In this document: in pieces, positions 1 through 64,000 of the stretch | Position numbering within the stretch: the stretch's first letter is position 1 | Layout of the letters: each line of letters opens with the position of its first letter | Origin: Calditrichota bacterium | Lineage (GTDB): Bacteria > Calditrichota > Calditrichia > RBG-13-44-9 > J042 | NCBI GenBank assembly: GCA_013150955.1 | Contig: JAADJD010000024.1 | Span: forward strand, 1-64,000 | Length of the DNA: 64,000 nucleotides | Direction: 5' to 3' | Notes under the pieces: generated by a model | Database searches by the model: none | What the model was told of the DNA's origin: nothing | Seen by the model: only the letters and a program-made list of their open reading frames with translations | Position numbers and translations under genes: made by a program

Positions 1-570
1 GCAAATAAGCCCCCTCCCGCAAAAAGGGAGAAAGAACCACCGACTCAGAGAGTCGAGCTACAAATAATACCCTCGCTCTCCAGGGCGGGTGAGTACGAAT
101 TGTAGCCCGACTCTCCAGAGTCGGTGCGAGCGAAGCGAGCTCAAAATCTCCATGCGCAGGCATAAAGCCTGTGCCTACCCACAAAATGGAATGGCAGGCG
201 CCCCGGTAGCCGCGGGCTTTACGCCCGCGGGATAACCGCCAATCCACAGGAATTTAGAATAATCTGACTACAAAATAAACCAAGTCTCCTCCCGCTTTGC
301 GGAAGGAGACTACCGACTCTGGAGAGTCGGGCTACATTTGAAGGCGCAGGCATAAAGCCTGCGCCTACCCAGAAAATGGAATGGCAGGCGCCCCAGTAGC
401 CGCGGGCTTTACGCCCGCGGGAAGACAAACCAATCAGTGGGAATTTAGGGAAAAACCCGGATACACAGAAAATGAAGCCTCTCCTCCCCCGCTTCGCGGG
501 GGAAAGAGACTACCGACTCTGGAGAGTCGGGCTACATTTGAAAGCGCAGGCACAAAGCCTGTGCCTACCT
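1..570 (+). repeat. Family A hairpin-chain repeat, locus 1
   Basis: About two and a half units of roughly 190-200 bp built from four short inverted repeats in a fixed order. Type a is GCAGGC-ATAAA-GCCTGC (344-364, 544-568). Type b is CCGCGGGC-TTTAC-GCCCGCGG (210-230, 400-420). Type c is CCGACTCT..AGAGTCGG (313-330, 513-530). Type d is a GTCTCCT..CCGC/GCGG..AGGAGAC stem (284-310, 479-510). Each hairpin is followed by CTACC or CTACA. No convincing gene lies here; the open frames are translations of repeats. The stretch 571-745 shows nothing recognisable. The same units recur near 36 kb and 57.5 kb. Confidence 0.85.
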
Positions 571-759
571 GGTCACCATTAAACAAAGTATCCCTACTGA
601 CGCTGGTGTGTCGGGGTACCAACTGGCTGACCATTATTTCAATTATCATGAATCCCGCAGGGTGGCTTTCCGTAATCTGGATTTACGCTTCGGGGGCATT
701 TTGAATGTCCCGGAATTCATATTAAATTCCAGGCTTAAACGTAACGAAAGGAGCAACGG

Positions 760-1851
760 ATGTTCAACACACCGCGTCATCATCAGAGCATCATGGCCAT
801 ACTCCTGGCCTTTATCATGTTAATGGAATTCTCCATTTTGAATTATTCCGGACAATCGCAATTGCAGGCAGCCGAAGGGCCACCCGGTACGCTGATCGTT
901 CTCAATAAATCAGATGCCTCTGCCTGGCTTATTCGCTTGAAGGACGGTCAGAAAATTGCCGACATTCCCACCGGCGATGGTCCCCACGAGGTAGCCGTCT
1001 CCCCGGATGGCAAGCTGGCCGTGGTTACCAATTACGGCGGGAAAACGCCGGGGAATTCCCTGACCGTCATCGACATTCCCAACCGTTCGGTGGTTAAAAC
1101 GATAGACCTGGGGGAATATGCCCGTCCTCATGGCATTCTATTTTTCTCCGACGGCAAGCGAGTGGCCGTAACGGCCGAAGCCCGCCAATCGCTTTTAATT
1201 GTGGACGTGCCTTCCGGGAAAATCATACAGGCCATTCCCACCAATCAGGAGACCAGCCATATGGTGGCGCTGGCTCCCGACGAGAAACGGGCCTTTGTGG
1301 CCAACATTCGTTCCAATTCAATAAGTGTCTTGGACATTCCAAGCGGCAAACTGGAAAAAATCATTCCCACCGGTGCCGGTGCCGAAGGCATTGCGGTAAC
1401 GCCCGATGGCACCCACATCTGGGTATCCAATCGCGCAGCGGACACCATCACGATTATCGATGCAACAAACCTGAACATTCTGCGTAATGTGCCCTGTCCC
1501 GGATTCCCCATCCGGGTCCAGATGACCGCCCGGTCGCCTGTGGCGCTGGTTTCCTGCGCCCGTGCGGGGGATGTGAAGGCGTTCAACTGGAAAACCGGTG
1601 AACAGGTGGCAACCATCAAGATGAATGTGACCGCAGTGCAGGACACCGTTTCCCGACTATTCCGGGGCGTATTTGGGGAGAGTCCTGTTCCCATCGGCGT
1701 GCTGATTCATCCATCTGGCCGGAGGGCATACGTGGCCAACAGTAACGCCGATGTGGTGGTCGAAATGGATCTCAACAGCTGGGAAATTGTCCGCTTTTTC
1801 CGAACGGGCAAACAACCCGATGGTCTGGGATTCAGTCCAATTAGCGATTAA
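760..1851 (+). CDS. Exported YVTN-family beta-propeller protein
   Basis: A 363-residue protein with a hydrophobic amino-terminal segment (about residues 12-30, a signal peptide or anchor) followed by repeating blades. The blades show the YVTN/cytochrome-D1-like pattern: VAVSPDGKLAVVTN, LFFSDGKRVAVTAE, LAPDEKRAFVANI, VTPDGTHIWVSN and IHPSGRRAYVANS, about 40 residues apart. Such propellers usually act outside the cytoplasm as binding or scaffold proteins; the ligand cannot be told from sequence. The ATG has an AAAGGAG ribosome site about 8 bases upstream. It is followed on the same strand by two exported amidohydrolase-like genes, so an operon is plausible, with a 143-base gap before the next start. 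Confidence 0.85.
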   Translation: MFNTPRHHQSIMAILLAFIMLMEFSILNYSGQSQLQAAEGPPGTLIVLNKSDASAWLIRLKDGQKIADIPTGDGPHEVAVSPDGKLAVVTNYGGKTPGNSLTVIDIPNRSVVKTIDLGEYARPHGILFFSDGKRVAVTAEARQSLLIVDVPSGKIIQAIPTNQETSHMVALAPDEKRAFVANIRSNSISVLDIPSGKLEKIIPTGAGAEGIAVTPDGTHIWVSNRAADTITIIDATNLNILRNVPCPGFPIRVQMTARSPVALVSCARAGDVKAFNWKTGEQVATIKMNVTAVQDTVSRLFRGVFGESPVPIGVLIHPSGRRAYVANSNADVVVEMDLNSWEIVRFFRTGKQPDGLGFSPISD

Positions 1852-1994
1852 AGACGTGGCAGGATGTTCATGAACCATCGATGGTCGTGTATGGGATTCT
1901 GGATCCATCGTATCCCCCCATCGGACTTCTCGGGAAGAATATCCCCGGTGGTTTCAAACATTCAACTTCATCATAAATGCATTGGAGGAGCTCT

Positions 1995-4900
1995 ATGGGT
2001 AGGATGTATCTCCGCTCATTTTTTGTGGGCCTATTTGTATTTTTACTGCTGGCTTTTCCAGTCACGGGCCAGCAAACCAAACCCATCGAAGGCATTCGGG
2101 AAAATACTCCCAGGGTTCATGCCCTGATAAATGCAAGGATCGTCACCGCGCCCGGACAGATCATCGAAAAGGGGACGGTGGTTATTCGGGACGGGGTGAT
2201 CGTTCAGGCGGGCGCAAACGTGGAACCGCCTGCGGATGCACGCATCTGGGATTACGCCGGCAAAACGATCTATCCCGGATTCATCGAACCGTATTTCCAG
2301 CCCGCGCAACCACGAAAGGGTCCCCAGCAGCGCCCAACCCCATCGGGAAGTTTTTCGGGATCCCGCCAGCGAGAGACCATGCCGCAGAGCATCGGTCCCG
2401 CACACTGGAATCCCCGGGTACACCCCGAACGTACCGCATTGAAAACCTACAAGCCCGATGAAAAACAATTGAAAACGTATCACCGACTGGGCTTCACCAC
2501 CGCACTGCTGGTGCCCCAGAAAGGCATCTTTCGGGGGAGCAGCGCCCTCATCCACCTGAAGAAAGGGGAATTAAACGCAATCACCATTCAAAAAGATGTT
2601 GCCCAGCATCTGACCTTTGAACGCGGCGGATTTCGGAGTCGGACCTATCCCGGTTCGCTCATGGGGGCCATTGCATTAATCCGGCAAACTTTTCTGGATG
2701 CCCGGTGGTATCGAGATGCCTGGAACGCATACCGCTTGCAACCCCATGGTCAGGAACCGCCGGAAGTTAATCTGGCCCTGGAAGCCCTTCAACCGGTGAT
2801 TGGGCAACAGCAACCCGTCGTTTTCGCAGTGGAAAATGAACGGGATTTTTTACGCGCCCATAAAATTTTCAAAGAATTCCACCTGAAAGGATGGATCAAA
2901 GGCAGTGGATACGAATACCGCCTGTTGACCGCCATTCGGGATACCCGTTTGCCCGTTATACTCCCGGTCAATTATCCGCAGAAGCTTAAGCTGGATACCC
3001 CAGAAGATGCTTTGAATGTGAGTCTTCAGGAACTGCAGCACTGGGAGGCCGCCCCGGATAATGCTCGCTGGCTGGCAGAAGCAGGCCTGCCCATTGCCTT
3101 TACGACTCACGAGCTGAAAAAAACGGATCAATTCTGGGAAAATGTCCGGCTCAGCGTTAAACGAGGCCTTTCCCCGGAAATTGCACTGGCTGCCCTGACC
3201 ACACAAGCTGCCCGGATTCTGGGTGTTGAGGATCGGCTGGGGAGTGTGGCGTCCGGGAAACTGGCCAATCTGGTCATCACCGATGGCGACATTTTTGATC
3301 AGGAAACACAGATTTTAGACGTCTGGATTGCCGGAGAACGCATCGAAGTGCAGGAGCAGCCACCGGTAGACCCACGCGGCATCTGGGAAGCCCACTTCAA
3401 TTTGCCGGATGGCACCCGGATTACCGGGGAGCTGGAAATCAAAGGCAAACTGAACCGACTGCAGGGGAAGCTAACCGTTCAGGATCAGACCATCCGTCTG
3501 GACCGGGTTTACCTGGAATTTCAGCGGCTGGGTCTGGTGTTTAAGGGAGACAGCCTGGGATATGCCGGATTCCTGCGCCTTTCGGCAAGCCTGCTGCCAG
3601 GGAAATTTTCCGGGAAAGGGGAACTCCCGGATGGTCAACCATTTACCTGGGAGGCACAATACCTAAAACCCGTTCCTGAAAAACCAAAGAAATCGAAGAA
3701 ACCAACGTTAATGGAGCAACCGGCACAATTGCCCCCATTCCCACCCGGCGCCTACGGCCGGAAGTCGCTTCCCGAACAACCAGAATACATTCTGGTAAAG
3801 AATGCCACCATCTGGACCAGTGGTCCACAGGGCATTCTGGAGAATGCGGACATGCTAATCAAACGGGGGAAGATCGTCAAACTGGGGCAGAATTTGTCCG
3901 CCCCTGAAGACGCCGTAGTGATCGATGCGACGGGAAAACACGTGACGCCGGGACTGATCGATGCCCATTCCCACAGCGGCATTGATGGCGGTGTAAACGA
4001 AGCCACCCAGGCGGTTACGGCGGAGGTACGCATACAGGACGTGATCAACAGCCATCACATTGCGTTTTACCGGGAGCTGGCAGGGGGATTAACCATGTCC
4101 AATCTCCTGCACGGTTCTGCCAATCCCATTGGTGGGCAGAATGCGGTGGTAAAATTGCGCTGGGGGGCTCCACCGGATGAATTCCTGTACCGGCCGGCGC
4201 CTCCGGGAATTAAGTTTGCCCTGGGTGAGAACGTGAAACAAAGCAACTGGGGCGATCAATTCACCACCCGCTATCCGCAAACGCGGATGGGCGTGGAGCA
4301 GATCATTCGGGATCGCTTTCAGGCAGCACTGGATTATAAGAAGCAATGGGAACAATACCGCAAATTACCCAAGAAAATCCGGCGCCGAACCATTCCCCCA
4401 CGCCGGGATCTGGAGCTGGAAACCCTGCTGGAAATTCTGGAGGGCAAGCGCTGGATCCACAGCCATTCCTATCGGCAGGATGAAATTTTAATGCTCATCC
4501 GGGTAGCCGAAGAATTTGGCTTCACCATCGGGGTGTTTCAGCACGTTCTGGAGGGGTACAAAATTGCCGAAGCCATCCAGGCCCACGGCGCCGGTGCTTC
4601 CACGTTTAGTGATTGGTGGGCCTACAAATTTGAAGTGTACGATGCCATTCCCTACAATGGCGCGTTAATGCACGATGTGGGCGTGGTTGTCTCGTACAAT
4701 TCCGACAGCAACGAGCTGGCCCGCCGGTTAAATACCGAAGCGGCCAAAGCTGTAAAGTACGGCGGATTGTCCCCTGAAGAGGCTTTAAAACTGGTAACCA
4801 TCAATCCGGCGCGTCAGCTGAAAGTGGATCATCGGGTCGGATCTCTGGAGCCCGGAAAAGATGCAGATTTTGTCATCTGGAGCGGCAATCCGCTGTCCAC

Positions 4901-5102
4901 CTACACCATCTGTGAGCAGACCTGGATTGAGGGACGCAAATATTTTGACCGGGAAGAAGATTTGCAGATGCGCAAGATGGTGGAAAAAGAACGGGCCCGA
5001 TTGATTCAAAAATACCTGGCCGTGCAAAAGGAAAAGAAGAAAAAGGGAATGCCCGATAAACCCAACCCGTCGGGTCGACCGGGATATCGGCCGCACGAAT
5101 AA
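1995..5102 (+). CDS. Exported tandem amidohydrolase, first half degenerate
   Basis: 1035 residues starting at the ATG behind GGAGGAG (1984-1990); an in-frame ATG at 1977 has no ribosome site. A signal peptide covers about residues 1-24. It contains two imidazolonepropionase-like amidohydrolase domains. In the first, the usual metal-binding HxH after the first beta strand is replaced (YPGFIEPYFQPAQ, about residues 93-105), so it is probably inactive. It ends with a normal closing region (LGSVASGKLANLVITDG). A beta-rich insert of about 130 residues (DPRGIWEAHF onward) follows. The second domain keeps HxH (DAHSHSG, His658 and His660), further His residues (HSHSYRQDE, FQHVLEG) and an Asp in VVSYNSDSNE. 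Substrate unknown; the fold hydrolyses C-N bonds in cyclic amides, peptides and similar compounds. Confidence 0.85.
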   Translation: MGRMYLRSFFVGLFVFLLLAFPVTGQQTKPIEGIRENTPRVHALINARIVTAPGQIIEKGTVVIRDGVIVQAGANVEPPADARIWDYAGKTIYPGFIEPYFQPAQPRKGPQQRPTPSGSFSGSRQRETMPQSIGPAHWNPRVHPERTALKTYKPDEKQLKTYHRLGFTTALLVPQKGIFRGSSALIHLKKGELNAITIQKDVAQHLTFERGGFRSRTYPGSLMGAIALIRQTFLDARWYRDAWNAYRLQPHGQEPPEVNLALEALQPVIGQQQPVVFAVENERDFLRAHKIFKEFHLKGWIKGSGYEYRLLTAIRDTRLPVILPVNYPQKLKLDTPEDALNVSLQELQHWEAAPDNARWLAEAGLPIAFTTHELKKTDQFWENVRLSVKRGLSPEIALAALTTQAARILGVEDRLGSVASGKLANLVITDGDIFDQETQILDVWIAGERIEVQEQPPVDPRGIWEAHFNLPDGTRITGELEIKGKLNRLQGKLTVQDQTIRLDRVYLEFQRLGLVFKGDSLGYAGFLRLSASLLPGKFSGKGELPDGQPFTWEAQYLKPVPEKPKKSKKPTLMEQPAQLPPFPPGAYGRKSLPEQPEYILVKNATIWTSGPQGILENADMLIKRGKIVKLGQNLSAPEDAVVIDATGKHVTPGLIDAHSHSGIDGGVNEATQAVTAEVRIQDVINSHHIAFYRELAGGLTMSNLLHGSANPIGGQNAVVKLRWGAPPDEFLYRPAPPGIKFALGENVKQSNWGDQFTTRYPQTRMGVEQIIRDRFQAALDYKKQWEQYRKLPKKIRRRTIPPRRDLELETLLEILEGKRWIHSHSYRQDEILMLIRVAEEFGFTIGVFQHVLEGYKIAEAIQAHGAGASTFSDWWAYKFEVYDAIPYNGALMHDVGVVVSYNSDSNELARRLNTEAAKAVKYGGLSPEEALKLVTINPARQLKVDHRVGSLEPGKDADFVIWSGNPLSTYTICEQTWIEGRKYFDREEDLQMRKMVEKERARLIQKYLAVQKEKKKKGMPDKPNPSGRPGYRPHE

Positions 5103-5144
5103 ACGGAACGATTCATTGCGTCGAAAAAAATGAAGGAGATCGCC

Positions 5145-6500
5145 ATGCGTTTAACCCATACATTCTTAGCCGTTCTTTTCACCTGGGTGGGATTCGTTTC
5201 GGCAATTGTCGCCTCGGATCAGATTCCCGCACCGCCACAAACCCGGCCCATTGCGCTGATCGGGGGAACCATTCACACGTTAAGTGGTGCCACCATTGAA
5301 GATGGTATCCTGTTGTTTGAAAACGGAAAAATCACCGCCATTGGCCAGAACGTGACCCTGCCCGATAACACCCGCAAAATCGATATTCGCGGAAAACACG
5401 TCTACCCCGCGCTGATTTCAGCCAATACGGTCATCGGACTCACGGAGATTAATGCGGTGCGTGCGACCCGGGATTTTGCTGAGGTGGGACAGATTAATCC
5501 CAACGTCCGCGCAGAGGTGGCCATTAATCCGGATAGTGAAATTATCCCTGTCACCCGGGCCAATGGCATTGCGCTGGCACTATCGGTACCCATTGGAGGA
5601 TTAATTGCGGGGACCTCGGCGCTTATCATGCTGGACGGCTGGACCTGGGAGGAAATGACCCTGAAAGCGCCGGTGGGATTGCACATTCGCTGGCCGCGCA
5701 TGCAAATTGTGGAAAGCCGCTATTACATCCGCCGGCGCTCTCCCGAAGAACAAAAGAAAGAAATCGAAAAGAGCCTGAAGCGGATTCGACAGGCCTTTGC
5801 TGATGCCCGGGCATACTGGAAAGCCAAACAGGCGGAAGCCCGGAAAGGCATTCCCTATCACGCCACTGACGCTCGCTGGGAAGCGATGATCCCGGTTTTA
5901 AAAGGGGACGTACCGGTGTTTGTTCATGCAGATGACATTCTACAGATTCAATCCGCCATCGAATGGGCAACCATGGAAAAGGTCCGCCTGGTGATTGTGG
6001 GCGGATACGATAGCTGGCGGGTTGCGGATGTTTTGCGGGAGAAGGATATTCCGGTTATCATTGGTGGGGTTCATCGCCTGCCCTTTCGCCGCTGGGAACC
6101 CTACGACACCCCGTTTACCCTGGCCAAAAAGCTTTACGATGCGGGTGTGAAGTTTTGCATTGCGACCGGTGGAGGGCCTTTTGGTGCCGCCCACGAACGC
6201 AATTTGCCCTACCACGCCGCAACGGCCGCCGCTTACGGTTTACCCCGGGAAGAAGCCCTGAAAGCGGTAACGCTTTATCCGGCGGAAATTCTGGGTGTGG
6301 CTGATCGCGTGGGTAGCCTGGAAGTGGGAAAAGACGCCACATTGATTGTGACCAACGGCGATCCCCTGGAAATCACCACCCGGATCGAAATGGAATTCAT
6401 CCAGGGACGGGAAATCGATTTGAGCAGCCGGCACACTCAACTGTATACCAAATATAAGCAGAAGTATATCCAGAAAGGCCTTTTGCCGGCAGAGGAATAA
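5145..6500 (+). CDS. Exported amidohydrolase-like protein, metal site missing
   Basis: 451 residues from the ATG 6 bases after AAGGAG (5133-5138). An ATG at 5130 is in frame but has no ribosome site and would lengthen the signal peptide (MRLTHTFLAVLFTWVGFVSA). The fold is amidohydrolase: an amino-terminal beta sandwich (IALIGGTIHTLSGATIEDG), and the terminal LGVADRVGSLEVGKDATLIV. However, where family members have HxH the sequence is YPALISANTVIG, and the later metal His positions are not obvious. It therefore resembles the degenerate first half of the preceding protein. The 42-base gap after that gene suggests co-transcription and perhaps a complex. It could be a pseudoenzyme partner or use an atypical site. 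Confidence 0.8.
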   Translation: MRLTHTFLAVLFTWVGFVSAIVASDQIPAPPQTRPIALIGGTIHTLSGATIEDGILLFENGKITAIGQNVTLPDNTRKIDIRGKHVYPALISANTVIGLTEINAVRATRDFAEVGQINPNVRAEVAINPDSEIIPVTRANGIALALSVPIGGLIAGTSALIMLDGWTWEEMTLKAPVGLHIRWPRMQIVESRYYIRRRSPEEQKKEIEKSLKRIRQAFADARAYWKAKQAEARKGIPYHATDARWEAMIPVLKGDVPVFVHADDILQIQSAIEWATMEKVRLVIVGGYDSWRVADVLREKDIPVIIGGVHRLPFRRWEPYDTPFTLAKKLYDAGVKFCIATGGGPFGAAHERNLPYHAATAAAYGLPREEALKAVTLYPAEILGVADRVGSLEVGKDATLIVTNGDPLEITTRIEMEFIQGREIDLSSRHTQLYTKYKQKYIQKGLLPAEE

Positions 6501-6563
6501 GGAGGGCCTATGGGTTCAGGCAAAACCCGCACCACTTCAGGTGAAAATCGGTGAAGAGGAAGG

Positions 6564-6590
6564 TTCAGGGGGAATCACATTCCCTCTGAA
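6564..6590 (+). other. Hairpin downstream of the amidohydrolase operon
   Basis: A 12-base stem TTCAGGGGGAAT/ATTCCCTCTGAA with loop CAC and one wobble pair. It lies 63 bases after the stop codon at 6500. No T run follows, so it is not a classic terminator, though it could stabilise the 3' end of the message. The rest of 6501-6731 shows nothing I recognise. Confidence 0.45.
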
Positions 6591-6731
6591 AAACCAGGGA
6601 ACCCAGGAGCACCGTGTCCTTCTCCATTCAGTCAGAAGTTCCAACAACTGCGGTTAACGATGGACATGCCCGGTACCATGGGACATCGCCAGGGGCCGGG
6701 CATGGATCGGATTGCTACCCGGATGTTGCCT

Positions 6732-6928
6732 CATACCGCGAATTAACACCAATAAAAATAATAGAACACACTTGCTTCTATCCGGATGAAAATGTTTTTT
6801 CCTGGATATATTCGCTATTTTGCTGATTTTATTCGAATTCATTCGCGTGATTCGTGGTTTAACGCATTATCTGGGATTGTTTTTGTTCGTGTTCATCCGG
6901 GTCATTCGTGGCTCATGCATCATCTGGG
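6732..6928 (+). repeat. Family B element, with an extra right arm
   Basis: Left arm at 6732 (GCGAATTAACACCAATAAAA), core CCGGATGAAAATG, and right arm TTCATTCGCGTGATTCGTGG ending at CTGGG (6875). A second diverged right arm then runs to 6928. The arms are imperfect inverted repeats of one another. It sits in the gap between two same-strand operons; 6929-7150 shows nothing else. Confidence 0.75.
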
Positions 6929-7181
6929 TGACCCATCAGCGGTGGCAATTTATCTACCCGTTGATTTTCCCGACAGATTGCTGAGAATCCCATCACCTGA
7001 AAATTTTACGAAAACAACGGGGATTTCCGTAATCCCTGATTTTTCAATGAGATAAGTGGAAAGTCATTTGAAAATATCCACCGGCACTGTTTTTGCACCA
7101 TTTCTGTCCGACAATTAAAAAATCAGGGATGATTCATCATCCCCTGTGACGATAAGGAAGTCGGTAAAAAAGGGGAACAGG

Positions 7182-7400
7182 ATGATTGATAGTGCTCTAA
7201 ACGTTTCCAGCTCGGTATCCGAAGATCCGCAAGAAAAGCTCACGCAACTCCTCACATTCCTGCGCAGTCGATTAAACGTTATTTCCACTTCCCTCTACCT
7301 GTTAGAAACGTCGCTCGATCCGGCCGACAATGCGGCCAAAAAATACCTGATAAAAATTAATCAGGAAATTGATAGTATCCGAAAATACATTAATGAATAA
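7182..7400 (+). CDS. Small protein resembling a histidine-kinase dimerisation hairpin without the histidine
   Basis: 72 residues. I chose the ATG at 7182 because AGGGG lies 6 bases upstream; a GTG at 7146 would add 12 residues without a ribosome site. Residues about 20-70 look like the two-helix DHp hairpin of a sensor kinase. RSRLNVISTSLYLLE lines up with the RTPLTIIKGYIEILD of the kinase encoded next door, followed by a second helix (KYLIKINQEIDSIRKYI). At the phospho-acceptor position the residue is Thr25 instead of His, and the conserved Pro is Arg30. It is 11 bases ahead of the REC-kinase gene, so it is probably co-expressed. I infer an inhibitor or dimerisation partner of that kinase; a decayed kinase fragment is the alternative. 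Confidence 0.6.
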   Translation: MIDSALNVSSSVSEDPQEKLTQLLTFLRSRLNVISTSLYLLETSLDPADNAAKKYLIKINQEIDSIRKYINE

Positions 7401-7411
7401 AGGTGACCATC

Positions 7412-8608
7412 ATGGATAAATTCAAACCCCAAATACTGATCGTTGAAGATGACGAACTGATTCGCAACATCTTTCAACAATCGCTGGAGAACTGGGGTTA
7501 TCCCGTGGACACGGCAGAGAATGGACAGGATGCGCTGGACAAGATTCGCCGAAAAAATTACCACATCGTGATTACCGATTTGAATATGCCAATCATGGAC
7601 GGCATGACCCTGCTCAATCGCATCAAATCCGAATGGCCTTATATCGAAACGATCGTGGTCACCGGGTTCGCCACCATCGAGTCGGCCATCGATGCCCTGA
7701 AAATGGGCGCATTCGACTTCATCCTCAAGCCGGTTAATTTCGATCAGGTTAAAATCACCGTTAAAAAATGCCATCACAAGATCCAGGCCGAAGCCGAGAA
7801 CACCCACCTGAAGAAGATCAACGCCCGCTTAAAAGAATTGAACGAGATGAAGGACAAGTTCCTCTCCATTACCAATCACGAAATCCGCACCCCGCTAACC
7901 ATCATAAAAGGATATATTGAGATTCTGGACGGTCTGATCAATTCGTCGGAGCCGGAAATCCGGGAAATCTTCCAGATCCTCAAAAGCACCATCCAGGAAC
8001 TGACCCAGACGGTGGAACGCATGCACACCCTGACCCGCGCCAATCGGGGTGACTGGATTGCAGAGCCCCATAATGTGGATGTGGTGCAGGTGGCTCAAAA
8101 AGTGTATGACGAAATGCACCGTCTTTTTGAACATCGGAGCATACAGCTGGAGATCAGCCTGCCCCATCATCCGCTGTACATACTGGGATCATTTCATGCC
8201 CTGCAAATCATTTTGCGAGAACTGCTTCAAAATGCACTCAAATTCACTCAGGACGGCGGCAAGGTCAATCTGAAAATTTACGAAACGCATAAGCAGGTGG
8301 CCATTTGTGTGCAGGACAACGGCATTGGCATTCCGTACGAAAAACAGGACGCCATTTTCTCCCTTTTCTACGAAGTGCAGGACGTGGTTTACCACAAGAG
8401 TTCCAAGAACGAATTCATGGGCGGCGGCATGGGTATTGGACTTTCCCTGGTTAAAGAATTCGTCACCAATATGAAAGGTAAAATTGTGGTCGATAGCGAT
8501 CCGGGCATCGGATCGACCTTCGTTGTGTATCTCCCCAAAGTACGGCAGGAAACATCCCACAAGGAGGTGAAACCGGATGAGCCATCCCAGGTCACCTTCT
8601 CCAGCTAA
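7412..8608 (+). CDS. Response regulator-histidine kinase fusion
   Basis: 398 residues; the ATG has AAGGTG 6 bases upstream. An amino-terminal receiver domain (1-120) has acidic pocket VEDDE, phospho-acceptor Asp56 (ITDLNMP) and Lys106 (LKPVN). A DHp domain follows with His156 in ITNHEIRTPL, then an HATPase domain with N box LLQNALKF, G1 box DNGIGIP and G2 box GMGIGL. There is no membrane segment, so it is a cytoplasmic kinase whose output is likely set by phosphorylation of its own receiver. The gene follows the small DHp-like gene by 11 bases and overlaps the zinc-ribbon gene by 32 bases, which points to one translationally coupled unit. Confidence 0.93.
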   Translation: MDKFKPQILIVEDDELIRNIFQQSLENWGYPVDTAENGQDALDKIRRKNYHIVITDLNMPIMDGMTLLNRIKSEWPYIETIVVTGFATIESAIDALKMGAFDFILKPVNFDQVKITVKKCHHKIQAEAENTHLKKINARLKELNEMKDKFLSITNHEIRTPLTIIKGYIEILDGLINSSEPEIREIFQILKSTIQELTQTVERMHTLTRANRGDWIAEPHNVDVVQVAQKVYDEMHRLFEHRSIQLEISLPHHPLYILGSFHALQIILRELLQNALKFTQDGGKVNLKIYETHKQVAICVQDNGIGIPYEKQDAIFSLFYEVQDVVYHKSSKNEFMGGGMGIGLSLVKEFVTNMKGKIVVDSDPGIGSTFVVYLPKVRQETSHKEVKPDEPSQVTFSS

Positions 8609-8870
8609 CACGCGCCAATCCTTTCTGGGAAAATATGCCTGTCCCCTGTGCAACCACCACCTGACCGTTCCCATGAAAGGCAACAAGCAGCAGCTATTGC
8701 TGGCCATTCGTCTTCCTGAAAATCAGTACATCAGTCCTCCCAGTCCCCGTTGCCCTCACTGCCATCGCAAGATGATGCTCCAGTCCATTGTGGATCAAAA
8801 CGGGCAGGTGCTGATCGATGTGTACCAGTGGATGGGACGCGAAATTTCCCGCATGAAGCGCTTCATCTAA
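8577..8870 (+). CDS. Small zinc-ribbon protein of unknown function
   Basis: 97 residues with two CxxC knuckles, Cys22/Cys25 (ACPLCNHH) and Cys59/Cys62 (RCPHCHRK), which should bind one zinc. The spacing of about 33 residues suits a zinc ribbon. The start lies inside the end of the kinase gene but has a strong AAGGAGGTG site about 7 bases upstream, so the overlap is real. I do not recognise the family. Its position suggests it serves the same signalling pathway, perhaps as an adaptor; this is inference from order only. No terminator is visible after it, and 8871-9078 shows nothing else. Confidence 0.75.
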   Translation: MSHPRSPSPANTRQSFLGKYACPLCNHHLTVPMKGNKQQLLLAIRLPENQYISPPSPRCPHCHRKMMLQSIVDQNGQVLIDVYQWMGREISRMKRFI

Positions 8871-9090
8871 AACCTACCTGCAGTAGACGTCTCCCAATCC
8901 CATTCAAAAACGTTCATCATTCCGAAAGCAAGAGCGTTCGTTTTTCGGCTAACCATTGGCCAAACAAAATACCCTGCCCTTCATCCGTTCTGCTCCCTCA
9001 GCAAAACGAGTCCGCGAAATCCGGTCGTGCTTTTATTTGATTTTCCCGTGCATTAATTTAGAGACAGATGACGAACAACAGGAGGCCATC

Positions 9091-10518
9091 ATGAAGAAGA
9101 AAACATTCAAGCCATTTATTCATAACGAATTTGTGGAGACATCCAAAACATTCACCGTCACCAATCCATACGATGGATCAGAGGTTGGGACGGTTTATCG
9201 TGCAGAAGAGCCCCACCTGGAACGCGCCGTACGCAGTGCTCAGGCCGGATTTCAGGAAATGCGCAAGCTTTCCAGTTACGATCGCTACCATGCGCTGCTA
9301 AAGATTCGGGATGGGATACAAAAGCGGGAAAAGGAGCTGGTGGAAACGATCGTCCGGGAGGGTGGCAAACCCATCCGATTTGCCCGCAATGAGGTATCCC
9401 GCGCACAGTTAACCTTTACCTGGGCTGCCGAAGAGGCCCGACGGTTAACCGGGGAGTTCCTTCCACTGGATGTTGCTCCCCAAACACGCGGTTACATGGG
9501 AATTGCCCGGCGGGTGCCCCTCGGCGTCATTCTGGGAATTTCTCCGTTTAACTTTCCCCTGAATCTGGTGGCGCACAAAATTGCCCCTTCCATCGCCTCC
9601 GGGAACGCAATCATTCTAAAACCCGCCTCCCCCACGCCGATTACCGCACTTTTGCTGGCGGAAATCATCCAGGAAGCCGATCTTCCTCCCGGTGCCGTCA
9701 ACGTCATTCCCTGCTCCGGCAAAGATGCGGAAACACTGGTGACCGATGGGCGCATCCAGAAGCTCACCTTTACCGGAAGTGCCGAGGTGGGCTGGTACCT
9801 GAAAAGCAAAGCCGGTAAAAAGCACGTCACCCTGGAGCTGGGCGGTAATGCGGGGGTGATCGTAGAGCCCGACGCCGATCTGGAATTTGCCGTTCCGCGA
9901 CTGGCCCTGGGCGCCTTTGCCCATGCGGGTCAGGTGTGCATCTCCGTGCAGCGGATTTACGTTCAGGAACATATCTTCGAGCCTTTCGTCTCCGCCTTTC
10001 TGGAAACCGTCCAGCGCTCCATGAAAATGGGCGATCCGTTCGATGAGGAAACGGTCGTCGGCCCTATGATTGATCAGGAAGCGGCACAACGGGCAGAACG
10101 CTGGATCCAGGAAGCCTGTGAACAGGGTGCACAAATTTTGACCGGCGGAAAACGAAACGGCTCCCTGCTGGAACCCACGGTCATCACCCACACCAAACCG
10201 GACATGAAGGTGGTCTACGAGGAAGTGTTTGCTCCCATCGTGGTCATCGAACCGTACCGGGAATTTCCGGAAGCAATTAAATGGGTGAACCATTCCCATT
10301 ACGGCCTTCAGGCGGGCGTGTTCACGCGGGATATCCACAAAATTAAATATGCCTTTGATGAGCTACAGGTGGGCGGGGTGATCATTAACGATTATCCCAC
10401 GTTTCGGATTGATCCCATGCCCTACGGTGGCAGCAAGGATTCTGGCTTTGGACGCGAAGGCATCCGTTACGCCATTGAGGAAATGACCGAAATTCGATTG
10501 TTGGCCATGAAATTTTAA
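9091..10518 (+). CDS. NAD(P)-dependent aldehyde dehydrogenase
   Basis: 475 residues, starting at the ATG 5 bases after AGGAGG; the open frame extends upstream but without a ribosome site. It oxidises an aldehyde to an acid or acyl product. Family residues are all present: Asn154 (SPFNFP), Lys177 (LKPAS), Glu249 in the LELGGN motif, and catalytic Cys283 (AGQVCISVQR). The nucleotide-binding FTGSAEVG loop is intact. Length is normal. The overall pattern is closest, by memory, to lactaldehyde, phosphonoacetaldehyde or succinate-semialdehyde type enzymes; the substrate cannot be fixed from this window. A family B repeat begins on the base after its stop codon. Confidence 0.92.
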   Translation: MKKKTFKPFIHNEFVETSKTFTVTNPYDGSEVGTVYRAEEPHLERAVRSAQAGFQEMRKLSSYDRYHALLKIRDGIQKREKELVETIVREGGKPIRFARNEVSRAQLTFTWAAEEARRLTGEFLPLDVAPQTRGYMGIARRVPLGVILGISPFNFPLNLVAHKIAPSIASGNAIILKPASPTPITALLLAEIIQEADLPPGAVNVIPCSGKDAETLVTDGRIQKLTFTGSAEVGWYLKSKAGKKHVTLELGGNAGVIVEPDADLEFAVPRLALGAFAHAGQVCISVQRIYVQEHIFEPFVSAFLETVQRSMKMGDPFDEETVVGPMIDQEAAQRAERWIQEACEQGAQILTGGKRNGSLLEPTVITHTKPDMKVVYEEVFAPIVVIEPYREFPEAIKWVNHSHYGLQAGVFTRDIHKIKYAFDELQVGGVIINDYPTFRIDPMPYGGSKDSGFGREGIRYAIEEMTEIRLLAMKF

Positions 10519-10692
10519 CCCAGATGATGCAATAGCCTACGAATTACACGAATTAACACAAATAAAGCCAATAAATTACATTGGATTGTGTCTGTATGAA
10601 AATGTGTTCCAGGGTTTAAAAATGTGTTCCAGGGTTTATTCGCGATTTTGTAGAGATTTTTTGGTTTCATTCGCGTGATTGACGGTTTAATG
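10519..10692 (+). repeat. Family B element directly abutting a stop codon, with internal 20-bp duplication
   Basis: Starts CCCAGATGATGC at 10519, the base after the aldehyde dehydrogenase TAA, and ends TGCATTATTTGG at 10692. The core contains AAAATGTGTTCCAGGGTTTA twice in tandem (10599-10618 and 10619-10638). Flanks TTTAA and ATTAA differ at one base and may be a decayed target duplication. It fills the gap between two convergent genes. Confidence 0.85.
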
Positions 10693-10714
10693 CATTATTT
10701 GGATTAAAAACAGA

Positions 10715-13099
10715 TTACTTTTTCAATTTCACGATGGTGACGCCGGTATCCCCCTCTCCCCATCTCCCCAGGCGCTTTTCCAGCACCCGCCGATCCCTGG
10801 CCAGAAATTCATTGATTCGCTGGCGTAACACCCCGGTTCCCTTTCCGTGAATAATGCGCACCTCATCCCACCCCGCATTGATGGCCTGGGTCAAATAATG
10901 ATCGGTGGCTTCCACTGCCTCGATGGCATCCATCCCGCGCACATCCAGTTCGGGTTTCACCGCCGGTTGGGACATTCCAGCTTTCAGGGTTGCCGCTCGC
11001 TGGAAAGTCCTGGGCGCCTCAGCAGGGCGTTCCAGCCGACGCAACTGGTGAACCTCGATGTTCAATTTTACATGGCCCACCTGCACCCGCACCTTCCCTT
11101 TATCATCGACCGGCGTTAATACCTCGCCCTCCTCGCGCAACGATTCAATCCACACCCGGTCTCCCGGCCGGAGATCCATCGGTGGACTCTCCCCGGTTTC
11201 CGGTTCGCCGGTAGCGATGGTTTCCATTTCTGCCTGTAACTGTTCCAGGGTCTGCCGGGCCATTTTAATTCGGCTTTTTTCGGCCTGGGTCTGCCGAATC
11301 TCCTGCACCAGCTTCTCGATGGTCGCCCGTGCCTGCTGAACCAGTTCCGCCGCTTCGCGAGCCGCTTTTTGCCGCAACGCCGCCTTCTCCCGTTTCAAGG
11401 TCTCCACCTGATTCTGATACAGCTGCCGTAATCCCTCCGCCTCGGTCAATCGAATGCTCAATTCCAGTTGCTGCTTCTCCAGCTGCTGAATCCGCTTTTC
11501 CAGTTCCAGCACCAGCTTTTCCAGCTGATCCTTCTCCTGACCCACCACTTCACGAGCCCGCTGAATGATCCAATCCGGCAAACCATAACGACGCGCAATT
11601 TCGAACGCATAACTGCTTCCCGGCACGCCCACCCGAAGGCGATACGTGGGTTGCAGGGTTTCCAGATCAAATTCCATGGAAGCATTTTCCACCCCCGCTT
11701 CCTGATGGGCAAAGGCTTTCAACTCGCCATGATGAGTGGTGGCAATGGTGAACACCTTCCGGCGGGTTAGATACTGCAGGATGGAAATAGCCAGTGCCGC
11801 ACCCTCTCGCGGATCAGTTCCGGTACCAATTTCATCGATCAGAACCAGTGTGCGGGCATCGGCGCGTTCCAGGATTTCCCGCATGCGCACCACATGTGCT
11901 GAAAACGTGCTTAAATCCTGCTCAATGGACTGGCGATCACCAATATCCACCAGGATTTGCGGCAATAGGGGGATTTCGGAATCGGCTTCCGCTGGAATGG
12001 GCATGCCGTATTGCACCATTAGCATCAGCAAACCAATGGTTTTGATGCTGACGGTCTTCCCTCCGGCATTGGGGCCGGTAATGACCAGGGTAACAAAATC
12101 CTCCCCCAGGGTCACCGAAAGGGGCACCACGTGCTGATGCCCCATCTTGAGAATTAACAACGGATGACGGGCGTTTTTTAAGCGAATGGGGCCATCTTCC
12201 CGAACACGGGGAATTTCGGCTTTCAGTTCCAGCGCAAGTCGGGCTTTTGCCAGCAAAACATCCAGATAACCGATATTTTCAATGCCGTAATAAATATCGT
12301 CTCGCACCTGGCGGATCAGATCGGTTAGAAATCGAAGAATTTTGATGACCTCCTTGCGCTCCTCAATTCGCAGGCTTTGAATGCGATTACTGATTTGCAG
12401 GGTTTCCATGGGCTCGATAAACACCGTGGCACCCGAAGCAGACGTGCCGTGCACAATACCATTTACCCGGCTAACCCACTGCTGCTGGATACCCAGCACC
12501 ATGCGTCCGTCCCGAAGCGTTACAATCTCGTCCTGGGAATATTCAGCATATTTCTTTAACATTTGCTGGAGCACCCGTTTCTGTTCGCTCTCCAGGTGGC
12601 GAATCTGCCGCCGAATATCGCGCAATTCCGGGCTGGCATGATCCACCACCTCGCCGCTCGAATCGACGGTACGCTGAATTTCGCTGACAATATTTTTGTG
12701 GCCATGGATACCACGGGCATAAAAATACAGTCCCGGCGCCGCTTCCTGATGCTTGCGGAAAAAGAGGTGAATTTCTCCCATCATTTGCAGGTGATGCTGG
12801 ATTTCCAGCAATTCCTCGCCTTCCAGGTAGGCCTCAGCGGGACGGGTTTTTTGCAGCAACGGCCGGATGTCGCTCAATCCACCCAGCGGTATAACTTCGC
12901 CTGATTGAAGCAAGGCCATCATCTCCCGCACCTCTTCCAGCCGACGCCGAACCGTCTCTACCTGGACGTCGGGTTCCAGTTGTTTCAGTTGATCCGATCC
13001 GTAAGAAGTGGATAAATGGGAGGCCAATTTCTCCAGTATGCGGGGAAATTCCAGCTGCTCAAGCGTCGTCTTATCGTGCCTGGGTTGAATCGCTTCCAC
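10715..13099 (-). CDS. mutS2: MutS2 family ATPase with Smr domain
   Basis: 794 residues, normal for MutS2. The middle carries the ABC-type ATPase: Walker A TGPNAGGKT (341-349), Walker B LVLIDEIGTGTDP (from about 418) and the ST(F)SAHV region. A long coiled coil follows (about 515-620), and the carboxyl-terminal Smr nuclease domain has LDVRGMDA and HGKGTGVLR. The Smr position that is often LDLR is LDVR here. In other bacteria MutS2 suppresses recombination and rescues collided ribosomes. The start is GTG and overlaps the end of cvpA by 29 bases; no ATG is available nearby. It is the last gene of rpsU-yqeY-cvpA-mutS2. Confidence 0.95.
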   Translation of the reverse strand: MEAIQPRHDKTTLEQLEFPRILEKLASHLSTSYGSDQLKQLEPDVQVETVRRRLEEVREMMALLQSGEVIPLGGLSDIRPLLQKTRPAEAYLEGEELLEIQHHLQMMGEIHLFFRKHQEAAPGLYFYARGIHGHKNIVSEIQRTVDSSGEVVDHASPELRDIRRQIRHLESEQKRVLQQMLKKYAEYSQDEIVTLRDGRMVLGIQQQWVSRVNGIVHGTSASGATVFIEPMETLQISNRIQSLRIEERKEVIKILRFLTDLIRQVRDDIYYGIENIGYLDVLLAKARLALELKAEIPRVREDGPIRLKNARHPLLILKMGHQHVVPLSVTLGEDFVTLVITGPNAGGKTVSIKTIGLLMLMVQYGMPIPAEADSEIPLLPQILVDIGDRQSIEQDLSTFSAHVVRMREILERADARTLVLIDEIGTGTDPREGAALAISILQYLTRRKVFTIATTHHGELKAFAHQEAGVENASMEFDLETLQPTYRLRVGVPGSSYAFEIARRYGLPDWIIQRAREVVGQEKDQLEKLVLELEKRIQQLEKQQLELSIRLTEAEGLRQLYQNQVETLKREKAALRQKAAREAAELVQQARATIEKLVQEIRQTQAEKSRIKMARQTLEQLQAEMETIATGEPETGESPPMDLRPGDRVWIESLREEGEVLTPVDDKGKVRVQVGHVKLNIEVHQLRRLERPAEAPRTFQRAATLKAGMSQPAVKPELDVRGMDAIEAVEATDHYLTQAINAGWDEVRIIHGKGTGVLRQRINEFLARDRRVLEKRLGRWGEGDTGVTIVKLKK

Positions 13100-13673
13100 T
13101 GTTCAGAAATCGTTTTATCGCTTCTTCTTTTAGCTTCTTCTCGCCCTGTTGATACACGCGAAAAAGCCGTTCCTGTAATTTATGGGTATCGATGGAAAAT
13201 TCGGTAGACATGCTGTATAATGCTGGCACCATATTTTCAATGGGCCGGTACAACACACTCTGCTCTTTAATGGCCTCCAGTTGTCCCTTTAATGGTAAAA
13301 TCGACAAAAACAGAAACAACAGACTGAGGATCAACGCCCCTTTTAAGCCGCTGGCTGCTGCCCCCAGCAGGCGGTTTAACCAGCCAAGGTGCAGGGTACG
13401 GCTCAACTCACTTAAACCGCTGGCCACCAAACGACTGATGAGATAAATGATCAGAAACAAGGACACAAAGCTGATGATGGGAATTAAAAATCGGGGAAGA
13501 TTGGGAAGAAAATGTTCCACAACGCGGGAAAATGGGGTAAATCCCTGAATGGCGATGATGATACCTCCCACCCATCCCAGCAGTCCCAGCACCTCCCGAA
13601 AAAAACCTTTTCGCAGACCCTTGGTAACAAAAAAGGCCAGGACGGCCAGAATAATCAGGTCGATAGAACCCAT
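13071..13673 (-). CDS. cvpA: CvpA family membrane protein
   Basis: 200 residues. Four hydrophobic helices fill the first 130 or so residues (LIILAVLAFFVTKGLRKGFF, VLGLLGWVGGIIIAI, and two more), followed by a charged tail. The opening pattern with GxxKGxxxGF, here VTKGLRKGFF, is typical of CvpA, an inner-membrane family linked to colicin V production and envelope homeostasis. It is commonly found immediately before mutS2, as here, where the two overlap by 29 bases. A 4-base gap separates it from yqeY. Confidence 0.9.
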   Translation of the reverse strand: MGSIDLIILAVLAFFVTKGLRKGFFREVLGLLGWVGGIIIAIQGFTPFSRVVEHFLPNLPRFLIPIISFVSLFLIIYLISRLVASGLSELSRTLHLGWLNRLLGAAASGLKGALILSLLFLFLSILPLKGQLEAIKEQSVLYRPIENMVPALYSMSTEFSIDTHKLQERLFRVYQQGEKKLKEEAIKRFLNSGSDSTQAR

Positions 13674-13677
13674 GAGA

Positions 13678-14127
13678 TTAAAGTCTGGAAAGTTTATCTT
13701 TCACGATCTGTTGCACCAGCTTTCCATCGGCGCGACCTTTTACCTTTGGCATGATCGTCCCCATGACGCGTCCCATATCCCTGGGACTGGTCGCACCCAC
13801 TTCCTGAATGATTTGATCCACCAGGCGGGAAATTTCGTCTTCACTCATCTGCTGGGGTAAATACGCCTCGATAATGGCCAGCTCCTGAGCCTCGATCTGG
13901 GCCCGATCCTCGCGACCCACCGCCCGAAACTGCTCGATGGATTCTTTCCGCTTTTTGGCGGCCTTCATCAACACCTGGATCTGTTCTTCCTCACTCAACT
14001 CCCCTCCCTTCTCAATCTGGGCATTCTTCAATTGCGCCCGCAGGCTGCGGATCGTTTCCAGCCGCAACTTATCGCCAGACTTCATCGCCGCCTTCATGTC
14101 TTCCAATAGCTGCTTCTCCAGGCTCAC
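13678..14127 (-). CDS. yqeY: YqeY/GatB-domain protein
   Basis: 149 residues from a GTG at 14127, which has a GAAGGGG site about 7 bases upstream; the open frame runs further but without support. The opening SLEKQLLEDMKAAMKSGD, the central AIIEAYLPQQMSEDEI and the end GRADGKLVQQIVKD match the YqeY family. This family resembles the tRNA-binding tail of the GatB amidotransferase subunit; its precise role is unclear. It follows rpsU after a terminator-like hairpin and precedes cvpA by 4 bases, an order common in many bacteria. Confidence 0.92.
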   Translation of the reverse strand: MSLEKQLLEDMKAAMKSGDKLRLETIRSLRAQLKNAQIEKGGELSEEEQIQVLMKAAKKRKESIEQFRAVGREDRAQIEAQELAIIEAYLPQQMSEDEISRLVDQIIQEVGATSPRDMGRVMGTIMPKVKGRADGKLVQQIVKDKLSRL

Positions 14128-14148
14128 GCTGGCACCCCTTCCTGAGTT

Positions 14149-14181
14149 AAAAAAATAATTCGGGTGTTTCAACACCCGAAT
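14149..14181 (-). terminator. Intrinsic terminator between rpsU and yqeY
   Basis: On the minus strand an 11-base perfect stem ATTCGGGTGTT/AACACCCGAAT (14158-14168 with 14171-14181) is followed by TTATTTTTTT. It lies 22 bases after the rpsU stop and 22 bases before the yqeY start, so it probably lets rpsU be made in excess over the genes behind it. Confidence 0.8.
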
Positions 14182-14202
14182 CCATTCCGAAAAAACAATT
14201 GA

Positions 14203-14400
14203 TTAAAACTGATTTTGCTCCATCATCTTGCGGATCTTCCGACGTGCCGCATTTTCCTTCCGCTTCCGCCGTTCGCTGGGCTTTTCAAAATGCTGATGCT
14301 TCTTAATCTCCGCCATCAAACCCGACTTCTCACATGCCTTGGTAAACCGTTTCAATGCCTTCTCGAATGTTTCGTTTTCCCGCACTTTAATATGTATCAT
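14203..14400 (-). CDS. rpsU: 30S ribosomal protein S21
   Basis: 65 residues. It matches S21 throughout: VRENETFEKALKRFTKACEK near the start, the EIKKHQHFEKPSERRKRK basic centre and a lysine/arginine-rich tail. S21 joins the small subunit near the mRNA exit and helps initiation. I chose the ATG at 14400 because the GGAGG at 14413-14417 would touch the alternative GTG at 14412. The spacing is then 12 bases, which is long. First gene of a four-gene operon. Confidence 0.95.
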   Translation of the reverse strand: MIHIKVRENETFEKALKRFTKACEKSGLMAEIKKHQHFEKPSERRKRKENAARRKIRKMMEQNQF

Positions 14401-14466
14401 ACCGGAACACACCCTCCTTTCTGTTTTTGGGTTCCTTCACCGGTTAACAGTTCCGACCACGTCCAC

Positions 14467-14495
14467 TATATACCCTTATTCGACAATTTTGTTCA
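14467..14495 (-). promoter_or_regulatory. Candidate rpsU promoter
   Basis: On the minus strand TGAACA (14495-14490) is followed after 17 bases by TATATA (14472-14467), about 67 bases ahead of the rpsU start. Four of six bases match the -35 consensus, and the -10 is A/T-only. This is a sequence-pattern call only. Confidence 0.35.
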
Positions 14496-14532
14496 GTTAT
14501 TTGCGAATTTCTCCTCGGTTAACGCAAACAAT

Positions 14533-15402
14533 TTATTGATATCGACTTTCGTTTTTGATCATGTCGATTTCATACAATGCTGCCTGTTTCCAGTTGCGAT
14601 CGCGACTGGCCTTTTCGTAGTACTGAATGGCCAGCTGTTTCTGGCCCCGCATCTTGTACACTTCACCCAAACCAAAATTGGCCGCCGCACGAATTGCACT
14701 GGATCGGGCCAGCTTGACCGCCTGCTTATAGGCATTCTCCGCATCCGATAACTTCTTCAGGTTCAAATAGGCATCGCCCAAACGCAAATAGGTATCGGCC
14801 TTGCTGGAAGCCTTCTTTTCATATTGCAGGGCTTTCTGCAATGCGGCAATAGCCTGGGTGTATTGCTTAGTTTGCAGGTAAACAATTCCCAGATTTTCCC
14901 AGGCCCGGCCATAAGTGGTGTCGATTTCCACCGCTTTCTGGAAATAATCGCGGGCTTTCAGGTATTTTTTCTGTTTCAGGTAGACATACCCGATGCCCCA
15001 CAGAGCCTTCACTTCCTTTGGATTGACCTGCAGAGCCGCGTTGTACGTGTTCAATGCCGCATCATATTTTTGCATCTGGGTCTGCAAAAGCCCCAGAGCC
15101 GTGTACGCTTTGGAATAATTCTGATCTTTTTCAATGGCCATCTGGTACGCCTTCTCGGCGTTTACATAATCTCGCATGCGTTTATATGTAAGACCCATGG
15201 CGTAATAGGCAACGGCCAGATTGGGATCTTTCTCAATGGCTTCTTTAAATTTGGCCAGGGCCTCTTCGTATTTCCCCTTTAACATTAACGACTTGCCCTC
15301 ATTGTAGGCCATTTTTGCCTCGTTTGCGGCATCCTGCGCAATGGCCGAGACAAAGAATACAACGATTAACCCCACAATTGCCAGGAAACGAAACCCTTTC
15401 AT
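14533..15402 (-). CDS. Exported TPR-repeat protein
   Basis: 289 residues. The signal peptide (LAIVGLIVVFFVSAIAQ) is followed by at least six tetratricopeptide repeats covering the rest, with the usual 34-residue rhythm (AKFKEAIEKDPNLAVAYYAM, YVNAEKAYQMAIEKDQNYSK, and so on). Such proteins are periplasmic or membrane-tethered scaffolds; the partner is unknown. A strong AAGGAGGTG ribosome site lies 5 bases upstream of the ATG. It sits between efp and rpsU on the same strand with a gap of about 107 bases after efp, so the two may be co-transcribed. Confidence 0.88.
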   Translation of the reverse strand: MKGFRFLAIVGLIVVFFVSAIAQDAANEAKMAYNEGKSLMLKGKYEEALAKFKEAIEKDPNLAVAYYAMGLTYKRMRDYVNAEKAYQMAIEKDQNYSKAYTALGLLQTQMQKYDAALNTYNAALQVNPKEVKALWGIGYVYLKQKKYLKARDYFQKAVEIDTTYGRAWENLGIVYLQTKQYTQAIAALQKALQYEKKASSKADTYLRLGDAYLNLKKLSDAENAYKQAVKLARSSAIRAAANFGLGEVYKMRGQKQLAIQYYEKASRDRNWKQAALYEIDMIKNESRYQ

Positions 15403-15509
15403 TCAATCACCTCCTTTTATTGAAATGCGAATTTAATTTTATTCTCAATTTTTGTCAATGGGTTCAACGTTTTTTATTTACGATTCCTTTCTTCAGTTCC
15501 CGGATCAAA

Positions 15510-16073
15510 TCACTTTGCCCGATCCAGATACTTTCCATCCCGGGTATCCACCCGTATCACATCGCCCACTTCGATGAAGGGGGGTACCTGGGTTTGCAAG
15601 CCGGTTTCCAGCGTTGCAGGTTTATAGGAGCTGGACACCGTCGCCCCTTTCAAATTGGGTTCCGTTTCCACAACCTTTAATTCCACTGCGGCAGGCAGCT
15701 CCACCCCGACCGGCTTGTTTTCATGAAATTGAATCTGCACCACCGTTTCCGGCATCAAAAAATAAACGGCGTCGCCCAGCATCTCCTTATTCAGATGAAT
15801 CTGTTCGTAGGTTTCCATATCCATAAAATAGTAATCATCCCCATCCTGGTACAGGTATTGAAATTCCCGGCTAATGAGGGTCGCTTTTTCAACAGGTTCA
15901 TCGGGACGAAAGCGATGTTCGGCATTGGTGCCATCGGATAACCGTTTCATTTTTACCTGCATCAAGGCCTGTCCTTTACCCGGGGTAACATGAACCGCTT
16001 CGGTGACCCGATACAGGTCTCCCCGATATTCAATGACCATTCCCTTACGCACTTGAATCGCCTTAATCTTCAT
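15510..16073 (-). CDS. efp: Translation elongation factor P
   Basis: 187 residues, standard length. The first KOW-like domain carries the loop HVTPGKGQA with Lys33 at the tip, the residue that in other bacteria is lysylated, hydroxylated or otherwise modified. The two OB domains follow, ending in DVIRVDTRDGKYLDR. EF-P relieves ribosome stalling at polyproline. A Lys rather than Arg tip argues against the EarP rhamnosylation route. No modification enzyme gene is in the window. Confidence 0.97.
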   Translation of the reverse strand: MKIKAIQVRKGMVIEYRGDLYRVTEAVHVTPGKGQALMQVKMKRLSDGTNAEHRFRPDEPVEKATLISREFQYLYQDGDDYYFMDMETYEQIHLNKEMLGDAVYFLMPETVVQIQFHENKPVGVELPAAVELKVVETEPNLKGATVSSSYKPATLETGLQTQVPPFIEVGDVIRVDTRDGKYLDRAK

Positions 16074-16216
16074 GATCGTGTCATCCTCACCATAATTTTT
16101 CGCAAGTTAAAATTTAATTTTCCATCCCAAAAAATGCAAAATGTTTGTCAAAATATTAACCCAACTTTCATATGAATTCGTAATGTTCCTCAAGAATTTC
16201 CCGGAATAAACTTAAA

Positions 16217-16550
16217 CCCAGATTAAGCAATAGCCTACGAATGACACGAATGAACACCAATAAAACAAATAAACCCAAATAATGCGTTAAACCACGAATC
16301 ACGCGAATGAATTCGAATAATATCAAAAAAAGAGCGAATATATCCGGGAAAACATTTTATCCTGATAGAATCAAGTGTATTCTATTATTTTTATTGGTGT
16401 TTATTCGTGTAATTCGTGGTTTTAATGCATAATCTGGGATAAAATACATTGGATTGTGTCTGGATGAAAATGTGTTCCAGGGTTTATTAGCGATTTTGTA
16501 GATATTTTTGGGTTTCATTCGCGTGATTCGTGTTTATTGCATAATTTGGG
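16217..16550. mobile_element. Family B element interrupted by a second family B element
   Basis: The outer copy runs 16217-16273 and resumes at 16439-16550 (left arm CCCAGATTAAGC, right end TTGCATAATTTGGG). The inner copy is 16274-16438, 165 bp, in the opposite orientation, starting CCCAAATAATGCGTTA and ending TAATGCATAATCTGGG. ATAAA stands directly on both sides of it (16269-16273 and 16439-16443). Uninterrupted copies elsewhere (for example near 36,710) read AATAAAATACATTGG across the site, so the duplication is accounted for. Confidence 0.85.
16274..16438 (-). mobile_element. Nested family B element with 5-bp target duplication
   Basis: The inner copy described in the preceding entry. Its arms are imperfect inverted repeats of about 46 bases, its ends are CCC and GGG, and it has no coding capacity. 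This is the clearest evidence that the family moves. Confidence 0.85.
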
Positions 16551-16717
16551 TTTATTTTCTGGATGCCGCATTCCGGCAGACGCGGGACAGGCAAACCAGG
16601 CATGACAAGGGGGGTGGATACTGCATTCCCACAAAACGCGGGACTCCGTCAGGAATGATAATTGTCAATTACTATTTCCAAAATTACACGTTACCAGCTA
16701 CCAGCTGCTAAATTCTA

Positions 16718-16788
16718 CCCAGCACACAGTTTTGACTAACTATATTCTATATTCTAAATTCTAGATTCTAATGAAACTATGTGCTGGG
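16718..16788. repeat. 71-bp element with 15-bp inverted ends
   Basis: CCCAGCACACAGTTT (16718-16732) and AAACTATGTGCTGGG (16774-16788) are inverted repeats matching at 14 of 15 positions. The space between is an A+T-rich run of TATTCTA/ATTCTAA motifs. The rest of 16551-16717 holds only short G+C-rich patches such as GCGGGACAGGC and no gene. The element sits just after the 3' end of the Patescibacteria-like gene. Confidence 0.6.
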
Positions 16789-16819
16789 CTATATTCCAGA
16801 TTCTAAATTCTAAATCACT

Positions 16820-18064
16820 CTACAAATCACAACAGTATATTTGATTATTGGAGCTATTATACCCCGCCATAAATTTACCATCACTACACTGGGTAGCGCT
16901 TACCCAGCCGCAATTGGATGGCTTATTATTATTTGCCACTAAATCATCATGGATAATGGTTTGAGTCGGTTCGTTTGTGGCTGGTGAGCCGGCAAACTCT
17001 ATTTTGGGAAACCAATCTGTTGTATTTGAATCAGTAACTTTCTGACACCGGACCTCTTCTACATACTGAACCCCATAACAATCGCCTGTAGTAGATTCCA
17101 AAACCGTATCACCACTATCGCATTGCGCGTCAACGGCAATAACTTTTTCACCCGGTGGACAAGTAGACCCGCCCCAATCACTACAAGCATACGGATTGTC
17201 AGATGTGCAGAAAGTATAATCTACACCACAAAAGTCGCAATCTGCGTCCTTACATTCTTGCTGAGTGGGATAACACGATGCCACAGCAGAAACTGAAGGA
17301 ATGAAAAATATCTTATTTAAAATACCTGCTAATGAATAGGAAGAACCATTTTCCACAGACGAAGCCAACTTGGACTTTTGAGACTGAGAAACAGAGCCAG
17401 TATCCCTACAGCTACAACTTCCTGACCGCCAATAAGTAACAGTGGATTGCACCAGAGAAGTTTCATAGTGTTCAATAGCATTTTTGTTAAACCGCAATCC
17501 ATTGTTCAAATAAAATTCTTGCGGAGTTATCAATGTGCCAGCAGCAAATTGGAGGTCCTCATGCAGCAACAAATTTCCACCTTTCACCTCAAGCATCGCA
17601 CTAGGAGTTTCTCCACTACTTAGTCCTATTCCAACCCTGCCAATTGGATCTCCATACCTTGTGCCCCCGATAACAATTAACCCTGAGGTGGAATTGGTGC
17701 CTGATACATCAACCTTTACATCTCCCTTTACATCTAACATAGACTGTGGCACCTCATTGTCAGGAAATCCAATCCCGACTTTGCCTTTTAGTTCACCAGT
17801 CTGACTATCAAGTCCCCCCAACACAATCAGCCCGGATTCGGCGTCGCCGGTAGAATTAGCTGTAATACCACCATAAATTTTTGCCCAACTATCTGCTTCC
17901 AATGCAGGATTTAAAAAAGTCGGATCACTTCTTAAAGTACTTCTCCCTAAAACATTATAAACATCAAAATAAACTAATCCACCTGCCAGCAGTGCGGTAA
18001 ATAAAGAACCAATGAAAAAGTACAGCCATTTTTGATCTTTGAAATTTAGCTTAGGAATGCGCAT
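16820..18064 (-). CDS. Patescibacteria-like surface protein, one membrane anchor, Cys-rich tail
   Basis: 414 residues. A single membrane helix near the start (YFFIGSLFTALLAGGLVYF) is followed by repeats of the form VGIG....PSAMLEVKGG and VGIG....PQSMLDVKGD, then a hydrophobic patch (AGILNKIFFIPSVSAVA) and a tail with many cysteines (CKDADCDFCGVDYTFC and others). From memory, VGIGTTxPxxxLEV strings behind a short anchor are characteristic of predicted surface proteins of Patescibacteria (CPR); they also occur in phage tail fibres. Codon and base composition are visibly A+T-richer than neighbours, and the flanks are A+T-rich minisatellite-like text. I infer horizontal origin. Function unknown; adhesion is a guess. 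Confidence 0.6.
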   Translation of the reverse strand: MRIPKLNFKDQKWLYFFIGSLFTALLAGGLVYFDVYNVLGRSTLRSDPTFLNPALEADSWAKIYGGITANSTGDAESGLIVLGGLDSQTGELKGKVGIGFPDNEVPQSMLDVKGDVKVDVSGTNSTSGLIVIGGTRYGDPIGRVGIGLSSGETPSAMLEVKGGNLLLHEDLQFAAGTLITPQEFYLNNGLRFNKNAIEHYETSLVQSTVTYWRSGSCSCRDTGSVSQSQKSKLASSVENGSSYSLAGILNKIFFIPSVSAVASCYPTQQECKDADCDFCGVDYTFCTSDNPYACSDWGGSTCPPGEKVIAVDAQCDSGDTVLESTTGDCYGVQYVEEVRCQKVTDSNTTDWFPKIEFAGSPATNEPTQTIIHDDLVANNNKPSNCGWVSATQCSDGKFMAGYNSSNNQIYCCDL

Positions 18065-18189
18065 ATATTTGAGTTAATTTTGCTTGTTTATATTATACCA
18101 TAGTAAAATCAAAATTCAAAATTCAAAAGTCAAAAGTACAAGTCAAAAGGCAAAATTAGTAATTAGTAATTAGTGGGCAGTAGATTCTA

Positions 18190-18231
18190 AACAAAAAAAT
18201 CCCCTTCACCATCCATAGTGAAGGGGAATGA
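18190..18231 (-). terminator. Intrinsic terminator after the Ig-domain lipoprotein gene
   Basis: On the minus strand CCCCTTCAC, loop, GTGAAGGGG is followed by ATTTTTTT. It lies 13 bases past the stop codon at 18244. The stem is perfect. Confidence 0.85.
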
Positions 18232-18243
18232 TTTTATGAAAAT

Positions 18244-20592
18244 TTAGTTCAAAGGAGCTCCAGTATCCGCATCAAAAATGTAAATTTTATTAGAACGAGG
18301 ATACGGAAAAAGAACATACATTTTGCCGTTATAAAAAACAAAATCCTCTACTCCATTAGAAGTCATATTCCAATCAATTGTTCCATCAGATAAGACTTTA
18401 ACAGGAGTATTGTGGACACTGTTCCCGTAGTAAACACTACCATTATATGCAACCATACGAGTTCCATCATCACCAATCACAGAAGTGTTGTTTGTGACCC
18501 TCTGAAACCATAAAAAGGAAGCGGAATTTCCATTATCATTATATGAGGCAATCCCATCATATACCCAGCTCATTCCTTTACCATAACCACCACCTATATA
18601 GACAATATTATTCACGCGGTCAACAGCAACTGCACCAACAAATTCAGCTGCAGAATCCGGTCCATTGAACTGTACACCCCAAATCAGATTGTAATTAGCG
18701 TCATACTTGGCGATAAACCAATCACTACTAACTGCAGTTCCAAATAAATCTTCGAAAGTCTCACCACCCACATAAATAAAATCTGCAAAAGCCACCACGC
18801 TTAATATTTTAGAATTATTAGTACCAATATCTTGAATATGAACAACAGATCCATCAGTCGTAGAAAACTCATATAAACGGCCGTTCGGAATAAATAAACG
18901 ACCATCCTCCCCAACCTCAAGTTTAAAAGCGTTAGAAGTAAAATCCGGACTCGTCCAGACGATATTACCACTACCATCTAATTTAGTTATATTGCTTGGA
19001 GCGCCCCCCATTGGGTCATACTGCGCCGTCAGTACATACACCTCATCCTGCCCGCCTCCGCTGTAAACAGCGATGTCGCGAGAGTAATAAGCGTATTCTG
19101 GAAGTCCTTTAAACCAAACTATTCTACCGTCTGGATTAAACTTCATTACTACCCATTTATCAGGACCAGCAGCTAATGTGTAAATATAACCTTCATCAGT
19201 AATTGCCAGACGCTTCATTCCACCATAAGGATTTATCCACCGCGGCGTAGTATCTGCCTGAGTGGTGAAAGAGAAAGAATAAGTAGACATCGGATTGCCA
19301 GCAAGGTCGGTAATGCCAGAGAGTGTAACGGTATAAGTGGTTTGCCAATCCAGGCTGTCCGGGACAAAACGTGCAGTATCATTATCCACCATATAATTAC
19401 CATTCACATTGCCGTCAGCACCGCTAACCGCAAAAGTTGTGGCATTAACGCTGGCTGGATCAATGGGTTCGGAAAATTTTACCCAAATATCAGTATCCTT
19501 TGCCACACCAGTGTCGCCATCTGTCGGATAGGTTTCCAGCACCTCGGGGGAGATATCATCCGGCTTGACAGCAAAGGAAAAAGTGAAGTCTTGTGGTAGA
19601 TGATTGCCAGACAAATCCGTAACCGCAGTAGTGATGGTAGCTGTATAAGTCGTATTGAAAGTCAAGGGATCTTGCGGTGTAAAGGTGAATTCAGCCCCGG
19701 CTATAGATTGGGAACCTGGCACAAAATTATTATTTTCATCTTTAAGAGAAAAAGCGTCTGTTGGCACATTTACCTCTTCAGAAAATACCACCCGAATCAC
19801 TACTTCGCGCTCAACTCCGGTAGCACCATTTTGAGGATTGGTGCTTACCACCTGCGGCGGCGTCACATCTGGCTCTTTTTCTGTGGTAAAAGAAAAAACA
19901 AAATTCTGCTGCAGGTGATTGCCCGCCGTATCCGTCACAGCCGTGGTCAAAGTACAAGTGTAAGTGGAGTTGTAATCCAGAGAATCCTTGGGGGTGAACT
20001 TAAAAGTAGAACCACTGCTTACAGGAGTGCCGGAGATGACTAAATCACCTTTGGTCATTTTAAAACCTTGTGGCGGCACCACTACTGCTTCCGAAAAGTT
20101 TACAACGATAGTAGTCATCACAGCCACATTTTGAGCGCCATTTGGCGGAACAGTAGAAACTACAGTTGGCGGAATAGTGTCCGGAACAACAGGAGCATTT
20201 TCGGTGGTGAAAGTCCAGCTGTAGTCCTCTTTCATCGCATTGCCGGCAAGATCTTTCACCCCAGCCTTGACTGTTGCGCGGTAGGTGGTGGAGTAGGCAA
20301 GGGTAAGGAGCGGCTGCCAGTGTACCCGCTCCCTTTCAATTGTTAACTCACCTGCAATTTCTCCATTAGAACCCTGCACAATAAGAACAACCGAATTGCC
20401 TTGAATCTCTTCGCTAAATTCCACAATAATCACAGAATCCACCTCCACATTCACGCTATTTGGCAACGGCCAAACTCGAACCACACGAGGAGGATCCTTG
20501 TCAATCCGGGACTCATCCACAGGCTGCTTGCATCCAAACAAAGTAATCAACAAGAATAATATGAACCTAGACCTTCTAAATGCTTGATTCAT
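18244..20592 (-). CDS. Large lipoprotein with four Ig-like (Big_5) domains and a propeller-like end
   Basis: 782 residues. I chose the ATG at 20592 because AAGGAA lies 8 bases upstream and it places a lipobox LFGC at Cys21. Four repeated Ig-like domains follow, each with the PPxVVSTxPxNGAxxV opening, an FSEEV strand, a TYTxTLTTAVTD strand and AGNxL...FSFTT closing. Residues from about 470 on look like a beta propeller reading blades (VVMKFNPDGRIVWF, ITKLDGSGNIVW, FIAKYDANYNLIWGVQF). It is probably outside the cell, attached by lipid. Composition is A+T-rich like the previous gene. Big_5 domains are also common in host-type phyla, so its origin is less clear than that gene's. Confidence 0.8.
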   Translation of the reverse strand: MNQAFRRSRFILFLLITLFGCKQPVDESRIDKDPPRVVRVWPLPNSVNVEVDSVIIVEFSEEIQGNSVVLIVQGSNGEIAGELTIERERVHWQPLLTLAYSTTYRATVKAGVKDLAGNAMKEDYSWTFTTENAPVVPDTIPPTVVSTVPPNGAQNVAVMTTIVVNFSEAVVVPPQGFKMTKGDLVISGTPVSSGSTFKFTPKDSLDYNSTYTCTLTTAVTDTAGNHLQQNFVFSFTTEKEPDVTPPQVVSTNPQNGATGVEREVVIRVVFSEEVNVPTDAFSLKDENNNFVPGSQSIAGAEFTFTPQDPLTFNTTYTATITTAVTDLSGNHLPQDFTFSFAVKPDDISPEVLETYPTDGDTGVAKDTDIWVKFSEPIDPASVNATTFAVSGADGNVNGNYMVDNDTARFVPDSLDWQTTYTVTLSGITDLAGNPMSTYSFSFTTQADTTPRWINPYGGMKRLAITDEGYIYTLAAGPDKWVVMKFNPDGRIVWFKGLPEYAYYSRDIAVYSGGGQDEVYVLTAQYDPMGGAPSNITKLDGSGNIVWTSPDFTSNAFKLEVGEDGRLFIPNGRLYEFSTTDGSVVHIQDIGTNNSKILSVVAFADFIYVGGETFEDLFGTAVSSDWFIAKYDANYNLIWGVQFNGPDSAAEFVGAVAVDRVNNIVYIGGGYGKGMSWVYDGIASYNDNGNSASFLWFQRVTNNTSVIGDDGTRMVAYNGSVYYGNSVHNTPVKVLSDGTIDWNMTSNGVEDFVFYNGKMYVLFPYPRSNKIYIFDADTGAPLN

Positions 20593-20683
20593 AGCCGGAT
20601 TTCCTTGTCGATTCACCATTTTTTTTCACAATTTACATTATTCTTTATAATAATCAAAAATCAGTAACACCTACTTAATTCTT

Positions 20684-20884
20684 CCAGATTATGCATTCGC
20701 CTACGAATGACACGAATGAACCCAGCTTATGTATTAGCCTACGAATTACACGAATGAACACAAATAAAACAAATAAAGTACATTGGATTGTATCTGGATG
20801 AAAATGTGTTCCGGGGTTTATTCGCGATTTTGTAGATATTTTTGGTTTCATTCGCGTGATTCGTGGTTTAATGCATTATTCGGG
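20684..20884. repeat. Family B: solo left arm plus complete copy
   Basis: A lone left arm (20684-20720, CCAGATTATGCATTCGCC) runs straight into a complete copy (20721-20884, CCCAGCTTATG to ATGCATTATTCGGG, 164 bp). No target duplication is visible. The complete copy shows the consensus best: inverted arms of about 46 bases around a core containing CTGGATGAAAATGTG. Confidence 0.85.
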
Positions 20885-20981
20885 TTTATGTTGGATGGCG
20901 TCATGAACAATGCATTAACATGGAACAATCCATGCTATTCCGTTAGAACTAACCTTCGATTGGTATCCTTCAAAAACCAAA

Positions 20982-21005
20982 CGCCCTGCTTTCAGCAGCA
21001 GGGCG
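20982..21005 (-). terminator. Possible terminator hairpin
   Basis: CGCCCTGCT/AGCAGGGCG stem with a six-base loop; on the minus strand it is followed by TTTGGTTTTTG. It is 800 bases past the nearest minus-strand stop codon (21803), so the link is uncertain. A second G+C-rich hairpin with an A+T tail follows at about 21036-21076. Confidence 0.4.
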
Positions 21006-21121
21006 ACACATTGCAAGGACGTGGGATTGGGTTCAATAAAATAAAGCCCCCCTCCCACTCCTATGGCAGGGGCTGTGTGGTGGTAGGCAAGTGAAACCGG
21101 ACTCTCCCCCTCTCGTTCCCC

Positions 21122-21153
21122 ACCGGATCGGTGTGGGGCAAAACCGATCCGGT
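21122..21153. other. Perfect 11-bp inverted repeat
   Basis: ACCGGATCGGT and ACCGATCCGGT are exact reverse complements separated by 10 bases. No T run follows on either side and no gene starts nearby, so I cannot assign a role. The rest of 20885-21290 has no gene. Confidence 0.5.
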
Positions 21154-21291
21154 CCTCCCTAATGGTTTCTACATTCAATATACCAAACGTCCCCTTCCTT
21201 CCGCTAACACACAGGTTTCAAATATTAACACAAATGTTACATCTTCCACCGTGACCGCCATCAGACCGGCCAGGAAAACAGGGTATCCAAT

Positions 21292-21684
21292 CCAGATTAT
21301 TCATTTGCTTACGAATTACACGAATGAACACCAATAAAAACAATAAACCTGTTGTGCTATTTTGGGATGAAGCAAGCATTTAGAAAAACCGTTGAAACGG
21401 TTAATCATCAATCCATTACGTTTTCCATTCTCCTGGCTGAAGCCAGGAGTTAATGTAAATTCTTATTCACTAACACCAAGATTTGTCTGATTGGACAACT
21501 CCTATAGTAACAATAATTTATAGAACCATTTCAACAGTTTGGGTTGTTTCATTAGCACATCGGGTAAATAATAAAATTCGTTTGATTATATCCGGACAAA
21601 AATATGTGTACCCGGATTTATTCGCTTTTTTGTTGATATTTTTGGTTTCATTCGCGTGATTCGAGGTTTAATGCATTATTTGGG
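21292..21684 (+). mobile_element. Family B element split by a family C element
   Basis: Left part 21292-21347 (CCAGATTATTCATTTGC to CAATAAA) and right part 21565-21684 (TAAATAATAAAATTCG to TTATTTGGG) together make one ordinary family B copy. An additional family B right arm continues at 21685-21732. Confidence 0.75.
21348..21564. mobile_element. Family C element, 217 bp, inserted in family B
   Basis: Ends CCTGTTGTGCTA and TAGCACATCGGG form a 12-base terminal inverted repeat with two mismatches. TAAA is repeated on both sides (21344-21347 and 21565-21568). Inside are two hairpins, AACCGTTGAAACGGTT and CTCCTGGCTGAAGCCAGGAG. There is no open frame of note. It looks like a small non-autonomous transposable element. 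Confidence 0.65.
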
Positions 21685-21802
21685 ATTATTTGAATTCATT
21701 CGCGTGATTCGTGGTTTAACGCATTATTTGGTTTTAAGGGATGTCTTCCACACTGTGAGGTCACAGGTAAAGAGGGTCTTTTGACAGGGGGGAAAGATGG
21801 AC

Positions 21803-24800
21803 CTACTGATAACGTTTCCCATACTCCGAAGGGGACACACCAAACTCCTTCCGAAAACAGCTGGCAAAATATGATAAATTGTTAAACCCAACCTCATACG
21901 CCACTTCGGAGACCGTGCCCCATCCTTTTTTCAGTAAATCGGCTGCTTTATGGATTCGCAAGCGCCGAATAAATTCTGATGGCGACAGGTTTGTTAACGC
22001 CTTGAGTTTTCGGTGCAATTGAACCCGACTTAATCCCATTTCCCGGGCAAATTCCGTTACCCCAAAATGGGCGTCTCCCAGATGCTGTTCAACCATCTGA
22101 CATGCCCGCCGTAAAAATCGTTCGTCCAGAGAACTGACGGCGGCTTCACTCAATGCCAGAGGAGACATTTTTTGAAATTTCTCCCGAAGACGCTGGCGTT
22201 GTTCAATCAGGTTGCGAACCCGCGCGCGCAACACTCGGGTGCTGAATGGTTTCACCACATAATCGTCCGCCCCAATATCCAATCCCCGAATTTTACTTTC
22301 GTCCGATCCCCGCGCCGTTAGCAATATCACCGGGATATGACTGGTTCGCTCATCCTCTTTTATGTGTTGACAAAATTCGAATCCGTCCATCTGGGGCATC
22401 ATCACATCGGAAATGATCAAATCTGGAATTTTTTCCTGAGCAATGCTCAGGCCCTCTTTTCCATTTTCGGCTTCCAGCACCCGGTATTGGTCGACCAACA
22501 TGTCGCGAATATACTCGCGCATCTCTTCATTATCTTCTACAATTAAAATGATTGGCCTGTCCACCCGGGTGGTAAATTGGGCCTTTGGCCCCTCTTTTTC
22601 GGTAGTTTCCACCAGGTCAGGCTTTCCATTTCCATACGATTGCTCCTCGGGAATTGCAGGCGGTTCGGGTTCCTCTACAATCTCTTCTGGTTTAAAATGA
22701 TCGCAACCCAGCGGGATCAGAACGGTGAATCGACTTCCCTGCCCAACCTCACTCTGCACCCGAATCTGTCCACCATGCCGTTCAATCAATTCTTTACTTA
22801 ACGCCAACCCGATGCCCGTCCCCGTGCTGGTAAAATATTTATTGGATTCTACCTGATAAAACCGTTCAAAAATACGTTCCAGCTGATCCTGCGGGATCCC
22901 GATGCCGGTATCCTGAACTTCTACAAAGGCATATGCGTGCCCATTTTCCTGGATTTGACCCACCCGCACCCAAACCTGTCCGCCATCTTTGGTAAATTTA
23001 AAGGCATTGGACAGCAGATTATTGATGATTTTTTCGAACTGCTCCCTGTCCACATACACTTCGATGGGTTCGTTCCACAACTGCACGTCCAGCTGGATGT
23101 TGCGTTGCATGGCCAGGCTTTCGAACGCGTTAGCCAGCCCCTTGACCATGCGATTTAATTCGGTCTTTCGCACACGCAATTGCAATTGCCCCGCTTCCAG
23201 CTTCGACAAATCCAGCAGCTGATTGATCAACGAAAGCAGCTGGAGCGCATTTTGTTTCATTTTTTGATACAGCGGGCGGGGATCGCCACGAAATTCCCCG
23301 GAAATCAATTGATCCAATGGTCCCAGGATAAGGGTCAGTGGGGTTCGGAAATCGTGGGAAATATTGGCAAAGAAACGCGACTTGGCCTGATCGATTTCCA
23401 GCAATTTTTGTTTTTCAATCCGCTGAATTTTCAGGTCATTTTCCAGGCGCACTTTATTGACCTCAAAGCGCACAATACCGTAAATGGCCAGCAGGACACC
23501 AATCACATAAGCCAGATATGCCCACCAGGTCTTCCAGGGCGGGGGATCCACCCGGATGCGAATTGCCACCCCCTCTTCATTCCAGATGCCATCGTTGTTG
23601 GACCCCTTCACCCGAAAGACATAGGTTCCCGCTGCCAGATTGGTGTAGGTGGCAAAGCGTCGATGCCCGGCATATACCCAGTCTTCGTCAAACCCCTCCA
23701 TTTTGTAGGCGTATAAATTTTTTTCCGGAAAAGTGAAGTTCAGGGCAGCAAATTCAAAGGAAAAAACATTGTGTTTATAAGAAAGATGAATTTCATCCAG
23801 AAATGGAAGTGCGCGAGGAAGAATGGAATTTACCCCAACCTGCTGGGGCTGGTTGAAAATGAGAAATTTGGTGAAAACAACCGGTGGAATGTATTGATTA
23901 TCTCGAATGGCTTCTGGAAAGAAAAGATTCAGTCCCTGTGCTCCCCCAAAATACATGCGACCACTTTGACCTCGATGGTAGGCCGCCTGATTAAATTCAT
24001 TGCTTTGTAATCCATCGCGAACGTCGTAATTGCGAAAAGTACGGGTGTCGGGATCGAAACGAGACAGGCCATTGTTGGTGCTCATCCATAAAAACCCCTG
24101 ATCATCTTCCAGGATACCATAGATCACCTCATTGGGGAGCCCATCCTTTTCCCGGAAATGAATGAATCTTCCAGTGCGCCGATCCATTAAATTCAGTCCT
24201 CCCGTGGTACCAATCCAGAAGCGCCCGCGGCTATCTTCGTAAATAGACAGTACGATATCCGAACTCAATGTGGTCACGTCATCAGGCCGGTGACGATATC
24301 GAATGAATTGGTTATTTTCGGGATCATATCGATTCAGTCCTCGAATCGTTCCTACCCAGAGGGTTCCCTGGCGATCGATATACAGTGCCCTGACGATGTT
24401 GTGGCTTAAGCTTAAAGAATCATCCGGATCGTGATACCACACGGTAAACGATTCCGTTGCCGGATCGAATCGATTTAAACCGTGGGCCGTTCCCAACCAG
24501 AGGTAACCGGCAGAATCCGGACAGATGGCCTGTACCCGATCATCACTCAAGGAATGAGGATTTTGCGGATTATGCCGCCAGTGGCGCACGGTCCCGGTAC
24601 GCGGGTCCAGCCGATTTAGCCCCCGGGAAGTTCCCAGCCATATGTACCCGTCCGCTGTTTCCGATATCGCCCAGATGCGATTATTGCTCAAGCTGTTGGG
24701 ATTAGAAGGATCGTGTTTCCAGACCCGAAAGCGCCGGGATTCGGGATCGAAATAATTCAATCCTCCGCCATTGGTTCCAATCCACACGCCGCCACGGGAA

Positions 24801-25972
24801 TCTTCGTAAATGGCCCAGACATCATCATGACTCAGCGTGTTTTCCGCATGGGGATCTCGATACCAGTGTTCAAATTTCCGGGCATAGGGGCTGTAGTAAT
24901 TCAATCCCCCACCCCGGGTACCAATCCAGATACCGCCCGCACGGTCTTCAAAAATGGACCAGATGTAATCATGACTAATGCTTTTGGGATTTTCTTTGTC
25001 CCGCAGAAACCGCTGAAACATTCCCGTGCGGGGATCAAAAATGTTTACTCCGCCACCGTACGTGCCAATCCACAACTTGCCCTGTCGATCTTTATGGATT
25101 GCAGGAATGGTTCGGTAACTTAAAGCGTTGGGATCTGCGGGATTACTCTTCCAGTGCTGGAATTCTCCGGTCCGGGGATCAAAACAATCCAGTCCGCCGG
25201 TCGTTCCCAGCCAGAGCTTTCCGGATTCGTCTCGAAAAATTGCGATCACACGATTGCTACTTGGGGAATTGGGATTCTGAGGATCGTGCTGCCACTGGGT
25301 AAACTTTCCGGTGGAGGGATCGAAACGAATCAGGCCCCCGCCGCGGGTGCCGATCCACAACACCCCTGAGGGATCCCACGCCAGTGCCCAGATGCGGTTA
25401 TGGGGAAGACTGGCAGGATCCGAGGGATCATGTTGCCAGACGGTAAATTTCTGGCTGTCGGGATCAAAACAATTTAACCCCCCGCCGTCGGTACCAATCC
25501 AGATTTTCCCATCAATATCCAGCGCCAGGGCTCGAATGGTGTTGTAGCTCAGGGTATTTTCCACCCCAATGCGTGACACCCAGTGATCGAACCGATCCCG
25601 TTCGGGATCGTAGCGATTCAATCCCCCATTGCGGGTGCCAATCCAGATGAATCCCTGGTGATCCTGTATGAGGGCATAAACGTAATTGTCCGACAGGGAA
25701 TTGGTATCGCCCGGAATGTGTTTAAATACACGAAATTCATAACCGTCAAAGCGATTCAACCCATCCTCGGTACCAATCCAGATAAATCCCTGACGATCCT
25801 GCAAAATATCCAGCACAGAGCTCTGAGACAGTCCCTGTTCCTGAGTAAAATGAAAAAATTCGTATGACTGGGAAAATCCATTAAGAGGCAAGAAGATAAG
25901 GCAGCAAACAAAAATGAAAGAAATATATTTTGCCACGTGAAGAATGCTTACCCCAAAGCTTCTTCCTATCAT
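21803..25972 (-). CDS. One-protein hybrid two-component system (propeller, Y_Y_Y, kinase, receiver, AraC)
   Basis: 1389 residues. Signal peptide (1-35); about 14 Reg_prop blades with repeated IWIGTxGGGLNxFDP motifs (40-690), which should form two propellers in the periplasm; Y_Y_Y domain (about 730-808); one membrane helix (about 816-835); DHp with His873 (ISHDFRTPL); HATPase with DTGIGIP and GTGIGL (975-1090); receiver with Asp1189 (IISDVMMP) and Lys1241; AraC helix-turn-helix (1290-1389). This is the layout of Bacteroides-type hybrid regulators, which sense a ligand, often an oligosaccharide, and switch nearby genes. No carbohydrate-use locus is adjacent, so the target is unknown. The ribosome site is weak (AGGGG, 11 bases away). 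Confidence 0.95.
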   Translation of the reverse strand: MIGRSFGVSILHVAKYISFIFVCCLIFLPLNGFSQSYEFFHFTQEQGLSQSSVLDILQDRQGFIWIGTEDGLNRFDGYEFRVFKHIPGDTNSLSDNYVYALIQDHQGFIWIGTRNGGLNRYDPERDRFDHWVSRIGVENTLSYNTIRALALDIDGKIWIGTDGGGLNCFDPDSQKFTVWQHDPSDPASLPHNRIWALAWDPSGVLWIGTRGGGLIRFDPSTGKFTQWQHDPQNPNSPSSNRVIAIFRDESGKLWLGTTGGLDCFDPRTGEFQHWKSNPADPNALSYRTIPAIHKDRQGKLWIGTYGGGVNIFDPRTGMFQRFLRDKENPKSISHDYIWSIFEDRAGGIWIGTRGGGLNYYSPYARKFEHWYRDPHAENTLSHDDVWAIYEDSRGGVWIGTNGGGLNYFDPESRRFRVWKHDPSNPNSLSNNRIWAISETADGYIWLGTSRGLNRLDPRTGTVRHWRHNPQNPHSLSDDRVQAICPDSAGYLWLGTAHGLNRFDPATESFTVWYHDPDDSLSLSHNIVRALYIDRQGTLWVGTIRGLNRYDPENNQFIRYRHRPDDVTTLSSDIVLSIYEDSRGRFWIGTTGGLNLMDRRTGRFIHFREKDGLPNEVIYGILEDDQGFLWMSTNNGLSRFDPDTRTFRNYDVRDGLQSNEFNQAAYHRGQSGRMYFGGAQGLNLFFPEAIRDNQYIPPVVFTKFLIFNQPQQVGVNSILPRALPFLDEIHLSYKHNVFSFEFAALNFTFPEKNLYAYKMEGFDEDWVYAGHRRFATYTNLAAGTYVFRVKGSNNDGIWNEEGVAIRIRVDPPPWKTWWAYLAYVIGVLLAIYGIVRFEVNKVRLENDLKIQRIEKQKLLEIDQAKSRFFANISHDFRTPLTLILGPLDQLISGEFRGDPRPLYQKMKQNALQLLSLINQLLDLSKLEAGQLQLRVRKTELNRMVKGLANAFESLAMQRNIQLDVQLWNEPIEVYVDREQFEKIINNLLSNAFKFTKDGGQVWVRVGQIQENGHAYAFVEVQDTGIGIPQDQLERIFERFYQVESNKYFTSTGTGIGLALSKELIERHGGQIRVQSEVGQGSRFTVLIPLGCDHFKPEEIVEEPEPPAIPEEQSYGNGKPDLVETTEKEGPKAQFTTRVDRPIILIVEDNEEMREYIRDMLVDQYRVLEAENGKEGLSIAQEKIPDLIISDVMMPQMDGFEFCQHIKEDERTSHIPVILLTARGSDESKIRGLDIGADDYVVKPFSTRVLRARVRNLIEQRQRLREKFQKMSPLALSEAAVSSLDERFLRRACQMVEQHLGDAHFGVTEFAREMGLSRVQLHRKLKALTNLSPSEFIRRLRIHKAADLLKKGWGTVSEVAYEVGFNNLSYFASCFRKEFGVSPSEYGKRYQ

Positions 25973-26108
25973 GTATTACCCACAGCCCCTTTTAAATGAG
26001 CGATTTGCCTGATCCGGTTCTCACAACCTTTCGCTTCAAAATACAAATTATTTCAAAATTGCACAATAGGGGATTCCCCAAATTTTTGAATCCAGAATTG
26101 CGGTTTAA

Positions 26109-26327
26109 CCCAAATAATGCGTTAAACCACGAATCACGCGAATGAAGCCAAAAAATATCTGCAAAATCGCGAAAAAACCTGGAACATATTTTCATCCAGA
26201 TATCATCAAATGGATTTTATTATTTTTATTTGTGTTAATTCGTGTAATTCGTAGGCTATTGCATAATCTGGGATTATTTTTATTTGTGTTCATTCGTGTA
26301 ATTCGTGGTTTATCAAAAATCATCCAG
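26109..26327. repeat. Family B element plus extra arm
   Basis: A complete 164-bp copy (26109-26272, CCCAAATAATGCGTTA to GCATAATCTGGG) and a second right arm to about 26327. The open frames in this gap (for example the one spanning 26142-26399) are translations of the repeat. The rest of 25973-26108 shows nothing. Confidence 0.8.
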
Positions 26328-26331
26328 GATA

Positions 26332-26363
26332 AAATAAAAGACCTCGCCCAGGAGGGCGAGGTC
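26332..26363 (-). terminator. Intrinsic terminator after the FG-GAP protein gene
   Basis: On the minus strand GACCTCGCC/GGCGAGGTC stem (26340-26348 with 26355-26363) is followed by TTTTATTTTA. It begins 29 bases past the stop codon. Confidence 0.85.
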
Positions 26364-26391
26364 GGATTCAACCCATCGATTTTCGAATATC

Positions 26392-29028
26392 TTATTTGAT
26401 GAACAACATTTTCTGGGTCTTGCGATAATATCCAACCTGCAGAACGGCAACGTACAATCCCGAAGCCACAATCCGTCCGGTATCGTCCCGACCATCCCAC
26501 TGCACCCGATAACGACCCGCCTGACTGGGCGACTCCCACAGGTGCCGCACTACCTGACCGCTGGCATTGTAAATGGTCAGTACAATCCTGTCTCCCGCGC
26601 GGGCAATGGTTTCAGGAATGGAAAATCGCAAAGTGGTCGATGGATTAAAAGGATTGGGAAAATTCGGATGCAACACAAATTCTGTGGGAATTTCAACCGG
26701 TGTTGCCGAGACCATCCCCAGATAGGTTCGATTTCCATTGAAATCCACGTCATAAAGTTTGTAGTAATACGTTATTCCATTTTCCACCGACTGATCCTCA
26801 AATTCATACACCTTTCGTGTGGTGCTGTTGCCACTACCTCTCAACTGGGGATTGAATTGATAAGAAGCAATTTCAGTGAAAGGCCCCGATTCTGTCGTGG
26901 CCCGCTCAAGGACAAAGCCCAGATTGTTTACCTCGGATTCGGTTACCCAGCACAATAAGACCGAACCATTCCCGGCCAGCGCTTCAAAGGCAGACAACGT
27001 TACCGGCAGTGCATTGTCCCCCGTGTTGGAAGCAATGGTAAACTCCGAAAATGAGGTGAGCCCTGCTGCAAACAGGCGATTGCCAATGCGGGTGGTATTC
27101 AAAGGAATCCAGGGAGACGTGTTATCCGTGCGTTTCACAATGACCAGACGATCGGGATTGGAAACTCCCGGCAAATTGTTGATGTCCAGAGAGATAGTGT
27201 AGGTTATATTGGTAAGATCGGTGGACGTCACCGACCAGTACCGATCGGGAGCCACCACATTGGGCGTAACGGTTGTGCCATCCGGTGCAGTGGCCGATCC
27301 AGAAAAGGTATTATTCGTCGGCCCGGAATTGTAACGCACCACCGTGACCGATCCGCCATCTGTGTCCGAGTTTGCGGTAAAATCCAGCGTGGCACCGGTA
27401 GAGCCCATCAAAAACTCGCCCGTTTGAGAGGCCCGAACGGAAGCGGTGGTTGTATTATCTCCTTCCACCACCGTGGCAATCTGATCCACTTCCACATCGG
27501 TGAAAATGCTGGTGATTCCTGTAAACGGCCAGTAGACTTTCAAAGAATCGATTTTGGTCGCACTGCCCAGCCCAAAATGCGCCCGGAGATTCACACTCCC
27601 CAGCCCATAACTGGGAGTAATTTCCCGCAATTGCCAGATAGATCCCACCCCCGTATTGGCCTTGACCTGAATTCGGGTGCCGATGCCCTGTCGATTGGAA
27701 GTGGTACCCTGGGCGATGAAGATAATGTAATGGTTGGTATTTCCCTGATTTTTCAATTCATTGTGGTAAAGATTATTTTCGTTGAAACGGTCATTGTGAA
27801 CGACCATCAGATCCAGAAAGCCGTCATGATCGTAGTCGGCAAAGGCACACCCCCGCGAATTGTTCGTATCCGTCACCGCAATGGTGTTGGTAATTTTTGT
27901 GAAGGTGTAATTGGGCGGCCCATCATTGCTGTACAGAAAATTATACACCACCCAGCCCACATCTTTGGCATTGGCCACGTAAAGATCCAGATCGCCATCG
28001 TTATCGTAATCGCCCCAGGTGGCCCCGTAAGAAGGCCCCCCATCGGTTACGATGACACCGGTGGTAATTCGGGTGAAGGTGCCATCGCCATTGTTGCGGT
28101 ACAGATAGTTATTTTCACCCAGGGAGTCGCCCTTGGCGTTGGTGAGGAAAAGATCCAGGTCACCGTCATTATCATAATCGCCCCAGGCTGCACCGTGAGT
28201 AATCACCGTATCATCGAAGGTTGCCGTTAAAATGCGGGTAAAAATGCCATTGCCATCGTTCCGGTACAGGTGGCTGGAGTTTTTCCGTCCACCGGAACAG
28301 ACAAACACATCCAGATCACCATCATTGTCAAAATCGGCCCAGCTATGCGCGGCGGCAAAGGTGGAGTCGGTTAACAAATCTCCAGCCGCACTTTGCGCCA
28401 GCTTGGTGAGCACCCCGGTACCATCATTTTGAAATAGAAAAGGCGCCCTGGGCAGTGGCGTGGAGGCTCCCAGCCGGGGCGTTCCATTGGTGACAAACAA
28501 ATCCAGGTCGCCATCGCCATCGTAATCAATCCAGGCACAACTGGCCGAATGCTCGTCTTCGTTTACCGCGTCCCCGGTGGTGATCATGGTAAAGGTGCCA
28601 TCCCCATTGTTCTCAAACAGATCATTGTTCCGGGTACCCCCGAACAAAGGCGTGGTATTGTAGGTGGCCGTGGTGACGTAAACATCCGGATCCCCATCGC
28701 CGTCGTAATCGCCCCAGGTTGATCCCGCCGAAATCATCGATTCGGTTACAATGTCCCCGGTAGTAATCTGGGTGAAGACGCCCCCACCATCATTTCGGTA
28801 AAGGAAATTTTCCTGTGGAACGCTTTCCGCACCGTTGGTAATGAAAAAATCCAGATCTCCATCCATGTCATAATCGATCCAGGCAATGGTATTGGACGCA
28901 CCCGGTTTGGGCCAGGTGATGGTGACACGACTGAAAGGATCCTGTGCATAGAGGTATCCCAGATGACAAATTCCTAAAATTACCAAAGCATAGACGAATG
29001 CTCTTCCGTTCGTAAAACGAATCCCCAT
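26392..29028 (-). CDS. Secreted FG-GAP/ASPIC-UnbV protein with carboxyl-terminal sorting domain
   Basis: 878 residues; GGAGGAG lies 4 bases before the ATG. Signal peptide (about 1-29). Roughly seven FG-GAP/VCBS blades (30-415) carry calcium-type loops such as DYDGDGDPDVY and DFDNDGDLDVF, forming a seven-blade propeller like an integrin alpha chain. An ASPIC/UnbV-type domain follows (about 430-510), then a region with a fibronectin-like strand set. The last 90 residues start with PNFPNPFNPST and end in RKTQKMLFIK, a FlgD-like sorting domain seen in proteins sent to the surface through type IX-like secretion in FCB bacteria. Role unknown; adhesion or extracellular binding is likely. Terminator follows. 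Confidence 0.9.
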   Translation of the reverse strand: MGIRFTNGRAFVYALVILGICHLGYLYAQDPFSRVTITWPKPGASNTIAWIDYDMDGDLDFFITNGAESVPQENFLYRNDGGGVFTQITTGDIVTESMISAGSTWGDYDGDGDPDVYVTTATYNTTPLFGGTRNNDLFENNGDGTFTMITTGDAVNEDEHSASCAWIDYDGDGDLDLFVTNGTPRLGASTPLPRAPFLFQNDGTGVLTKLAQSAAGDLLTDSTFAAAHSWADFDNDGDLDVFVCSGGRKNSSHLYRNDGNGIFTRILTATFDDTVITHGAAWGDYDNDGDLDLFLTNAKGDSLGENNYLYRNNGDGTFTRITTGVIVTDGGPSYGATWGDYDNDGDLDLYVANAKDVGWVVYNFLYSNDGPPNYTFTKITNTIAVTDTNNSRGCAFADYDHDGFLDLMVVHNDRFNENNLYHNELKNQGNTNHYIIFIAQGTTSNRQGIGTRIQVKANTGVGSIWQLREITPSYGLGSVNLRAHFGLGSATKIDSLKVYWPFTGITSIFTDVEVDQIATVVEGDNTTTASVRASQTGEFLMGSTGATLDFTANSDTDGGSVTVVRYNSGPTNNTFSGSATAPDGTTVTPNVVAPDRYWSVTSTDLTNITYTISLDINNLPGVSNPDRLVIVKRTDNTSPWIPLNTTRIGNRLFAAGLTSFSEFTIASNTGDNALPVTLSAFEALAGNGSVLLCWVTESEVNNLGFVLERATTESGPFTEIASYQFNPQLRGSGNSTTRKVYEFEDQSVENGITYYYKLYDVDFNGNRTYLGMVSATPVEIPTEFVLHPNFPNPFNPSTTLRFSIPETIARAGDRIVLTIYNASGQVVRHLWESPSQAGRYRVQWDGRDDTGRIVASGLYVAVLQVGYYRKTQKMLFIK

Positions 29029-29206
29029 GTGGCTCCTCCTGTTTTGCTAATTATCAATGACCAGAGATAGTTCAAATTAACCGGGCAACACTATCTGGCA
29101 TGTTGAGCGGCTCACGATTTTTGAAAACCGTTTTTTATTTCCCGATTCGGGGCGATAAATTCAACGGTCAGAGGTTTCCGGAATAAGTAAGCAGAAAGGA
29201 GTCATC

Positions 29207-29779
29207 ATGGTTCGGATCACCCGGGTGTACACCCGTACCGGAGACAAAGGAACGACCCATCTGGCCGGTGGACAAAAGATCGCCAAATCGGCGTTGCGGA
29301 TAGAAGCTTATGGCACTGTGGATGAGCTGAATGCCTTTCTGGGATGGGCCATCGAAGGAATGAAGGATTGTGGGGAGCTGGATCCATTACCGTCCCGAAT
29401 GCGGCGCATTCAACAGGAGCTGTTTGATCTGGGCGCCCAGCTGGCTGTACTTCCAGAAGACCGGCGAGCGGATACTCCAACCATTCACAAACCATTGATT
29501 GACCGGCTGGAACAGGAAATTGACGAGATGAATACCCATCTGCCCGCACTCACCTCTTTTGTCTTACCTGGCGGTGGAGAAATTGCGACTCGCCTTCACA
29601 TTGCACGCACCGTTTGCCGGCGTGCCGAGCGTGCGGTTGTGCGACTGGCGGAAGCGGAACCGCTGGACGGCAGCGAGATTGCCTATTTGAATCGATTGAG
29701 CGACTGGTTATTTGTGGCCGCCCGGTATGTCGCGCATCAACTGGGCAGGGATGAAATATTGTGGAGCAGCAACCGGTGA
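29207..29779 (+). CDS. Cob(I)alamin adenosyltransferase, PduO type
   Basis: 190 residues; AAAGGAG is 6 bases before the ATG. It transfers the adenosyl group of ATP to cob(I)alamin, giving coenzyme B12. Family marks are TRTGDKGTTHLAGG (ATP site near the start), RIEAYGTVDELNAFLGW, the LPGG loop and the long helix RTVCRRAERAVVRLAE with SEIAYLNRLSDWLF. Length is normal for the trimeric PduO family. It stands alone, with no B12-using enzyme or cobalamin riboswitch visible nearby. A tRNA gene on the opposite strand ends 7 bases beyond it. Confidence 0.95.
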   Translation: MVRITRVYTRTGDKGTTHLAGGQKIAKSALRIEAYGTVDELNAFLGWAIEGMKDCGELDPLPSRMRRIQQELFDLGAQLAVLPEDRRADTPTIHKPLIDRLEQEIDEMNTHLPALTSFVLPGGGEIATRLHIARTVCRRAERAVVRLAEAEPLDGSEIAYLNRLSDWLFVAARYVAHQLGRDEILWSSNR

Positions 29780-29785
29780 AGAAGG

Positions 29786-29861
29786 TGGAGCCACCGGGCG
29801 GACTCGAACCGCCAACCTGCTGATTACGAATCAGCTGCTCTACCGGTTGAGCTACGGTGGC
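29786..29861 (-). tRNA. tRNA-Thr (anticodon CGT)
   Basis: 76 bases including an encoded CCA (29788-29786). The acceptor stem is GCCACCG/CGGTGGC. The anticodon stem GCTGA/TCAGC holds the loop TTCGTAA, giving anticodon CGT for codon ACG. The T arm has GGTTCGAGTCC and the D arm GCTCAACCGGTAGAGC. All stems pair. It converges with the adenosyltransferase gene. Confidence 0.97.
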
Positions 29862-29940
29862 TTCAATCGGCCCAAATTTAACTGCCATTCGGTTTTAACG
29901 CAATGATTTAGTAAGAATTTCCCCGCCTCCATTTTAAACG

Positions 29941-30204
29941 GGATATGCATTAGCCTACGAATGACACGAATTCACCCAAATAATAAACCCAAATTATGCT
30001 TTAGACCACGAATTGCACGAATTAACACAAATAAAAATAATAAAATCCATTTGATGATATTTGGATGAAAATGTGTTCCAGGTTTTTCGCGATTTTGCAG
30101 ATATTTTTTAGCTTCATTCGCGTGATTCGTGGTTTAACGCTTTATTTGAGGTTAATATTTTTCGGATGAATTCGGGTAATTCGCGGTTTCATGTATAATC
30201 CGGG
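29941..30204. repeat. Family B composite locus
   Basis: A near-complete copy (29988-about 30151, CCCAAATTATGC to TTTATTTGAGG) lies between a diverged left arm (29941-29987) and a diverged right arm ending CCGGG at 30204. This suggests another insertion within an older copy. Nothing else is seen in 29862-30310. Confidence 0.75.
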
Positions 30205-30336
30205 TTCATTAGATCGAACCCAAAAACTTTTTCATCCGGTATAATATTCTGCTTGCAATGGTCGGGAATCATCGTAAATTGATGCTGGCTAATAAACCAA
30301 AAAACACCGCTCTGACACATCGAAAGGAGGCCTGTC

Positions 30337-31182
30337 ATGAAATATGTAAGCAAAGGATTGATTTTTTCTTTATTATTGGTTTTTAGCACCCAGATCTTCG
30401 GTGGCGTTCGCATTACCATAAAAGAAACGGATTATTCCCCCTATTCCGAGCCCCGAACAACCACTACGGTTTTTCAGATCGATGACGGGAAGTTACGAAT
30501 GGATTTAGAGGAGGACGGCAAGACGATTTCTTATATTTATTTGCAACAGCAAAACATTGTTCATCTCATCGATCATTCCCGAAAGGCCTACGCTACCATA
30601 ACCGAAGAAGATATTCAACGCATGGCGGGACAGATGAAAACGGCGATGAATCAGGCCATGCAGATGATGCAGGAAAAACTGAAGGATCTTCCAGCCGATC
30701 AGCGAGAGATGATTGAAAAAATGATGAAAGAACAAATGCCTCCGCCCACACCGCCCGCCGAACCGAAGGTTGAGTTTAAGAAGGTGGGCACCGGTGAAAA
30801 AGTGGGACAATGGACGTGCGATCGCTGGGAAATTTACAAAGATGGTGTCAAGGCCGAAGTCATCTGGGTCAGCGCATCCAATCAATTGCCAGAAGGAACG
30901 CAGATTATTCAGCTTTTTCAGAAATTTACTGAGTTCTGGACAACCGGTTTTAAAAAACTGCTGGGCGATGAAATGGGAATGGAATGGTTTTCCACCAAAT
31001 TTCAGGAAAAAATCAATGGATTTCCCGTTGCGGGTGTAACCTACGAAAACGGACAGGAAACGTCCCGATGGGAGCTGGTCTCCGCAGAATCCCGAACCTC
31101 AGAAAAATCCGCATTTCTTCCCCCGGCTGAGTACCAGCGGATCGCACTGGAGGCTCTGTGGCAAATGGACGAGTCCCCGTAA
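30337..31182 (+). CDS. Exported DUF4412-like protein
   Basis: 281 residues; AAAGGAGG lies 7 bases ahead of the ATG. A signal peptide (FSLLLVFSTQIFGG) is followed by a beta-rich region opening VRITIKETDYSPYS and DGKLRMDLEEDGKTISYIY. It then has a methionine-rich helix (MAGQMKTAMNQAMQMMQEKL, residues about 90-130) and a second part with WTCDRWEIYKDG. The pattern of a sensor-like beta sheet around a Met-rich insertion matches DUF4412, a family of unknown function in the periplasm. It is monocistronic between repeat-filled gaps. Function not known. Confidence 0.75.
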   Translation: MKYVSKGLIFSLLLVFSTQIFGGVRITIKETDYSPYSEPRTTTTVFQIDDGKLRMDLEEDGKTISYIYLQQQNIVHLIDHSRKAYATITEEDIQRMAGQMKTAMNQAMQMMQEKLKDLPADQREMIEKMMKEQMPPPTPPAEPKVEFKKVGTGEKVGQWTCDRWEIYKDGVKAEVIWVSASNQLPEGTQIIQLFQKFTEFWTTGFKKLLGDEMGMEWFSTKFQEKINGFPVAGVTYENGQETSRWELVSAESRTSEKSAFLPPAEYQRIALEALWQMDESP

Positions 31183-31205
31183 TTATCCTTAATGCTTAAT
31201 TAAAC

Positions 31206-31569
31206 TCAGATTTTGCATGAACCACGAATGACGCAAATAAGCACGAATAAACCCAGATTGTGCATTAGAACCACGAATAACACGAATGAACACAAATAAA
31301 AATAGAAAAATACATTGGATTATGTCCGGATGAAAATTTATTTCAGGGTTTATTCGCGATTTTGTAGATATTTTTTGGGTTTCATTCGCGTGATTCGCGG
31401 TTTAACCCAGATTATGTATTAGCCTACGAATTACACGAATAAACACAAAAGAAATAATAAAATACGTTTGACTCTATCTGGATGAAAATGTGTTCCGGGA
31501 GATATTAACGATTTTGTGTATATTTTTCGGATTCATTCGCGTGATTCGCAGCTTCATGCATCACCAAGG
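31206..31569. repeat. Family B, two copies in tandem plus a partial arm
   Basis: A partial arm (31206-31250), then a copy from 31251 (CCCAGATTGTGCATTAG) whose right end stops at GGTTTAA (31404), where a third copy starts CCCAGATTATGTATTAG (31405) and runs to about 31569. It fills the whole gap between two convergent genes. Confidence 0.8.
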
Positions 31570-31570
31570 T

Positions 31571-32842
31571 TTAATGAGAAGCTATCCATTGTTTCAGTTG
31601 CCAAAGTGCGGCCTGATTTTCCTCGTCCGAGGCAAAAGGTCGGTAGCCAAAATCCCTGCCGGTGACTTCCACGATTACCGAATAGATCTCCTCCCGTAAA
31701 TAAGGGATTTCTGTTTGTTCCAGCAATGCGACCGCTAAAGTCAATCCCTTTCGGGGTTCCTGAATGATCCAAAGACGAATACAATCCCATTGCTGGAACT
31801 CATCGATGAACTGCTGGCAATCCTCTGGCACCCCGGATGAGCTATCCGGCAAATCGAATGATGGCGTCCTCCCAGAAAATTCCGAATCGATGATTTCTGA
31901 ACGATGCGTATCAGCGTTGGCAGTTTTATGGAAATGATTACCAGCCGCCACAAATCCCAGGATCAGACCACCGACAATAACGCTTCCGATAAGAAGGTGT
32001 AGAAACGCCCGTTTTCGATTGCTGGCACGGATAACATACAACACCAGGCTCAGCAAAAGCAGGACGGCGCCGTACGTGGTGACCACCGTGGGGCCACTGG
32101 GCAGATCCGCCTGATACGAAATCCACAACCCAATCACGGAAACCAGGGTTCCCAGAACCCATCCCAATACCAGCTGCAGCCAGAGCTTATCGGTCAGCAT
32201 CAGGGTGGCAATTCCCGGAACAACCAGGAAAACGAACACCAACAGGACTCCCGCAGTGCTTACGGAATGGGTGATCACGATACCAAAAGTTACATAAAAT
32301 AGAAAATCCCAGAAACGCACATTCCACCCCCTTGCGTAAGCCGCCTCGGGGTTATTGGAAATAAGAATAAAACGTTTGCGAAATATAAAGTGAAAGAGCC
32401 CGACCAGTGCATAAATGATGGCTGCCTGAAGGATGGTCGGCCATTGCACCCAGAGGATACTGCCGGTCATGATTTCTTTAATATGCTCTGCACCCTGCGG
32501 GGCTTTGTCGACCACCAGAATGGCAACCGCCGCTGCCAGGGCATAAACCAGACCAATGATGGCCTCCTGGGGAATTTTTTCTGAACGAAAACGAGATAGC
32601 GAAAAAATAGCCGCCCCCAGGATGGTAAAACTCAGGGAGAACCAGTAAGCGCCAGTCGATTGCGGGGGCAGGCCAAAAAGAAAGGCGACAGTGGTTCCCA
32701 GAGCCGCAATCTGCGCCAGTGAAAGATCGACAAAGATCACCTTCCGGCGAATGACGTGAATCCCCAGATAGGAATGAATCCCCACCAGCACCAGACATTC
32801 CACAAATGCTGGCAACATAATATCCAATATACCCGGCTGCAT
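31571..32842 (-). CDS. Metal ABC transporter permease with extra carboxyl-terminal domain
   Basis: 423 residues. Residues 1-300 hold about nine membrane helices of the ABC-3 (ZnuB/MntB) type, with SLAQIAALGTT near the start and the coupling-helix region RFILISNNPEAAYARG. It imports zinc, manganese or iron. Family members are usually about 270-290 residues; here a soluble tail of about 120 residues is added. The tail ends VTGRDFGYRPF...ALWQLKQWI, which recalls the closing turn of HEAT-like helical proteins. It follows the binding protein by 4 bases. No ATPase gene is present in the operon. Confidence 0.88.
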   Translation of the reverse strand: MQPGILDIMLPAFVECLVLVGIHSYLGIHVIRRKVIFVDLSLAQIAALGTTVAFLFGLPPQSTGAYWFSLSFTILGAAIFSLSRFRSEKIPQEAIIGLVYALAAAVAILVVDKAPQGAEHIKEIMTGSILWVQWPTILQAAIIYALVGLFHFIFRKRFILISNNPEAAYARGWNVRFWDFLFYVTFGIVITHSVSTAGVLLVFVFLVVPGIATLMLTDKLWLQLVLGWVLGTLVSVIGLWISYQADLPSGPTVVTTYGAVLLLLSLVLYVIRASNRKRAFLHLLIGSVIVGGLILGFVAAGNHFHKTANADTHRSEIIDSEFSGRTPSFDLPDSSSGVPEDCQQFIDEFQQWDCIRLWIIQEPRKGLTLAVALLEQTEIPYLREEIYSVIVEVTGRDFGYRPFASDEENQAALWQLKQWIASH

Positions 32843-32846
32843 GGCA

Positions 32847-33890
32847 CTACTCCCCGCTATAGGCTTTCTGGAATCCCTCCGTCAGTTGATCAACCCAGTA
32901 ATCAATCAACTGAAAATAATTTTGCACTTCCGGCGTGCCTCCCACACCCAGCGGCACCACCACCGCCACGCCATGAACCTTCCGGGCAATTTCCTGCACT
33001 TTTTTCTGGCTAAAGTAATTGGCAGCCAGAATGACCCGCACATCCTGCTGACGCATCTGCTGAATCAATTTCTCCACGTGACGGGGCGATGGCGGAATTC
33101 CGGGTCGAGGCTCCACATATCCAATAATCTCCAGCTGGAACACATCACGGAAGTAAGCCCAATTTTTGTGATAGGCCACCAGCTTCCGGTGGTGCAATGG
33201 CAGCATGGCTTTCATCCATCCGCCCAGGTAATCTATCAACGGCCTGCCACGGTATTTTTTGTCCTGCAGAAATGGAATCAACTTATGTTGTATGGTGAGT
33301 CGGGTAAGTACTTCACCGGTCAGCAACCTGACCAGGACATCCCCAAACATCCGCCGGTCAATTTCCTCTTTGAACGCCTGCAGTCGCTGCTGAAAGTATT
33401 CCGCCAGCTCTGGACGGAGGTTGATGAATCCGCTGGCGATGTTCTCGGCAATGATTTTGGCATTTAATGGACTGGTGTGAACATGGGGATTCCCATAAAT
33501 ATGCACATCCCCCTGACTTCGATCCACTACCGCAGGGACGTCCAGCATGCGGATGCCCTGGGCCACCGCCACATAACCGGGCTGGCCGCTGAGTATTCGG
33601 GGATTTCCCGCCTTTTCCTGAAGCGCGGGCACCCACAGTTCCAGATCCAGGCCGGTTTCAATAAACACATCGGCGCGACTCAACCAGAGGGCATAGCTGG
33701 GCCGGGGCCGAATGTAATGCGCATTTTCATTGCCGGAAACAATAAACTTTACCTCGACATGTTCCCCACCGATATAACGCGCGATGTCCGCATAGGTGCT
33801 TAACGTTGCCACAACCTGGATTTTTTGCGCCATTGCAGGGGATATTCCCAATAGTAAAACCAAATAAAAATTTATGAATATTGATCGCAT
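32847..33890 (-). CDS. Periplasmic metal-binding protein of a zinc/manganese ABC transporter
   Basis: 347 residues from the ATG 6 bases after GGAGG; the open frame extends 71 codons upstream into the porin gene but has no ribosome site. The signal peptide ends SPAMAQ. The body is of the TroA/ZnuA type: ATLSTYADIARYIGG at the start, a metal-ligand His in NENAHYIRPRPS, more in NPHVHTSPLNAK, and a later acidic region (VEPRPGIPPSPRHVEKL). The His-rich loop of true ZnuA proteins is absent, so zinc versus manganese is open. It sits between the outer-membrane protein (13-base gap) and the permease (4-base gap). Confidence 0.88.
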   Translation of the reverse strand: MRSIFINFYLVLLLGISPAMAQKIQVVATLSTYADIARYIGGEHVEVKFIVSGNENAHYIRPRPSYALWLSRADVFIETGLDLELWVPALQEKAGNPRILSGQPGYVAVAQGIRMLDVPAVVDRSQGDVHIYGNPHVHTSPLNAKIIAENIASGFINLRPELAEYFQQRLQAFKEEIDRRMFGDVLVRLLTGEVLTRLTIQHKLIPFLQDKKYRGRPLIDYLGGWMKAMLPLHHRKLVAYHKNWAYFRDVFQLEIIGYVEPRPGIPPSPRHVEKLIQQMRQQDVRVILAANYFSQKKVQEIARKVHGVAVVVPLGVGGTPEVQNYFQLIDYWVDQLTEGFQKAYSGE

Positions 33891-33903
33891 GTTGATCCTC
33901 CGT

Positions 33904-35172
33904 TCAATATTTTTCATGTTTGTGCGGGCCAAAAGACCAATCCACCTGAAGCAACAAACGTTGATCCCTGTGTCCCCATCTTCCCAATGGCCGTTGATAT
34001 TCCAGCCGCAGAAACACGTATTCGCTCTGCCAGAACGTCCAGTACGGTACCAGCTGCCATTGAAAAGCCGGTTCTTCTCCGATTGCGACAGGTTGAACGG
34101 CATCTACCCGCAATCCAAGAAGACTCCGTCGGGAAAGGCGGAACTGGGTGTAGCTATAGCCGCCCCAGCGATGCAAAACGCTGCCGGAGGTCACGGATTT
34201 TTTCAGATACAGGATCTCTGCCCGCCATATCCATTCCCGATACAGTGCCTGTTGCGGCGGCGACCAGCTTATCGTAATGTCCATTCCCAGAAGAGATGTC
34301 CAGTCCCGGCCGGGCACGAAGCGATTTGATGCGTTTTCTGTCGGCCCGGTTAAACCGCTCAAACCAATCTCCAGATAGGTTGCCGGTGAAAATTCGAAGT
34401 AATTTTTTATATGAAAAAGCCATGACGGGAATCGCCATCCATTCCCGGGGAACAACAATTCATTTTCTGTGTTGGTGATTTGCACCGATATTTCGTGAGT
34501 TGTGGCCCAGAGGGAGGGCAGAATCCAGTCCACCGACACCCCGGTTTGATTCAGTCCCTCCTCTCCCAAAAACGCCTGATGCACCGGCGGTAGAAAGGCC
34601 TGATCCAGCATGTGCTGATGCCAGCGATTGATTTTCCCAAACTGCTGGCGAAATTTTCCCAGAGTGATGCGTCCCGAAGGCAGCAAGTTTTGCCAGACCA
34701 CATACGCTTCCTCCACGGTAAAACCTTCTTCAGGACGGAAGGACAGAATCGCCTTTGCCACGCTGTAGGGATCCAGACTGGATTGCAGATGAATATCCAG
34801 CAAGCGGAAATGGAATCCGTTTCCCGGAGCCGCTCCATGATCTTCGGGGGTTTCCTCTTCCCGATGCTCTTGCAGCGTTGCCAGCATGTCCACCGTTACA
34901 CTGACTTCGGGATTAAAGGCCCGTAAATTTCGGGAACCCTGGAGAAAGACCCTCCGGGTAAACGTCTGTTCCGTTTCCGGTGGGGTGGACGCTTCTGCCG
35001 CCAGTTCACGTAGCCACTGAATTTGCGGATCCGCATCCAAACCCAACGTGGTATCGATTTGTACCGAATCGGCACGCTGAATTTCTAAGGTATCGTATGG
35101 GAGCACCGACAGAGTTTGCCCAAACAGGCAGATGCAACCCAACAATACCCCCATCCAGGACATGGGGTGCAT
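33904..35172 (-). CDS. Outer-membrane beta-barrel protein of the metal uptake operon
   Basis: 422 residues; GGAGG lies 5 bases before the ATG. A signal peptide (about 1-22) is followed by alternating polar/hydrophobic strands with aromatic ends (YVFLRLEYQRPLGRW, LLLQVDWSFG), typical of a beta barrel. There is no TonB box or plug that I can see. A patch with EEETPEDHGAAPGNGFHF may bind metal. Similar barrels occur beside zinc transporters in several Gram-negative groups, so I infer a metal-specific porin. The family was not identified with certainty. Confidence 0.75.
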   Translation of the reverse strand: MHPMSWMGVLLGCICLFGQTLSVLPYDTLEIQRADSVQIDTTLGLDADPQIQWLRELAAEASTPPETEQTFTRRVFLQGSRNLRAFNPEVSVTVDMLATLQEHREEETPEDHGAAPGNGFHFRLLDIHLQSSLDPYSVAKAILSFRPEEGFTVEEAYVVWQNLLPSGRITLGKFRQQFGKINRWHQHMLDQAFLPPVHQAFLGEEGLNQTGVSVDWILPSLWATTHEISVQITNTENELLFPGNGWRFPSWLFHIKNYFEFSPATYLEIGLSGLTGPTENASNRFVPGRDWTSLLGMDITISWSPPQQALYREWIWRAEILYLKKSVTSGSVLHRWGGYSYTQFRLSRRSLLGLRVDAVQPVAIGEEPAFQWQLVPYWTFWQSEYVFLRLEYQRPLGRWGHRDQRLLLQVDWSFGPHKHEKY

Positions 35173-35213
35173 GGCATCCTCCTTCTATTTTTCTTAAACA
35201 GACGCAAAGGATT

Positions 35214-35516
35214 TTAGAAGGAGGACACAGGAGGGGCTCTGGGAATGCGAGAGAAAGGATGATTCTGTTCCGGGGTTGGCCAATCATCTAAATGAACGGT
35301 GGCAAAGGGCTGAATGAAGGGGGATGAAAATCCCGCAGCGATTTCCAGTGCCACCACATTTTTCTCGATCAGGTGAAAGACACAGCGGCTGGTGTCTGTG
35401 GGAACGTGTTGATGAAATGCCGGCAGCGAGATGGCCAGAATTAGCGCACTGACGGCCAGGATCAGAAAAATGGGAAGAATGCCTTTCCGGATCGATGTCA
35501 GGAACCGATGGCTCAC
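35214..35516 (-). CDS. Small anchored His/Cys protein heading the metal operon
   Basis: 100 residues from a GTG with AAGGGG 6 bases upstream. One hydrophobic helix (ILPIFLILAVSALILAISL) is followed by a short periplasmic part with possible metal ligands (FHQHVPTDTSRCVFH, HLDDW, QNH) and ends PRAPPVSSF. Short His-containing proteins ending in RAPP or RGPP (DUF2946-like, by memory) are seen beside copper and zinc loci. It is the first gene of the operon, 41 bases ahead of the barrel protein. Function unknown; a metal sensor or chaperone is possible. Confidence 0.6.
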   Translation of the reverse strand: MSHRFLTSIRKGILPIFLILAVSALILAISLPAFHQHVPTDTSRCVFHLIEKNVVALEIAAGFSSPFIQPFATVHLDDWPTPEQNHPFSRIPRAPPVSSF

Positions 35517-35588
35517 TGCCCGCCCCTTTACCTTTGACCCGTCAGAATTTAAGATGCCAACCGATAAAGGTAAAGCATTATTGAATAA

Positions 35589-35608
35589 TGTGGAAATCGA
35601 TTCTCACA
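35589..35608 (-). promoter_or_regulatory. Candidate operator of the metal operon
   Basis: TGTGGAAATCGATTCTCACA is a 20-base palindrome with two mismatched pairs, 73 bases ahead of the first gene of the metal operon. Its position and A/T-rich symmetric form suit a Fur/Zur-type or other dimeric regulator. No zur-type gene lies next to it; a Fur-family gene is at 54,152. Confidence 0.45.
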
Positions 35609-35644
35609 GTCGCGCCGCTCCCGTAAGGCCGGGGGCCTGGTTAT

Positions 35645-36655
35645 TTCCTCACTGCAGGCGCAACCCTCACGCCTGCGGTGTCTAATGTAACCCGACTCTC
35701 CAGAGTCGGTAGTCTCCTTCCGCAAAGCGGGAGGAGACTTGGTTTTTTTGCAGCCAGATTATTCCTATTTCCTATGAATTGGCCGGTTGTTCCGCGGGCG
35801 TAAAGCCCGCGGCTACCAGATTGTTCACCATTCCTACCTAATGGCATGATAGGCGCAACCTTCACGCCTGCGCATTCAAATGTAGCCCGACTCTCCAGAG
35901 TCGGTAGTCTCCTTCCGCAAAGCGGGAGGAGACTTGGTTTTTTACGTGCAGGTCATTCCGCAGGCATAAAGCCTGCGGCTACCATTCATTACTGCCAATT
36001 GTAAACTGCTCACTGGAAAATGGGCGTAAAGCCTGCAACTACCAGACGTCTGCCATTCCATTTTCCAGGTAGGCGCAACCTTCACGCCTGCGCATTCAAA
36101 TGTAACCCGACTCTCCAGAGTCGGTAGTCTCCTTCCGCAAAGCGGGAGGAGACTTGATTTATTTTGCAGCCAGATTATTCCTATTTCCCACGGATTGGCC
36201 AGTTATTCCGCGGGCATAAAGCCCGCGACTACCCGATTGTTCACCATTCCTACCTAATGGCACGATATGCGCAACCTTCACGCCTGCACTTTCCAATGTA
36301 GCCCGACTCTCCAGAGTCGGTAGTCTCCTTCCGCGAAGCGGGAGGAGACTTGATTTATTTTGCAGCCAGATTATTCCTATTTCCCACGGATTGGCCGTTT
36401 ATCCCGCGGGCATAAAGCCCGCGGCTACCATTCATTACTGCCAACTGTAAACTGCTCACTGGAAAATGGGCGTAAAGCCTGCAACTACCAGACGTCTGCC
36501 ATTCCATTTTCCAGGTAGGCGCAGGCTTCATGCCTGCGCATTCAAATGTAACCCGACTCTCCAGAGTCGGTAGTCTCCTTCCGCGAAGCGGGAGGAGACT
36601 ATATTTTGTCTGGGTGTGCAATTTCCTTTTTCCGGATTTTTCATACCGCAGGCAT
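35645..36655 (-). repeat. Family A hairpin-chain array, about five units
   Basis: Same modules as at 1-570 but inverted. The ACTCTCCAGAGT hairpin recurs at about 35,694, 35,888, 36,110, 36,305 and 36,555, a period of roughly 190-250 bp. After each GTCTCCTTCCGC/GCGGGAGGAGAC hairpin the plus strand continues TTGGTTTTT, TTGATTTATTTT or a similar T-rich run, which resembles a terminator. Between hairpins are minisatellite-like stretches (ACTGCCAACTG, ACTGCTCACTGG). No gene is seen. Confidence 0.85.
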
Positions 36656-36659
36656 AAAG

Positions 36660-36823
36660 CCAGATTATGCATTCGACCACGAATTACACGAATTAACACC
36701 AATAAAACCAATAAAATACATTGGATTGTGTCGGGATGAAAATGTGTTCCCGGGTTTATTCACGATTTTGTTGATATTTTTTAGATTTATTCGCGTAATT
36801 CGCGGTTTCATGTATTATTTGGG
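36660..36823 (+). repeat. Family B element adjoining family A
   Basis: CCAGATTATGC to TGTATTATTTGGG, a complete copy. Its left edge cuts a family A hairpin, which reads GCAGGCATAAAGC (from about 36,649) and then switches into the element instead of closing the stem. Confidence 0.8.
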
Positions 36824-36879
36824 TTGAAGAGGAAAACAGAAAAAAGCGTGCTGCAGTATCCCACCTGTTTTTTGTAAAA

Positions 36880-37010
36880 AACAAGTCTCCTTCCGCAAAG
36901 CGGAAGGAGACTACCGACTCTGGAGAGTCGGGCTACATGGATAAAACGCAGGCATAAAGCCCGCGGCTACCATTCTTTACTGCCAACTGCAAACTGCCAA
37001 CTGCCTACTG
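36880..37010 (+). repeat. Family A fragment in forward orientation
   Basis: One d hairpin (AAGTCTCCTTCCGC..GGAGAC), one c hairpin (CCGACTCTGGAGAGTCGG) and a half a/b hybrid, followed by ACTGCCAACTGC repeats. It faces opposite to the array at 35,645-36,655. Confidence 0.8.
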
Positions 37011-37040
37011 GAAAATGTGCGGCTACCACTACACACTTGC

Positions 37041-38246
37041 TCACTGGCGAATTTCCACAGCCAGTATGGAAACATCATCTTCCATGATGTCTTTTCGCGT
37101 CCACTGTTGTAAATCGTCCAGTACCCGCTGGATGCTTTCTTTAAGCGAAAGATGGCGGGAGGCGTTCAGGGTATCCAGTAAACGATCGGTACCATACATC
37201 TTCTGATTGGGAGCCCGGGCTTCGATTATTCCATCGGAGTACATGTAAAACCGATCGCCTTTATCGTAGGGTATCTTCACCTCCGAATATTCCCACTGTT
37301 CCATGAACCCAATGGGTAATCCCGATACCTGTACCAATCGCGGGCCATTGAACTGCGATATGTGAACAATGGGCGGATGGCCTGCAGAAACAAACCGGAA
37401 CTCCCGATCGATGACGTTGAACAATCCATAAATGATGGTAAAGTACTGTCCGGTTTCGGCGTCCATCTGAAACCGCCGATTCAGCTGGTTGGCCACTTCC
37501 GCGGGTGGGGTAATCGCGTAACGGGGCGGATTCTCCATGCGGGTTTTGATAATGGAGGATTGATCCAGCACCGGGGACAACAGTCGAGAAAGGGTAACCG
37601 CCAGCAAGGCCGCAGCCACCCCATGACCGCTTACGTCCAGAATGTAGACGCCCAGATTGTTTTCGTCCAGATTAAACACATTCAAAATATCACCGGCCAG
37701 TTCCTCGCAGGGTTCAAAATGCCAGGCCACCTCGAAGTGGGGATTGGCGGGAAGAACAGATGGCAGAAGCGATTCCTGAATTTTTGCGGCCGCCTCCAGA
37801 TCCCGGCGCATCCGGCGATTGGCCTCCTCCAGTTCCACATTGCGCTGGGACAATTTTCTTTCCAGATGCACAATACGTTCCCCGGCACGCAGTCGCACCC
37901 GCAACTCATCCTGATTGAATGGTTTGACCAGAAAATCGTCGGCGCCGGCTTCCATACCCACGACCACATCTTCTTTCATGGCCTTTGCGGTAAGCATGAT
38001 GATGTACACATAATCTTCGCGAGGGTACTCCCGAATCCGCCGCACCAGCTCCAGTCCGTCCATGACCGGCATCATCCAATCGGTAATGATCAGGGAAAAA
38101 TGATCAGACTGGAATTTTCTCCAGGCCTCTTCCCCATTCTTCACCACAACCACTTCATAACCCCAGCGTTCCAGTGTTTTCTGCAACAACCGACGGGAAA
38201 TGTTGTCATCATCGGCAACCAGAATCTTGAACCCTTTTTCGCTCAT
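37041..38246 (-). CDS. Receiver-PP2C (SpoIIE-type) serine phosphatase
   Basis: 401 residues. Receiver domain (1-125) with ADDDN pocket, Asp56 (IITDWMMP) and Lys109 (LVKPF); a coiled-coil linker (125-155); and a metal-dependent PP2C/SpoIIE domain with Asp186 (ELAGDIL), Asp204 (YILDVSGHGV), YMYSDGIIEA and the closing EDDVSILAVEI. Such proteins dephosphorylate anti-sigma antagonists in partner-switching pathways when their receiver is phosphorylated. The gene follows a hybrid kinase by 21 bases, and that kinase is the obvious phosphate source. No anti-sigma or STAS gene is next to it. Confidence 0.93.
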   Translation of the reverse strand: MSEKGFKILVADDDNISRRLLQKTLERWGYEVVVVKNGEEAWRKFQSDHFSLIITDWMMPVMDGLELVRRIREYPREDYVYIIMLTAKAMKEDVVVGMEAGADDFLVKPFNQDELRVRLRAGERIVHLERKLSQRNVELEEANRRMRRDLEAAAKIQESLLPSVLPANPHFEVAWHFEPCEELAGDILNVFNLDENNLGVYILDVSGHGVAAALLAVTLSRLLSPVLDQSSIIKTRMENPPRYAITPPAEVANQLNRRFQMDAETGQYFTIIYGLFNVIDREFRFVSAGHPPIVHISQFNGPRLVQVSGLPIGFMEQWEYSEVKIPYDKGDRFYMYSDGIIEARAPNQKMYGTDRLLDTLNASRHLSLKESIQRVLDDLQQWTRKDIMEDDVSILAVEIRQ

Positions 38247-38267
38247 GACGATCCTTTTCGCTTGGAT

Positions 38268-41150
38268 TTAATGGTGAACACCAACCGCTTTTTTATCCAC
38301 AGAAACAAATCGCCGGATCTCATTTTCCAGTTCTTCCCGACGAATGGGTTTGGTGACGTATCCATCCATGCCGGCATCCAGGCATTTTTCTCGATCCCCT
38401 TTCATGGCGTGGGCGGTTAAAGCGATGATAGGGGTGTGCTGTCCAGTGGACTTTTCCAGTCGCCGGATCTCTGCGGTCGCCTCAAATCCATCCATCTCGG
38501 GCATCTGAACATCCATCAGGATGAGATCCACGTTTTGATTGCGCCACAACTGAACGGCTTCGTTGCCATTGTTGGCAACAATCACAGAACATCCCAATTT
38601 TTGCAATAATCGGACTGCCAGTTTTTGATTTACCGCATTATCTTCGGCAAGCAAAATTTTAACCCCTTCCAGGGGGCGGGCGGAATCCTGTGAATGGGTG
38701 CGAGACGTTCGCGGTTTCCGGGAAGCGGGTCGCTTTCGCTCCGACGACTCTATCAGCGCCCGCAAAATCACGTCCAGCAATTCCGAAGCGGTAACCGGCT
38801 TAATCAAATACGCATTAATAGAAAGGGTACGACAACGGGCCAAATCTTCCGGCCGTCCACCCGAAGTCAGCATAATCACAGGCAGATTTTTACCATTCCG
38901 CATTCTCCGCACCCGTTCAACAAACTCAAATCCATCGATTTCCGGCATCTGCCCATCGGTGATGATCAAACGAAAGCGCCGGGGGGCCGCGGACAATTGC
39001 GTCAGCGCCTCATCTGCAGAGGCGACAACTGTGGGATTCATCTCCCATCCAAGCAGCATCTGCTCCAGCAGTCGGCGATTGATGACATTGTCATCGACCA
39101 CCAGCACGGGCAACCCTTTGAGGCTTTCCACCTGCTGGAGCGATGGTTTTTGCAGGGAAGGTTCCGCAATTGCGAAACGCACCGTAAAATGGAATACGCT
39201 GCCCATGCCCACTTGTTGATCGGTCTGAATAAAGTGAACAATTTCTTCCGGCAACGGACTTTCCACCCACATGCGTCCTCCCATCAGTTCCACCAGCTGG
39301 CGGGAAATGGCAAGTCCCAGACCCGTTCCACCGTACTTGCGTGTCGTCGATCCGTCCGCCTGTGTAAAGACCTCAAAAATTTTTTCCTGTTTGTCCTCTG
39401 GAATGCCGATACCGGTATCGATAACCTGAAAATGCAGCCAGGTGCGTGTGTCCGATTGCCCCGCCGTTTCCGATTTTTGTTCAAACACCCGCACCAAAAT
39501 CTGCCCCACATCGGTAAATTTAATGGCGTTGCCAACCAGGTTTACCAGCACCTGACGCAGACGGCCGGCATCGCCCACTACCCATTCCGGGATCTGTGGA
39601 TCGATCCAGTAGACCAGTTCCAGTTCCTTTTGACTGGCACGAAAGCTAAGCGTCTTGAGCGTTTCACCAATGGTTTCGCGCAAATCAAAGGGTTCTTCAA
39701 CCAGATCCAGCTTCCCCGCTTCGATTTTGGAAAAGTCCAGAATGTCATTAATGATCATCAACAAATTCTCTGCGGATTGTTTCACCAGCTCCAGATATTC
39801 CCGTTGTTGGGGCTGCAGATCGGTCTCCAGGGCCAGTTCGGTCATACCCAGAATACCGTTCATCGGGGTGCGAATCTCATGGCTCATGTTGGCCAGGAAT
39901 TCGCTTTTTGCCCGACTTGCGGCTTCCGCCACTTCCTTCGCCTTTCGAAGTGCTTCTTCTGCCCGTTTTCTCTCCGTGATATCGCGGATAATTCCTGTAA
40001 AATACACCTGATCCCCCACCTTCCAGGTGGCCAGAGAAAGTTCGATTGGAAATTCTGTTCCATCTTTCTTCAATCCCTCAAGCTCAAGGGTTTTGCCGAT
40101 GACTTTATATTTTCCTCCTTTACTAATTCGATCCAAACCTTTCTGATGACGCTCCCGGTAGCGCTGCGGCATGAGAATAGTTAGCGACTTGCCCAGAACC
40201 TCCTTTTCCTCATACCCAAAAATTTGCTTCGCCCCTTTGTTCCAGGAGATGATTTTCCCCTGAGTATCTGCCGTGATAATGGCATCATTTGCCGATTGCG
40301 TAATGGCTCGCAACCGCATTTCCTTTTCCCGCAACGCTTTCTCAACCAATTTTCTTTCGGCAATTTCCTCCTGTAATTCCCGGGTACGTTCGATGACTTT
40401 CAGCTCCAGATCTTGGTGAGCTTTTTGCAATTCTTCTTCTGCTTTTTTACGAACATATATTTCCTTTTGTAATTTCGCATTCATCTCACTTAATGCCTGA
40501 AAGTTCCGTTTAACCTTATTCACCATGGGCCGGAAAATCACCAGCGCTTCTAAAACCAGAAGGATCAAAACCGCCGTTACAATGAACGTTTCGTACTTTT
40601 TCAATTGTTCTACACGAACACGGGCTTCCTTATCATATTGAAAAACGATTTTATCCATGATTTCCAGAAATATCGGAGACGCCATCAGCACATTTTGCAC
40701 TAATGGTGAATCAATGGTGAGGCGCTCTAACGTTTTCATGTCCATTTTCAACAAATCTTCAACCGATGTCCGAATTAATCGAAAATACGGATCGATTTCC
40801 CGGAACAACTGAATCACTTCTTCACTATTATCGCCATGTAATTTAAGCGTTTCGTCCCCATGAATTAATCCCAGATGAACCCGCACCCATTGCTGGAGCG
40901 TATTTTCCAGCTGCTGACGATCATCCATTCGGTCGGTTATAACACTGGGCTGGACTAAAAGCAATACTTCCTTGGTGAGTTTTTGAGACAACATTCTCTG
41001 GCGACCGGATAAATTAATTACCGGAGCGTCAGACTCCTGCTTATGCAGAACGATTCGTATCAACGAGTAAGCGGTGCTGCTTAAAATTGCCATTAATGAT
41101 AGGGCAACAATATATCGTAAAGTGAGTTCTCTGATATTCGTCTTAAACAT
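38268..41150 (-). CDS. Membrane hybrid histidine kinase with PilJ-type sensor and two receivers
   Basis: 960 residues. Two membrane helices (about 10-34 and 188-208) enclose a helical periplasmic domain containing INLSGRQRMLSQKLTKE, the type IV pilus PilJ-like/nitrate-sensor-like signature. Then come a coiled coil (215-280), a PAS domain (280-395, ending ITERKRAEEA), DHp with His424 ([10 protein letters not shown]), HATPase ([16 protein letters not shown]), receiver 1 with Asp732 (IITDGQMP) and receiver 2 with Asp880 ([12 protein letters not shown]). It lacks an Hpt domain, so phosphate must move to a separate protein. It is 21 bases ahead of the receiver-PP2C gene, so they probably form one circuit. 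Confidence 0.95.
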   Translation of the reverse strand: MFKTNIRELTLRYIVALSLMAILSSTAYSLIRIVLHKQESDAPVINLSGRQRMLSQKLTKEVLLLVQPSVITDRMDDRQQLENTLQQWVRVHLGLIHGDETLKLHGDNSEEVIQLFREIDPYFRLIRTSVEDLLKMDMKTLERLTIDSPLVQNVLMASPIFLEIMDKIVFQYDKEARVRVEQLKKYETFIVTAVLILLVLEALVIFRPMVNKVKRNFQALSEMNAKLQKEIYVRKKAEEELQKAHQDLELKVIERTRELQEEIAERKLVEKALREKEMRLRAITQSANDAIITADTQGKIISWNKGAKQIFGYEEKEVLGKSLTILMPQRYRERHQKGLDRISKGGKYKVIGKTLELEGLKKDGTEFPIELSLATWKVGDQVYFTGIIRDITERKRAEEALRKAKEVAEAASRAKSEFLANMSHEIRTPMNGILGMTELALETDLQPQQREYLELVKQSAENLLMIINDILDFSKIEAGKLDLVEEPFDLRETIGETLKTLSFRASQKELELVYWIDPQIPEWVVGDAGRLRQVLVNLVGNAIKFTDVGQILVRVFEQKSETAGQSDTRTWLHFQVIDTGIGIPEDKQEKIFEVFTQADGSTTRKYGGTGLGLAISRQLVELMGGRMWVESPLPEEIVHFIQTDQQVGMGSVFHFTVRFAIAEPSLQKPSLQQVESLKGLPVLVVDDNVINRRLLEQMLLGWEMNPTVVASADEALTQLSAAPRRFRLIITDGQMPEIDGFEFVERVRRMRNGKNLPVIMLTSGGRPEDLARCRTLSINAYLIKPVTASELLDVILRALIESSERKRPASRKPRTSRTHSQDSARPLEGVKILLAEDNAVNQKLAVRLLQKLGCSVIVANNGNEAVQLWRNQNVDLILMDVQMPEMDGFEATAEIRRLEKSTGQHTPIIALTAHAMKGDREKCLDAGMDGYVTKPIRREELENEIRRFVSVDKKAVGVHH

Positions 41151-41239
41151 ACCCCCCTCACTGTTTTTTATATCAATCCCCCTTCAGAAATTGCTATCAC
41201 CATTTTGGCCCTCAATTTCCCCACCCAAATCTTGAGTCC

Positions 41240-44200
41240 TCAACTCTCTGGTTGAACAGCCTTTTCCTTTAATTTTAAATAAAACTTCTCTAATACAGCT
41301 TCCAGCTCCTGCCGTTTAATTGGCTTGGTGATGTAGTCATCCATTCCGGCTTCCAGGCACTTTTCTCGATCCCCCTGCATGGCATGAGCCGTCAACGCAA
41401 TAATGGGAATGCGTCCCCCATTGCGGGTGGCCTCCAGCTCCCGGATGTTCCGGGTGGCCGTTAAACCATCCATTTCGGGCATTTGCACATCCATTAAAAT
41501 CAGATCAAACTGACCTTTTTGATACATGCGAATGGCTTCCAGCCCATTGTTGGCGATGCTCACCCGATACCCCATCTTCTCCAACAAGCGGCGGGCCAGT
41601 TTCTGGTTTACTGCATTATCTTCGGCCACCAGAATGTGCAAATCTTTAGACGGCGGGGCATCTGCCGTGCGCTCCGTAGCCGGTGCCGATGGTGCTTCCG
41701 TTGTAGCGCTGGCATGGAACAATTCCATCATGGCGTTGAACAATTCCGATGGTGCTGCCGGCTTAATCAAACACTTAATTTTTTCTTTTCGCGTCAGGCG
41801 AACGGGATTGCGTTTCTGATCCGTGGAAACGAGGGCAATGATGGAAAGCGATTCCAGCAGGGAATTGTCCAGAATCCGCTGCATGAACGCCTCGTTCAAA
41901 TCGTCATTTACATCCATATCCACTACCAGCAGGCGATGCGGTTTTCCATTTCGGGCGTCTTCCTCCAGGCGCTGGAATCCCTCCTGATAATCCTCCACAC
42001 ATTCCACCTGCAAGCCCCACTGCCGAAGCACATCGGCAACAAACTGGCGATTGGTTGGATGCGAATCGATGACCAGCACCCGCATGCCCTGCCAGTCCAC
42101 ATATTCTCCAGCCTCAACCGTGGTGTCGGACTGTTCGTTGATCTGAAAACAGGCCGTGAAGTGGAATACACTCCCGGGGCCACCGCGCTCGTCCCTGGGC
42201 AGGGTGTTGGGACTTTCCACCCAGATTTCCCCATTCATCAGTTGCACCAGTTTTTTACAGATGGCCAGGCCCAATCCCGTCCCCCCAAATTTTCGGGTCA
42301 CCGACGCATCCGCCTGGGAAAACGCGTCGAATATGACCTGCAATTTCTCTTCCGGCACGCCGATGCCCGTATCGGCCACCGAAAAATGCAGGCACACCTG
42401 ACCATCCCGCCGGTACCGCGGTTCAACCCGAACCACCACCTCACCTTCGTGGGTAAACTTGATGGCATTGCCCACCAGATTTACCAGAATCTGGCGCAAT
42501 CGGGCGGGATCGCCAATCAGGGCATCGGGACAATCCGGGTGTACATAATAGGCCAGTTCAATCTGCCGCTGATGCGCCTTTACCGCCAGGCTCTTCATGG
42601 TGTGGCCAATTTCGTCCCGCAGCTTAAAATCCACCGACTCCAGTTCCAGCTTCCCGGCCTCGATTTTTGAAAAGTCCAGAATATCATTAATAATGGTTAA
42701 TAGCGATTCGGCCGAGGAACGAATAATTTCCAGATAATCCCGCTGTTCCGGGGTGAGATCGGTTTCCAGCGCCAGCTCCGTCATCCCGATGATGCCGTTC
42801 ATCGGGGTGCGAATTTCATGGCTCATGTTGGCCAGGAATTCACTCTTGGCGCGGGTGGCATCTTCGGCCCTCTGACGGGCAATTTCCAGCTCGTTAATTG
42901 TAATGGTGAGCTGATTGGCCTGCTCTTCCAGCGCCATCTTGGCTTCTTCCAGGTCGGCGGCATATTGTTCCAGATCTTTTTCCGCCAGCTTGCGCTCGGT
43001 AATATCCCGAAATACCACCTGATAGGCCTGTTTCCCCTGATAAATGGTGGGAACGGCCGCCACCTCGGCATAAAACTCGCTGCCGTCCAGCCGCAGCAGG
43101 ACTTCGTCAATGAGCGGCGCTTCCTTCTCCACCTCCATCTTCTTAATGCGCTCCCGCACAATGTCGTGATAATCCGGGTGCACGAATTTTAAAATGGGTT
43201 GCCCGATGAAATCTTCCGGTTTTTCTCCTCCAAAAATGCGAATCCCCGCGGGATTGATAAACCGAATGACACCATCCTGATGAATAATGATGCCGTCCGG
43301 GCTCAATTCCACCAGCCGACGGTAGCGCTCTTCGCTTTCCAGGCGCGCCTGCTCATTCTTTTTGCGCTCGGTAATGTCTTCCTTCACCGCCAGAAAATGG
43401 GTAATCCTGCCGTCCTCATCCTTGATTGGGGAAATGATCGCCGACTCCCAGAATAATTCCCCATTCTTCTTTTTATTGCAGAACTCCCCACGCCAGACCT
43501 GCCCCGAAGTGATGGTTTCCCACAACTCCCGATACATTTCCGGGGGATGCACGCCGGACTTGAGAATGTTGGTCTTCTTGCCCCGAACCTCATCCAGGGT
43601 GTATCCGGTAATTTCAGTAAATCGGGGATTGGCGTATTCAATGCGGCCTTCCGTATCGGTAATTACAATGACGTTGGCACTTTGCTCCACTGCAAAGGAG
43701 AGTTTCCGGAGCATGTCCCGCTGCTCCCGTTGATCGGTAATATCGATGGCAATGACGAATACGCCCTGAACGTGCCCCCGCTCATCCCGGTAAGGCAGAA
43801 ATTTGCAATCAAAATAATGCCCATCGATGGTCAGGGTTTTTTCAATTTTTTCCCCGCGAAGAGCTTCTTCCACCGCATGTAAAATTTCGGGATACCAGTC
43901 GTACAGATCGTAAATGTTGTGTCCCAGCATTTGCCAGGTGGTCATCTGAATCCCCCTAACGCCCTGTCCCTCGGCCAGGATGAACTTCCCATTGCGATCG
44001 ACGGCAAACATCATCACAGGCAGGTGATTGATGAGCGTCTTCAGCCGTTCCTGACTCTCGCGGAGGGCTTTTTCAGCCCGCTGCCGACGGGCTTCCAGAA
44101 ATCGCTGACGGATGAGTAGCACCGCCAGGAACAACAACAGAGCGGCGTACACCATAAACGCGGGGTACGACATGTACCAGGGCGGCAGAATCTCCACCGG

Positions 44201-46384
44201 AATTTCGGTAATGCCACTCCACAGCATACCGCTCTGCTGCGCTTTTACCTGAAAGATGTATTTACCAGGGGTGAGATTGCGGTAGACCACCCGATTTTGC
44301 TGATAGGGCGTCCGCCAGGCATCGTCGTAGCCCAGCAGGCGAACCTTGTAGATCACCTTATCGCCGGGATAAACCAGAGAAGAAAACCGGATTTCCAGGT
44401 AAGCCTCCGAAGAACGCACCCGGATTGGCTCCAGCTTGCCCCAGGTTTCGCGGGAATCCAGATTCAGATTTAAGATCTGCGGATTGGGGGTCTGCACCGG
44501 TTCCAAACTGCGGTGGTTGTAATAGGCAATTCCTTCGTAAGTGCCAAACCAGAGCGTACCACGGGAATCCTGCACAATGGATCGAAAGGCGATGGTGGTG
44601 CCGGGCAATCCATCCCGATCGTTAAAACGCAGGAGCTGTCCCCGGTAATATCGGAACACGCCAACTTCCGTGCCAATCCAGAGCGATCCCCGATCGTCCA
44701 GAAACAGCGCTTTGATGGGCAAATCCGCAATTTCCTGCAAACTCTCCGGAATCGAAATGCTGCCGTGGTTCTGGCGCCACAAACCCCGATTGGTTCCCAG
44801 CCAGATTACCCCTTCGGCATCGATCGCCAGATCATTGACCTGTAGATCCAGAGCGGAAGAATCCGGCAGCGGACAGCTGATGTTCTCGAAATACCTTCCG
44901 TCCGGATGGAAACGGTACAAATAGGTCTGATTTCCCTGCGAACCCAGATAAATCTGCCCATCTTTTCCCTTTCGGATAACGTGAATGGGAGAATAAATGC
45001 CGCGATCCATTCCCATGCGGATAAAGGAACCGTCCCGATGCCATTCAAACACCGCTGCACAATTGCTCAATGCCACCCAGATGGTGTCCGTGGAAAAAGG
45101 GAAAAAATCAAAAATGGTGGAATTTTCACAAAAATAGATGGCCTTGTTTCTTGATCCGGGATAAAGCGTCATTCGCCCATCCTCGTGCCCCAGAATCATT
45201 TGATCCCCCAGGGGAAGAATGGCCGAAATCATCGCATTGAACGGATTGCGGTGAAAATTGGCAATTTCCCGCAGCTCCCTCTGGCTGGCTCCGCGGGACG
45301 CCGTAAAAATGCGGAGCCCATTGGTGGCATAGAGTTGTCCCTGCGGATCCAGTGCCAGCATCTCCACCGAAAAATTGGAAAACTCCAGTACCGGGGTAAA
45401 ATCCAGGGGATACAAAAACACCAGCCCATCATCCTTGCTGACCCAGATTCCACCGTGCTGGCCTTTGTAAATATCGTTGACCACGCCATCGGGAACTTCC
45501 GGCAATGTTCGGTAGGTTATTTTCCCGTCCTGCATCTCCAGGTGAAACATGCCATGCCCGCTGGTGCCAATCAGAAAATGCCCTGGTGAAATTTGAATTA
45601 TGACCTGCACACTGGGAATCCGAGCGACCGGTTTCAGGATGACAAATTCCCGTTCTGGATTCAGGGTAAACTGGAAAATCCCCCGATTCCCGCCCACCCA
45701 GATGGTGGAGTCGTTTAATGGCAATACGGCGTTAATGGTGAAACGACCCGGACGGTTTTTAAACTCAATCGGTTCAAAACGGTCGTCTTCGCTGTTCAAG
45801 CGGAATAAATATCCCTGACGGGAAGTGGCATAAATCTGACGATGTGGCCCGGAAAAAATAAAAAACGATCGGATATAGCTATGGGCCCAGTACTTTTCCT
45901 CAAATTCGTACCGCTTCAGCTGGCCATTGGCGTAACGCACGATGCCAACCGGTTCACTGATCCATACATTTTGCTGATGATCTTCATATAGAAATTTTGG
46001 AAAGAAAATGGTCGTATCGGTAACCACCCGACTTCCCGGTAGGAAGGGCTGAAACTCCGGGTGCAGACCATCGCCGGTTTTTACATAAATTCCCCCGTCT
46101 GTGATCACGTACAACCTGCCCGAGGGCCCATAGGCAAAGTGCTTGATGTAATTCTGGGGCGGTTGCAAATCAAATTTTTTAAACTCGACCCCATCAAAGC
46201 GTACCAGCCCGTTGTCTGTGGCAACCCAGATGAATCCATTTTCATCCTGAATGGTGGCTTTGGTAAGGTTAGAAGGCAGGCCGGTTTTTACGGTAAATAA
46301 TTGTACCCCATAATCATGGGAATATGAATGAAGCGTGAAAATTCCAATAATAAACACCCAGACAAAACGGTAGAATGAGACCAT
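41240..46384 (-). CDS. Giant hybrid kinase with propeller sensor, three PAS domains and two receivers
   Basis: 1714 residues. Signal peptide (1-23); Reg_prop-like propeller blades (28-630; weaker repeats than the 21.8 kb protein); Y_Y_Y domain (about 655-733); one membrane helix (about 740-759); PAS domains near 775-885, 888-1005 and 1015-1130; DHp with His1189 ([10 protein letters not shown]); HATPase ([16 protein letters not shown]); receiver 1 with an unusual [10 protein letters not shown] site (Asp1489) and Lys1541; receiver 2 with Asp1632 ([12 protein letters not shown]). It senses outside, integrates through the PAS domains and signals by phosphorelay. It ends 89 bases before the next kinase start, so the 37-46.4 kb genes may be one transcription unit. 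Confidence 0.95.
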
Positions 46385-46595
46385 AACACCCTTCCCTGTT
46401 TGCTATAATTCCCATACACCCTCCTCTCCACCCATCCGCTAAAATTCTGATTACTTTAATCGACAATTTTTGAAGATGGTTAAGAAAATGGCCAAATTAT
46501 AAGTTTAGATTTTTCATAGCTCAACAAACGATCTTTTCCGGATGATTGATGATTCCAGAAGGGGAAATTTTCAAATTTCTGCAATTTTTTTTCAC

Positions 46596-46624
46596 TTTAC
46601 GGATTTTTAAAAATGGATTATATT
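46596..46624 (+). promoter_or_regulatory. Candidate fbaB promoter
   Basis: TTTACG and TATATT are separated by 17 bases and lie 43 bases ahead of the fbaB ATG. Four and five of six bases match the sigma-70 consensus. The rest of 46,385-46,595 shows nothing else. Confidence 0.45.
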
Positions 46625-46667
46625 ACCACAAGTTTAATCAAACAAAAAAACGAGCAGGAGGGTCACC

Positions 46668-47720
46668 ATGATCAACAAGATTGTTGAATTGCTGGGTAGT
46701 GAAGCCGATTATTTGTTAAACCACAAATGTCAGACCATCCCCAAAGAAAAGCTCCATTTGCCGGGCCCGGATTTCGTCGATCGCGTGATGGCTTTGTCGG
46801 ATCGTCCGCCAGCAGTGATGCGCAACATGCAGTTGTTATTCAACACCGGACGACTGGCAGGCACAGGGTATCTGTCCATATTGCCCGTGGATCAGGGCAT
46901 TGAACATTCTGCCGGTGCCTCCTTTGCACCCAATCCCGACTACTTTGATCCCGAAAACATCGTCAAACTGGCCATTGAAGGGGGATGTAATGCGGTGGCT
47001 TCTACCCTGGGCGTGCTGGGTGCCGTGGCTCGCAAATATGCCCACAAGATTCCCTTCATTCTGAAAATTAATCACAATGAATTGTTGACCTACCCCAACA
47101 AATATGATCAGATCTTATTTGCCAGCGTGGATCAGGCGTTCGAAATGGGAGCCATTGCGGTGGGGGCAACCATCTATTATGGCTCTCCGGAAAGCAATCG
47201 CCAGATCCAGGAAATTACTGAAGTTTTCCGCTACGCACACAGCCTGGGCATGGTGACCATCCTGTGGGCATATCTGCGCAATTCGGCCTTCAAAACCGAT
47301 CAGGGCGACTACCACGTATCGGCGGACTTAACCGGTCAGGCCAATCACCTGGCGGTGACCATCGAAGCGGACATCGTGAAGCAGAAGCAACCGGAAAACA
47401 ATGGCGGATTCAAGGCCTTAAAATTCGGCAAAACACACGAAAAAGTGTACACGGAACTGACCAGCGAACATCCCATTGATTTAACCCGCTATCAGGTGGT
47501 CAATTGCTACATGGGCCGGGCGGGCTTGATTAATTCCGGAGGAGCTTCCGGTAAGAACGATCTGGCCCAGGCCGTGCGAACTGCGGTCATTAATAAACGG
47601 GCCGGCGGCATGGGCTTAATCTCTGGACGGAAAGCCTTCCAGAAGCCCATGAAAGAAGGGGTGGAATTGCTGCACGCCATTCAGGATGTGTATCTGGAAA
47701 AGGAAGTAACGGTCGCATAA
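46668..47720 (+). CDS. fbaB: Class I fructose-bisphosphate aldolase, FbaB/DhnA type
   Basis: 350 residues; AGGAGGG lies 5 bases before the ATG. It cleaves or makes fructose 1,6-bisphosphate in glycolysis or gluconeogenesis. The barrel shows [29 protein letters not shown] (a Lys in this strand), [16 protein letters not shown] and [16 protein letters not shown] with the phosphate-binding SGRKAFQKP. The closest pattern is the bacterial FbaB form of about 350 residues. It has its own candidate promoter and a strong terminator, so it is probably monocistronic. Confidence 0.93.
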
Positions 47721-47746
47721 TTCGTCTGCAGACAATCCATTACAGC

Positions 47747-47782
47747 AAACGGCCACCGATTGATAGGGTGGCCGTTTTTTTC
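47747..47782 (+). terminator. Intrinsic terminator of fbaB
   Basis: AACGGCCACC pairs with GGTGGCCGTT around a short loop (GATTGATAG), and the stem runs into a T tract (TTTTTTTT). It starts 27 bases past the stop codon. Confidence 0.9.
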
Positions 47783-47820
47783 AAGACACAAATTGCACCC
47801 TAAATCTGATTAATTCAAAA

Positions 47821-48006
47821 TGTAAACCACGAATCACGCGAATAAATCTGCAGCATATCCACAAAATCGCGAATAAACCCTGGAACACATTTTCATACAG
47901 ACACAATCCAATGTAATTTATTGGCTTTATTTGTGTTAATTCGTGTAATTCGTAATTCGTAGGCTATTGCAATCATCTGGGTTCATTCGTGTAATTCGTA
48001 GGCTAT
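47821..48006. repeat. Family B element, inverted, with extra arm
   Basis: AACCACGAATCACGCGAATAA to AATCATCTGGG (47,981), then a second arm to 48,006. The outer left end is worn (TAATTCAAAATGTAAACC instead of CCCAAATAATGC). An internal CGTAATT duplication is present at 47,944-47,960. It lies between convergent genes. Confidence 0.75.
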
Positions 48007-48048
48007 AGAAAAAATTGGGTTCAAAGCCGGAGATGATTCCCGGCACCC

Positions 48049-48975
48049 CTACATGCCAAATTTTTTCCGGAAGAAATCCACCGTCAGGCGCAATCCCTCC
48101 TCCAGGGTAACTGTGGGTGCCCAGCCCAGCTCTTTCTGGATCCGCGAGTAATCCAGCACACTCCGGCGCTGTTCACCCGGCTTGGCTTCTCCATGCACTT
48201 CGGGAATATCCCTGCCTACAATATCTCGCAACAATTGAAACAGGGTGTTCACGTCGGTTTCCTTACCGGTACCCACGTTGTAAATCTGGTTGTCCCCACC
48301 ATTCAATGCCAGCTCATTTGCCCGCACCACATCGCCAACAAACACGTAATCGCGGGTCTGCAGTCCATCGCCATTGATGACGGGCTGTTCCCCTTTCAGC
48401 ATCCGGGTGGTAAAAATGGCCACCACACCCGCCTCACCGTGGGGATTCTGACGCGGGCCATAAACATTGGCATATCGCAGTACGGTGTATGTCAATCCAT
48501 ACGTTTGCTGGTAAAAATACAGATATTTTTCGGTGGTTAACTTGGTTATTCCGTAAGGCGATAAGGGGCGAAGGGGATGTTCCTCATCGGCGGGGAAATA
48601 ATCCTGCTCACCATAAATGGCCCCGCCAGTGGATGCAAAAATGAATTTTCGCACTTCATAAGCCACACAATTTTGCAGAACATTCAGAGAGCCCAGCACG
48701 TTGACGGTGGCATCGTAAATGGGATCCGCAACCGATTTGCGCACATCCATCTGCGCAGCCTGGTGACTGACAACATCCGGCCGCTCCTTTTCGAACACCT
48801 GTTTTAAAGCCGGATCCACAATGTCCATCTCGTAAAACGTGGCCTGCGGGGGGATATTTTCCCGTTGGCCGGTCACCAGGTTATCCACGATGACCACTTC
48901 GTGTCCCAGCTCCAGATAACGATCCGCAATATTCGAACCAATAAAACCTGCTCCACCGGTAATCAATATCTTCAT
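48049..48975 (-). CDS. NAD-dependent nucleotide-sugar epimerase (UDP-glucose 4-epimerase-like)
   Basis: 308 residues. An extended short-chain dehydrogenase with the NAD motif GGAGFIG (7-13), Ser/Thr at 115-116 (FASTGGAIYG) and the catalytic YxxxK (Tyr141, Lys145 in PYGITK). The end (GWAPTVTLEEGLRLTVDFF) is typical of GalE-like enzymes. The closest reactions are 4-epimerisation of UDP-glucose or UDP-N-acetylglucosamine; related 4,6-dehydratases cannot be excluded. It is the last of the tight uvrB-TPR-purD-epimerase set, 12 bases after purD. Confidence 0.9.
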   Translation of the reverse strand: MKILITGGAGFIGSNIADRYLELGHEVVIVDNLVTGQRENIPPQATFYEMDIVDPALKQVFEKERPDVVSHQAAQMDVRKSVADPIYDATVNVLGSLNVLQNCVAYEVRKFIFASTGGAIYGEQDYFPADEEHPLRPLSPYGITKLTTEKYLYFYQQTYGLTYTVLRYANVYGPRQNPHGEAGVVAIFTTRMLKGEQPVINGDGLQTRDYVFVGDVVRANELALNGGDNQIYNVGTGKETDVNTLFQLLRDIVGRDIPEVHGEAKPGEQRRSVLDYSRIQKELGWAPTVTLEEGLRLTVDFFRKKFGM

Positions 48976-48987
48976 GGGCCCTCCTAT

Positions 48988-50304
48988 TCAATTAATCGAT
49001 TCATTTTCTTCTGACGCAGTTGCGGATTGCTGTTTCAAGAATTCGATTGCCTTTCGGGCAATGTCCCGTCGATAATGCATCTTTTCAAAACTAATTTTAT
49101 CGACGGCCTGATACACTTTGTTAACGGCTTTTTCCAGATTTTCCTCCAGAGCGGTAACACCCAGCACCCGTCCCCCGCTGGTTACCAGTCGCTCCCCCAC
49201 TTTCTGCGTGCCGGCATGGAAGATCAGGACGTCATCGGGCACCTGATCCAAACCCTGAATGACCTTGCCCTTTTCATACGCATCGGGGTAACCTCCCGAA
49301 GCCAGTACCACACACACAGCGGCCCCTGATCGATTCCTGACCTTAATCCTGCGCAATTCACCCCGCTGAATGGCCATCAACATTTCCAGCAGATCGGTTT
49401 CCAGGAGGGGAAGCACCACCTGTGTTTCGGGATCCCCAAATCGGCAATTGAACTCGACCACCCGTGGGCCGTCGGCGGTTAACATTAAACCGCAGTAGAG
49501 TACACCTCGATAAACAATCCCTTCCCGCTGCAGCGCTTCCAGCGTGGGCTCCACAATGGTGCGGATCACGGTTTGATAAACCGGGGGAGTGACAAACGGT
49601 GTGGGGGCATAACTTCCCATGCCACCGGTGTTTTTGCCCTGATCATTGTCATACACCCGTTTAAAATCCTGTGCTGGCAGCAGGGTCACGTAATCGGTGC
49701 CATCGGTCAATACAAACAGGCTGGCCTCTTCGCCTTCCATAAATTCTTCAATAACCACCCGACTGCCCGCTTCTTGAAAGATGCGGTCCTGCATCAGCTG
49801 CTCCAGTGCTTGACGGGCGCTGGCTTTGTCTGGACAGACCAGGCTTCCCTTACCGGCAGCCAGGCCATCCGCTTTCACCACCACCGGCCCTTCTGGCAGG
49901 GCATCCAGATACCTCCGCGCATCGGCATATTGATCAAAGGCTCCGAAGGCGGCTGTTGGAATACCGTATTTCTGCATCAGTTGTTTGGCAAAAATTTTAC
50001 TGCCCTCCAGCCGGGCTGCCCGGCGCATCGGGCCAAATATGGGTAACCGCTCTGCCTGAAAGGCATCCACAATGCCGTCGACCAGGGGTTGCTCTGGCCC
50101 CACCACTGTAAAATCAATTTCATACACCCTGACAAATTGCATGATCGCCCGGAAATCGGTTAACGGGATGTCCGCACAAATGGCCTGTTCACAAATGCCT
50201 CCGTTTCCGGGTATGCAGTACAGGGCGTTCACTTCGGGATTCTGGGATAACTTCCAGATCAGGGCATGTTCCCGACCGCCTCCACCCAGCACCAGTACCT
50301 TCAT
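48988..50304 (-). CDS. purD: Phosphoribosylamine-glycine ligase
   Basis: 438 residues. An ATP-grasp enzyme that joins glycine to phosphoribosylamine, the second step of purine synthesis. It opens MKVLVLGGGGREHALIWKL and has NGGICEQAI, the ATP-grasp core VVKADGLAAGKGSLVC, EASLFVLTDG, GGMGSYAPTP and RFGDPETQVVLPLL. Length is slightly above the usual 420-430 residues because of a short tail. It lies between a TPR gene and an epimerase with 12-base gaps on both sides. Confidence 0.97.
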   Translation of the reverse strand: MKVLVLGGGGREHALIWKLSQNPEVNALYCIPGNGGICEQAICADIPLTDFRAIMQFVRVYEIDFTVVGPEQPLVDGIVDAFQAERLPIFGPMRRAARLEGSKIFAKQLMQKYGIPTAAFGAFDQYADARRYLDALPEGPVVVKADGLAAGKGSLVCPDKASARQALEQLMQDRIFQEAGSRVVIEEFMEGEEASLFVLTDGTDYVTLLPAQDFKRVYDNDQGKNTGGMGSYAPTPFVTPPVYQTVIRTIVEPTLEALQREGIVYRGVLYCGLMLTADGPRVVEFNCRFGDPETQVVLPLLETDLLEMLMAIQRGELRRIKVRNRSGAAVCVVLASGGYPDAYEKGKVIQGLDQVPDDVLIFHAGTQKVGERLVTSGGRVLGVTALEENLEKAVNKVYQAVDKISFEKMHYRRDIARKAIEFLKQQSATASEENESIN

Positions 50305-50316
50305 GATCTCCCCTCC

Positions 50317-51852
50317 TTATTTGCCTTGCGCCTGTTTGCGCTCCATGATGATTTCTTCCCGCTTGACGATCAGATGGGTGTAATCATCATCCACATCGTT
50401 GGCGCGATCCAGCATCTGTGCCGCTTCTTTAAAACGACCGGTGGAATATAACACCCGCGCATACCGAATGTAAATCCAGGATTTTCGCACTTTATCCTCC
50501 ATGCGGGATATCTCGGGAATCAATTCCGCATACAATTCCAGCGCCTTCCGGGGTTTTCCCAGAAAAAAATAATCAATGGCCTGTAAATCTCTTACCAGGT
50601 AGGGCAAATCGGGATGGGTGGATTTGACCCCGGCATGTAATCGCGCCAGCACCTTCTCCACCCGTTCCAGACTTTCTGCAAATTGTAAGCCCAGATAGAG
50701 ATTTCGGGCCATTACATATGCTTTCATCAGGCTGTCCATGGGATGCTTCCGATACATCTGAACCGCATTGTACCAGTATTTGCTTTGCTTGTGCCGTGGA
50801 ATTTTGGCATAATGCCACTCGGCCGTTGGTCGATCCATTCGCAGATCGGCGATTAATCCCTTGTAAAAATGAATGGCCGCCTGGTAATAAATCGATTTCC
50901 GGGTGGGCAGGCGAATCAAATAATCCAGCAAAGAATCCGCCGCATCAAATCGATTCATCTCAAAATGAATGACCGCCATATTGTAATACTTGATATTGAC
51001 CATCTGGGGCAGCAGCTCGGGGTAAATTTCCGGGGTTTGCTGGAAGATTTCCAGTGCCTGCTTCAATTTCCCCGTACGCCGATAGTGATATCCCAGCAAC
51101 AGCTGAGGAATGGGATTTTCCGGAAAATCCGCAGCCATGCGTTTCAATTCCGCAATGGATTGCTGCATTTCTCCTTCCATAAAATAGGTAAACAGAATGT
51201 ACATTAAACGCGCCTCTTCCCGGAAATAATGGCCACCGCGAACAGCCCGTTGCAATTCCTGTTTTCCCAGTACACGGTCTCCCTCAAATCCCAGCACGTG
51301 CACCACGAATCGCAGAATGCGGGGGAGCAAATCCACATAATAATGAAAGAGTCCCAGTCCCAGGTAGGTATCGTTATAATCAGGATCCAGCCGGGCTACT
51401 TCCTCCAGGTAACGGATGGCCTTGCGTCCAAACCAGTAGGCCCGCAAATAGCTTCGATCCAGCACATACAGAACGCCTTTCAACCCAAAGATCAATCCCT
51501 GATGAAAAATAGCATCGGGATTTTGCCGATTTTTCTTACGGAAAGCCGCGGCGACCTTTTGCGCAAGGGAAATTTGATCTTCCAGCGCCTGCCGCAGAGA
51601 ATCGTTGCTCAGGTTTTGAGAGTACACCAGCAGGGTCATGTAGGCCGTGTAAAAATATCCGTGGGGATAGTCCGGATATTGTTGCTGGACGGTGAGAAAC
51701 GTTTGCCGGGCCTGGTGGAAATTTGCGTGATACAAATAATTTTTACCGGTCAGGATCAGCTCATCCAGCGGGGCAGGCACATAGTGATTGGCCAGAAGCG
51801 TCGAAAGACCGGCCAGCCATCCAATCAGTACAACCGTCCACCGAAAATGCAT
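50317..51852 (-). CDS. Exported TPR-type protein in the uvrB operon
   Basis: 511 residues. A signal peptide or anchor (VVLIGWLAGLSTLLA) is followed by many helical TPR-like units (ARQTFLTVQQQYPDYPHGYF, LLLGYHYRRTGKLKQALEIF, ALELYAELIPEISRMEDKV). It resembles FCB tetratricopeptide proteins of unknown function. Its ATG stands on the base next to the uvrB stop codon, so translation is very probably coupled, though function in DNA repair is not implied. The purD start follows 12 bases after its stop. Confidence 0.82.
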   Translation of the reverse strand: MHFRWTVVLIGWLAGLSTLLANHYVPAPLDELILTGKNYLYHANFHQARQTFLTVQQQYPDYPHGYFYTAYMTLLVYSQNLSNDSLRQALEDQISLAQKVAAAFRKKNRQNPDAIFHQGLIFGLKGVLYVLDRSYLRAYWFGRKAIRYLEEVARLDPDYNDTYLGLGLFHYYVDLLPRILRFVVHVLGFEGDRVLGKQELQRAVRGGHYFREEARLMYILFTYFMEGEMQQSIAELKRMAADFPENPIPQLLLGYHYRRTGKLKQALEIFQQTPEIYPELLPQMVNIKYYNMAVIHFEMNRFDAADSLLDYLIRLPTRKSIYYQAAIHFYKGLIADLRMDRPTAEWHYAKIPRHKQSKYWYNAVQMYRKHPMDSLMKAYVMARNLYLGLQFAESLERVEKVLARLHAGVKSTHPDLPYLVRDLQAIDYFFLGKPRKALELYAELIPEISRMEDKVRKSWIYIRYARVLYSTGRFKEAAQMLDRANDVDDDYTHLIVKREEIIMERKQAQGK

Positions 51853-53841
51853 CTACTTCAATTTCCCCTTCAACTTCAAAATTTCGTCACGTAATTGAGC
51901 CGCCCGTTCAAACTCCAGATTTTCCGCAGCTTCCTTCATTTCCTGTTCCAGCTTTTGAATCAATTCCTCGCCGGTCAACCGATCCATATAATCAAATTCC
52001 CGGATTTTGCGTTTGGCTTTGTATTTGGCACGCACGTCGGCCACAGAGGTGGTCTGCAAAATTTCATCAACCGTTTTATAAACCGTACGCGGGGTGATAC
52101 CGTGAGCTTTGTTGTACTCCAGCTGTTTCTTACGCCGCCGCTCGGTTTCCTCAATGGTGCGCTGCATGGATCGCGTGATGGTATCTGCGTAAAAAATCAC
52201 CTTCCCGTTAACGTTTCGTGCGGCACGACCGGCAATCTGCAGCAGGGACACTTCCGACCGCAAAAAGCCCTCTTTATCCGCATCCAGGATGGCCACCAGA
52301 GACACTTCCGGCAAGTCCAGCCCTTCCCGCAACAAGTTAATTCCCACCAGCACATCGAATTCGGCCAGACGCAAGTCCCGCAAAATGTCCACCCGTTCCA
52401 GGGAATCGATTTCAGAATGCAAATAGGCGGCTTTGATTCCCAGGCTCTGCAAATAATCGGTTAAATCCTCTGCCATGCGCTTGGTCAGGGTCAAGACCAG
52501 GGTACGTTCCCCCCGTTCAATGCGCTGGCGGATCTCATGAATCAGGTCATCAATCTGGCCTCTGGTGGGACGTACCTCGATTTCGGGATCCACCAGCCCG
52601 GTGGGACGGATGATCTGCTCCACCACCACCCCCTTACTCAGCTCAATCTCAAACTCTGAAGGCGTGGCCGAAACAAAAATGACCTGATTCAACTTGCTCA
52701 TGAATTCATCAAATTTCAAGGGCCGATTGTCCAGTGCACTGGGCAGGCGGAAACCGTACTCCACCAGCGTTTTCTTTCGGGAATGATCGCCTTCGTACAT
52801 GCCACGAATTTGCGGAATCGTTTGATGAGATTCGTCAATAAAGCAGATGAAATCTTCAGGAAAGAAATCCAGTAAGGTGTAGGGCGGTTCACCAGGCTTT
52901 CTGCCCGAAAGGTGCCGGGAGTAATTTTCGATGCCGGAGCAGTAACCGATCTCTTCCATCATTTCAATGTCAAACAGGGTGCGCTGCTCCAGCCGCTGCG
53001 CCTCCAGCAACTTACCCTGTGCACGAAGCTCCTTCAACCGTTCCGCCAATTCCTGTTTAATGGATTCGATGGCCCGTTTGAGATTATGCTCGGTGGTCAC
53101 GAAATGGCTGGCCGGGAAGATGACCACCTGTTCCACTTCTTCCAGTATCTCCCCCGTGGTGGGATTAAAATACTGGATGGATTCCACCTCATCGCCGAAC
53201 GTATCGATCCGGATGGCAAATTTTTCGTACGCGGGATAAATTTCGATCACATCGCCCCGCACCCGAAAGGTGCCCCGTTCGGGACCGATGTCATTACGCG
53301 TGTAGTGAATGTCAATGAGCTTCCCGAAAAACTGGTGACGAATCAATCGATCGCCCACACGCACCGGAATGGTCATCTCAAAGTAATCCTTCGGCGATCC
53401 AATGCCGTAAATGCAGGATACACTGGACACGATGATCACGTCGCGTCTGGACATCAGCGAAGCCGTGGCCTTCAAACGCAGGCGATCAATTTCATCATTA
53501 ATGGAGCTATCCTTTTCAATGTAAGTATCCGTCTGGGGGATGTACGCTTCTGGCTGGTAATAATCGTAATAGCTGATAAAATATTCCACGGCATTTTCGG
53601 GGAAAAACTGTTTGAACTCCCCGTAAAGTTGTGCCGCCAGTGTTTTGTTGTGCGAAATGATTAGCGTTGGACGATTGACGTTGGCGATGACATTCGCCAT
53701 GGTAAACGTCTTTCCACTGCCGGTGACCCCCAGCAGGGTCTGATACTTCTCCCCACGCAGGATGCCTTCGGTTAACTGGCGGATCGCTTCCGGCTGATCT
53801 CCGGTTGGCTTATATTTCGATACCAGTTTAAATTTTTTCAT
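51853..53841 (-). CDS. uvrB: Excinuclease ABC subunit B
   Basis: 662 residues, normal length. Damage-loading helicase of nucleotide excision repair. Walker [12 protein letters not shown], the beta-hairpin region [20 protein letters not shown], the [17 protein letters not shown] motif, VSATPSEFE, the helicase motif QIAGRAARN and the carboxyl-terminal UVR domain ([20 protein letters not shown]) are all present. It is the first gene of the minus-strand group and is divergent from perR. Confidence 0.98.
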
Positions 53842-54070
53842 CGTGACTCTAAATTTTTGTTTAATTTATCGGCAAAGCCCAGACAAAGCAAGGATCAAAT
53901 CTCAGGCCGAATGGCTTTCAGAAAAGCCAATCACCTATCGGTATCCGAATTAGCGTAAGTCAATTCAAATATCTATCATAGATGCAATCGACAAACTCTC
54001 CTTCAATTTCTCTATCCAATTTTCAGTTAACGATTTGTCGATCAAAGGGTAAAAAATTTTTAAAAACTCT

Positions 54071-54098
54071 TTGAAATTAGGAATTACTCCTATATATT
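54071..54098 (+). promoter_or_regulatory. perR promoter
   Basis: TTGAAA (54,071-54,076) and TATATT (54,093-54,098) with a 16-base spacer, 53 bases ahead of the perR ATG. The spacer contains the 7-1-7 repeat listed next. The remainder of 53,842-54,070 has no recognisable element beyond A+T-rich sequence that must also hold the uvrB promoter. Confidence 0.6.
54078..54092 (+). promoter_or_regulatory. Fur-family (PerR-type) operator in the perR promoter
   Basis: TAGGAATTACTCCTA is a 7-1-7 inverted repeat; the half sites TAGGAAT and TAGGAGT differ at one base. It occupies almost the whole spacer between the -35 and -10 boxes, so a bound repressor would block polymerase. The fit with autoregulation is inference from position and geometry. 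Confidence 0.6.
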
Positions 54099-54151
54099 AA
54101 CGCCTACGATTTTAGTGGCGTTCTGAAAACGAACCAGGAAAGGGAAACAGA

Positions 54152-54583
54152 ATGGAAATCGATTTAAAATATCTGGAAGAAGTGTTTCACAAACATAATC
54201 TGAAAATCACTCCCCAGCGGATTGCCATATACAAAGAGCTGGTAAATTCCAAAGAGCATCCTTCGGCAATGATTATATACGAGCGAATCAAGAAGATTTA
54301 TCCCAACGTTTCTCTGGACACGGTAAATCGCACCCTGCTCACATTCTCGGAAATCGGCCTGGTTCGAATCGTGGAGGGACGCGGAGATCCCAAACGATTT
54401 GATCCCAACCTGCGGCAACATCACCATTTCCGTTGCATCAAATGCGGAGAGATTTACGATTTCTACAGCGAGGAATACGATTCATTGGACATTCCATCCG
54501 AGTTGAAGAAAAAATTCATCATTACCTCAAAACGCGTCAATCTGGAAGGCATTTGCGATAGATGTAGGGCAAAGCGGGGATGA
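54152..54583 (+). CDS. perR: PerR-type Fur-family peroxide regulator
   Basis: 143 residues; AGGAAAGGG lies close before the ATG. A winged-helix DNA-binding part (1-80, TPQRIAIYKELVNSKEHPSA, SLDTVNRTLLTFSEIGLV) is followed by the metal-binding dimer domain. His36, Asp84, His90, His92 and Asp103 fall where PerR binds its regulatory metal (DPNLRQHHHFRC), and two CxxC pairs (CIKC, CDRC) make the structural zinc site. Position next to katG supports a peroxide sensor that loses repression when a regulatory His is oxidised. Zur or Fur is possible but less likely. Confidence 0.85.
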   Translation: MEIDLKYLEEVFHKHNLKITPQRIAIYKELVNSKEHPSAMIIYERIKKIYPNVSLDTVNRTLLTFSEIGLVRIVEGRGDPKRFDPNLRQHHHFRCIKCGEIYDFYSEEYDSLDIPSELKKKFIITSKRVNLEGICDRCRAKRG

Positions 54584-54628
54584 TTTTTTTAAAGGCACTT
54601 ACATCAGGGCTTTTATTTGATTTGCAAT

Positions 54629-54643
54629 TCGGAATGATTACGA
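54629..54643 (+). promoter_or_regulatory. Second 7-1-7 inverted repeat, between perR and katG
   Basis: TCGGAATGATTACGA has half sites TCGGAAT and TCGTAAT, differing at one base. It lies 234 bases ahead of the katG ATG, within the 293-base perR-katG gap. It is one base from the published Bacillus Zur form (TCGTAATNATTACGA), but position suggests katG control. The rest of the gap shows no clear promoter. Confidence 0.4.
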
Positions 54644-54858
54644 TTTCGGATATTTTTTGGATTCGTAGAAGGATGGAATTCGATATCAATCCACCAACAG
54701 CCTTGCGGACAGCTGATCCATCGCGTAAGAAAACCCCTCAGATCGCGGGTGTGGCCGCAGGCGGTTTTAAAAAAGATTAGACCAGGCAGGAAGAATTTGG
54801 ATTGGAACCGACCTGTGAATAGAATTAAACATACGCCAAACATATCATAACACATTAA

Positions 54859-57072
<2,214 letters not shown>

Positions 57073-57096
57073 TTTGCGGTTTAAATGCATGAGAAT

Positions 57097-57140
57097 CATC
57101 CCGTTCAGCAGGGCTCGCCCTCGCTGGACGGGATGTTTTT
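57097..57140 (+). terminator. Intrinsic terminator of katG
   Basis: CATCCCGTTCAGC pairs with GCTGGACGGGATG (one wobble pair), loop containing the small palindrome AGGGCTCGCCCT, followed by TTTTT. It begins 25 bases past the stop codon. Confidence 0.9.
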
Positions 57141-57142
57141 AT

Positions 57143-57279
57143 CCCAAATAAAGTGTTAAACCACGAATCACGCGAATGAATTCGAATAAAATCAATAAAA
57201 TAGCGAATATATCCAGGAAAACATTTTCATTTTATTAGTGTTCATTCGTGTAATTCGCGGTTTTAATGCATTATCTGGG
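57143..57279. repeat. Short family B element
   Basis: CCCAAATAAAGTGTTAAACC to GCATTATCTGGG, 137 bp, shorter than usual because part of the core is missing. Flanks TTTAT and TTTAA match at four of five bases, a possible old target duplication. Confidence 0.75.
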
Positions 57280-57354
57280 TTTAATATTTACACCATTATT
57301 GATTTTAAGTCCATTCACCCTCTTTTTCACCCCTTAAATGGTGACATTTGCAAC

Positions 57355-57740
57355 ATTTTTTGCCGCGGGTTTTATCCAGTTGGCAGTGGGCAGTTTGCAG
57401 TGGGCAGTGGTAGCCGCGGATTTTATCCAGTTAGCAGTAAGCAGTAGGCAGTGGGCAATGGTAGCCGCGGGCTTTATGCCCGCGAAATAACACCGACTCT
57501 GGAGAGTCGGGTTACACTGGAAAGCGCAGGCATGAAGACTGCGCCTACCTGGAAAATGGAGTGGCAAACAACCGGTAACCGCGGGCTTTACGCCCGCGGG
57601 ACAACCGGCCAATCCATGGGAAATAGGAATAATCTGGCTGCAAAATAAACCAAGTCTCCTCCCGCTTCGCGGAAGGAGACTACCGACTCTGGAGAGTCGG
57701 GTTACATTAGAATGCGCAGGCGTGAAGCCTGCGCCTACCC
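57355..57740 (+). repeat. Family A hairpin-chain repeat, locus 4
   Basis: Starts with CAGTTGGCAGTGGGCAGT-type minisatellite (57,379-57,460), then b, c, a, b, d, c and a hairpins in the same order and orientation as at 1-570. Modules again end in CTACC or TTACA. It sits directly upstream of the oxidoreductase gene; 57,741-57,850 has no clear promoter. Confidence 0.85.
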
Positions 57741-57863
57741 GAAAGGTACGGAAAACTGCACTCAACAACCGATGGGAACCGGGAGAAGGATTGGATTCTA
57801 CCTTGCAGGGAACGGTTTTCTCCCTTATTTTATTTTGACCAGGAAAATGTTGATGAGGCGCCC

Positions 57864-59507
57864 ATGGCTTCCCCAAAAAATTCACCTCTTGATTATGATT
57901 TCATCATCATCGGCTCGGGTTTTGGGGGCTCTGTAGCCGCCTTTCGGTTATCCGAAAAAGGCTACCGCGTGTTGGTGCTGGAAAAGGGAAAATGGCTGGG
58001 TCCAGAGGATTTTCCCCGCACCAACTGGAATTTAAAACGCTGGTTATGGTTACCTGCCCTGCGTTTTTTTGGCCTGTTTAAAATCACCCTTTTTCGCCAT
58101 GTGACCGTGTTATCCGGCGTGGGGGTTGGGGGTGGATCGCTGGTGTACGCCGCCACCCATCCCATTCCCAAAAAATCATTTTACCAGGCAAAAAGCTGGT
58201 CTCATCTGGCCGATTGGGAAAAGGAACTGGCCCCTTTTTACGAAATCGGGCTGAAGATGCTGGGCACCTCCGTCAATCCGCGACTGGAAGAAGGAGACCT
58301 GGCCCTACAGCAACTGGCGCGCGAACTGGGAAAGATCACCGATTTCAGTCCCACCCGTGTGGCCATTTTCTTTGGTGAACCCGGTAAAACCGTACCCGAT
58401 CCGTATTTCGGAGGAAAAGGTCCCAGCCGGGCCGGCTGCCGATTTTGCGCCGGTTGCATGCTCGGTTGCCGATATAACGCCAAGAACACGCTGGATAAAA
58501 ATTACCTGTATCTGGCTCAACAGTTGGGGGCTACCATTCAGGCAGAATCGGAAGTTTACGATGTGATTCCCCTGGACGGTCAGGACGGCGCTACCGGTTA
58601 CCGCGTTCGCTGGCGTTCTTCCACACGCTGGTTTTTTAAAGAAAAGGGAGAATACACCACCCGCGGGGTGATCTTCGCCGGTGGCGTTCTGGGAACGGTT
58701 CCCCTGCTTCTGAAACTGAAAAACACCTCCCTACCCCGCCTCTCAGACCGCATTGGTTGTGGTATCCGCACCAATTCCGAAAGCCTGATTGGTGTCACCA
58801 ACCTGGATCGAAGTAAGGAATTTTCCAGGGGCATCGCAATTGGGTCCATTCTGAACACCGATGCCCACAGCCATCTGGAACCGGTACGCTATTCGGCGGG
58901 CTCGGGATTCTGGCGCATCCTGATGTCTCCGGTTGTCCACGGTCGCAACGCCTTCATCCGCATCCTCAAACTCATCTGGGATGTGTTGACCGATCCCATC
59001 AGCAACATGAAAGCGTATTTTGTGGACGACTGGGCCAAACGGACGCAAATTCTGCTCTTCATGCGAACCCTGGATAGCACACTGAGATTCAAAAAAGGCT
59101 GGTTCGGTATGCGTTCCACCATGGATACGGGAGAAAAACCAACCGCATTCATCCCCGAAGCCAAAGAACTGGCCGAACGCTACGCTCGCATCGTCCATGG
59201 GAAACCCACGGTACTGCTGACCGAAACGCTACTGGGCATTCCCACCACCGCTCACATCCTGGGCGGCGCTGTTATGGGAAAAGATGCCGGCGAGGGGGTC
59301 ATCGATAAAGACAATCGCGTCTTCGGGTACCAAAATATGTACGTATGTGATGGGTCCATGATTTCGGCCAATCCAGGGGTGAATCCTTCGCTCACCATTG
59401 TTGCACTGGCCGAACGTGCCATGAGCAAGATTCCGCCCAAAACCTCACTGGAATCAAGCAAAAGGCGGGCGCATCAGCCCGTGATCAATTCAACCAATAA
59501 TGAATAA
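57864..59507 (+). CDS. GMC-type FAD oxidoreductase with ferredoxin-like cysteine motif
   Basis: 547 residues. The FAD motif GSGFGG (17-22) opens a GMC/cholesterol-oxidase-like flavoprotein. GVGVGGGSLVYAAT (about 85-98) and the end NMYVCDGSMISANPGVNPSLTIVALAERA are family marks. A segment reads CRFCAGCMLGC (Cys192, 195, 198, 202), the CxxCxxCxxxC spacing of a [4Fe-4S] ferredoxin; I recall similar Cys-rich segments in this subfamily but do not know if they hold a cluster. It oxidises an alcohol or sterol-like substrate not identifiable here. No classical signal peptide. The ribosome site is moderate (GAGG). Confidence 0.85.
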   Translation: MASPKNSPLDYDFIIIGSGFGGSVAAFRLSEKGYRVLVLEKGKWLGPEDFPRTNWNLKRWLWLPALRFFGLFKITLFRHVTVLSGVGVGGGSLVYAATHPIPKKSFYQAKSWSHLADWEKELAPFYEIGLKMLGTSVNPRLEEGDLALQQLARELGKITDFSPTRVAIFFGEPGKTVPDPYFGGKGPSRAGCRFCAGCMLGCRYNAKNTLDKNYLYLAQQLGATIQAESEVYDVIPLDGQDGATGYRVRWRSSTRWFFKEKGEYTTRGVIFAGGVLGTVPLLLKLKNTSLPRLSDRIGCGIRTNSESLIGVTNLDRSKEFSRGIAIGSILNTDAHSHLEPVRYSAGSGFWRILMSPVVHGRNAFIRILKLIWDVLTDPISNMKAYFVDDWAKRTQILLFMRTLDSTLRFKKGWFGMRSTMDTGEKPTAFIPEAKELAERYARIVHGKPTVLLTETLLGIPTTAHILGGAVMGKDAGEGVIDKDNRVFGYQNMYVCDGSMISANPGVNPSLTIVALAERAMSKIPPKTSLESSKRRAHQPVINSTNNE

Positions 59508-59548
59508 ACATTCGCCTACGAATGACACGGATGAACACAAACAAAATG
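59508..59548 (+). repeat. Solo family B left arm
   Basis: CATTCGCCTACGAATGACAC then GATGAACACAAACAAAA, only the left arm, in the gap between two convergent genes. No right arm follows. Confidence 0.65.
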
Positions 59549-59580
59549 ATCCCAGATGGCACGGATTCCGTCCCTGAGAA

Positions 59581-60603
59581 TTACAGTTTCCCCACGCCGC
59601 GTTCCAGCGCCGTGTGAACGATACGTTCCACCAGCTCATTAAAGGAAATCCCTATTGCCCGTGCCGCTTTCGGGACCAGACTGGTCGGTGTCATTCCCGG
59701 AAGGGTGTTTACTTCCAGACAAAAGAACTGCCCATCCTCCTGCAACCGAAAATCGATCCGGGCATAATCCTCGCACCCCATTGCCCGATAGGCCCGGAGC
59801 GCATTCTCCTGCACGCTTTGGGACAATTCATCCGGGATGGGCGCCGGGACCAGATAATCCGTCATCCCCTTCTGGTATTTGGATTTGTAATCATAAAATC
59901 CACTTTTGGGACGAATTTCGATGACTGGTAGCGCCTGATCGCCCAGTATGGATACGGTGATTTCCCGGCCAGGGATATACTTTTCGATGATCACACTTCG
60001 GGAGTGGCGAAAGGCTTCATCCAGCGCGGCATCGATTTGAGCCGGTTCCTTTACAATGGACAATCCAACTGTGGAGCCCTGATCGTTGGGCTTTACCACC
60101 ACCGGATACCCCAGTGCTGCTACCTGATTTAAATCCACCAACTCCCGGCCTGGATAATACAGCCAATCCGCCGTGGGTACATCACAGGATCGGAACATGA
60201 TTTTGGACAGGTGCTTATTCATTCCCAATCCGCTGGCCAGAGGGCCACTTCCCGTGTAGGGAATGCCCGCCAGTTCCAGCAGCGCCTGTAACTGCCCATT
60301 CTCACCATAGCCTCCATGCAGTCCATTGTACACCACATCGAACTGTTCTTTCAGCAGGTACTGAACCGTCTCCATGATCAGGGGATCCAGTTCCCGCCGC
60401 CGATTTTCAATATCCGACGGTTGTTCCGCAATGATGTCCTCCGCCGGCCGGTCTAAATCCGACAACACTTTTGCCCCATACGCACAGTCGATGGCCTGAA
60501 CAGTATGCCCATTCTCCAGAAGGGCCTTTGCAACCGCCAGTCCGGTCACCAGCGAAACGTCCCGCTCGGCGGATGTGCCCCCCAACAATACGGCAATCTT
60601 CAT
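59581..60603 (-). CDS. ddl: D-alanine-D-alanine ligase
   Basis: 340 residues. ATP-grasp enzyme that makes the D-Ala-D-Ala dipeptide for peptidoglycan. It opens MKIAVLLGGTSAERDVSLVTG, with the ATP site VVKPNDQGSTVGLSIVKE, VIIEKYIPGREITVSILG and metal/substrate residues in FFCLEVNTLPGMTPTSLVP. The residue in the substrate loop before GMT...S suits D-Ala rather than D-lactate, but I did not model it. It is a single gene converging on the oxidoreductase. Confidence 0.96.
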   Translation of the reverse strand: MKIAVLLGGTSAERDVSLVTGLAVAKALLENGHTVQAIDCAYGAKVLSDLDRPAEDIIAEQPSDIENRRRELDPLIMETVQYLLKEQFDVVYNGLHGGYGENGQLQALLELAGIPYTGSGPLASGLGMNKHLSKIMFRSCDVPTADWLYYPGRELVDLNQVAALGYPVVVKPNDQGSTVGLSIVKEPAQIDAALDEAFRHSRSVIIEKYIPGREITVSILGDQALPVIEIRPKSGFYDYKSKYQKGMTDYLVPAPIPDELSQSVQENALRAYRAMGCEDYARIDFRLQEDGQFFCLEVNTLPGMTPTSLVPKAARAIGISFNELVERIVHTALERGVGKL

Positions 60604-60760
60604 GTCTTTCTATTCCCATTAATGGATTCCACTACCCTGACCCATCGCTTATTCTTCACTGCAATCCTGTGTAAGGATTACGAATCAAATAAAAGAAACG
60701 GATAATGACTCTCCGACCGTCCCACCAGAAGCAATCAAACATGGCGCGATTTTTTCCTGC

Positions 60761-62221
60761 TTACACTCCACTTTCCTGATACACCTTTTCCAGCACCTGG
60801 CGCACAAAACTTTTCACCTTTTCCAGACCAAAAATGTCGATAACAAAAGGAAGCTCCGGGCCGTGGGTCACCCCGGTCAGGGCTATCCGAACCGGCATCC
60901 AGAGATCCTGCTTTTTAATCCCGGTCTCGTTTTGAATTTCCTTCATCACCTGCTTGAAAGTATCCACATCCAGCTTATCCAGCTGATTCAACTTTTCGTA
61001 GAAGACCTTCAAAACGGTGTGGGATGTTTCCTTCTGCAGGAATTCCCGCGCTTCAGGTTCTTCAATTTCCACCGTCTCTTGAAAGAAAATTCGTGCCGCC
61101 TCGACGATATCTTCCCCCTTGTCAATGCTCTTGTAAACCGCCAGAATGATTTTCCGGGTGCGCGCTTTATCGGACACGTCATATCCGCCCCGTTCTAAAA
61201 ACGGGGTCAAAAACTCCACCAACCGGTCTTCCGGCAGTTTTCGAATGTAGACACCATTCATCCAGTTTAACTTCTGAATATCAAACACCGCCCCGGCTTT
61301 GTTCACCCGTTCCAGACTGAATTGGGCAATCAGTTCATCCATACTGAAGATCTCCTGTTCAGTGCCCGGATTCCATCCCAGCAAGGCAACAAAGTTTACC
61401 AGAGCCTCGGGCAAATATCCTTTCGCCATGTAATCTTCTACTGCCACATCGCCCTGGCGCTTGCTTAACTTGCTGCGATCGGGATTCAGCAACAACGGCA
61501 AATGCGCCATTTTGGGGACCTCCCACCCGAACGCATCGTAGATTTGCAGGTGTTTGGGGACGCTGGGCAACCACTCCTCTCCCCGAATGACATGCGTAAT
61601 CTTCATGTAATGATCGTCCACCACATTGGCCAGATGGTAGGTGGGATACCCATCGGACTTCAGCAGAACCTGATCATCGATCAGGGCATTCTGGAAGGTT
61701 ACGGTGCCACGAATGATATCTTCAAATGAGGTTTCCCCTTCCAAGGGCATTTTCAACCGAATCACATGTGGGATCCCTTCCTTCAATTTTTGCGCGACGT
61801 CTTCAGGCGATAATCGGCGACAGGTCCCGTCGTATTTTGGTGGCTGCTTGCGGGCGATCTGTTCCTGGCGCATTTTTTCCAGACGCTCCGGGGTACAAAA
61901 ACAGTAATACGCGCGCCCCATCTCCACCAGCTTTCGGGCGTGTTCACGATACAGCTCGATTCGCTGGGATTGCACATAAGGACCAAAAGGCCCTCCGATG
62001 TCCGGGCCCTCGTCGTATGTAATCCCGGTCCATTTTAACGTTTTGATTAAATTTTCCACGGCACCGGGAACATATCGACTTCGATCTGTATCTTCAATCC
62101 GTAAGACCAGCACCCCCTGGTGATGCCGGGCAAATAAAAAATTGTATAGCGCCGTGCGCAATCCACCCACGTGCAAATATCCCGTGGGACTGGGGGCAAA
62201 TCTTACGCGAACCGTTGTCAT
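60761..62221 (-). CDS. gltX: Glutamyl-tRNA synthetase
   Basis: 486 residues. Class I synthetase that charges tRNA-Glu. The HIGH-type signature is YLHVGGLRTALYNFLFA in FAPSPTGYLHVGG, and the KMSKS-type loop is RSKLSKRQGDVAV. The anticodon-binding helical part fills the end. Length is normal. Whether it also charges tRNA-Gln depends on amidotransferase genes outside the window. It ends 157 bases before the ddl start. Confidence 0.97.
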   Translation of the reverse strand: MTTVRVRFAPSPTGYLHVGGLRTALYNFLFARHHQGVLVLRIEDTDRSRYVPGAVENLIKTLKWTGITYDEGPDIGGPFGPYVQSQRIELYREHARKLVEMGRAYYCFCTPERLEKMRQEQIARKQPPKYDGTCRRLSPEDVAQKLKEGIPHVIRLKMPLEGETSFEDIIRGTVTFQNALIDDQVLLKSDGYPTYHLANVVDDHYMKITHVIRGEEWLPSVPKHLQIYDAFGWEVPKMAHLPLLLNPDRSKLSKRQGDVAVEDYMAKGYLPEALVNFVALLGWNPGTEQEIFSMDELIAQFSLERVNKAGAVFDIQKLNWMNGVYIRKLPEDRLVEFLTPFLERGGYDVSDKARTRKIILAVYKSIDKGEDIVEAARIFFQETVEIEEPEAREFLQKETSHTVLKVFYEKLNQLDKLDVDTFKQVMKEIQNETGIKKQDLWMPVRIALTGVTHGPELPFVIDIFGLEKVKSFVRQVLEKVYQESGV

Positions 62222-62289
62222 CTAACCATTCCTCCCTTTAGCATTTTTTTGTCAAATCGAACCGGAACGCTTAATTCAAATGATTTCAA

Positions 62290-62425
62290 AATCGCGAAAT
62301 ACACGAATGCATCCAAAAAATATTAACAAAACCGGGAATAATCCCTGAAACACATTTTTCATCCAGAGATAATCAAATGAATTTTATTTTTCGTGGTAAT
62401 TCGTGTAATTCGTCGACGAATGCCA
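62290..62425. repeat. Degenerate family B element
   Basis: GCGAAATACACGAATGCATC, core CCTGAAACACATTTTTCATCC and right arm TAATTCGTGTAATTCGTCGACG. Ends are lost. It fills most of the gap between gltX and the DedA gene. Confidence 0.65.
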
Positions 62426-62483
62426 TATACGGTTTTAAAACCACTTTTCGTTTCATTTTCTATCTTCATTCCCCGATTCATGT

Positions 62484-63104
62484 TTAATCAGGTTCACCGG
62501 TGCGCGCCTTCCGTCGCCGCACCACGTACACGATGGCGTACGCCAGTAACAGCACTCCCAGGCCGATCAAAATAATTTTATTGTAAAATTTAACATATTG
62601 AACCACTTCTTCCCAGCTTTTTCCGATGAAGGCCCCAAGATAAATCAACAGCCCATTCCAGAGCAACACACTGATCGTCGCTGCAAGTAGTACCAATAAT
62701 CCGTTTAAACGCGACAATCCGGCAACGATGGAAATGACCGAACGGGCCCCCGAAAGAAATCGATTGGCCAGAATGATACCATATCCATATCGGCGAAACC
62801 ACCGTTCCACACGATCCAGATGGGATTTGCGAATCCAGGCGGGACGATATTTCTCCAGGATTTGCCACTCCAGCCAGTATGCCAGAGAGTAGAGGGTCAT
62901 AAAACCAAGGACGCTTCCCGCGGTGGTACTGAAATAAACTGCCCAGAAATTCAGTTTACCCGTTCCCACAAAATATGCACCTACCAGGGTCACCGTGTCC
63001 CCGGGAATGGGAGGAAACACATTTTCAATGAAAGCACTGAGAAACAACAACCCATACGCCCACCAGGTGGATTGTTGTCCCAATTCCCGGATCGCTTCTT
63101 CCAT
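62484..63104 (-). CDS. DedA family membrane protein
   Basis: 206 residues from the ATG at 63,104; the longer frame upstream adds 43 residues with no homology and is out of place before the membrane part. Family marks are FIENVFPPIPGDTV and RFLSGARSVISIVAGLSR. Four to five membrane helices. DedA/SNARE-associated proteins are needed for proton-motive force and act as undecaprenyl-phosphate or lipid flippases in other bacteria. The gene follows the lipoprotein by 49 bases, probably one unit. The ribosome site is weak (GGGG, about 10 bases away). Confidence 0.9.
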   Translation of the reverse strand: MEEAIRELGQQSTWWAYGLLFLSAFIENVFPPIPGDTVTLVGAYFVGTGKLNFWAVYFSTTAGSVLGFMTLYSLAYWLEWQILEKYRPAWIRKSHLDRVERWFRRYGYGIILANRFLSGARSVISIVAGLSRLNGLLVLLAATISVLLWNGLLIYLGAFIGKSWEEVVQYVKFYNKIILIGLGVLLLAYAIVYVVRRRKARTGEPD

Positions 63105-63153
63105 ATTGCAAATTCCCCGATGCGTTAACCACTCATTCCTGCACGCCGGTACT

Positions 63154-63651
63154 TCAGGGCGAATTTTCCGCCCCTTCCACCCGATATTGATCGATAAAGA
63201 ACGCCACTCCTCCACCGAAAATGGGGCTGGCATCCAGATCGGCCCGAATCACCACTCCTTTTCGCAAAGGATATTCCCCCTCCTCAACGGTTTCGGTTGA
63301 AGCCGGTACTCGAATCTGTACGGTCAGCGTGTCGCCTTTCTGAATATTTGCTGCAAAACCGGCTCCCATCCCGACGATTTGATCCACCCGCAGACGCACA
63401 ACACAGGGCGTTCGGGCGCATGGATTGCTGGAATCGTCGTCATACTGGTTGTGATCCACATCCACGATGGTTGCGACAATCCGGCACTTACCGGGATCAA
63501 TCTTTATCCCCCATTCCGGACGCGGCTGCGGGATCGCCTTTTTCTCCGCCGCACCTGCGGCAGGCCGCTCCCCGTCCGTTCGGGTGCCCGAACACCCCGA
63601 GGCAACCAGAAGCATCCCAAGCAGCAGAATGGCGATCCATTTCGATATCAT
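63154..63651 (-). CDS. Small lipoprotein of unknown function
   Basis: 165 residues from the ATG at 63,651, which has AGGAG 8 bases upstream; the open frame continues upstream but only through a family B repeat. A lipobox ends in ASGC (Cys20). After a charged linker (PAAGAAEKKAIPQP) a beta-rich domain follows (KCRIVATIVDVDHNQYDDD, LTVQIRVPAST, GVVIRADLDAS) with a Cys pair (NPCARTPCVV) that may form a disulfide. It resembles an OB-like fold, but I do not recognise the family. First gene of a pair with dedA. Confidence 0.75.
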   Translation of the reverse strand: MISKWIAILLLGMLLVASGCSGTRTDGERPAAGAAEKKAIPQPRPEWGIKIDPGKCRIVATIVDVDHNQYDDDSSNPCARTPCVVRLRVDQIVGMGAGFAANIQKGDTLTVQIRVPASTETVEEGEYPLRKGVVIRADLDASPIFGGGVAFFIDQYRVEGAENSP

Positions 63652-63735
63652 GCCATCACTCCTGTCCAAATCAGCTAAAAATACAAAACCTGTCCGGAAA
63701 ATGAAACCCATTCCATTCTTTACCACCATTTCAAA

Positions 63736-63887
63736 CCCAGATGATGCAATCATACGAATGACACGAATCAAAACTAAAATCAATTGGATGATATCTGGAT
63801 GAAAATGTGTTCCAGGGTTTATTCGCGATTTTGGAGAATATTTTTTGGCTTCATTCGTGTGATCCGTGGTTTCATGCATTGTTTGGG
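63736..63887 (+). repeat. Family B element upstream of the lipoprotein gene
   Basis: CCCAGATGATGCAATC to CATGCATTGTTTGGG, 152 bp. Flanks TCAAA and TTAAA match at four of five bases. Confidence 0.8.
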
Positions 63888-63897
63888 TTAAAAGGTA

Positions 63898-63913
63898 CCG
63901 CACAATTGTGCGG
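63898..63913. promoter_or_regulatory. Perfect 16-bp palindrome
   Basis: CCGCACAATTGTGCGG reads the same on both strands, 11 bases after the family B element and about 56 bases ahead of the last start codon of the window. It could be an operator; nothing else supports this. Confidence 0.35.
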
Positions 63914-63968
63914 GAACTTTTTCGGGAATCTCGTTTTAAACGGATGACCTATAAATCGAGAAAACGCC

Positions 63969-64000
63969 ATGAGCCGAAAAAAAGGTTTTTTCTATTTCTT
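63969..64000 (+). CDS. Possible 5' end of a gene cut by the window edge
   Basis: An ATG starts a frame (MSRKKGFFYF) that stays open to the edge. There is no clear ribosome site (GAGAAAACGCC). TATAAAT at 63,950-63,956 could be a -10 box. Too short to judge; an integral membrane or basic protein start is possible. Confidence 0.2.
   Translation, partial: MSRKKGFFYF

Follow-up and report, generated by a model that had tools for sequence, protein, structure and literature searches.

Results

A repeat interrupted by an inverted copy of its own family

The window, by which we mean the whole 64,000-nt stretch of DNA analysed here, carries at positions 16217-16550 one copy of an intergenic repeat inserted into another. 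BLAST comparison within the window showed that a 165-bp inner copy (16274-16438) splits a copy of the same family lying on the opposite strand, whose two halves (16217-16273 and 16439-16550), when joined, align end to end with other copies. The bases read directly across both junctions, which are marked here by slashes, are AACACCAATAAAACAAATAAA / CCCAAATAATGCG...GCATAATCTGGG / ATAAAATACATTGGATTG, and the pentamer ATAAA stands on either side of the inner copy. The locus is composed as follows.

16217-16273, minus strand (relative to the inner copy): outer MITE copy, first half; begins CCCAGATTAAGCAATAG and closes with the first ATAAA as its final 5 bases
16269-16273, no strand: left target-site duplication ATAAA; bases read, fits the WTNAW target motif (see below)
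16274-16438, plus strand: inner full-length MITE, 165 bp, CCC...GGG, without an ORF; one long imperfect hairpin (z -4.8)
16439-16443, no strand: right target-site duplication ATAAA; bases read
16444-16550, minus strand (relative to the inner copy): outer MITE copy, second half; ends ATAATTTGGG

Removal of the inner copy together with one ATAAA leaves an unbroken repeat. Across the insertion point the sequence of the intact copy at 36660-36823 is ACCAATAAAATACATTGG, which accounts for exactly one ATAAA. At the level of single bases and of BLAST alignments, the coordinates, the orientation and the ATAAA duplication given by an earlier, sequence-only reading of this DNA were all correct, and its claim that uninterrupted copies account for one ATAAA is borne out by the copy at 36660-36823. 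A lone nested copy with an AATAAA-rich flank is nevertheless weak evidence, and it is the genome-wide statistics given below that carry the case. The other copies in the window are listed here.

6733-6875, minus strand: shortened MITE copy, intergenic; a further fragment adjoins at 6877-6928; absent at this place in L032
10519-10702, minus strand: MITE copy flanked by the ALDH and mutS2-like genes; absent at the syntenic place in L032
20721-20884, minus strand: full-length uninterrupted MITE, comparison copy
21292-21684, minus strand: MITE in two arms, 21292-21348 and 21566-21684, with ~220 bp of other sequence between them
26109-26272, plus strand: full-length MITE; a partial copy adjoins on one side only (26274-26314)
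29988-30148, minus strand: full-length MITE adjoined at either end by partial copies
31252-31408, minus strand: MITE copy, with the next copy directly after it at 31406-31563
31406-31563, minus strand: MITE copy
36660-36823, minus strand: full-length MITE; AATAAAATACATTGG unbroken across the point where 16274-16438 sits
47823-47981, plus strand: MITE copy
57143-57279, plus strand: MITE copy with an internal deletion
62289-62427, plus strand: diverged MITE copy
63736-63887, minus strand: MITE copy

An Rfam search of the window returned one tRNA only, and no known RNA family for the repeat. Another family of intergenic hairpin repeats, richer in G+C and in part tandemly arranged (ACCGACTCTGGAGAGTCGGGCTACATTT..GCGCAGGC..GCCTGCGCC), is also present in the window, at 35656-36609, 238-574, 57492-57744 and 36878-36938. 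Two large genes, at 24068-25810 and 44660-46258, contain internal repeats of ~50 nt (CCAATCCAGAT...) that probably encode repeated protein domains.

Structure, abundance and genomic position of the element

The element is 165 bp long and non-coding; its inverted ends are CCCAGATTATGCATTAG / CCCAAATAATGCATTAA, its arms are similar over ~40 bp, and it folds as a hairpin (z -4.8). With a profile made from 30-odd copies, we searched 861 kb of the same genome (the window and L128-L167) and obtained 220 copies amounting to 28.7 kb, 112 of which had both ends recognisable. A second sample, a separate 400 kb, yielded 113 copies, 64 of them with both ends. Together the two samples cover 1.261 Mb of the 4.07-Mb genome and hold 333 copies, and the genome-wide number is estimated at ~1,070 by scaling and at 973 by calibration on a whole-genome motif count, both figures taking in fragments, as both ends are present in about half of the copies. 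The element makes up ~3.5% of the DNA, and the mean pairwise identity among copies is 76%.

According to gene calls that were crude (longest open frames), 208 of the 220 copies lie outside called genes in a sample of which 88% was called coding. Gaps between convergent genes are over-represented, with 61 of 205 copies against 18% of intergenic bases, whereas gaps between divergent genes are under-represented (19 of 205, again against 18%). Selection against insertions into promoters would be expected to give such a distribution. The element is short, non-coding and multicopy, with terminal inverted repeats and a target-site duplication of fixed length, as is characteristic of a MITE.

Insertion at WTNAW with a 5-bp duplication

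The sequence-only reading had claimed transposition of a non-coding element, as opposed to simple duplication, and had proposed deriving a family consensus and tabulating the flanks of all copies. We compared these flanks with a null in which right flanks were shuffled among copies (500 shuffles for the first set and 1,000 for the second). An exact 5-bp repeat flush with CCC and GGG was found in 39 of 112 copies of the first set (shuffled mean 10.2, maximum 18) and in 25 of 64 copies of the second (mean 5.4, maximum 13). The 5-bp duplication is well above chance and was replicated in the second set, and the claim of transposition is upheld by the flank statistics of both. Flank matches of 6, 7 or 8 bp did not occur in either set, nor did matches of 9 bp in the first.

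The target motif is WTNAW (A/T-T-N-A-A/T): its second base is T in 92-95% of flanks and its fourth base A in 94-96%. It occupies both flanks of 79 of the 112 copies, against a background of 2.5-3.5% per site. Among the 39 first-set sites with a duplication, at least 12, or 16 if weaker matches are counted and the case in the window is included, lie within another copy, and at these nested sites a repeat is restored across the junction once the flanks are joined minus 5 bp. The locus at 16217-16550 is one of many nested insertions. Twenty-four duplicated copies sit in non-repeat DNA.

Loss of the duplication with divergence

When both sets were pooled, 64 of 176 intact copies carried the duplication and 112 (64%) did not, which is more than a purely recent expansion would show and counts against our best explanation. 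The duplication survives in 57% of copies in the least diverged quarter versus 14% in the most diverged, and divergence differed between copies with and without it (Mann-Whitney p = 3.5e-5). Copies with two WTNAW flanks showed differences between the flanks at no position in 38 cases, at one in 17, at two in 17 and at three in 7. That unmatched flanks often still fit WTNAW points to later recombination or decay.

We rejected the idea that mismatched flanks are mere point mutations, since 24 of the 41 non-identical WTNAW pairs differ at two or three positions; point mutation alone covers at most the 17 single differences. Because of these multi-position differences, and because 32 of the intact copies that lack a duplication are adjoined by a partial MITE on just one side, recombination fits better than point mutation, and we infer that flanks have been exchanged by recombination between copies.

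An IS1380-family element with matching tips

The sequence-only reading had suggested a search for transposases with ends beginning CCCAGAT, and such an element, of the IS1380 family, lies outside the window. In this genome PF13701 is matched once, at the extreme end of contig C18 (138 bits, cut-off 34.7), and the IS protein matches NF033539, the NCBIfam IS1380 equivalog, at 219 bits (cut-off 180). The IS is 1,459 bp long, as determined from the overlap of end pieces, and its start in C18, reading upstream, is CCCAGATTACGCAATAG. In a genome search, further copies of the left end lay at the ends of C27, C13 and C21, with a diverged one in C8; matches to the far edge lay at the ends of C14, C12, C19, C44 and C35, and these contigs run on into CTAATGCGTAATCTGGG, the right tip. 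The left tip thus stands on five contigs and the right tip on five different ones, so that the IS must have several copies, which the draft assembly has collapsed. In the best IS fragment the reading frame of the transposase gene is broken near the N terminus, which weighs against our explanation but may be an effect of the collapsed assembly.

The 17-bp IS tips CCCAGATTACGCATTAG / CCCAGATTACGCAATAG match the MITE ends CCCAGATTATGCATTAG / CCCAAATAATGCATTAA at 16 of 17 positions, and with at most one mismatch the IS tip occurs 242 times genome-wide, versus 4 times for a reversed control. Long inverted ends had been ascribed to the repeat, and rightly so, yet only the outer ~17 bp of them is common to the IS. 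Because nothing beyond these ~17 bp is common, an origin of the MITE by internal deletion of the IS is not obvious. The flanks at ten IS tips are TTTAA (seven tips), TTAAA, ATAAT and TTTAT, the last if C18, with its doubled CCCAGATT, is read from the first of the two. All ten of these flanks fit WTNAW; in the draft assembly the left and right ends of any one IS copy cannot be paired. Duplications of 4-5 bp have been reported for IS1380 members (PMC12116815), and ISEcp1 makes a 5-bp duplication at an AT-rich target (PMC2887853).

Two further observations were made on C18. The first eight bases of its IS copy are doubled (CCCAGATTCCCAGATTACG, L031:1401-1409), perhaps by an end slip or by insertion beside a MITE tip. 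Upstream of the IS1380 element, a short tandem-like array of TATGTTTTGAATAAAACAA units occupies L031 ~1960-2230.

Expansion in a single lineage

Among 60 genomes, relatives of the IS1380 transposase were found in this genome, G017 and G016 only, the latter two being distant. The IS1380 element of G017 shows 31% protein identity to the partner IS, and one copy of it has TTTAA on both sides. In the same-genus sister genome G001, three short matches all belong to a single non-coding relative of ~310 bp, which has the same tips and its own ATAAT duplication.

Empty sites in related strains, another comparison that had been proposed, were looked for in syntenic DNA. L032 (WFTQ01000091.1) is colinear with window positions 5783-13610 and is MITE-free at the places of 6733-6928 and 10519-10702, and G001 is colinear with 13072-16157 and has no MITE in the 1.5 kb beyond. 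The comparable places are MITE-free in both, in intergenic DNA that is too diverged for empty sites to be read base by base. Since these places are MITE-free in relatives and G001 has one relative of the element, the expansion is specific to this lineage; the spread is recent relative to a sister species.

A dispersed motif in the arms

The MITE arms contain an ATTCGTG motif (CCACGAATTACACGAATTAACACGAAT). A 17-mer from it, ATTCGTGTNATTCGTGG (for example at window positions 16403-16419), is present 225 times here; 10 other genomes of the class (L195-L224) have 1-42 occurrences each, and of 152 more distantly related genomes two have a single one, versus 0-1 per genome for its reversed control. 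In the other genomes of the class the motif is mostly solitary and without CCC/GGG tips. The possibility that it always forms an inverted pair there, and so marks a MITE of its own, was rejected, as an upstream inverted partner was present in only 8 of 36 cases. The same motif also lies inside sequences with quite different inverted ends, namely CGATCCCGGCTATGAG.. in G008 (L204/L172) and AATGAGTCCAGTCT.. in G027 (L180/L188; 10 matches). It could be an independent dispersed intergenic element, perhaps a binding site for a widespread protein, that was captured by the MITE and aided its rise to ~1,000 copies, an idea that we put forward as speculative and rather improbable. No published description of the repeat or of the ATTCGTG motif was found in the literature searched. 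In passing, we noted a Moco (molybdenum/tungsten) riboswitch at L237:18548-18672 (Rfam RF01055, 86 bits).

Discussion

We are confident that the repeat is a non-autonomous MITE that inserts into WTNAW targets with a 5-bp duplication, almost certainly moved by the IS1380-family transposase of the same genome. The transposase from the 1,459-bp IS would recognise the ~17-bp tip common to IS and MITE, cut the MITE and insert it at a 5-bp WTNAW target, and repair of the staggered cut would duplicate the target. New copies would settle between genes and often within older copies, because WTNAW sites occur in the MITE sequence as well; later recombination between copies, together with decay, would then remove or scramble the duplications. 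To judge from the sequences, this transposase is the probable mover, and movement would follow a cut-and-paste or a copy mode.

Could a different transposase have moved the MITE, either another DDE element present here or one since lost? The genome encodes several further PF01609-type transposases, MITE and IS are alike in their tips only, and the MITE far outnumbers the IS, with copies so diverged (76% identity) that much of the spread may predate the present IS copies. We nevertheless consider this unlikely, since no other transposase locus has the tip pair around its gene, nearby tip matches being mostly MITE copies, and since the IS1380 element has a matching tip and WTNAW flanks and belongs to a family reported to make duplications of a compatible length (4-5 bp). 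It is very improbable that the copies spread by recombination or simple duplication and that the flanking ATAAA arose by chance in an AATAAA-rich repeat. Many copies do abut others, and WTNAW flanks alone give ~9% chance 5-bp matches (10.2 of 112 when shuffled), but the observed matches are ~4 times the shuffled expectation in two samples, with 4-bp and 6-bp matches not raised, and duplicated copies in non-repeat DNA as well as the exact restoration of nested sites also stand against chance. A REP/REPIN-type palindrome, mobilised by a RAYT (Y1 tyrosine) transposase, would likewise be short, palindromic, intergenic and numerous, but this reading is scarcely credible: the present element has CCC/GGG tips that match a DDE element and an exact 5-bp duplication, whereas Y1/HUH transposases, to our knowledge, do not duplicate their target.

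The MITE resembles several known systems. The piggyBac elements of eukaryotes have CCC..GGG tips and TTAA-containing targets, but their fixed 4-bp TTAA differs from the 5-bp WTNAW duplication seen here. REP, REPIN and ERIC sequences are also abundant intergenic palindromic repeats, whereas the 5-bp duplication and the IS-like tips belong to this MITE; REPs, as far as we know, leave no duplication. IS1380 serves as the outgroup in piggyBac trees (PMC10813416). With IS1380-family members such as ISEcp1/ISEc9, our element has in common the family of its partner transposase, CC-type tips and a 5-bp AT-rich target duplication (PMC2887853, PMC12116815), but it is 165 bp long and without a transposase gene. 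It is closest in kind to the type I bacterial MITEs, whose tips are common with a resident IS (MITEAba12, Chunjie) and which are likewise short, non-coding and intergenic, with inverted arms and a target duplication. Those have lower copy numbers (1-22 for MITEAba12; 38 plus 57 partial for Chunjie; PMC10969869) than the ~1,000 copies, or ~3.5% of the genome, found here. The highest figure in that review of prokaryotic MITEs is 711, for ERIC in Photorhabdus luminescens (PMC10969869), and is exceeded by our estimate.

Our literature searches, whose coverage was incomplete, found no published description of a MITE of the IS1380 family. The kind of element is known and the member is new, and it stands out by an unusually high copy number. 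These results account for the principal intergenic repeat of this uncultured bacterium and add to the IS1380 family a MITE, whose ~1,000 insertions form a natural record of target choice (WTNAW), of the loss of duplications with age and of reshuffling between copies.

Follow-up and report, generated by a model that had tools for sequence, protein, structure and literature searches.

A Calditrichota genome carries a gene, P0001, that was probably gained by horizontal transfer and that encodes a predicted surface protein of the type found in pilus loci of Patescibacteria (CPR bacteria), which are tiny parasites. We favour this origin because the protein has a C-terminal module and an architecture in common with Patescibacteria proteins, because that module is absent from the 39 other host-phylum genomes searched and because its codon usage is CPR-like. 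The gene lies in a 64,000-nucleotide stretch of DNA (the window) for which an earlier sequence-only reading had proposed transfer from CPR. That proposal is supported on these three grounds, but the accompanying idea of an A+T-rich island was too strong, the repeats on which it leaned are not evidence of foreign origin and the neighbouring gene, P0002, has no CPR link.

Results

P0001 is an open frame on the minus strand (16,820–18,064) encoding 414 amino acids. Its layout bears out what had been read from the letters, namely VGIG repeats behind a short anchor: an N-terminal membrane helix is followed by two VGIG repeats, a Cys-rich region and a C-terminal module that ends at the stop codon, all on the minus strand. 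The hydrophobic helix (residues 8–40; 17,945–18,043), predicted by a single-sequence model, is probably a membrane anchor; the model is poor as a whole (mean pLDDT 37.5), its sole confident part being residues 11–30, at about 80. The repeats read VGIG...MLDVKG (residues 96–114; 17,723–17,779) and VGIG...MLEVKG (residues 144–162; 17,579–17,635), and every one of the protein's 16 Cys residues lies past residue 216. The module takes up residues ~373–414 (16,823–16,948), with the last ~40 residues reading NCGW...C..GKFMAG...IYCCDL-stop. Pfam and NCBIfam searches with P0001 returned no family; in the PDB, the module profile found no match and P0001 found one, which we attribute to chance.

Four Patescibacteria genomes (G340, G397, G153 and G449) encode surface proteins whose very C-terminal end matches the last ~40 residues of P0001. 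Residues 375–414 matched the C-terminus of a 798-residue G397 protein at 58%, end-anchored copies were also found in G153 and G340, and the G449 copy (E 3.6e-8) was the sole one that had no part in building the profile that scored it. Against 5,590 host frames, a separate profile from the four CPR copies alone gave P0001 the best score (E 3e-5; runner-up 0.45), with its tail outscoring 5,000 of 5,000 of its own shuffles, a comparison that is biased because the CPR copies were found via P0001.

The likeness extends to architecture, as the Patescibacteria proteins combine the end-anchored module with a hydrophobic N-terminus, as P0001 does. VGIG...L-V-G repeats are common to P0001 and proteins of two of these genomes: a 157-residue G340 protein has a hydrophobic N-terminus, a VGIG repeat and the module in P0001's order, and in a 1271-residue protein of G449 the module is accompanied by two VGIG motifs. 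By contrast, a PPGGNVPAPxN-like segment past the anchor is present in G340 and G153 and missing from P0001, whereas the Cys-rich middle is P0001's own. The type IV pilus gene pilM lies close to the module gene in three of the four CPR loci, with PilM (PF11104) nearby in G397 and G153 and a pilM that is 86% identical by tblastn in G449; it was not seen in the compared stretches of G340. The module, which has no Pfam name, is thus a mark of such pilus-locus proteins in several Patescibacteria. Beside P0001, however, no pilM was recognised, nor did we recognise by eye any pilus gene near it among window ORFs of at least 150 amino acids.

Secure homology covers only these ~40 of 414 residues, which is also the extent of what can be aligned, and no full-length homologue was found. 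Whole P0001 had no match at E<=0.001 in 379 Patescibacteria genomes. At E<=10 there were 13 matches in 12 of these genomes; only that in G397 was judged real, two in G202 were generic VGIG, and the other ten were rejected as chance from their alignments, one of them, L110, giving no alignment on rerun. A two-row profile, A1, had matches at E<=1 in 46 of the 379 genomes, where G397 is a built-in row, G153 and G340 were retained, and the remainder were dropped because the frames were short or interrupted by stops or the match was partial, mostly without closer inspection (8 loci were inspected). A search of the genome contig collection with P0001 gave no confirmed relative and none near full length. 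Since the module is rare among CPR as well (3 of 379 genomes), its absence from the other host-phylum genomes (0 of 39 at E<=0.01) is not significant alone.

P0001 carries two marks of recent transfer: it is missing from close relatives, and its composition is foreign. At E<=0.01 the whole protein had no match in 59 other genomes, and it is missing from G001–G003, the first of which is of the same genus. Sequence common to G001 and the window ends at 16,157 and restarts at 21,039 on a different contig; because synteny there is already lost in G001, a clean empty site is not demonstrable. P0001 sits outside Patescibacteria, in a host genome of 4.07 Mb with same-order relatives of 1.7–8.6 Mb.

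As for composition, P0001 has a GC of 0.42 and a GC3 of 0.336 (4 of 215 host genes are as low in GC3), and P0002 has a GC3 of 0.381 (7 of 215 as low), against a host mean of 0.587 over the 215 genes, which confirms the A+T-richness noted earlier for both. The codon-usage comparison proposed at that time also came out as CPR-like: the log-likelihood ratio of P0001 falls within the range of 133 CPR genes and is equalled in extremity by 2 of 215 host genes, though the signal is weak once GC3 is allowed for (z 1.8).

P0002 (18,244–20,619, minus strand) encodes a probable lipoprotein of 791 residues with four Big_5 (Ig-like) stretches (Pfam match to PF13205, E 1.3e-88). These stretches are its likeness to Big_5 repeat proteins, from which it differs in a C-terminal half (residues 446–791) that matched nothing searched. 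Other genomes gave Big_5-level matches only (7 of 59), viral contigs held no confirmed relative and 340 kb of CPR loci held no match; apart from A+T-richness, P0002 is without a CPR signature. Between the two genes lies a 12-bp hairpin with a T-run (18,200–18,227, minus strand), the likely P0002 terminator. A candidate promoter-like site of P0001 (18,092–18,119, minus strand) consists of TTGAAT, 16 nt and a TATAAT preceded by TG, with the TTGAAT provided by a heptamer array; such sites are not enriched in the region (15 versus 17.7 in shuffles). Rfam searches found no RNA family within 15,400–21,900.

Period-7 minisatellites do surround P0001, as the sequence-only reading had it. Repeat searches placed A+T-rich arrays of AAAGTCA (7.4 copies) and AATTAGT (3 copies) upstream (18,105–18,174) and arrays of TACCAGC, CTATATT and CTAAATT downstream (16,692–16,815), with period-7 arrays at 16,740, 16,789, 18,105 and 18,154 and a 15-nt inverted repeat (16,718–16,732/16,774–16,788) inside the downstream arrays. 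They are not distinctive, however: further period-7 arrays stand beside ordinary genes elsewhere in the host genome, one of them equally A+T-rich, and an exact array 24-mer occurs in 82 stretches. Among the 80 loci listed, 9 are named as Patescibacteria or CPR, 1 as Omnitrophota and 1 is named 'bacterium' only; the other 69, judged from titles, are cyanobacteria or Bacteroidota. Given this spread, we do not accept the minisatellites as a sign of CPR. A general promoter role for heptamer arrays was also rejected, with an exact TATAAT at most 45 bases downstream in 3 of 84 arrays and upstream in 1 of 84.

MacGregor 2015 (PMC4679880) describes TAACTGA heptamer direct repeats in Beggiatoaceae, Cyanobacteria and Bacteroidetes and, in Gramella, heptamer repeats that adjoin an ORF possibly acquired horizontally. 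Compared with those repeats, the P0001 arrays are likewise intergenic, of period 7 and mixed from several heptamers, but they differ in the heptamers themselves (AAAGTCA, AATTAGT and CTAAATT) and in flanking P0001 on both sides.

Comparison with the host sample identified the Family B repeats on the left (16,191–16,565, a composite) and right (20,683–20,899) as copies of a dispersed host repeat. Their presence on both sides had been taken as a mobile bracket around an island. In the host sample of 350,527 bases we counted 79 Family B sites, or roughly one every 4.4 kb, a density at which copies flanking a 4-kb stretch are to be expected, and we rejected the bracket as chance. The flanks of P0001 between the two copies show no similarity to the host sample.

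Discussion

Other origins for P0001 have to be weighed against transfer. It could be that the module and architecture are wider than CPR and that P0001 is a fast-evolving protein of another A+T-rich group or a lineage-specific host gene. We regard this as unlikely, even though VGIG repeats are generic fibre repeats, the secure homology is that of the C-module, the module is rare in all samples and a few other host genes are equally A+T-rich. The VGIG...MLxVKG motif is absent from a 350-kb sample of the host genome and the VGIG motif from 84 kb of other host-phylum loci, the module is lacking in the other host-phylum genomes (0 of 39), and named loci totalling 598 kb, from cyanobacteria, Bacteroidota and others, held no module-like match, in comparison sets that barely covered other A+T-rich bacterial groups.

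An error of assembly or scaffolding, in which a CPR fragment bearing P0001 was joined to a host contig at A+T-rich repeats, strikes us as distinctly unlikely. It would require that a 103,524-base contig be wrongly joined twice in the space of 4.9 kb, in a genome with a completeness of 99.73% and a contamination of 0.37%. P0001 does have short arrays and Family B repeats around it and a CPR-like composition, but the left and right Family B copies (91.7% alike across 121 bases at best length) are poor material for a read-level misjoin and, as the flanks are unlike the host sample, the joins show no identical repeat. That P0001 is a phage tail-fibre gene in a prophage remnant is extremely improbable: although VGIG-type repeats are found in phage fibres as well, P0001 matched none of 50,697 phage records, IMG/VR yielded no confirmed match to P0001 or to the module profile, the one PHROG match was sub-threshold (E 0.04) and lay on the N-terminal helix, and no phage genes were recognised by eye around P0001 in the ORF list.

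Horizontal gain of a CPR-type gene is the origin that we consider probable. The source would be a surface-fibre gene of the kind carried in Patescibacteria type IV pilus loci, which would have entered this lineage probably after its split from G001. The N-terminal helix would keep P0001 in the membrane, an extended stalk could be built by the VGIG repeats and Cys-rich region, and at the very C-terminus the conserved Cys module may be a disulfide-tied tip that touches a partner surface. In the donor, the protein may have served attachment jointly with pili. In its present host P0001 stands by itself as a transcription unit of a single gene; as no pilus genes were recognised next to it, it may have arrived recently and perhaps lie idle, or it may be a free-standing fibre anchored in the membrane. 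It is tempting, but very doubtful, to go further and suppose that an epibiotic Patescibacterium recently passed its attachment fibre to its own host or habitat partner, where it is expressed from the heptamer-borne promoter and might serve as a decoy for, or compete for, the site to which the parasite attaches.

We found no paper describing a gene for a CPR surface protein in a different phylum, which is not proof of absence. The case also carries a caution, in that heptamer minisatellites and dispersed repeats beside a gene are no evidence for a CPR origin, and it brings to light an unnamed C-terminal module shared among several Patescibacteria. If the transfer is true, a gene has passed from Patescibacteria out into a larger bacterium, the gene in question would concern cell–cell contact, and such a transfer would give a hint as to which organisms are in contact with one another.

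Results

P0001, a 414-residue gene on the minus strand (16,820–18,064), encodes a surface protein of CPR type; the gene stands in a genome from outside the CPR, where it probably arrived by horizontal transfer. The protein had no match in Pfam or NCBIfam, matched only itself in the host genome and across 60 related and outgroup genomes (E ≤ 0.01), and found nothing at E ≤ 0.001 in 379 genomes of Patescibacteria, the phylum of G060, which holds locus L033 (Candidatus Levybacteria). At E ≤ 10, matches appeared in 12 of the 379, and reading the alignments left one convincing: in the search's own alignment, residues 375–414 are 58% identical to the C-terminus of a 798-residue protein of G397. Copies of this Cys-containing module in G153 and G340 were reached with a two-row profile. 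A four-row profile then scored a copy in G449, outside its rows, at E 3.6e-8 and placed the module in two of ten genomes of the order of G397. In every copy the last residues before the stop codon are CC-x-[LI] or CA-x-L.

Built from the four CPR copies with P0001 left out, a further profile ranked P0001 top of 5,590 host frames (E 3e-5; runner-up 0.45) and scored its tail above all 5,000 of 5,000 shuffles of that tail, a comparison that is not blind in that the CPR copies were reached via P0001. With the same profile, neither the named heptamer loci (598 kb; 5,568 frames) nor the host-phylum loci (1,253 frames) gave anything better than E 0.2.

Relatives in the host phylum with the same gene order, which the sequence-only reading had held would speak against transfer, did not appear in the 40 host-phylum genomes searched. 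Among these the four-row profile found the module in the host alone (E 8.4e-18), the best other match being a 17-position fragment at E 0.03. P0001 and P0002 (791 residues; 18,244–20,619), both on the minus strand, sit between an EF-P gene (15,510–16,073) and a hybrid sensor kinase gene (21,803–25,972), both named by reading the translation. In the same-genus genome G001, synteny on the EF-P side ends at window position 16,157, where other genes follow, the first reading as a nitroreductase, and resumes on the kinase side at 21,039, on a different contig. The segment 16,158–21,038 is therefore absent there; the surrounding gene order differs too, and there is no clean empty site. Beside the kinase gene, intergenic 21,039–21,250 is 79% identical to G001 across 215 bases and is possibly a conserved RNA or leader; an Rfam scan of 15,400–21,900 gave no match to it.

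The deviating composition noted earlier for both genes was borne out. Against a host mean GC3 of 0.587 (215 genes of at least 200 codons, from 20 genome stretches and the window), P0001 has 0.336 and P0002 0.381, values equally low in 4 and 7 of the 215. In a codon log-likelihood test that compared host genes with 133 from stretches of Patescibacteria, P0001 scored +0.216 (as high in 2 of 215 host genes; 40 of 133 CPR genes at or below) and P0002 +0.157 (4 of 215; 15 of 133). Regression on GC3 leaves modest residuals (z 1.8 and 2.3); plain A+T-richness thus accounts for most of the difference in codon usage.

P0002 has a lipoprotein-like start, with the lipobox judged by eye, and four Big_5 stretches (Pfam). 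Its residues 446–791 (18,244–19,284) have GC3 0.31 against 0.44 in the Big_5 half and had no match in the searches made, on which grounds the gene may be a fusion. P0002 is set apart from P0001 by a hairpin of 12 bp and its T-run (18,227–18,200). A promoter-like site of P0001, TTGAAT-16-TATAAT with a preceding TG (18,119–18,092), has its TTGAAT hexamer inside a heptamer array; it is only a candidate, because such sites are not enriched across the region (15 observed, 17.7 in shuffles).

Eight period-7 arrays occur in 414,527 host bases (TRF, score 36), two of them at P0001 (16,740 and 18,105). Two in so short a stretch exceeds the host average, a pattern noticed after the fact. Others lie at window 36,979–37,010 and 57,377–57,477, at L152 10,103–10,213, and at L158 9,835–9,873 and 9,493–9,546, this last A+T-rich and adjoining an apparent small heat-shock protein gene. 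Within this one genome the period is constant and the unit varies, with several unrelated heptamers (ACTGCCA, CAGTGGG, GGATTTC, TTTTTGA, GGCAGTT). Across the named loci L027–L106, cyanobacteria, Bacteroidota, Patescibacteria and Omnitrophota carry identical 24-base heptamer text, and similar words and a single period recur across phyla.

Discussion

The case for transfer rests on the module and architecture that P0001 shares with Patescibacteria proteins, on the absence of the module from the other host-phylum genomes searched and on codon usage; the repeats, which the earlier proposal had also brought in, fell away. Minisatellites do not mark foreign origin, given the arrays elsewhere in the host and an exact array 24-mer in cyanobacteria, Bacteroidota, Patescibacteria and Omnitrophota. 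Patchily distributed period-7 repeats have been described before, including mixtures of heptamers and, in one instance, repeats next to a gene that may have been transferred (MacGregor 2015, PMC4679880). Nor do flanking Family B repeats speak for an island: in 350,527 bases sampled from the host, this composite, partly self-complementary, dispersed repeat was matched at 79 places, on average every 4.4 kb (about 2.25 per 10 kb of the genome), and it was matched at 15 in the window (for example 16,181–16,580, 20,683–20,900 and 31,223–31,561), so copies flanking a 4-kb segment are a chance expectation. It was not found in the CPR stretches or three G001 pieces compared; short matches to Family B positions on G001 contig C15 mean that it is not unique to the host genome.

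Chimeric assembly, in which P0001 would be foreign sequence misjoined to the contig, is a serious rival. Contig C6 spans 103,524 bases, the window being its bases 1–64,000, and the 4.07-Mb genome is 99.73% complete with 0.37% contamination. P0002 may or may not have arrived with P0001. Although A+T-rich, it has generic relatives of the Big_5 kind, and 340 kb of CPR loci yielded no match to it. For the probable transfer of P0001, an epibiont-to-host route is speculation. One published account describes genes exchanged by Patescibacteria with other phyla and, for one ABC-transporter gene, judges Patescibacteria the likelier donor and Nanoarchaeota the recipient, so transfer out of Patescibacteria is not unheard of (PMC12455944).

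The CPR relatives vary in architecture. A 157-residue G340 protein runs from a hydrophobic N-terminus through a PPGGNVPAPLN segment and one VGIG...LDISG repeat to the module, and a 1,271-residue G449 protein combines the module with two VGIG motifs; the long repeat proteins of G397 and G153 lack the strict motif. Nearby CPR proteins (L172 14,590–15,717; a 378-residue frame of L199) also end in Cys-containing tips, ACCF or ACCK, so such Cys-rich C-termini may recur more generally at these pilus loci. In G397 and G153 the module gene has pilM (PF11104) nearby; in G449 tblastn located pilM (86%) beside genes that we read as pilN-like and pilO-like, names that had no Pfam support. The stretches of G340 included in the comparison showed no pilM. 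The type IV pilus of a Saccharibacterium is reported to contribute to host binding (PMC12206443), which makes an attachment role for P0001-type proteins plausible by analogy.
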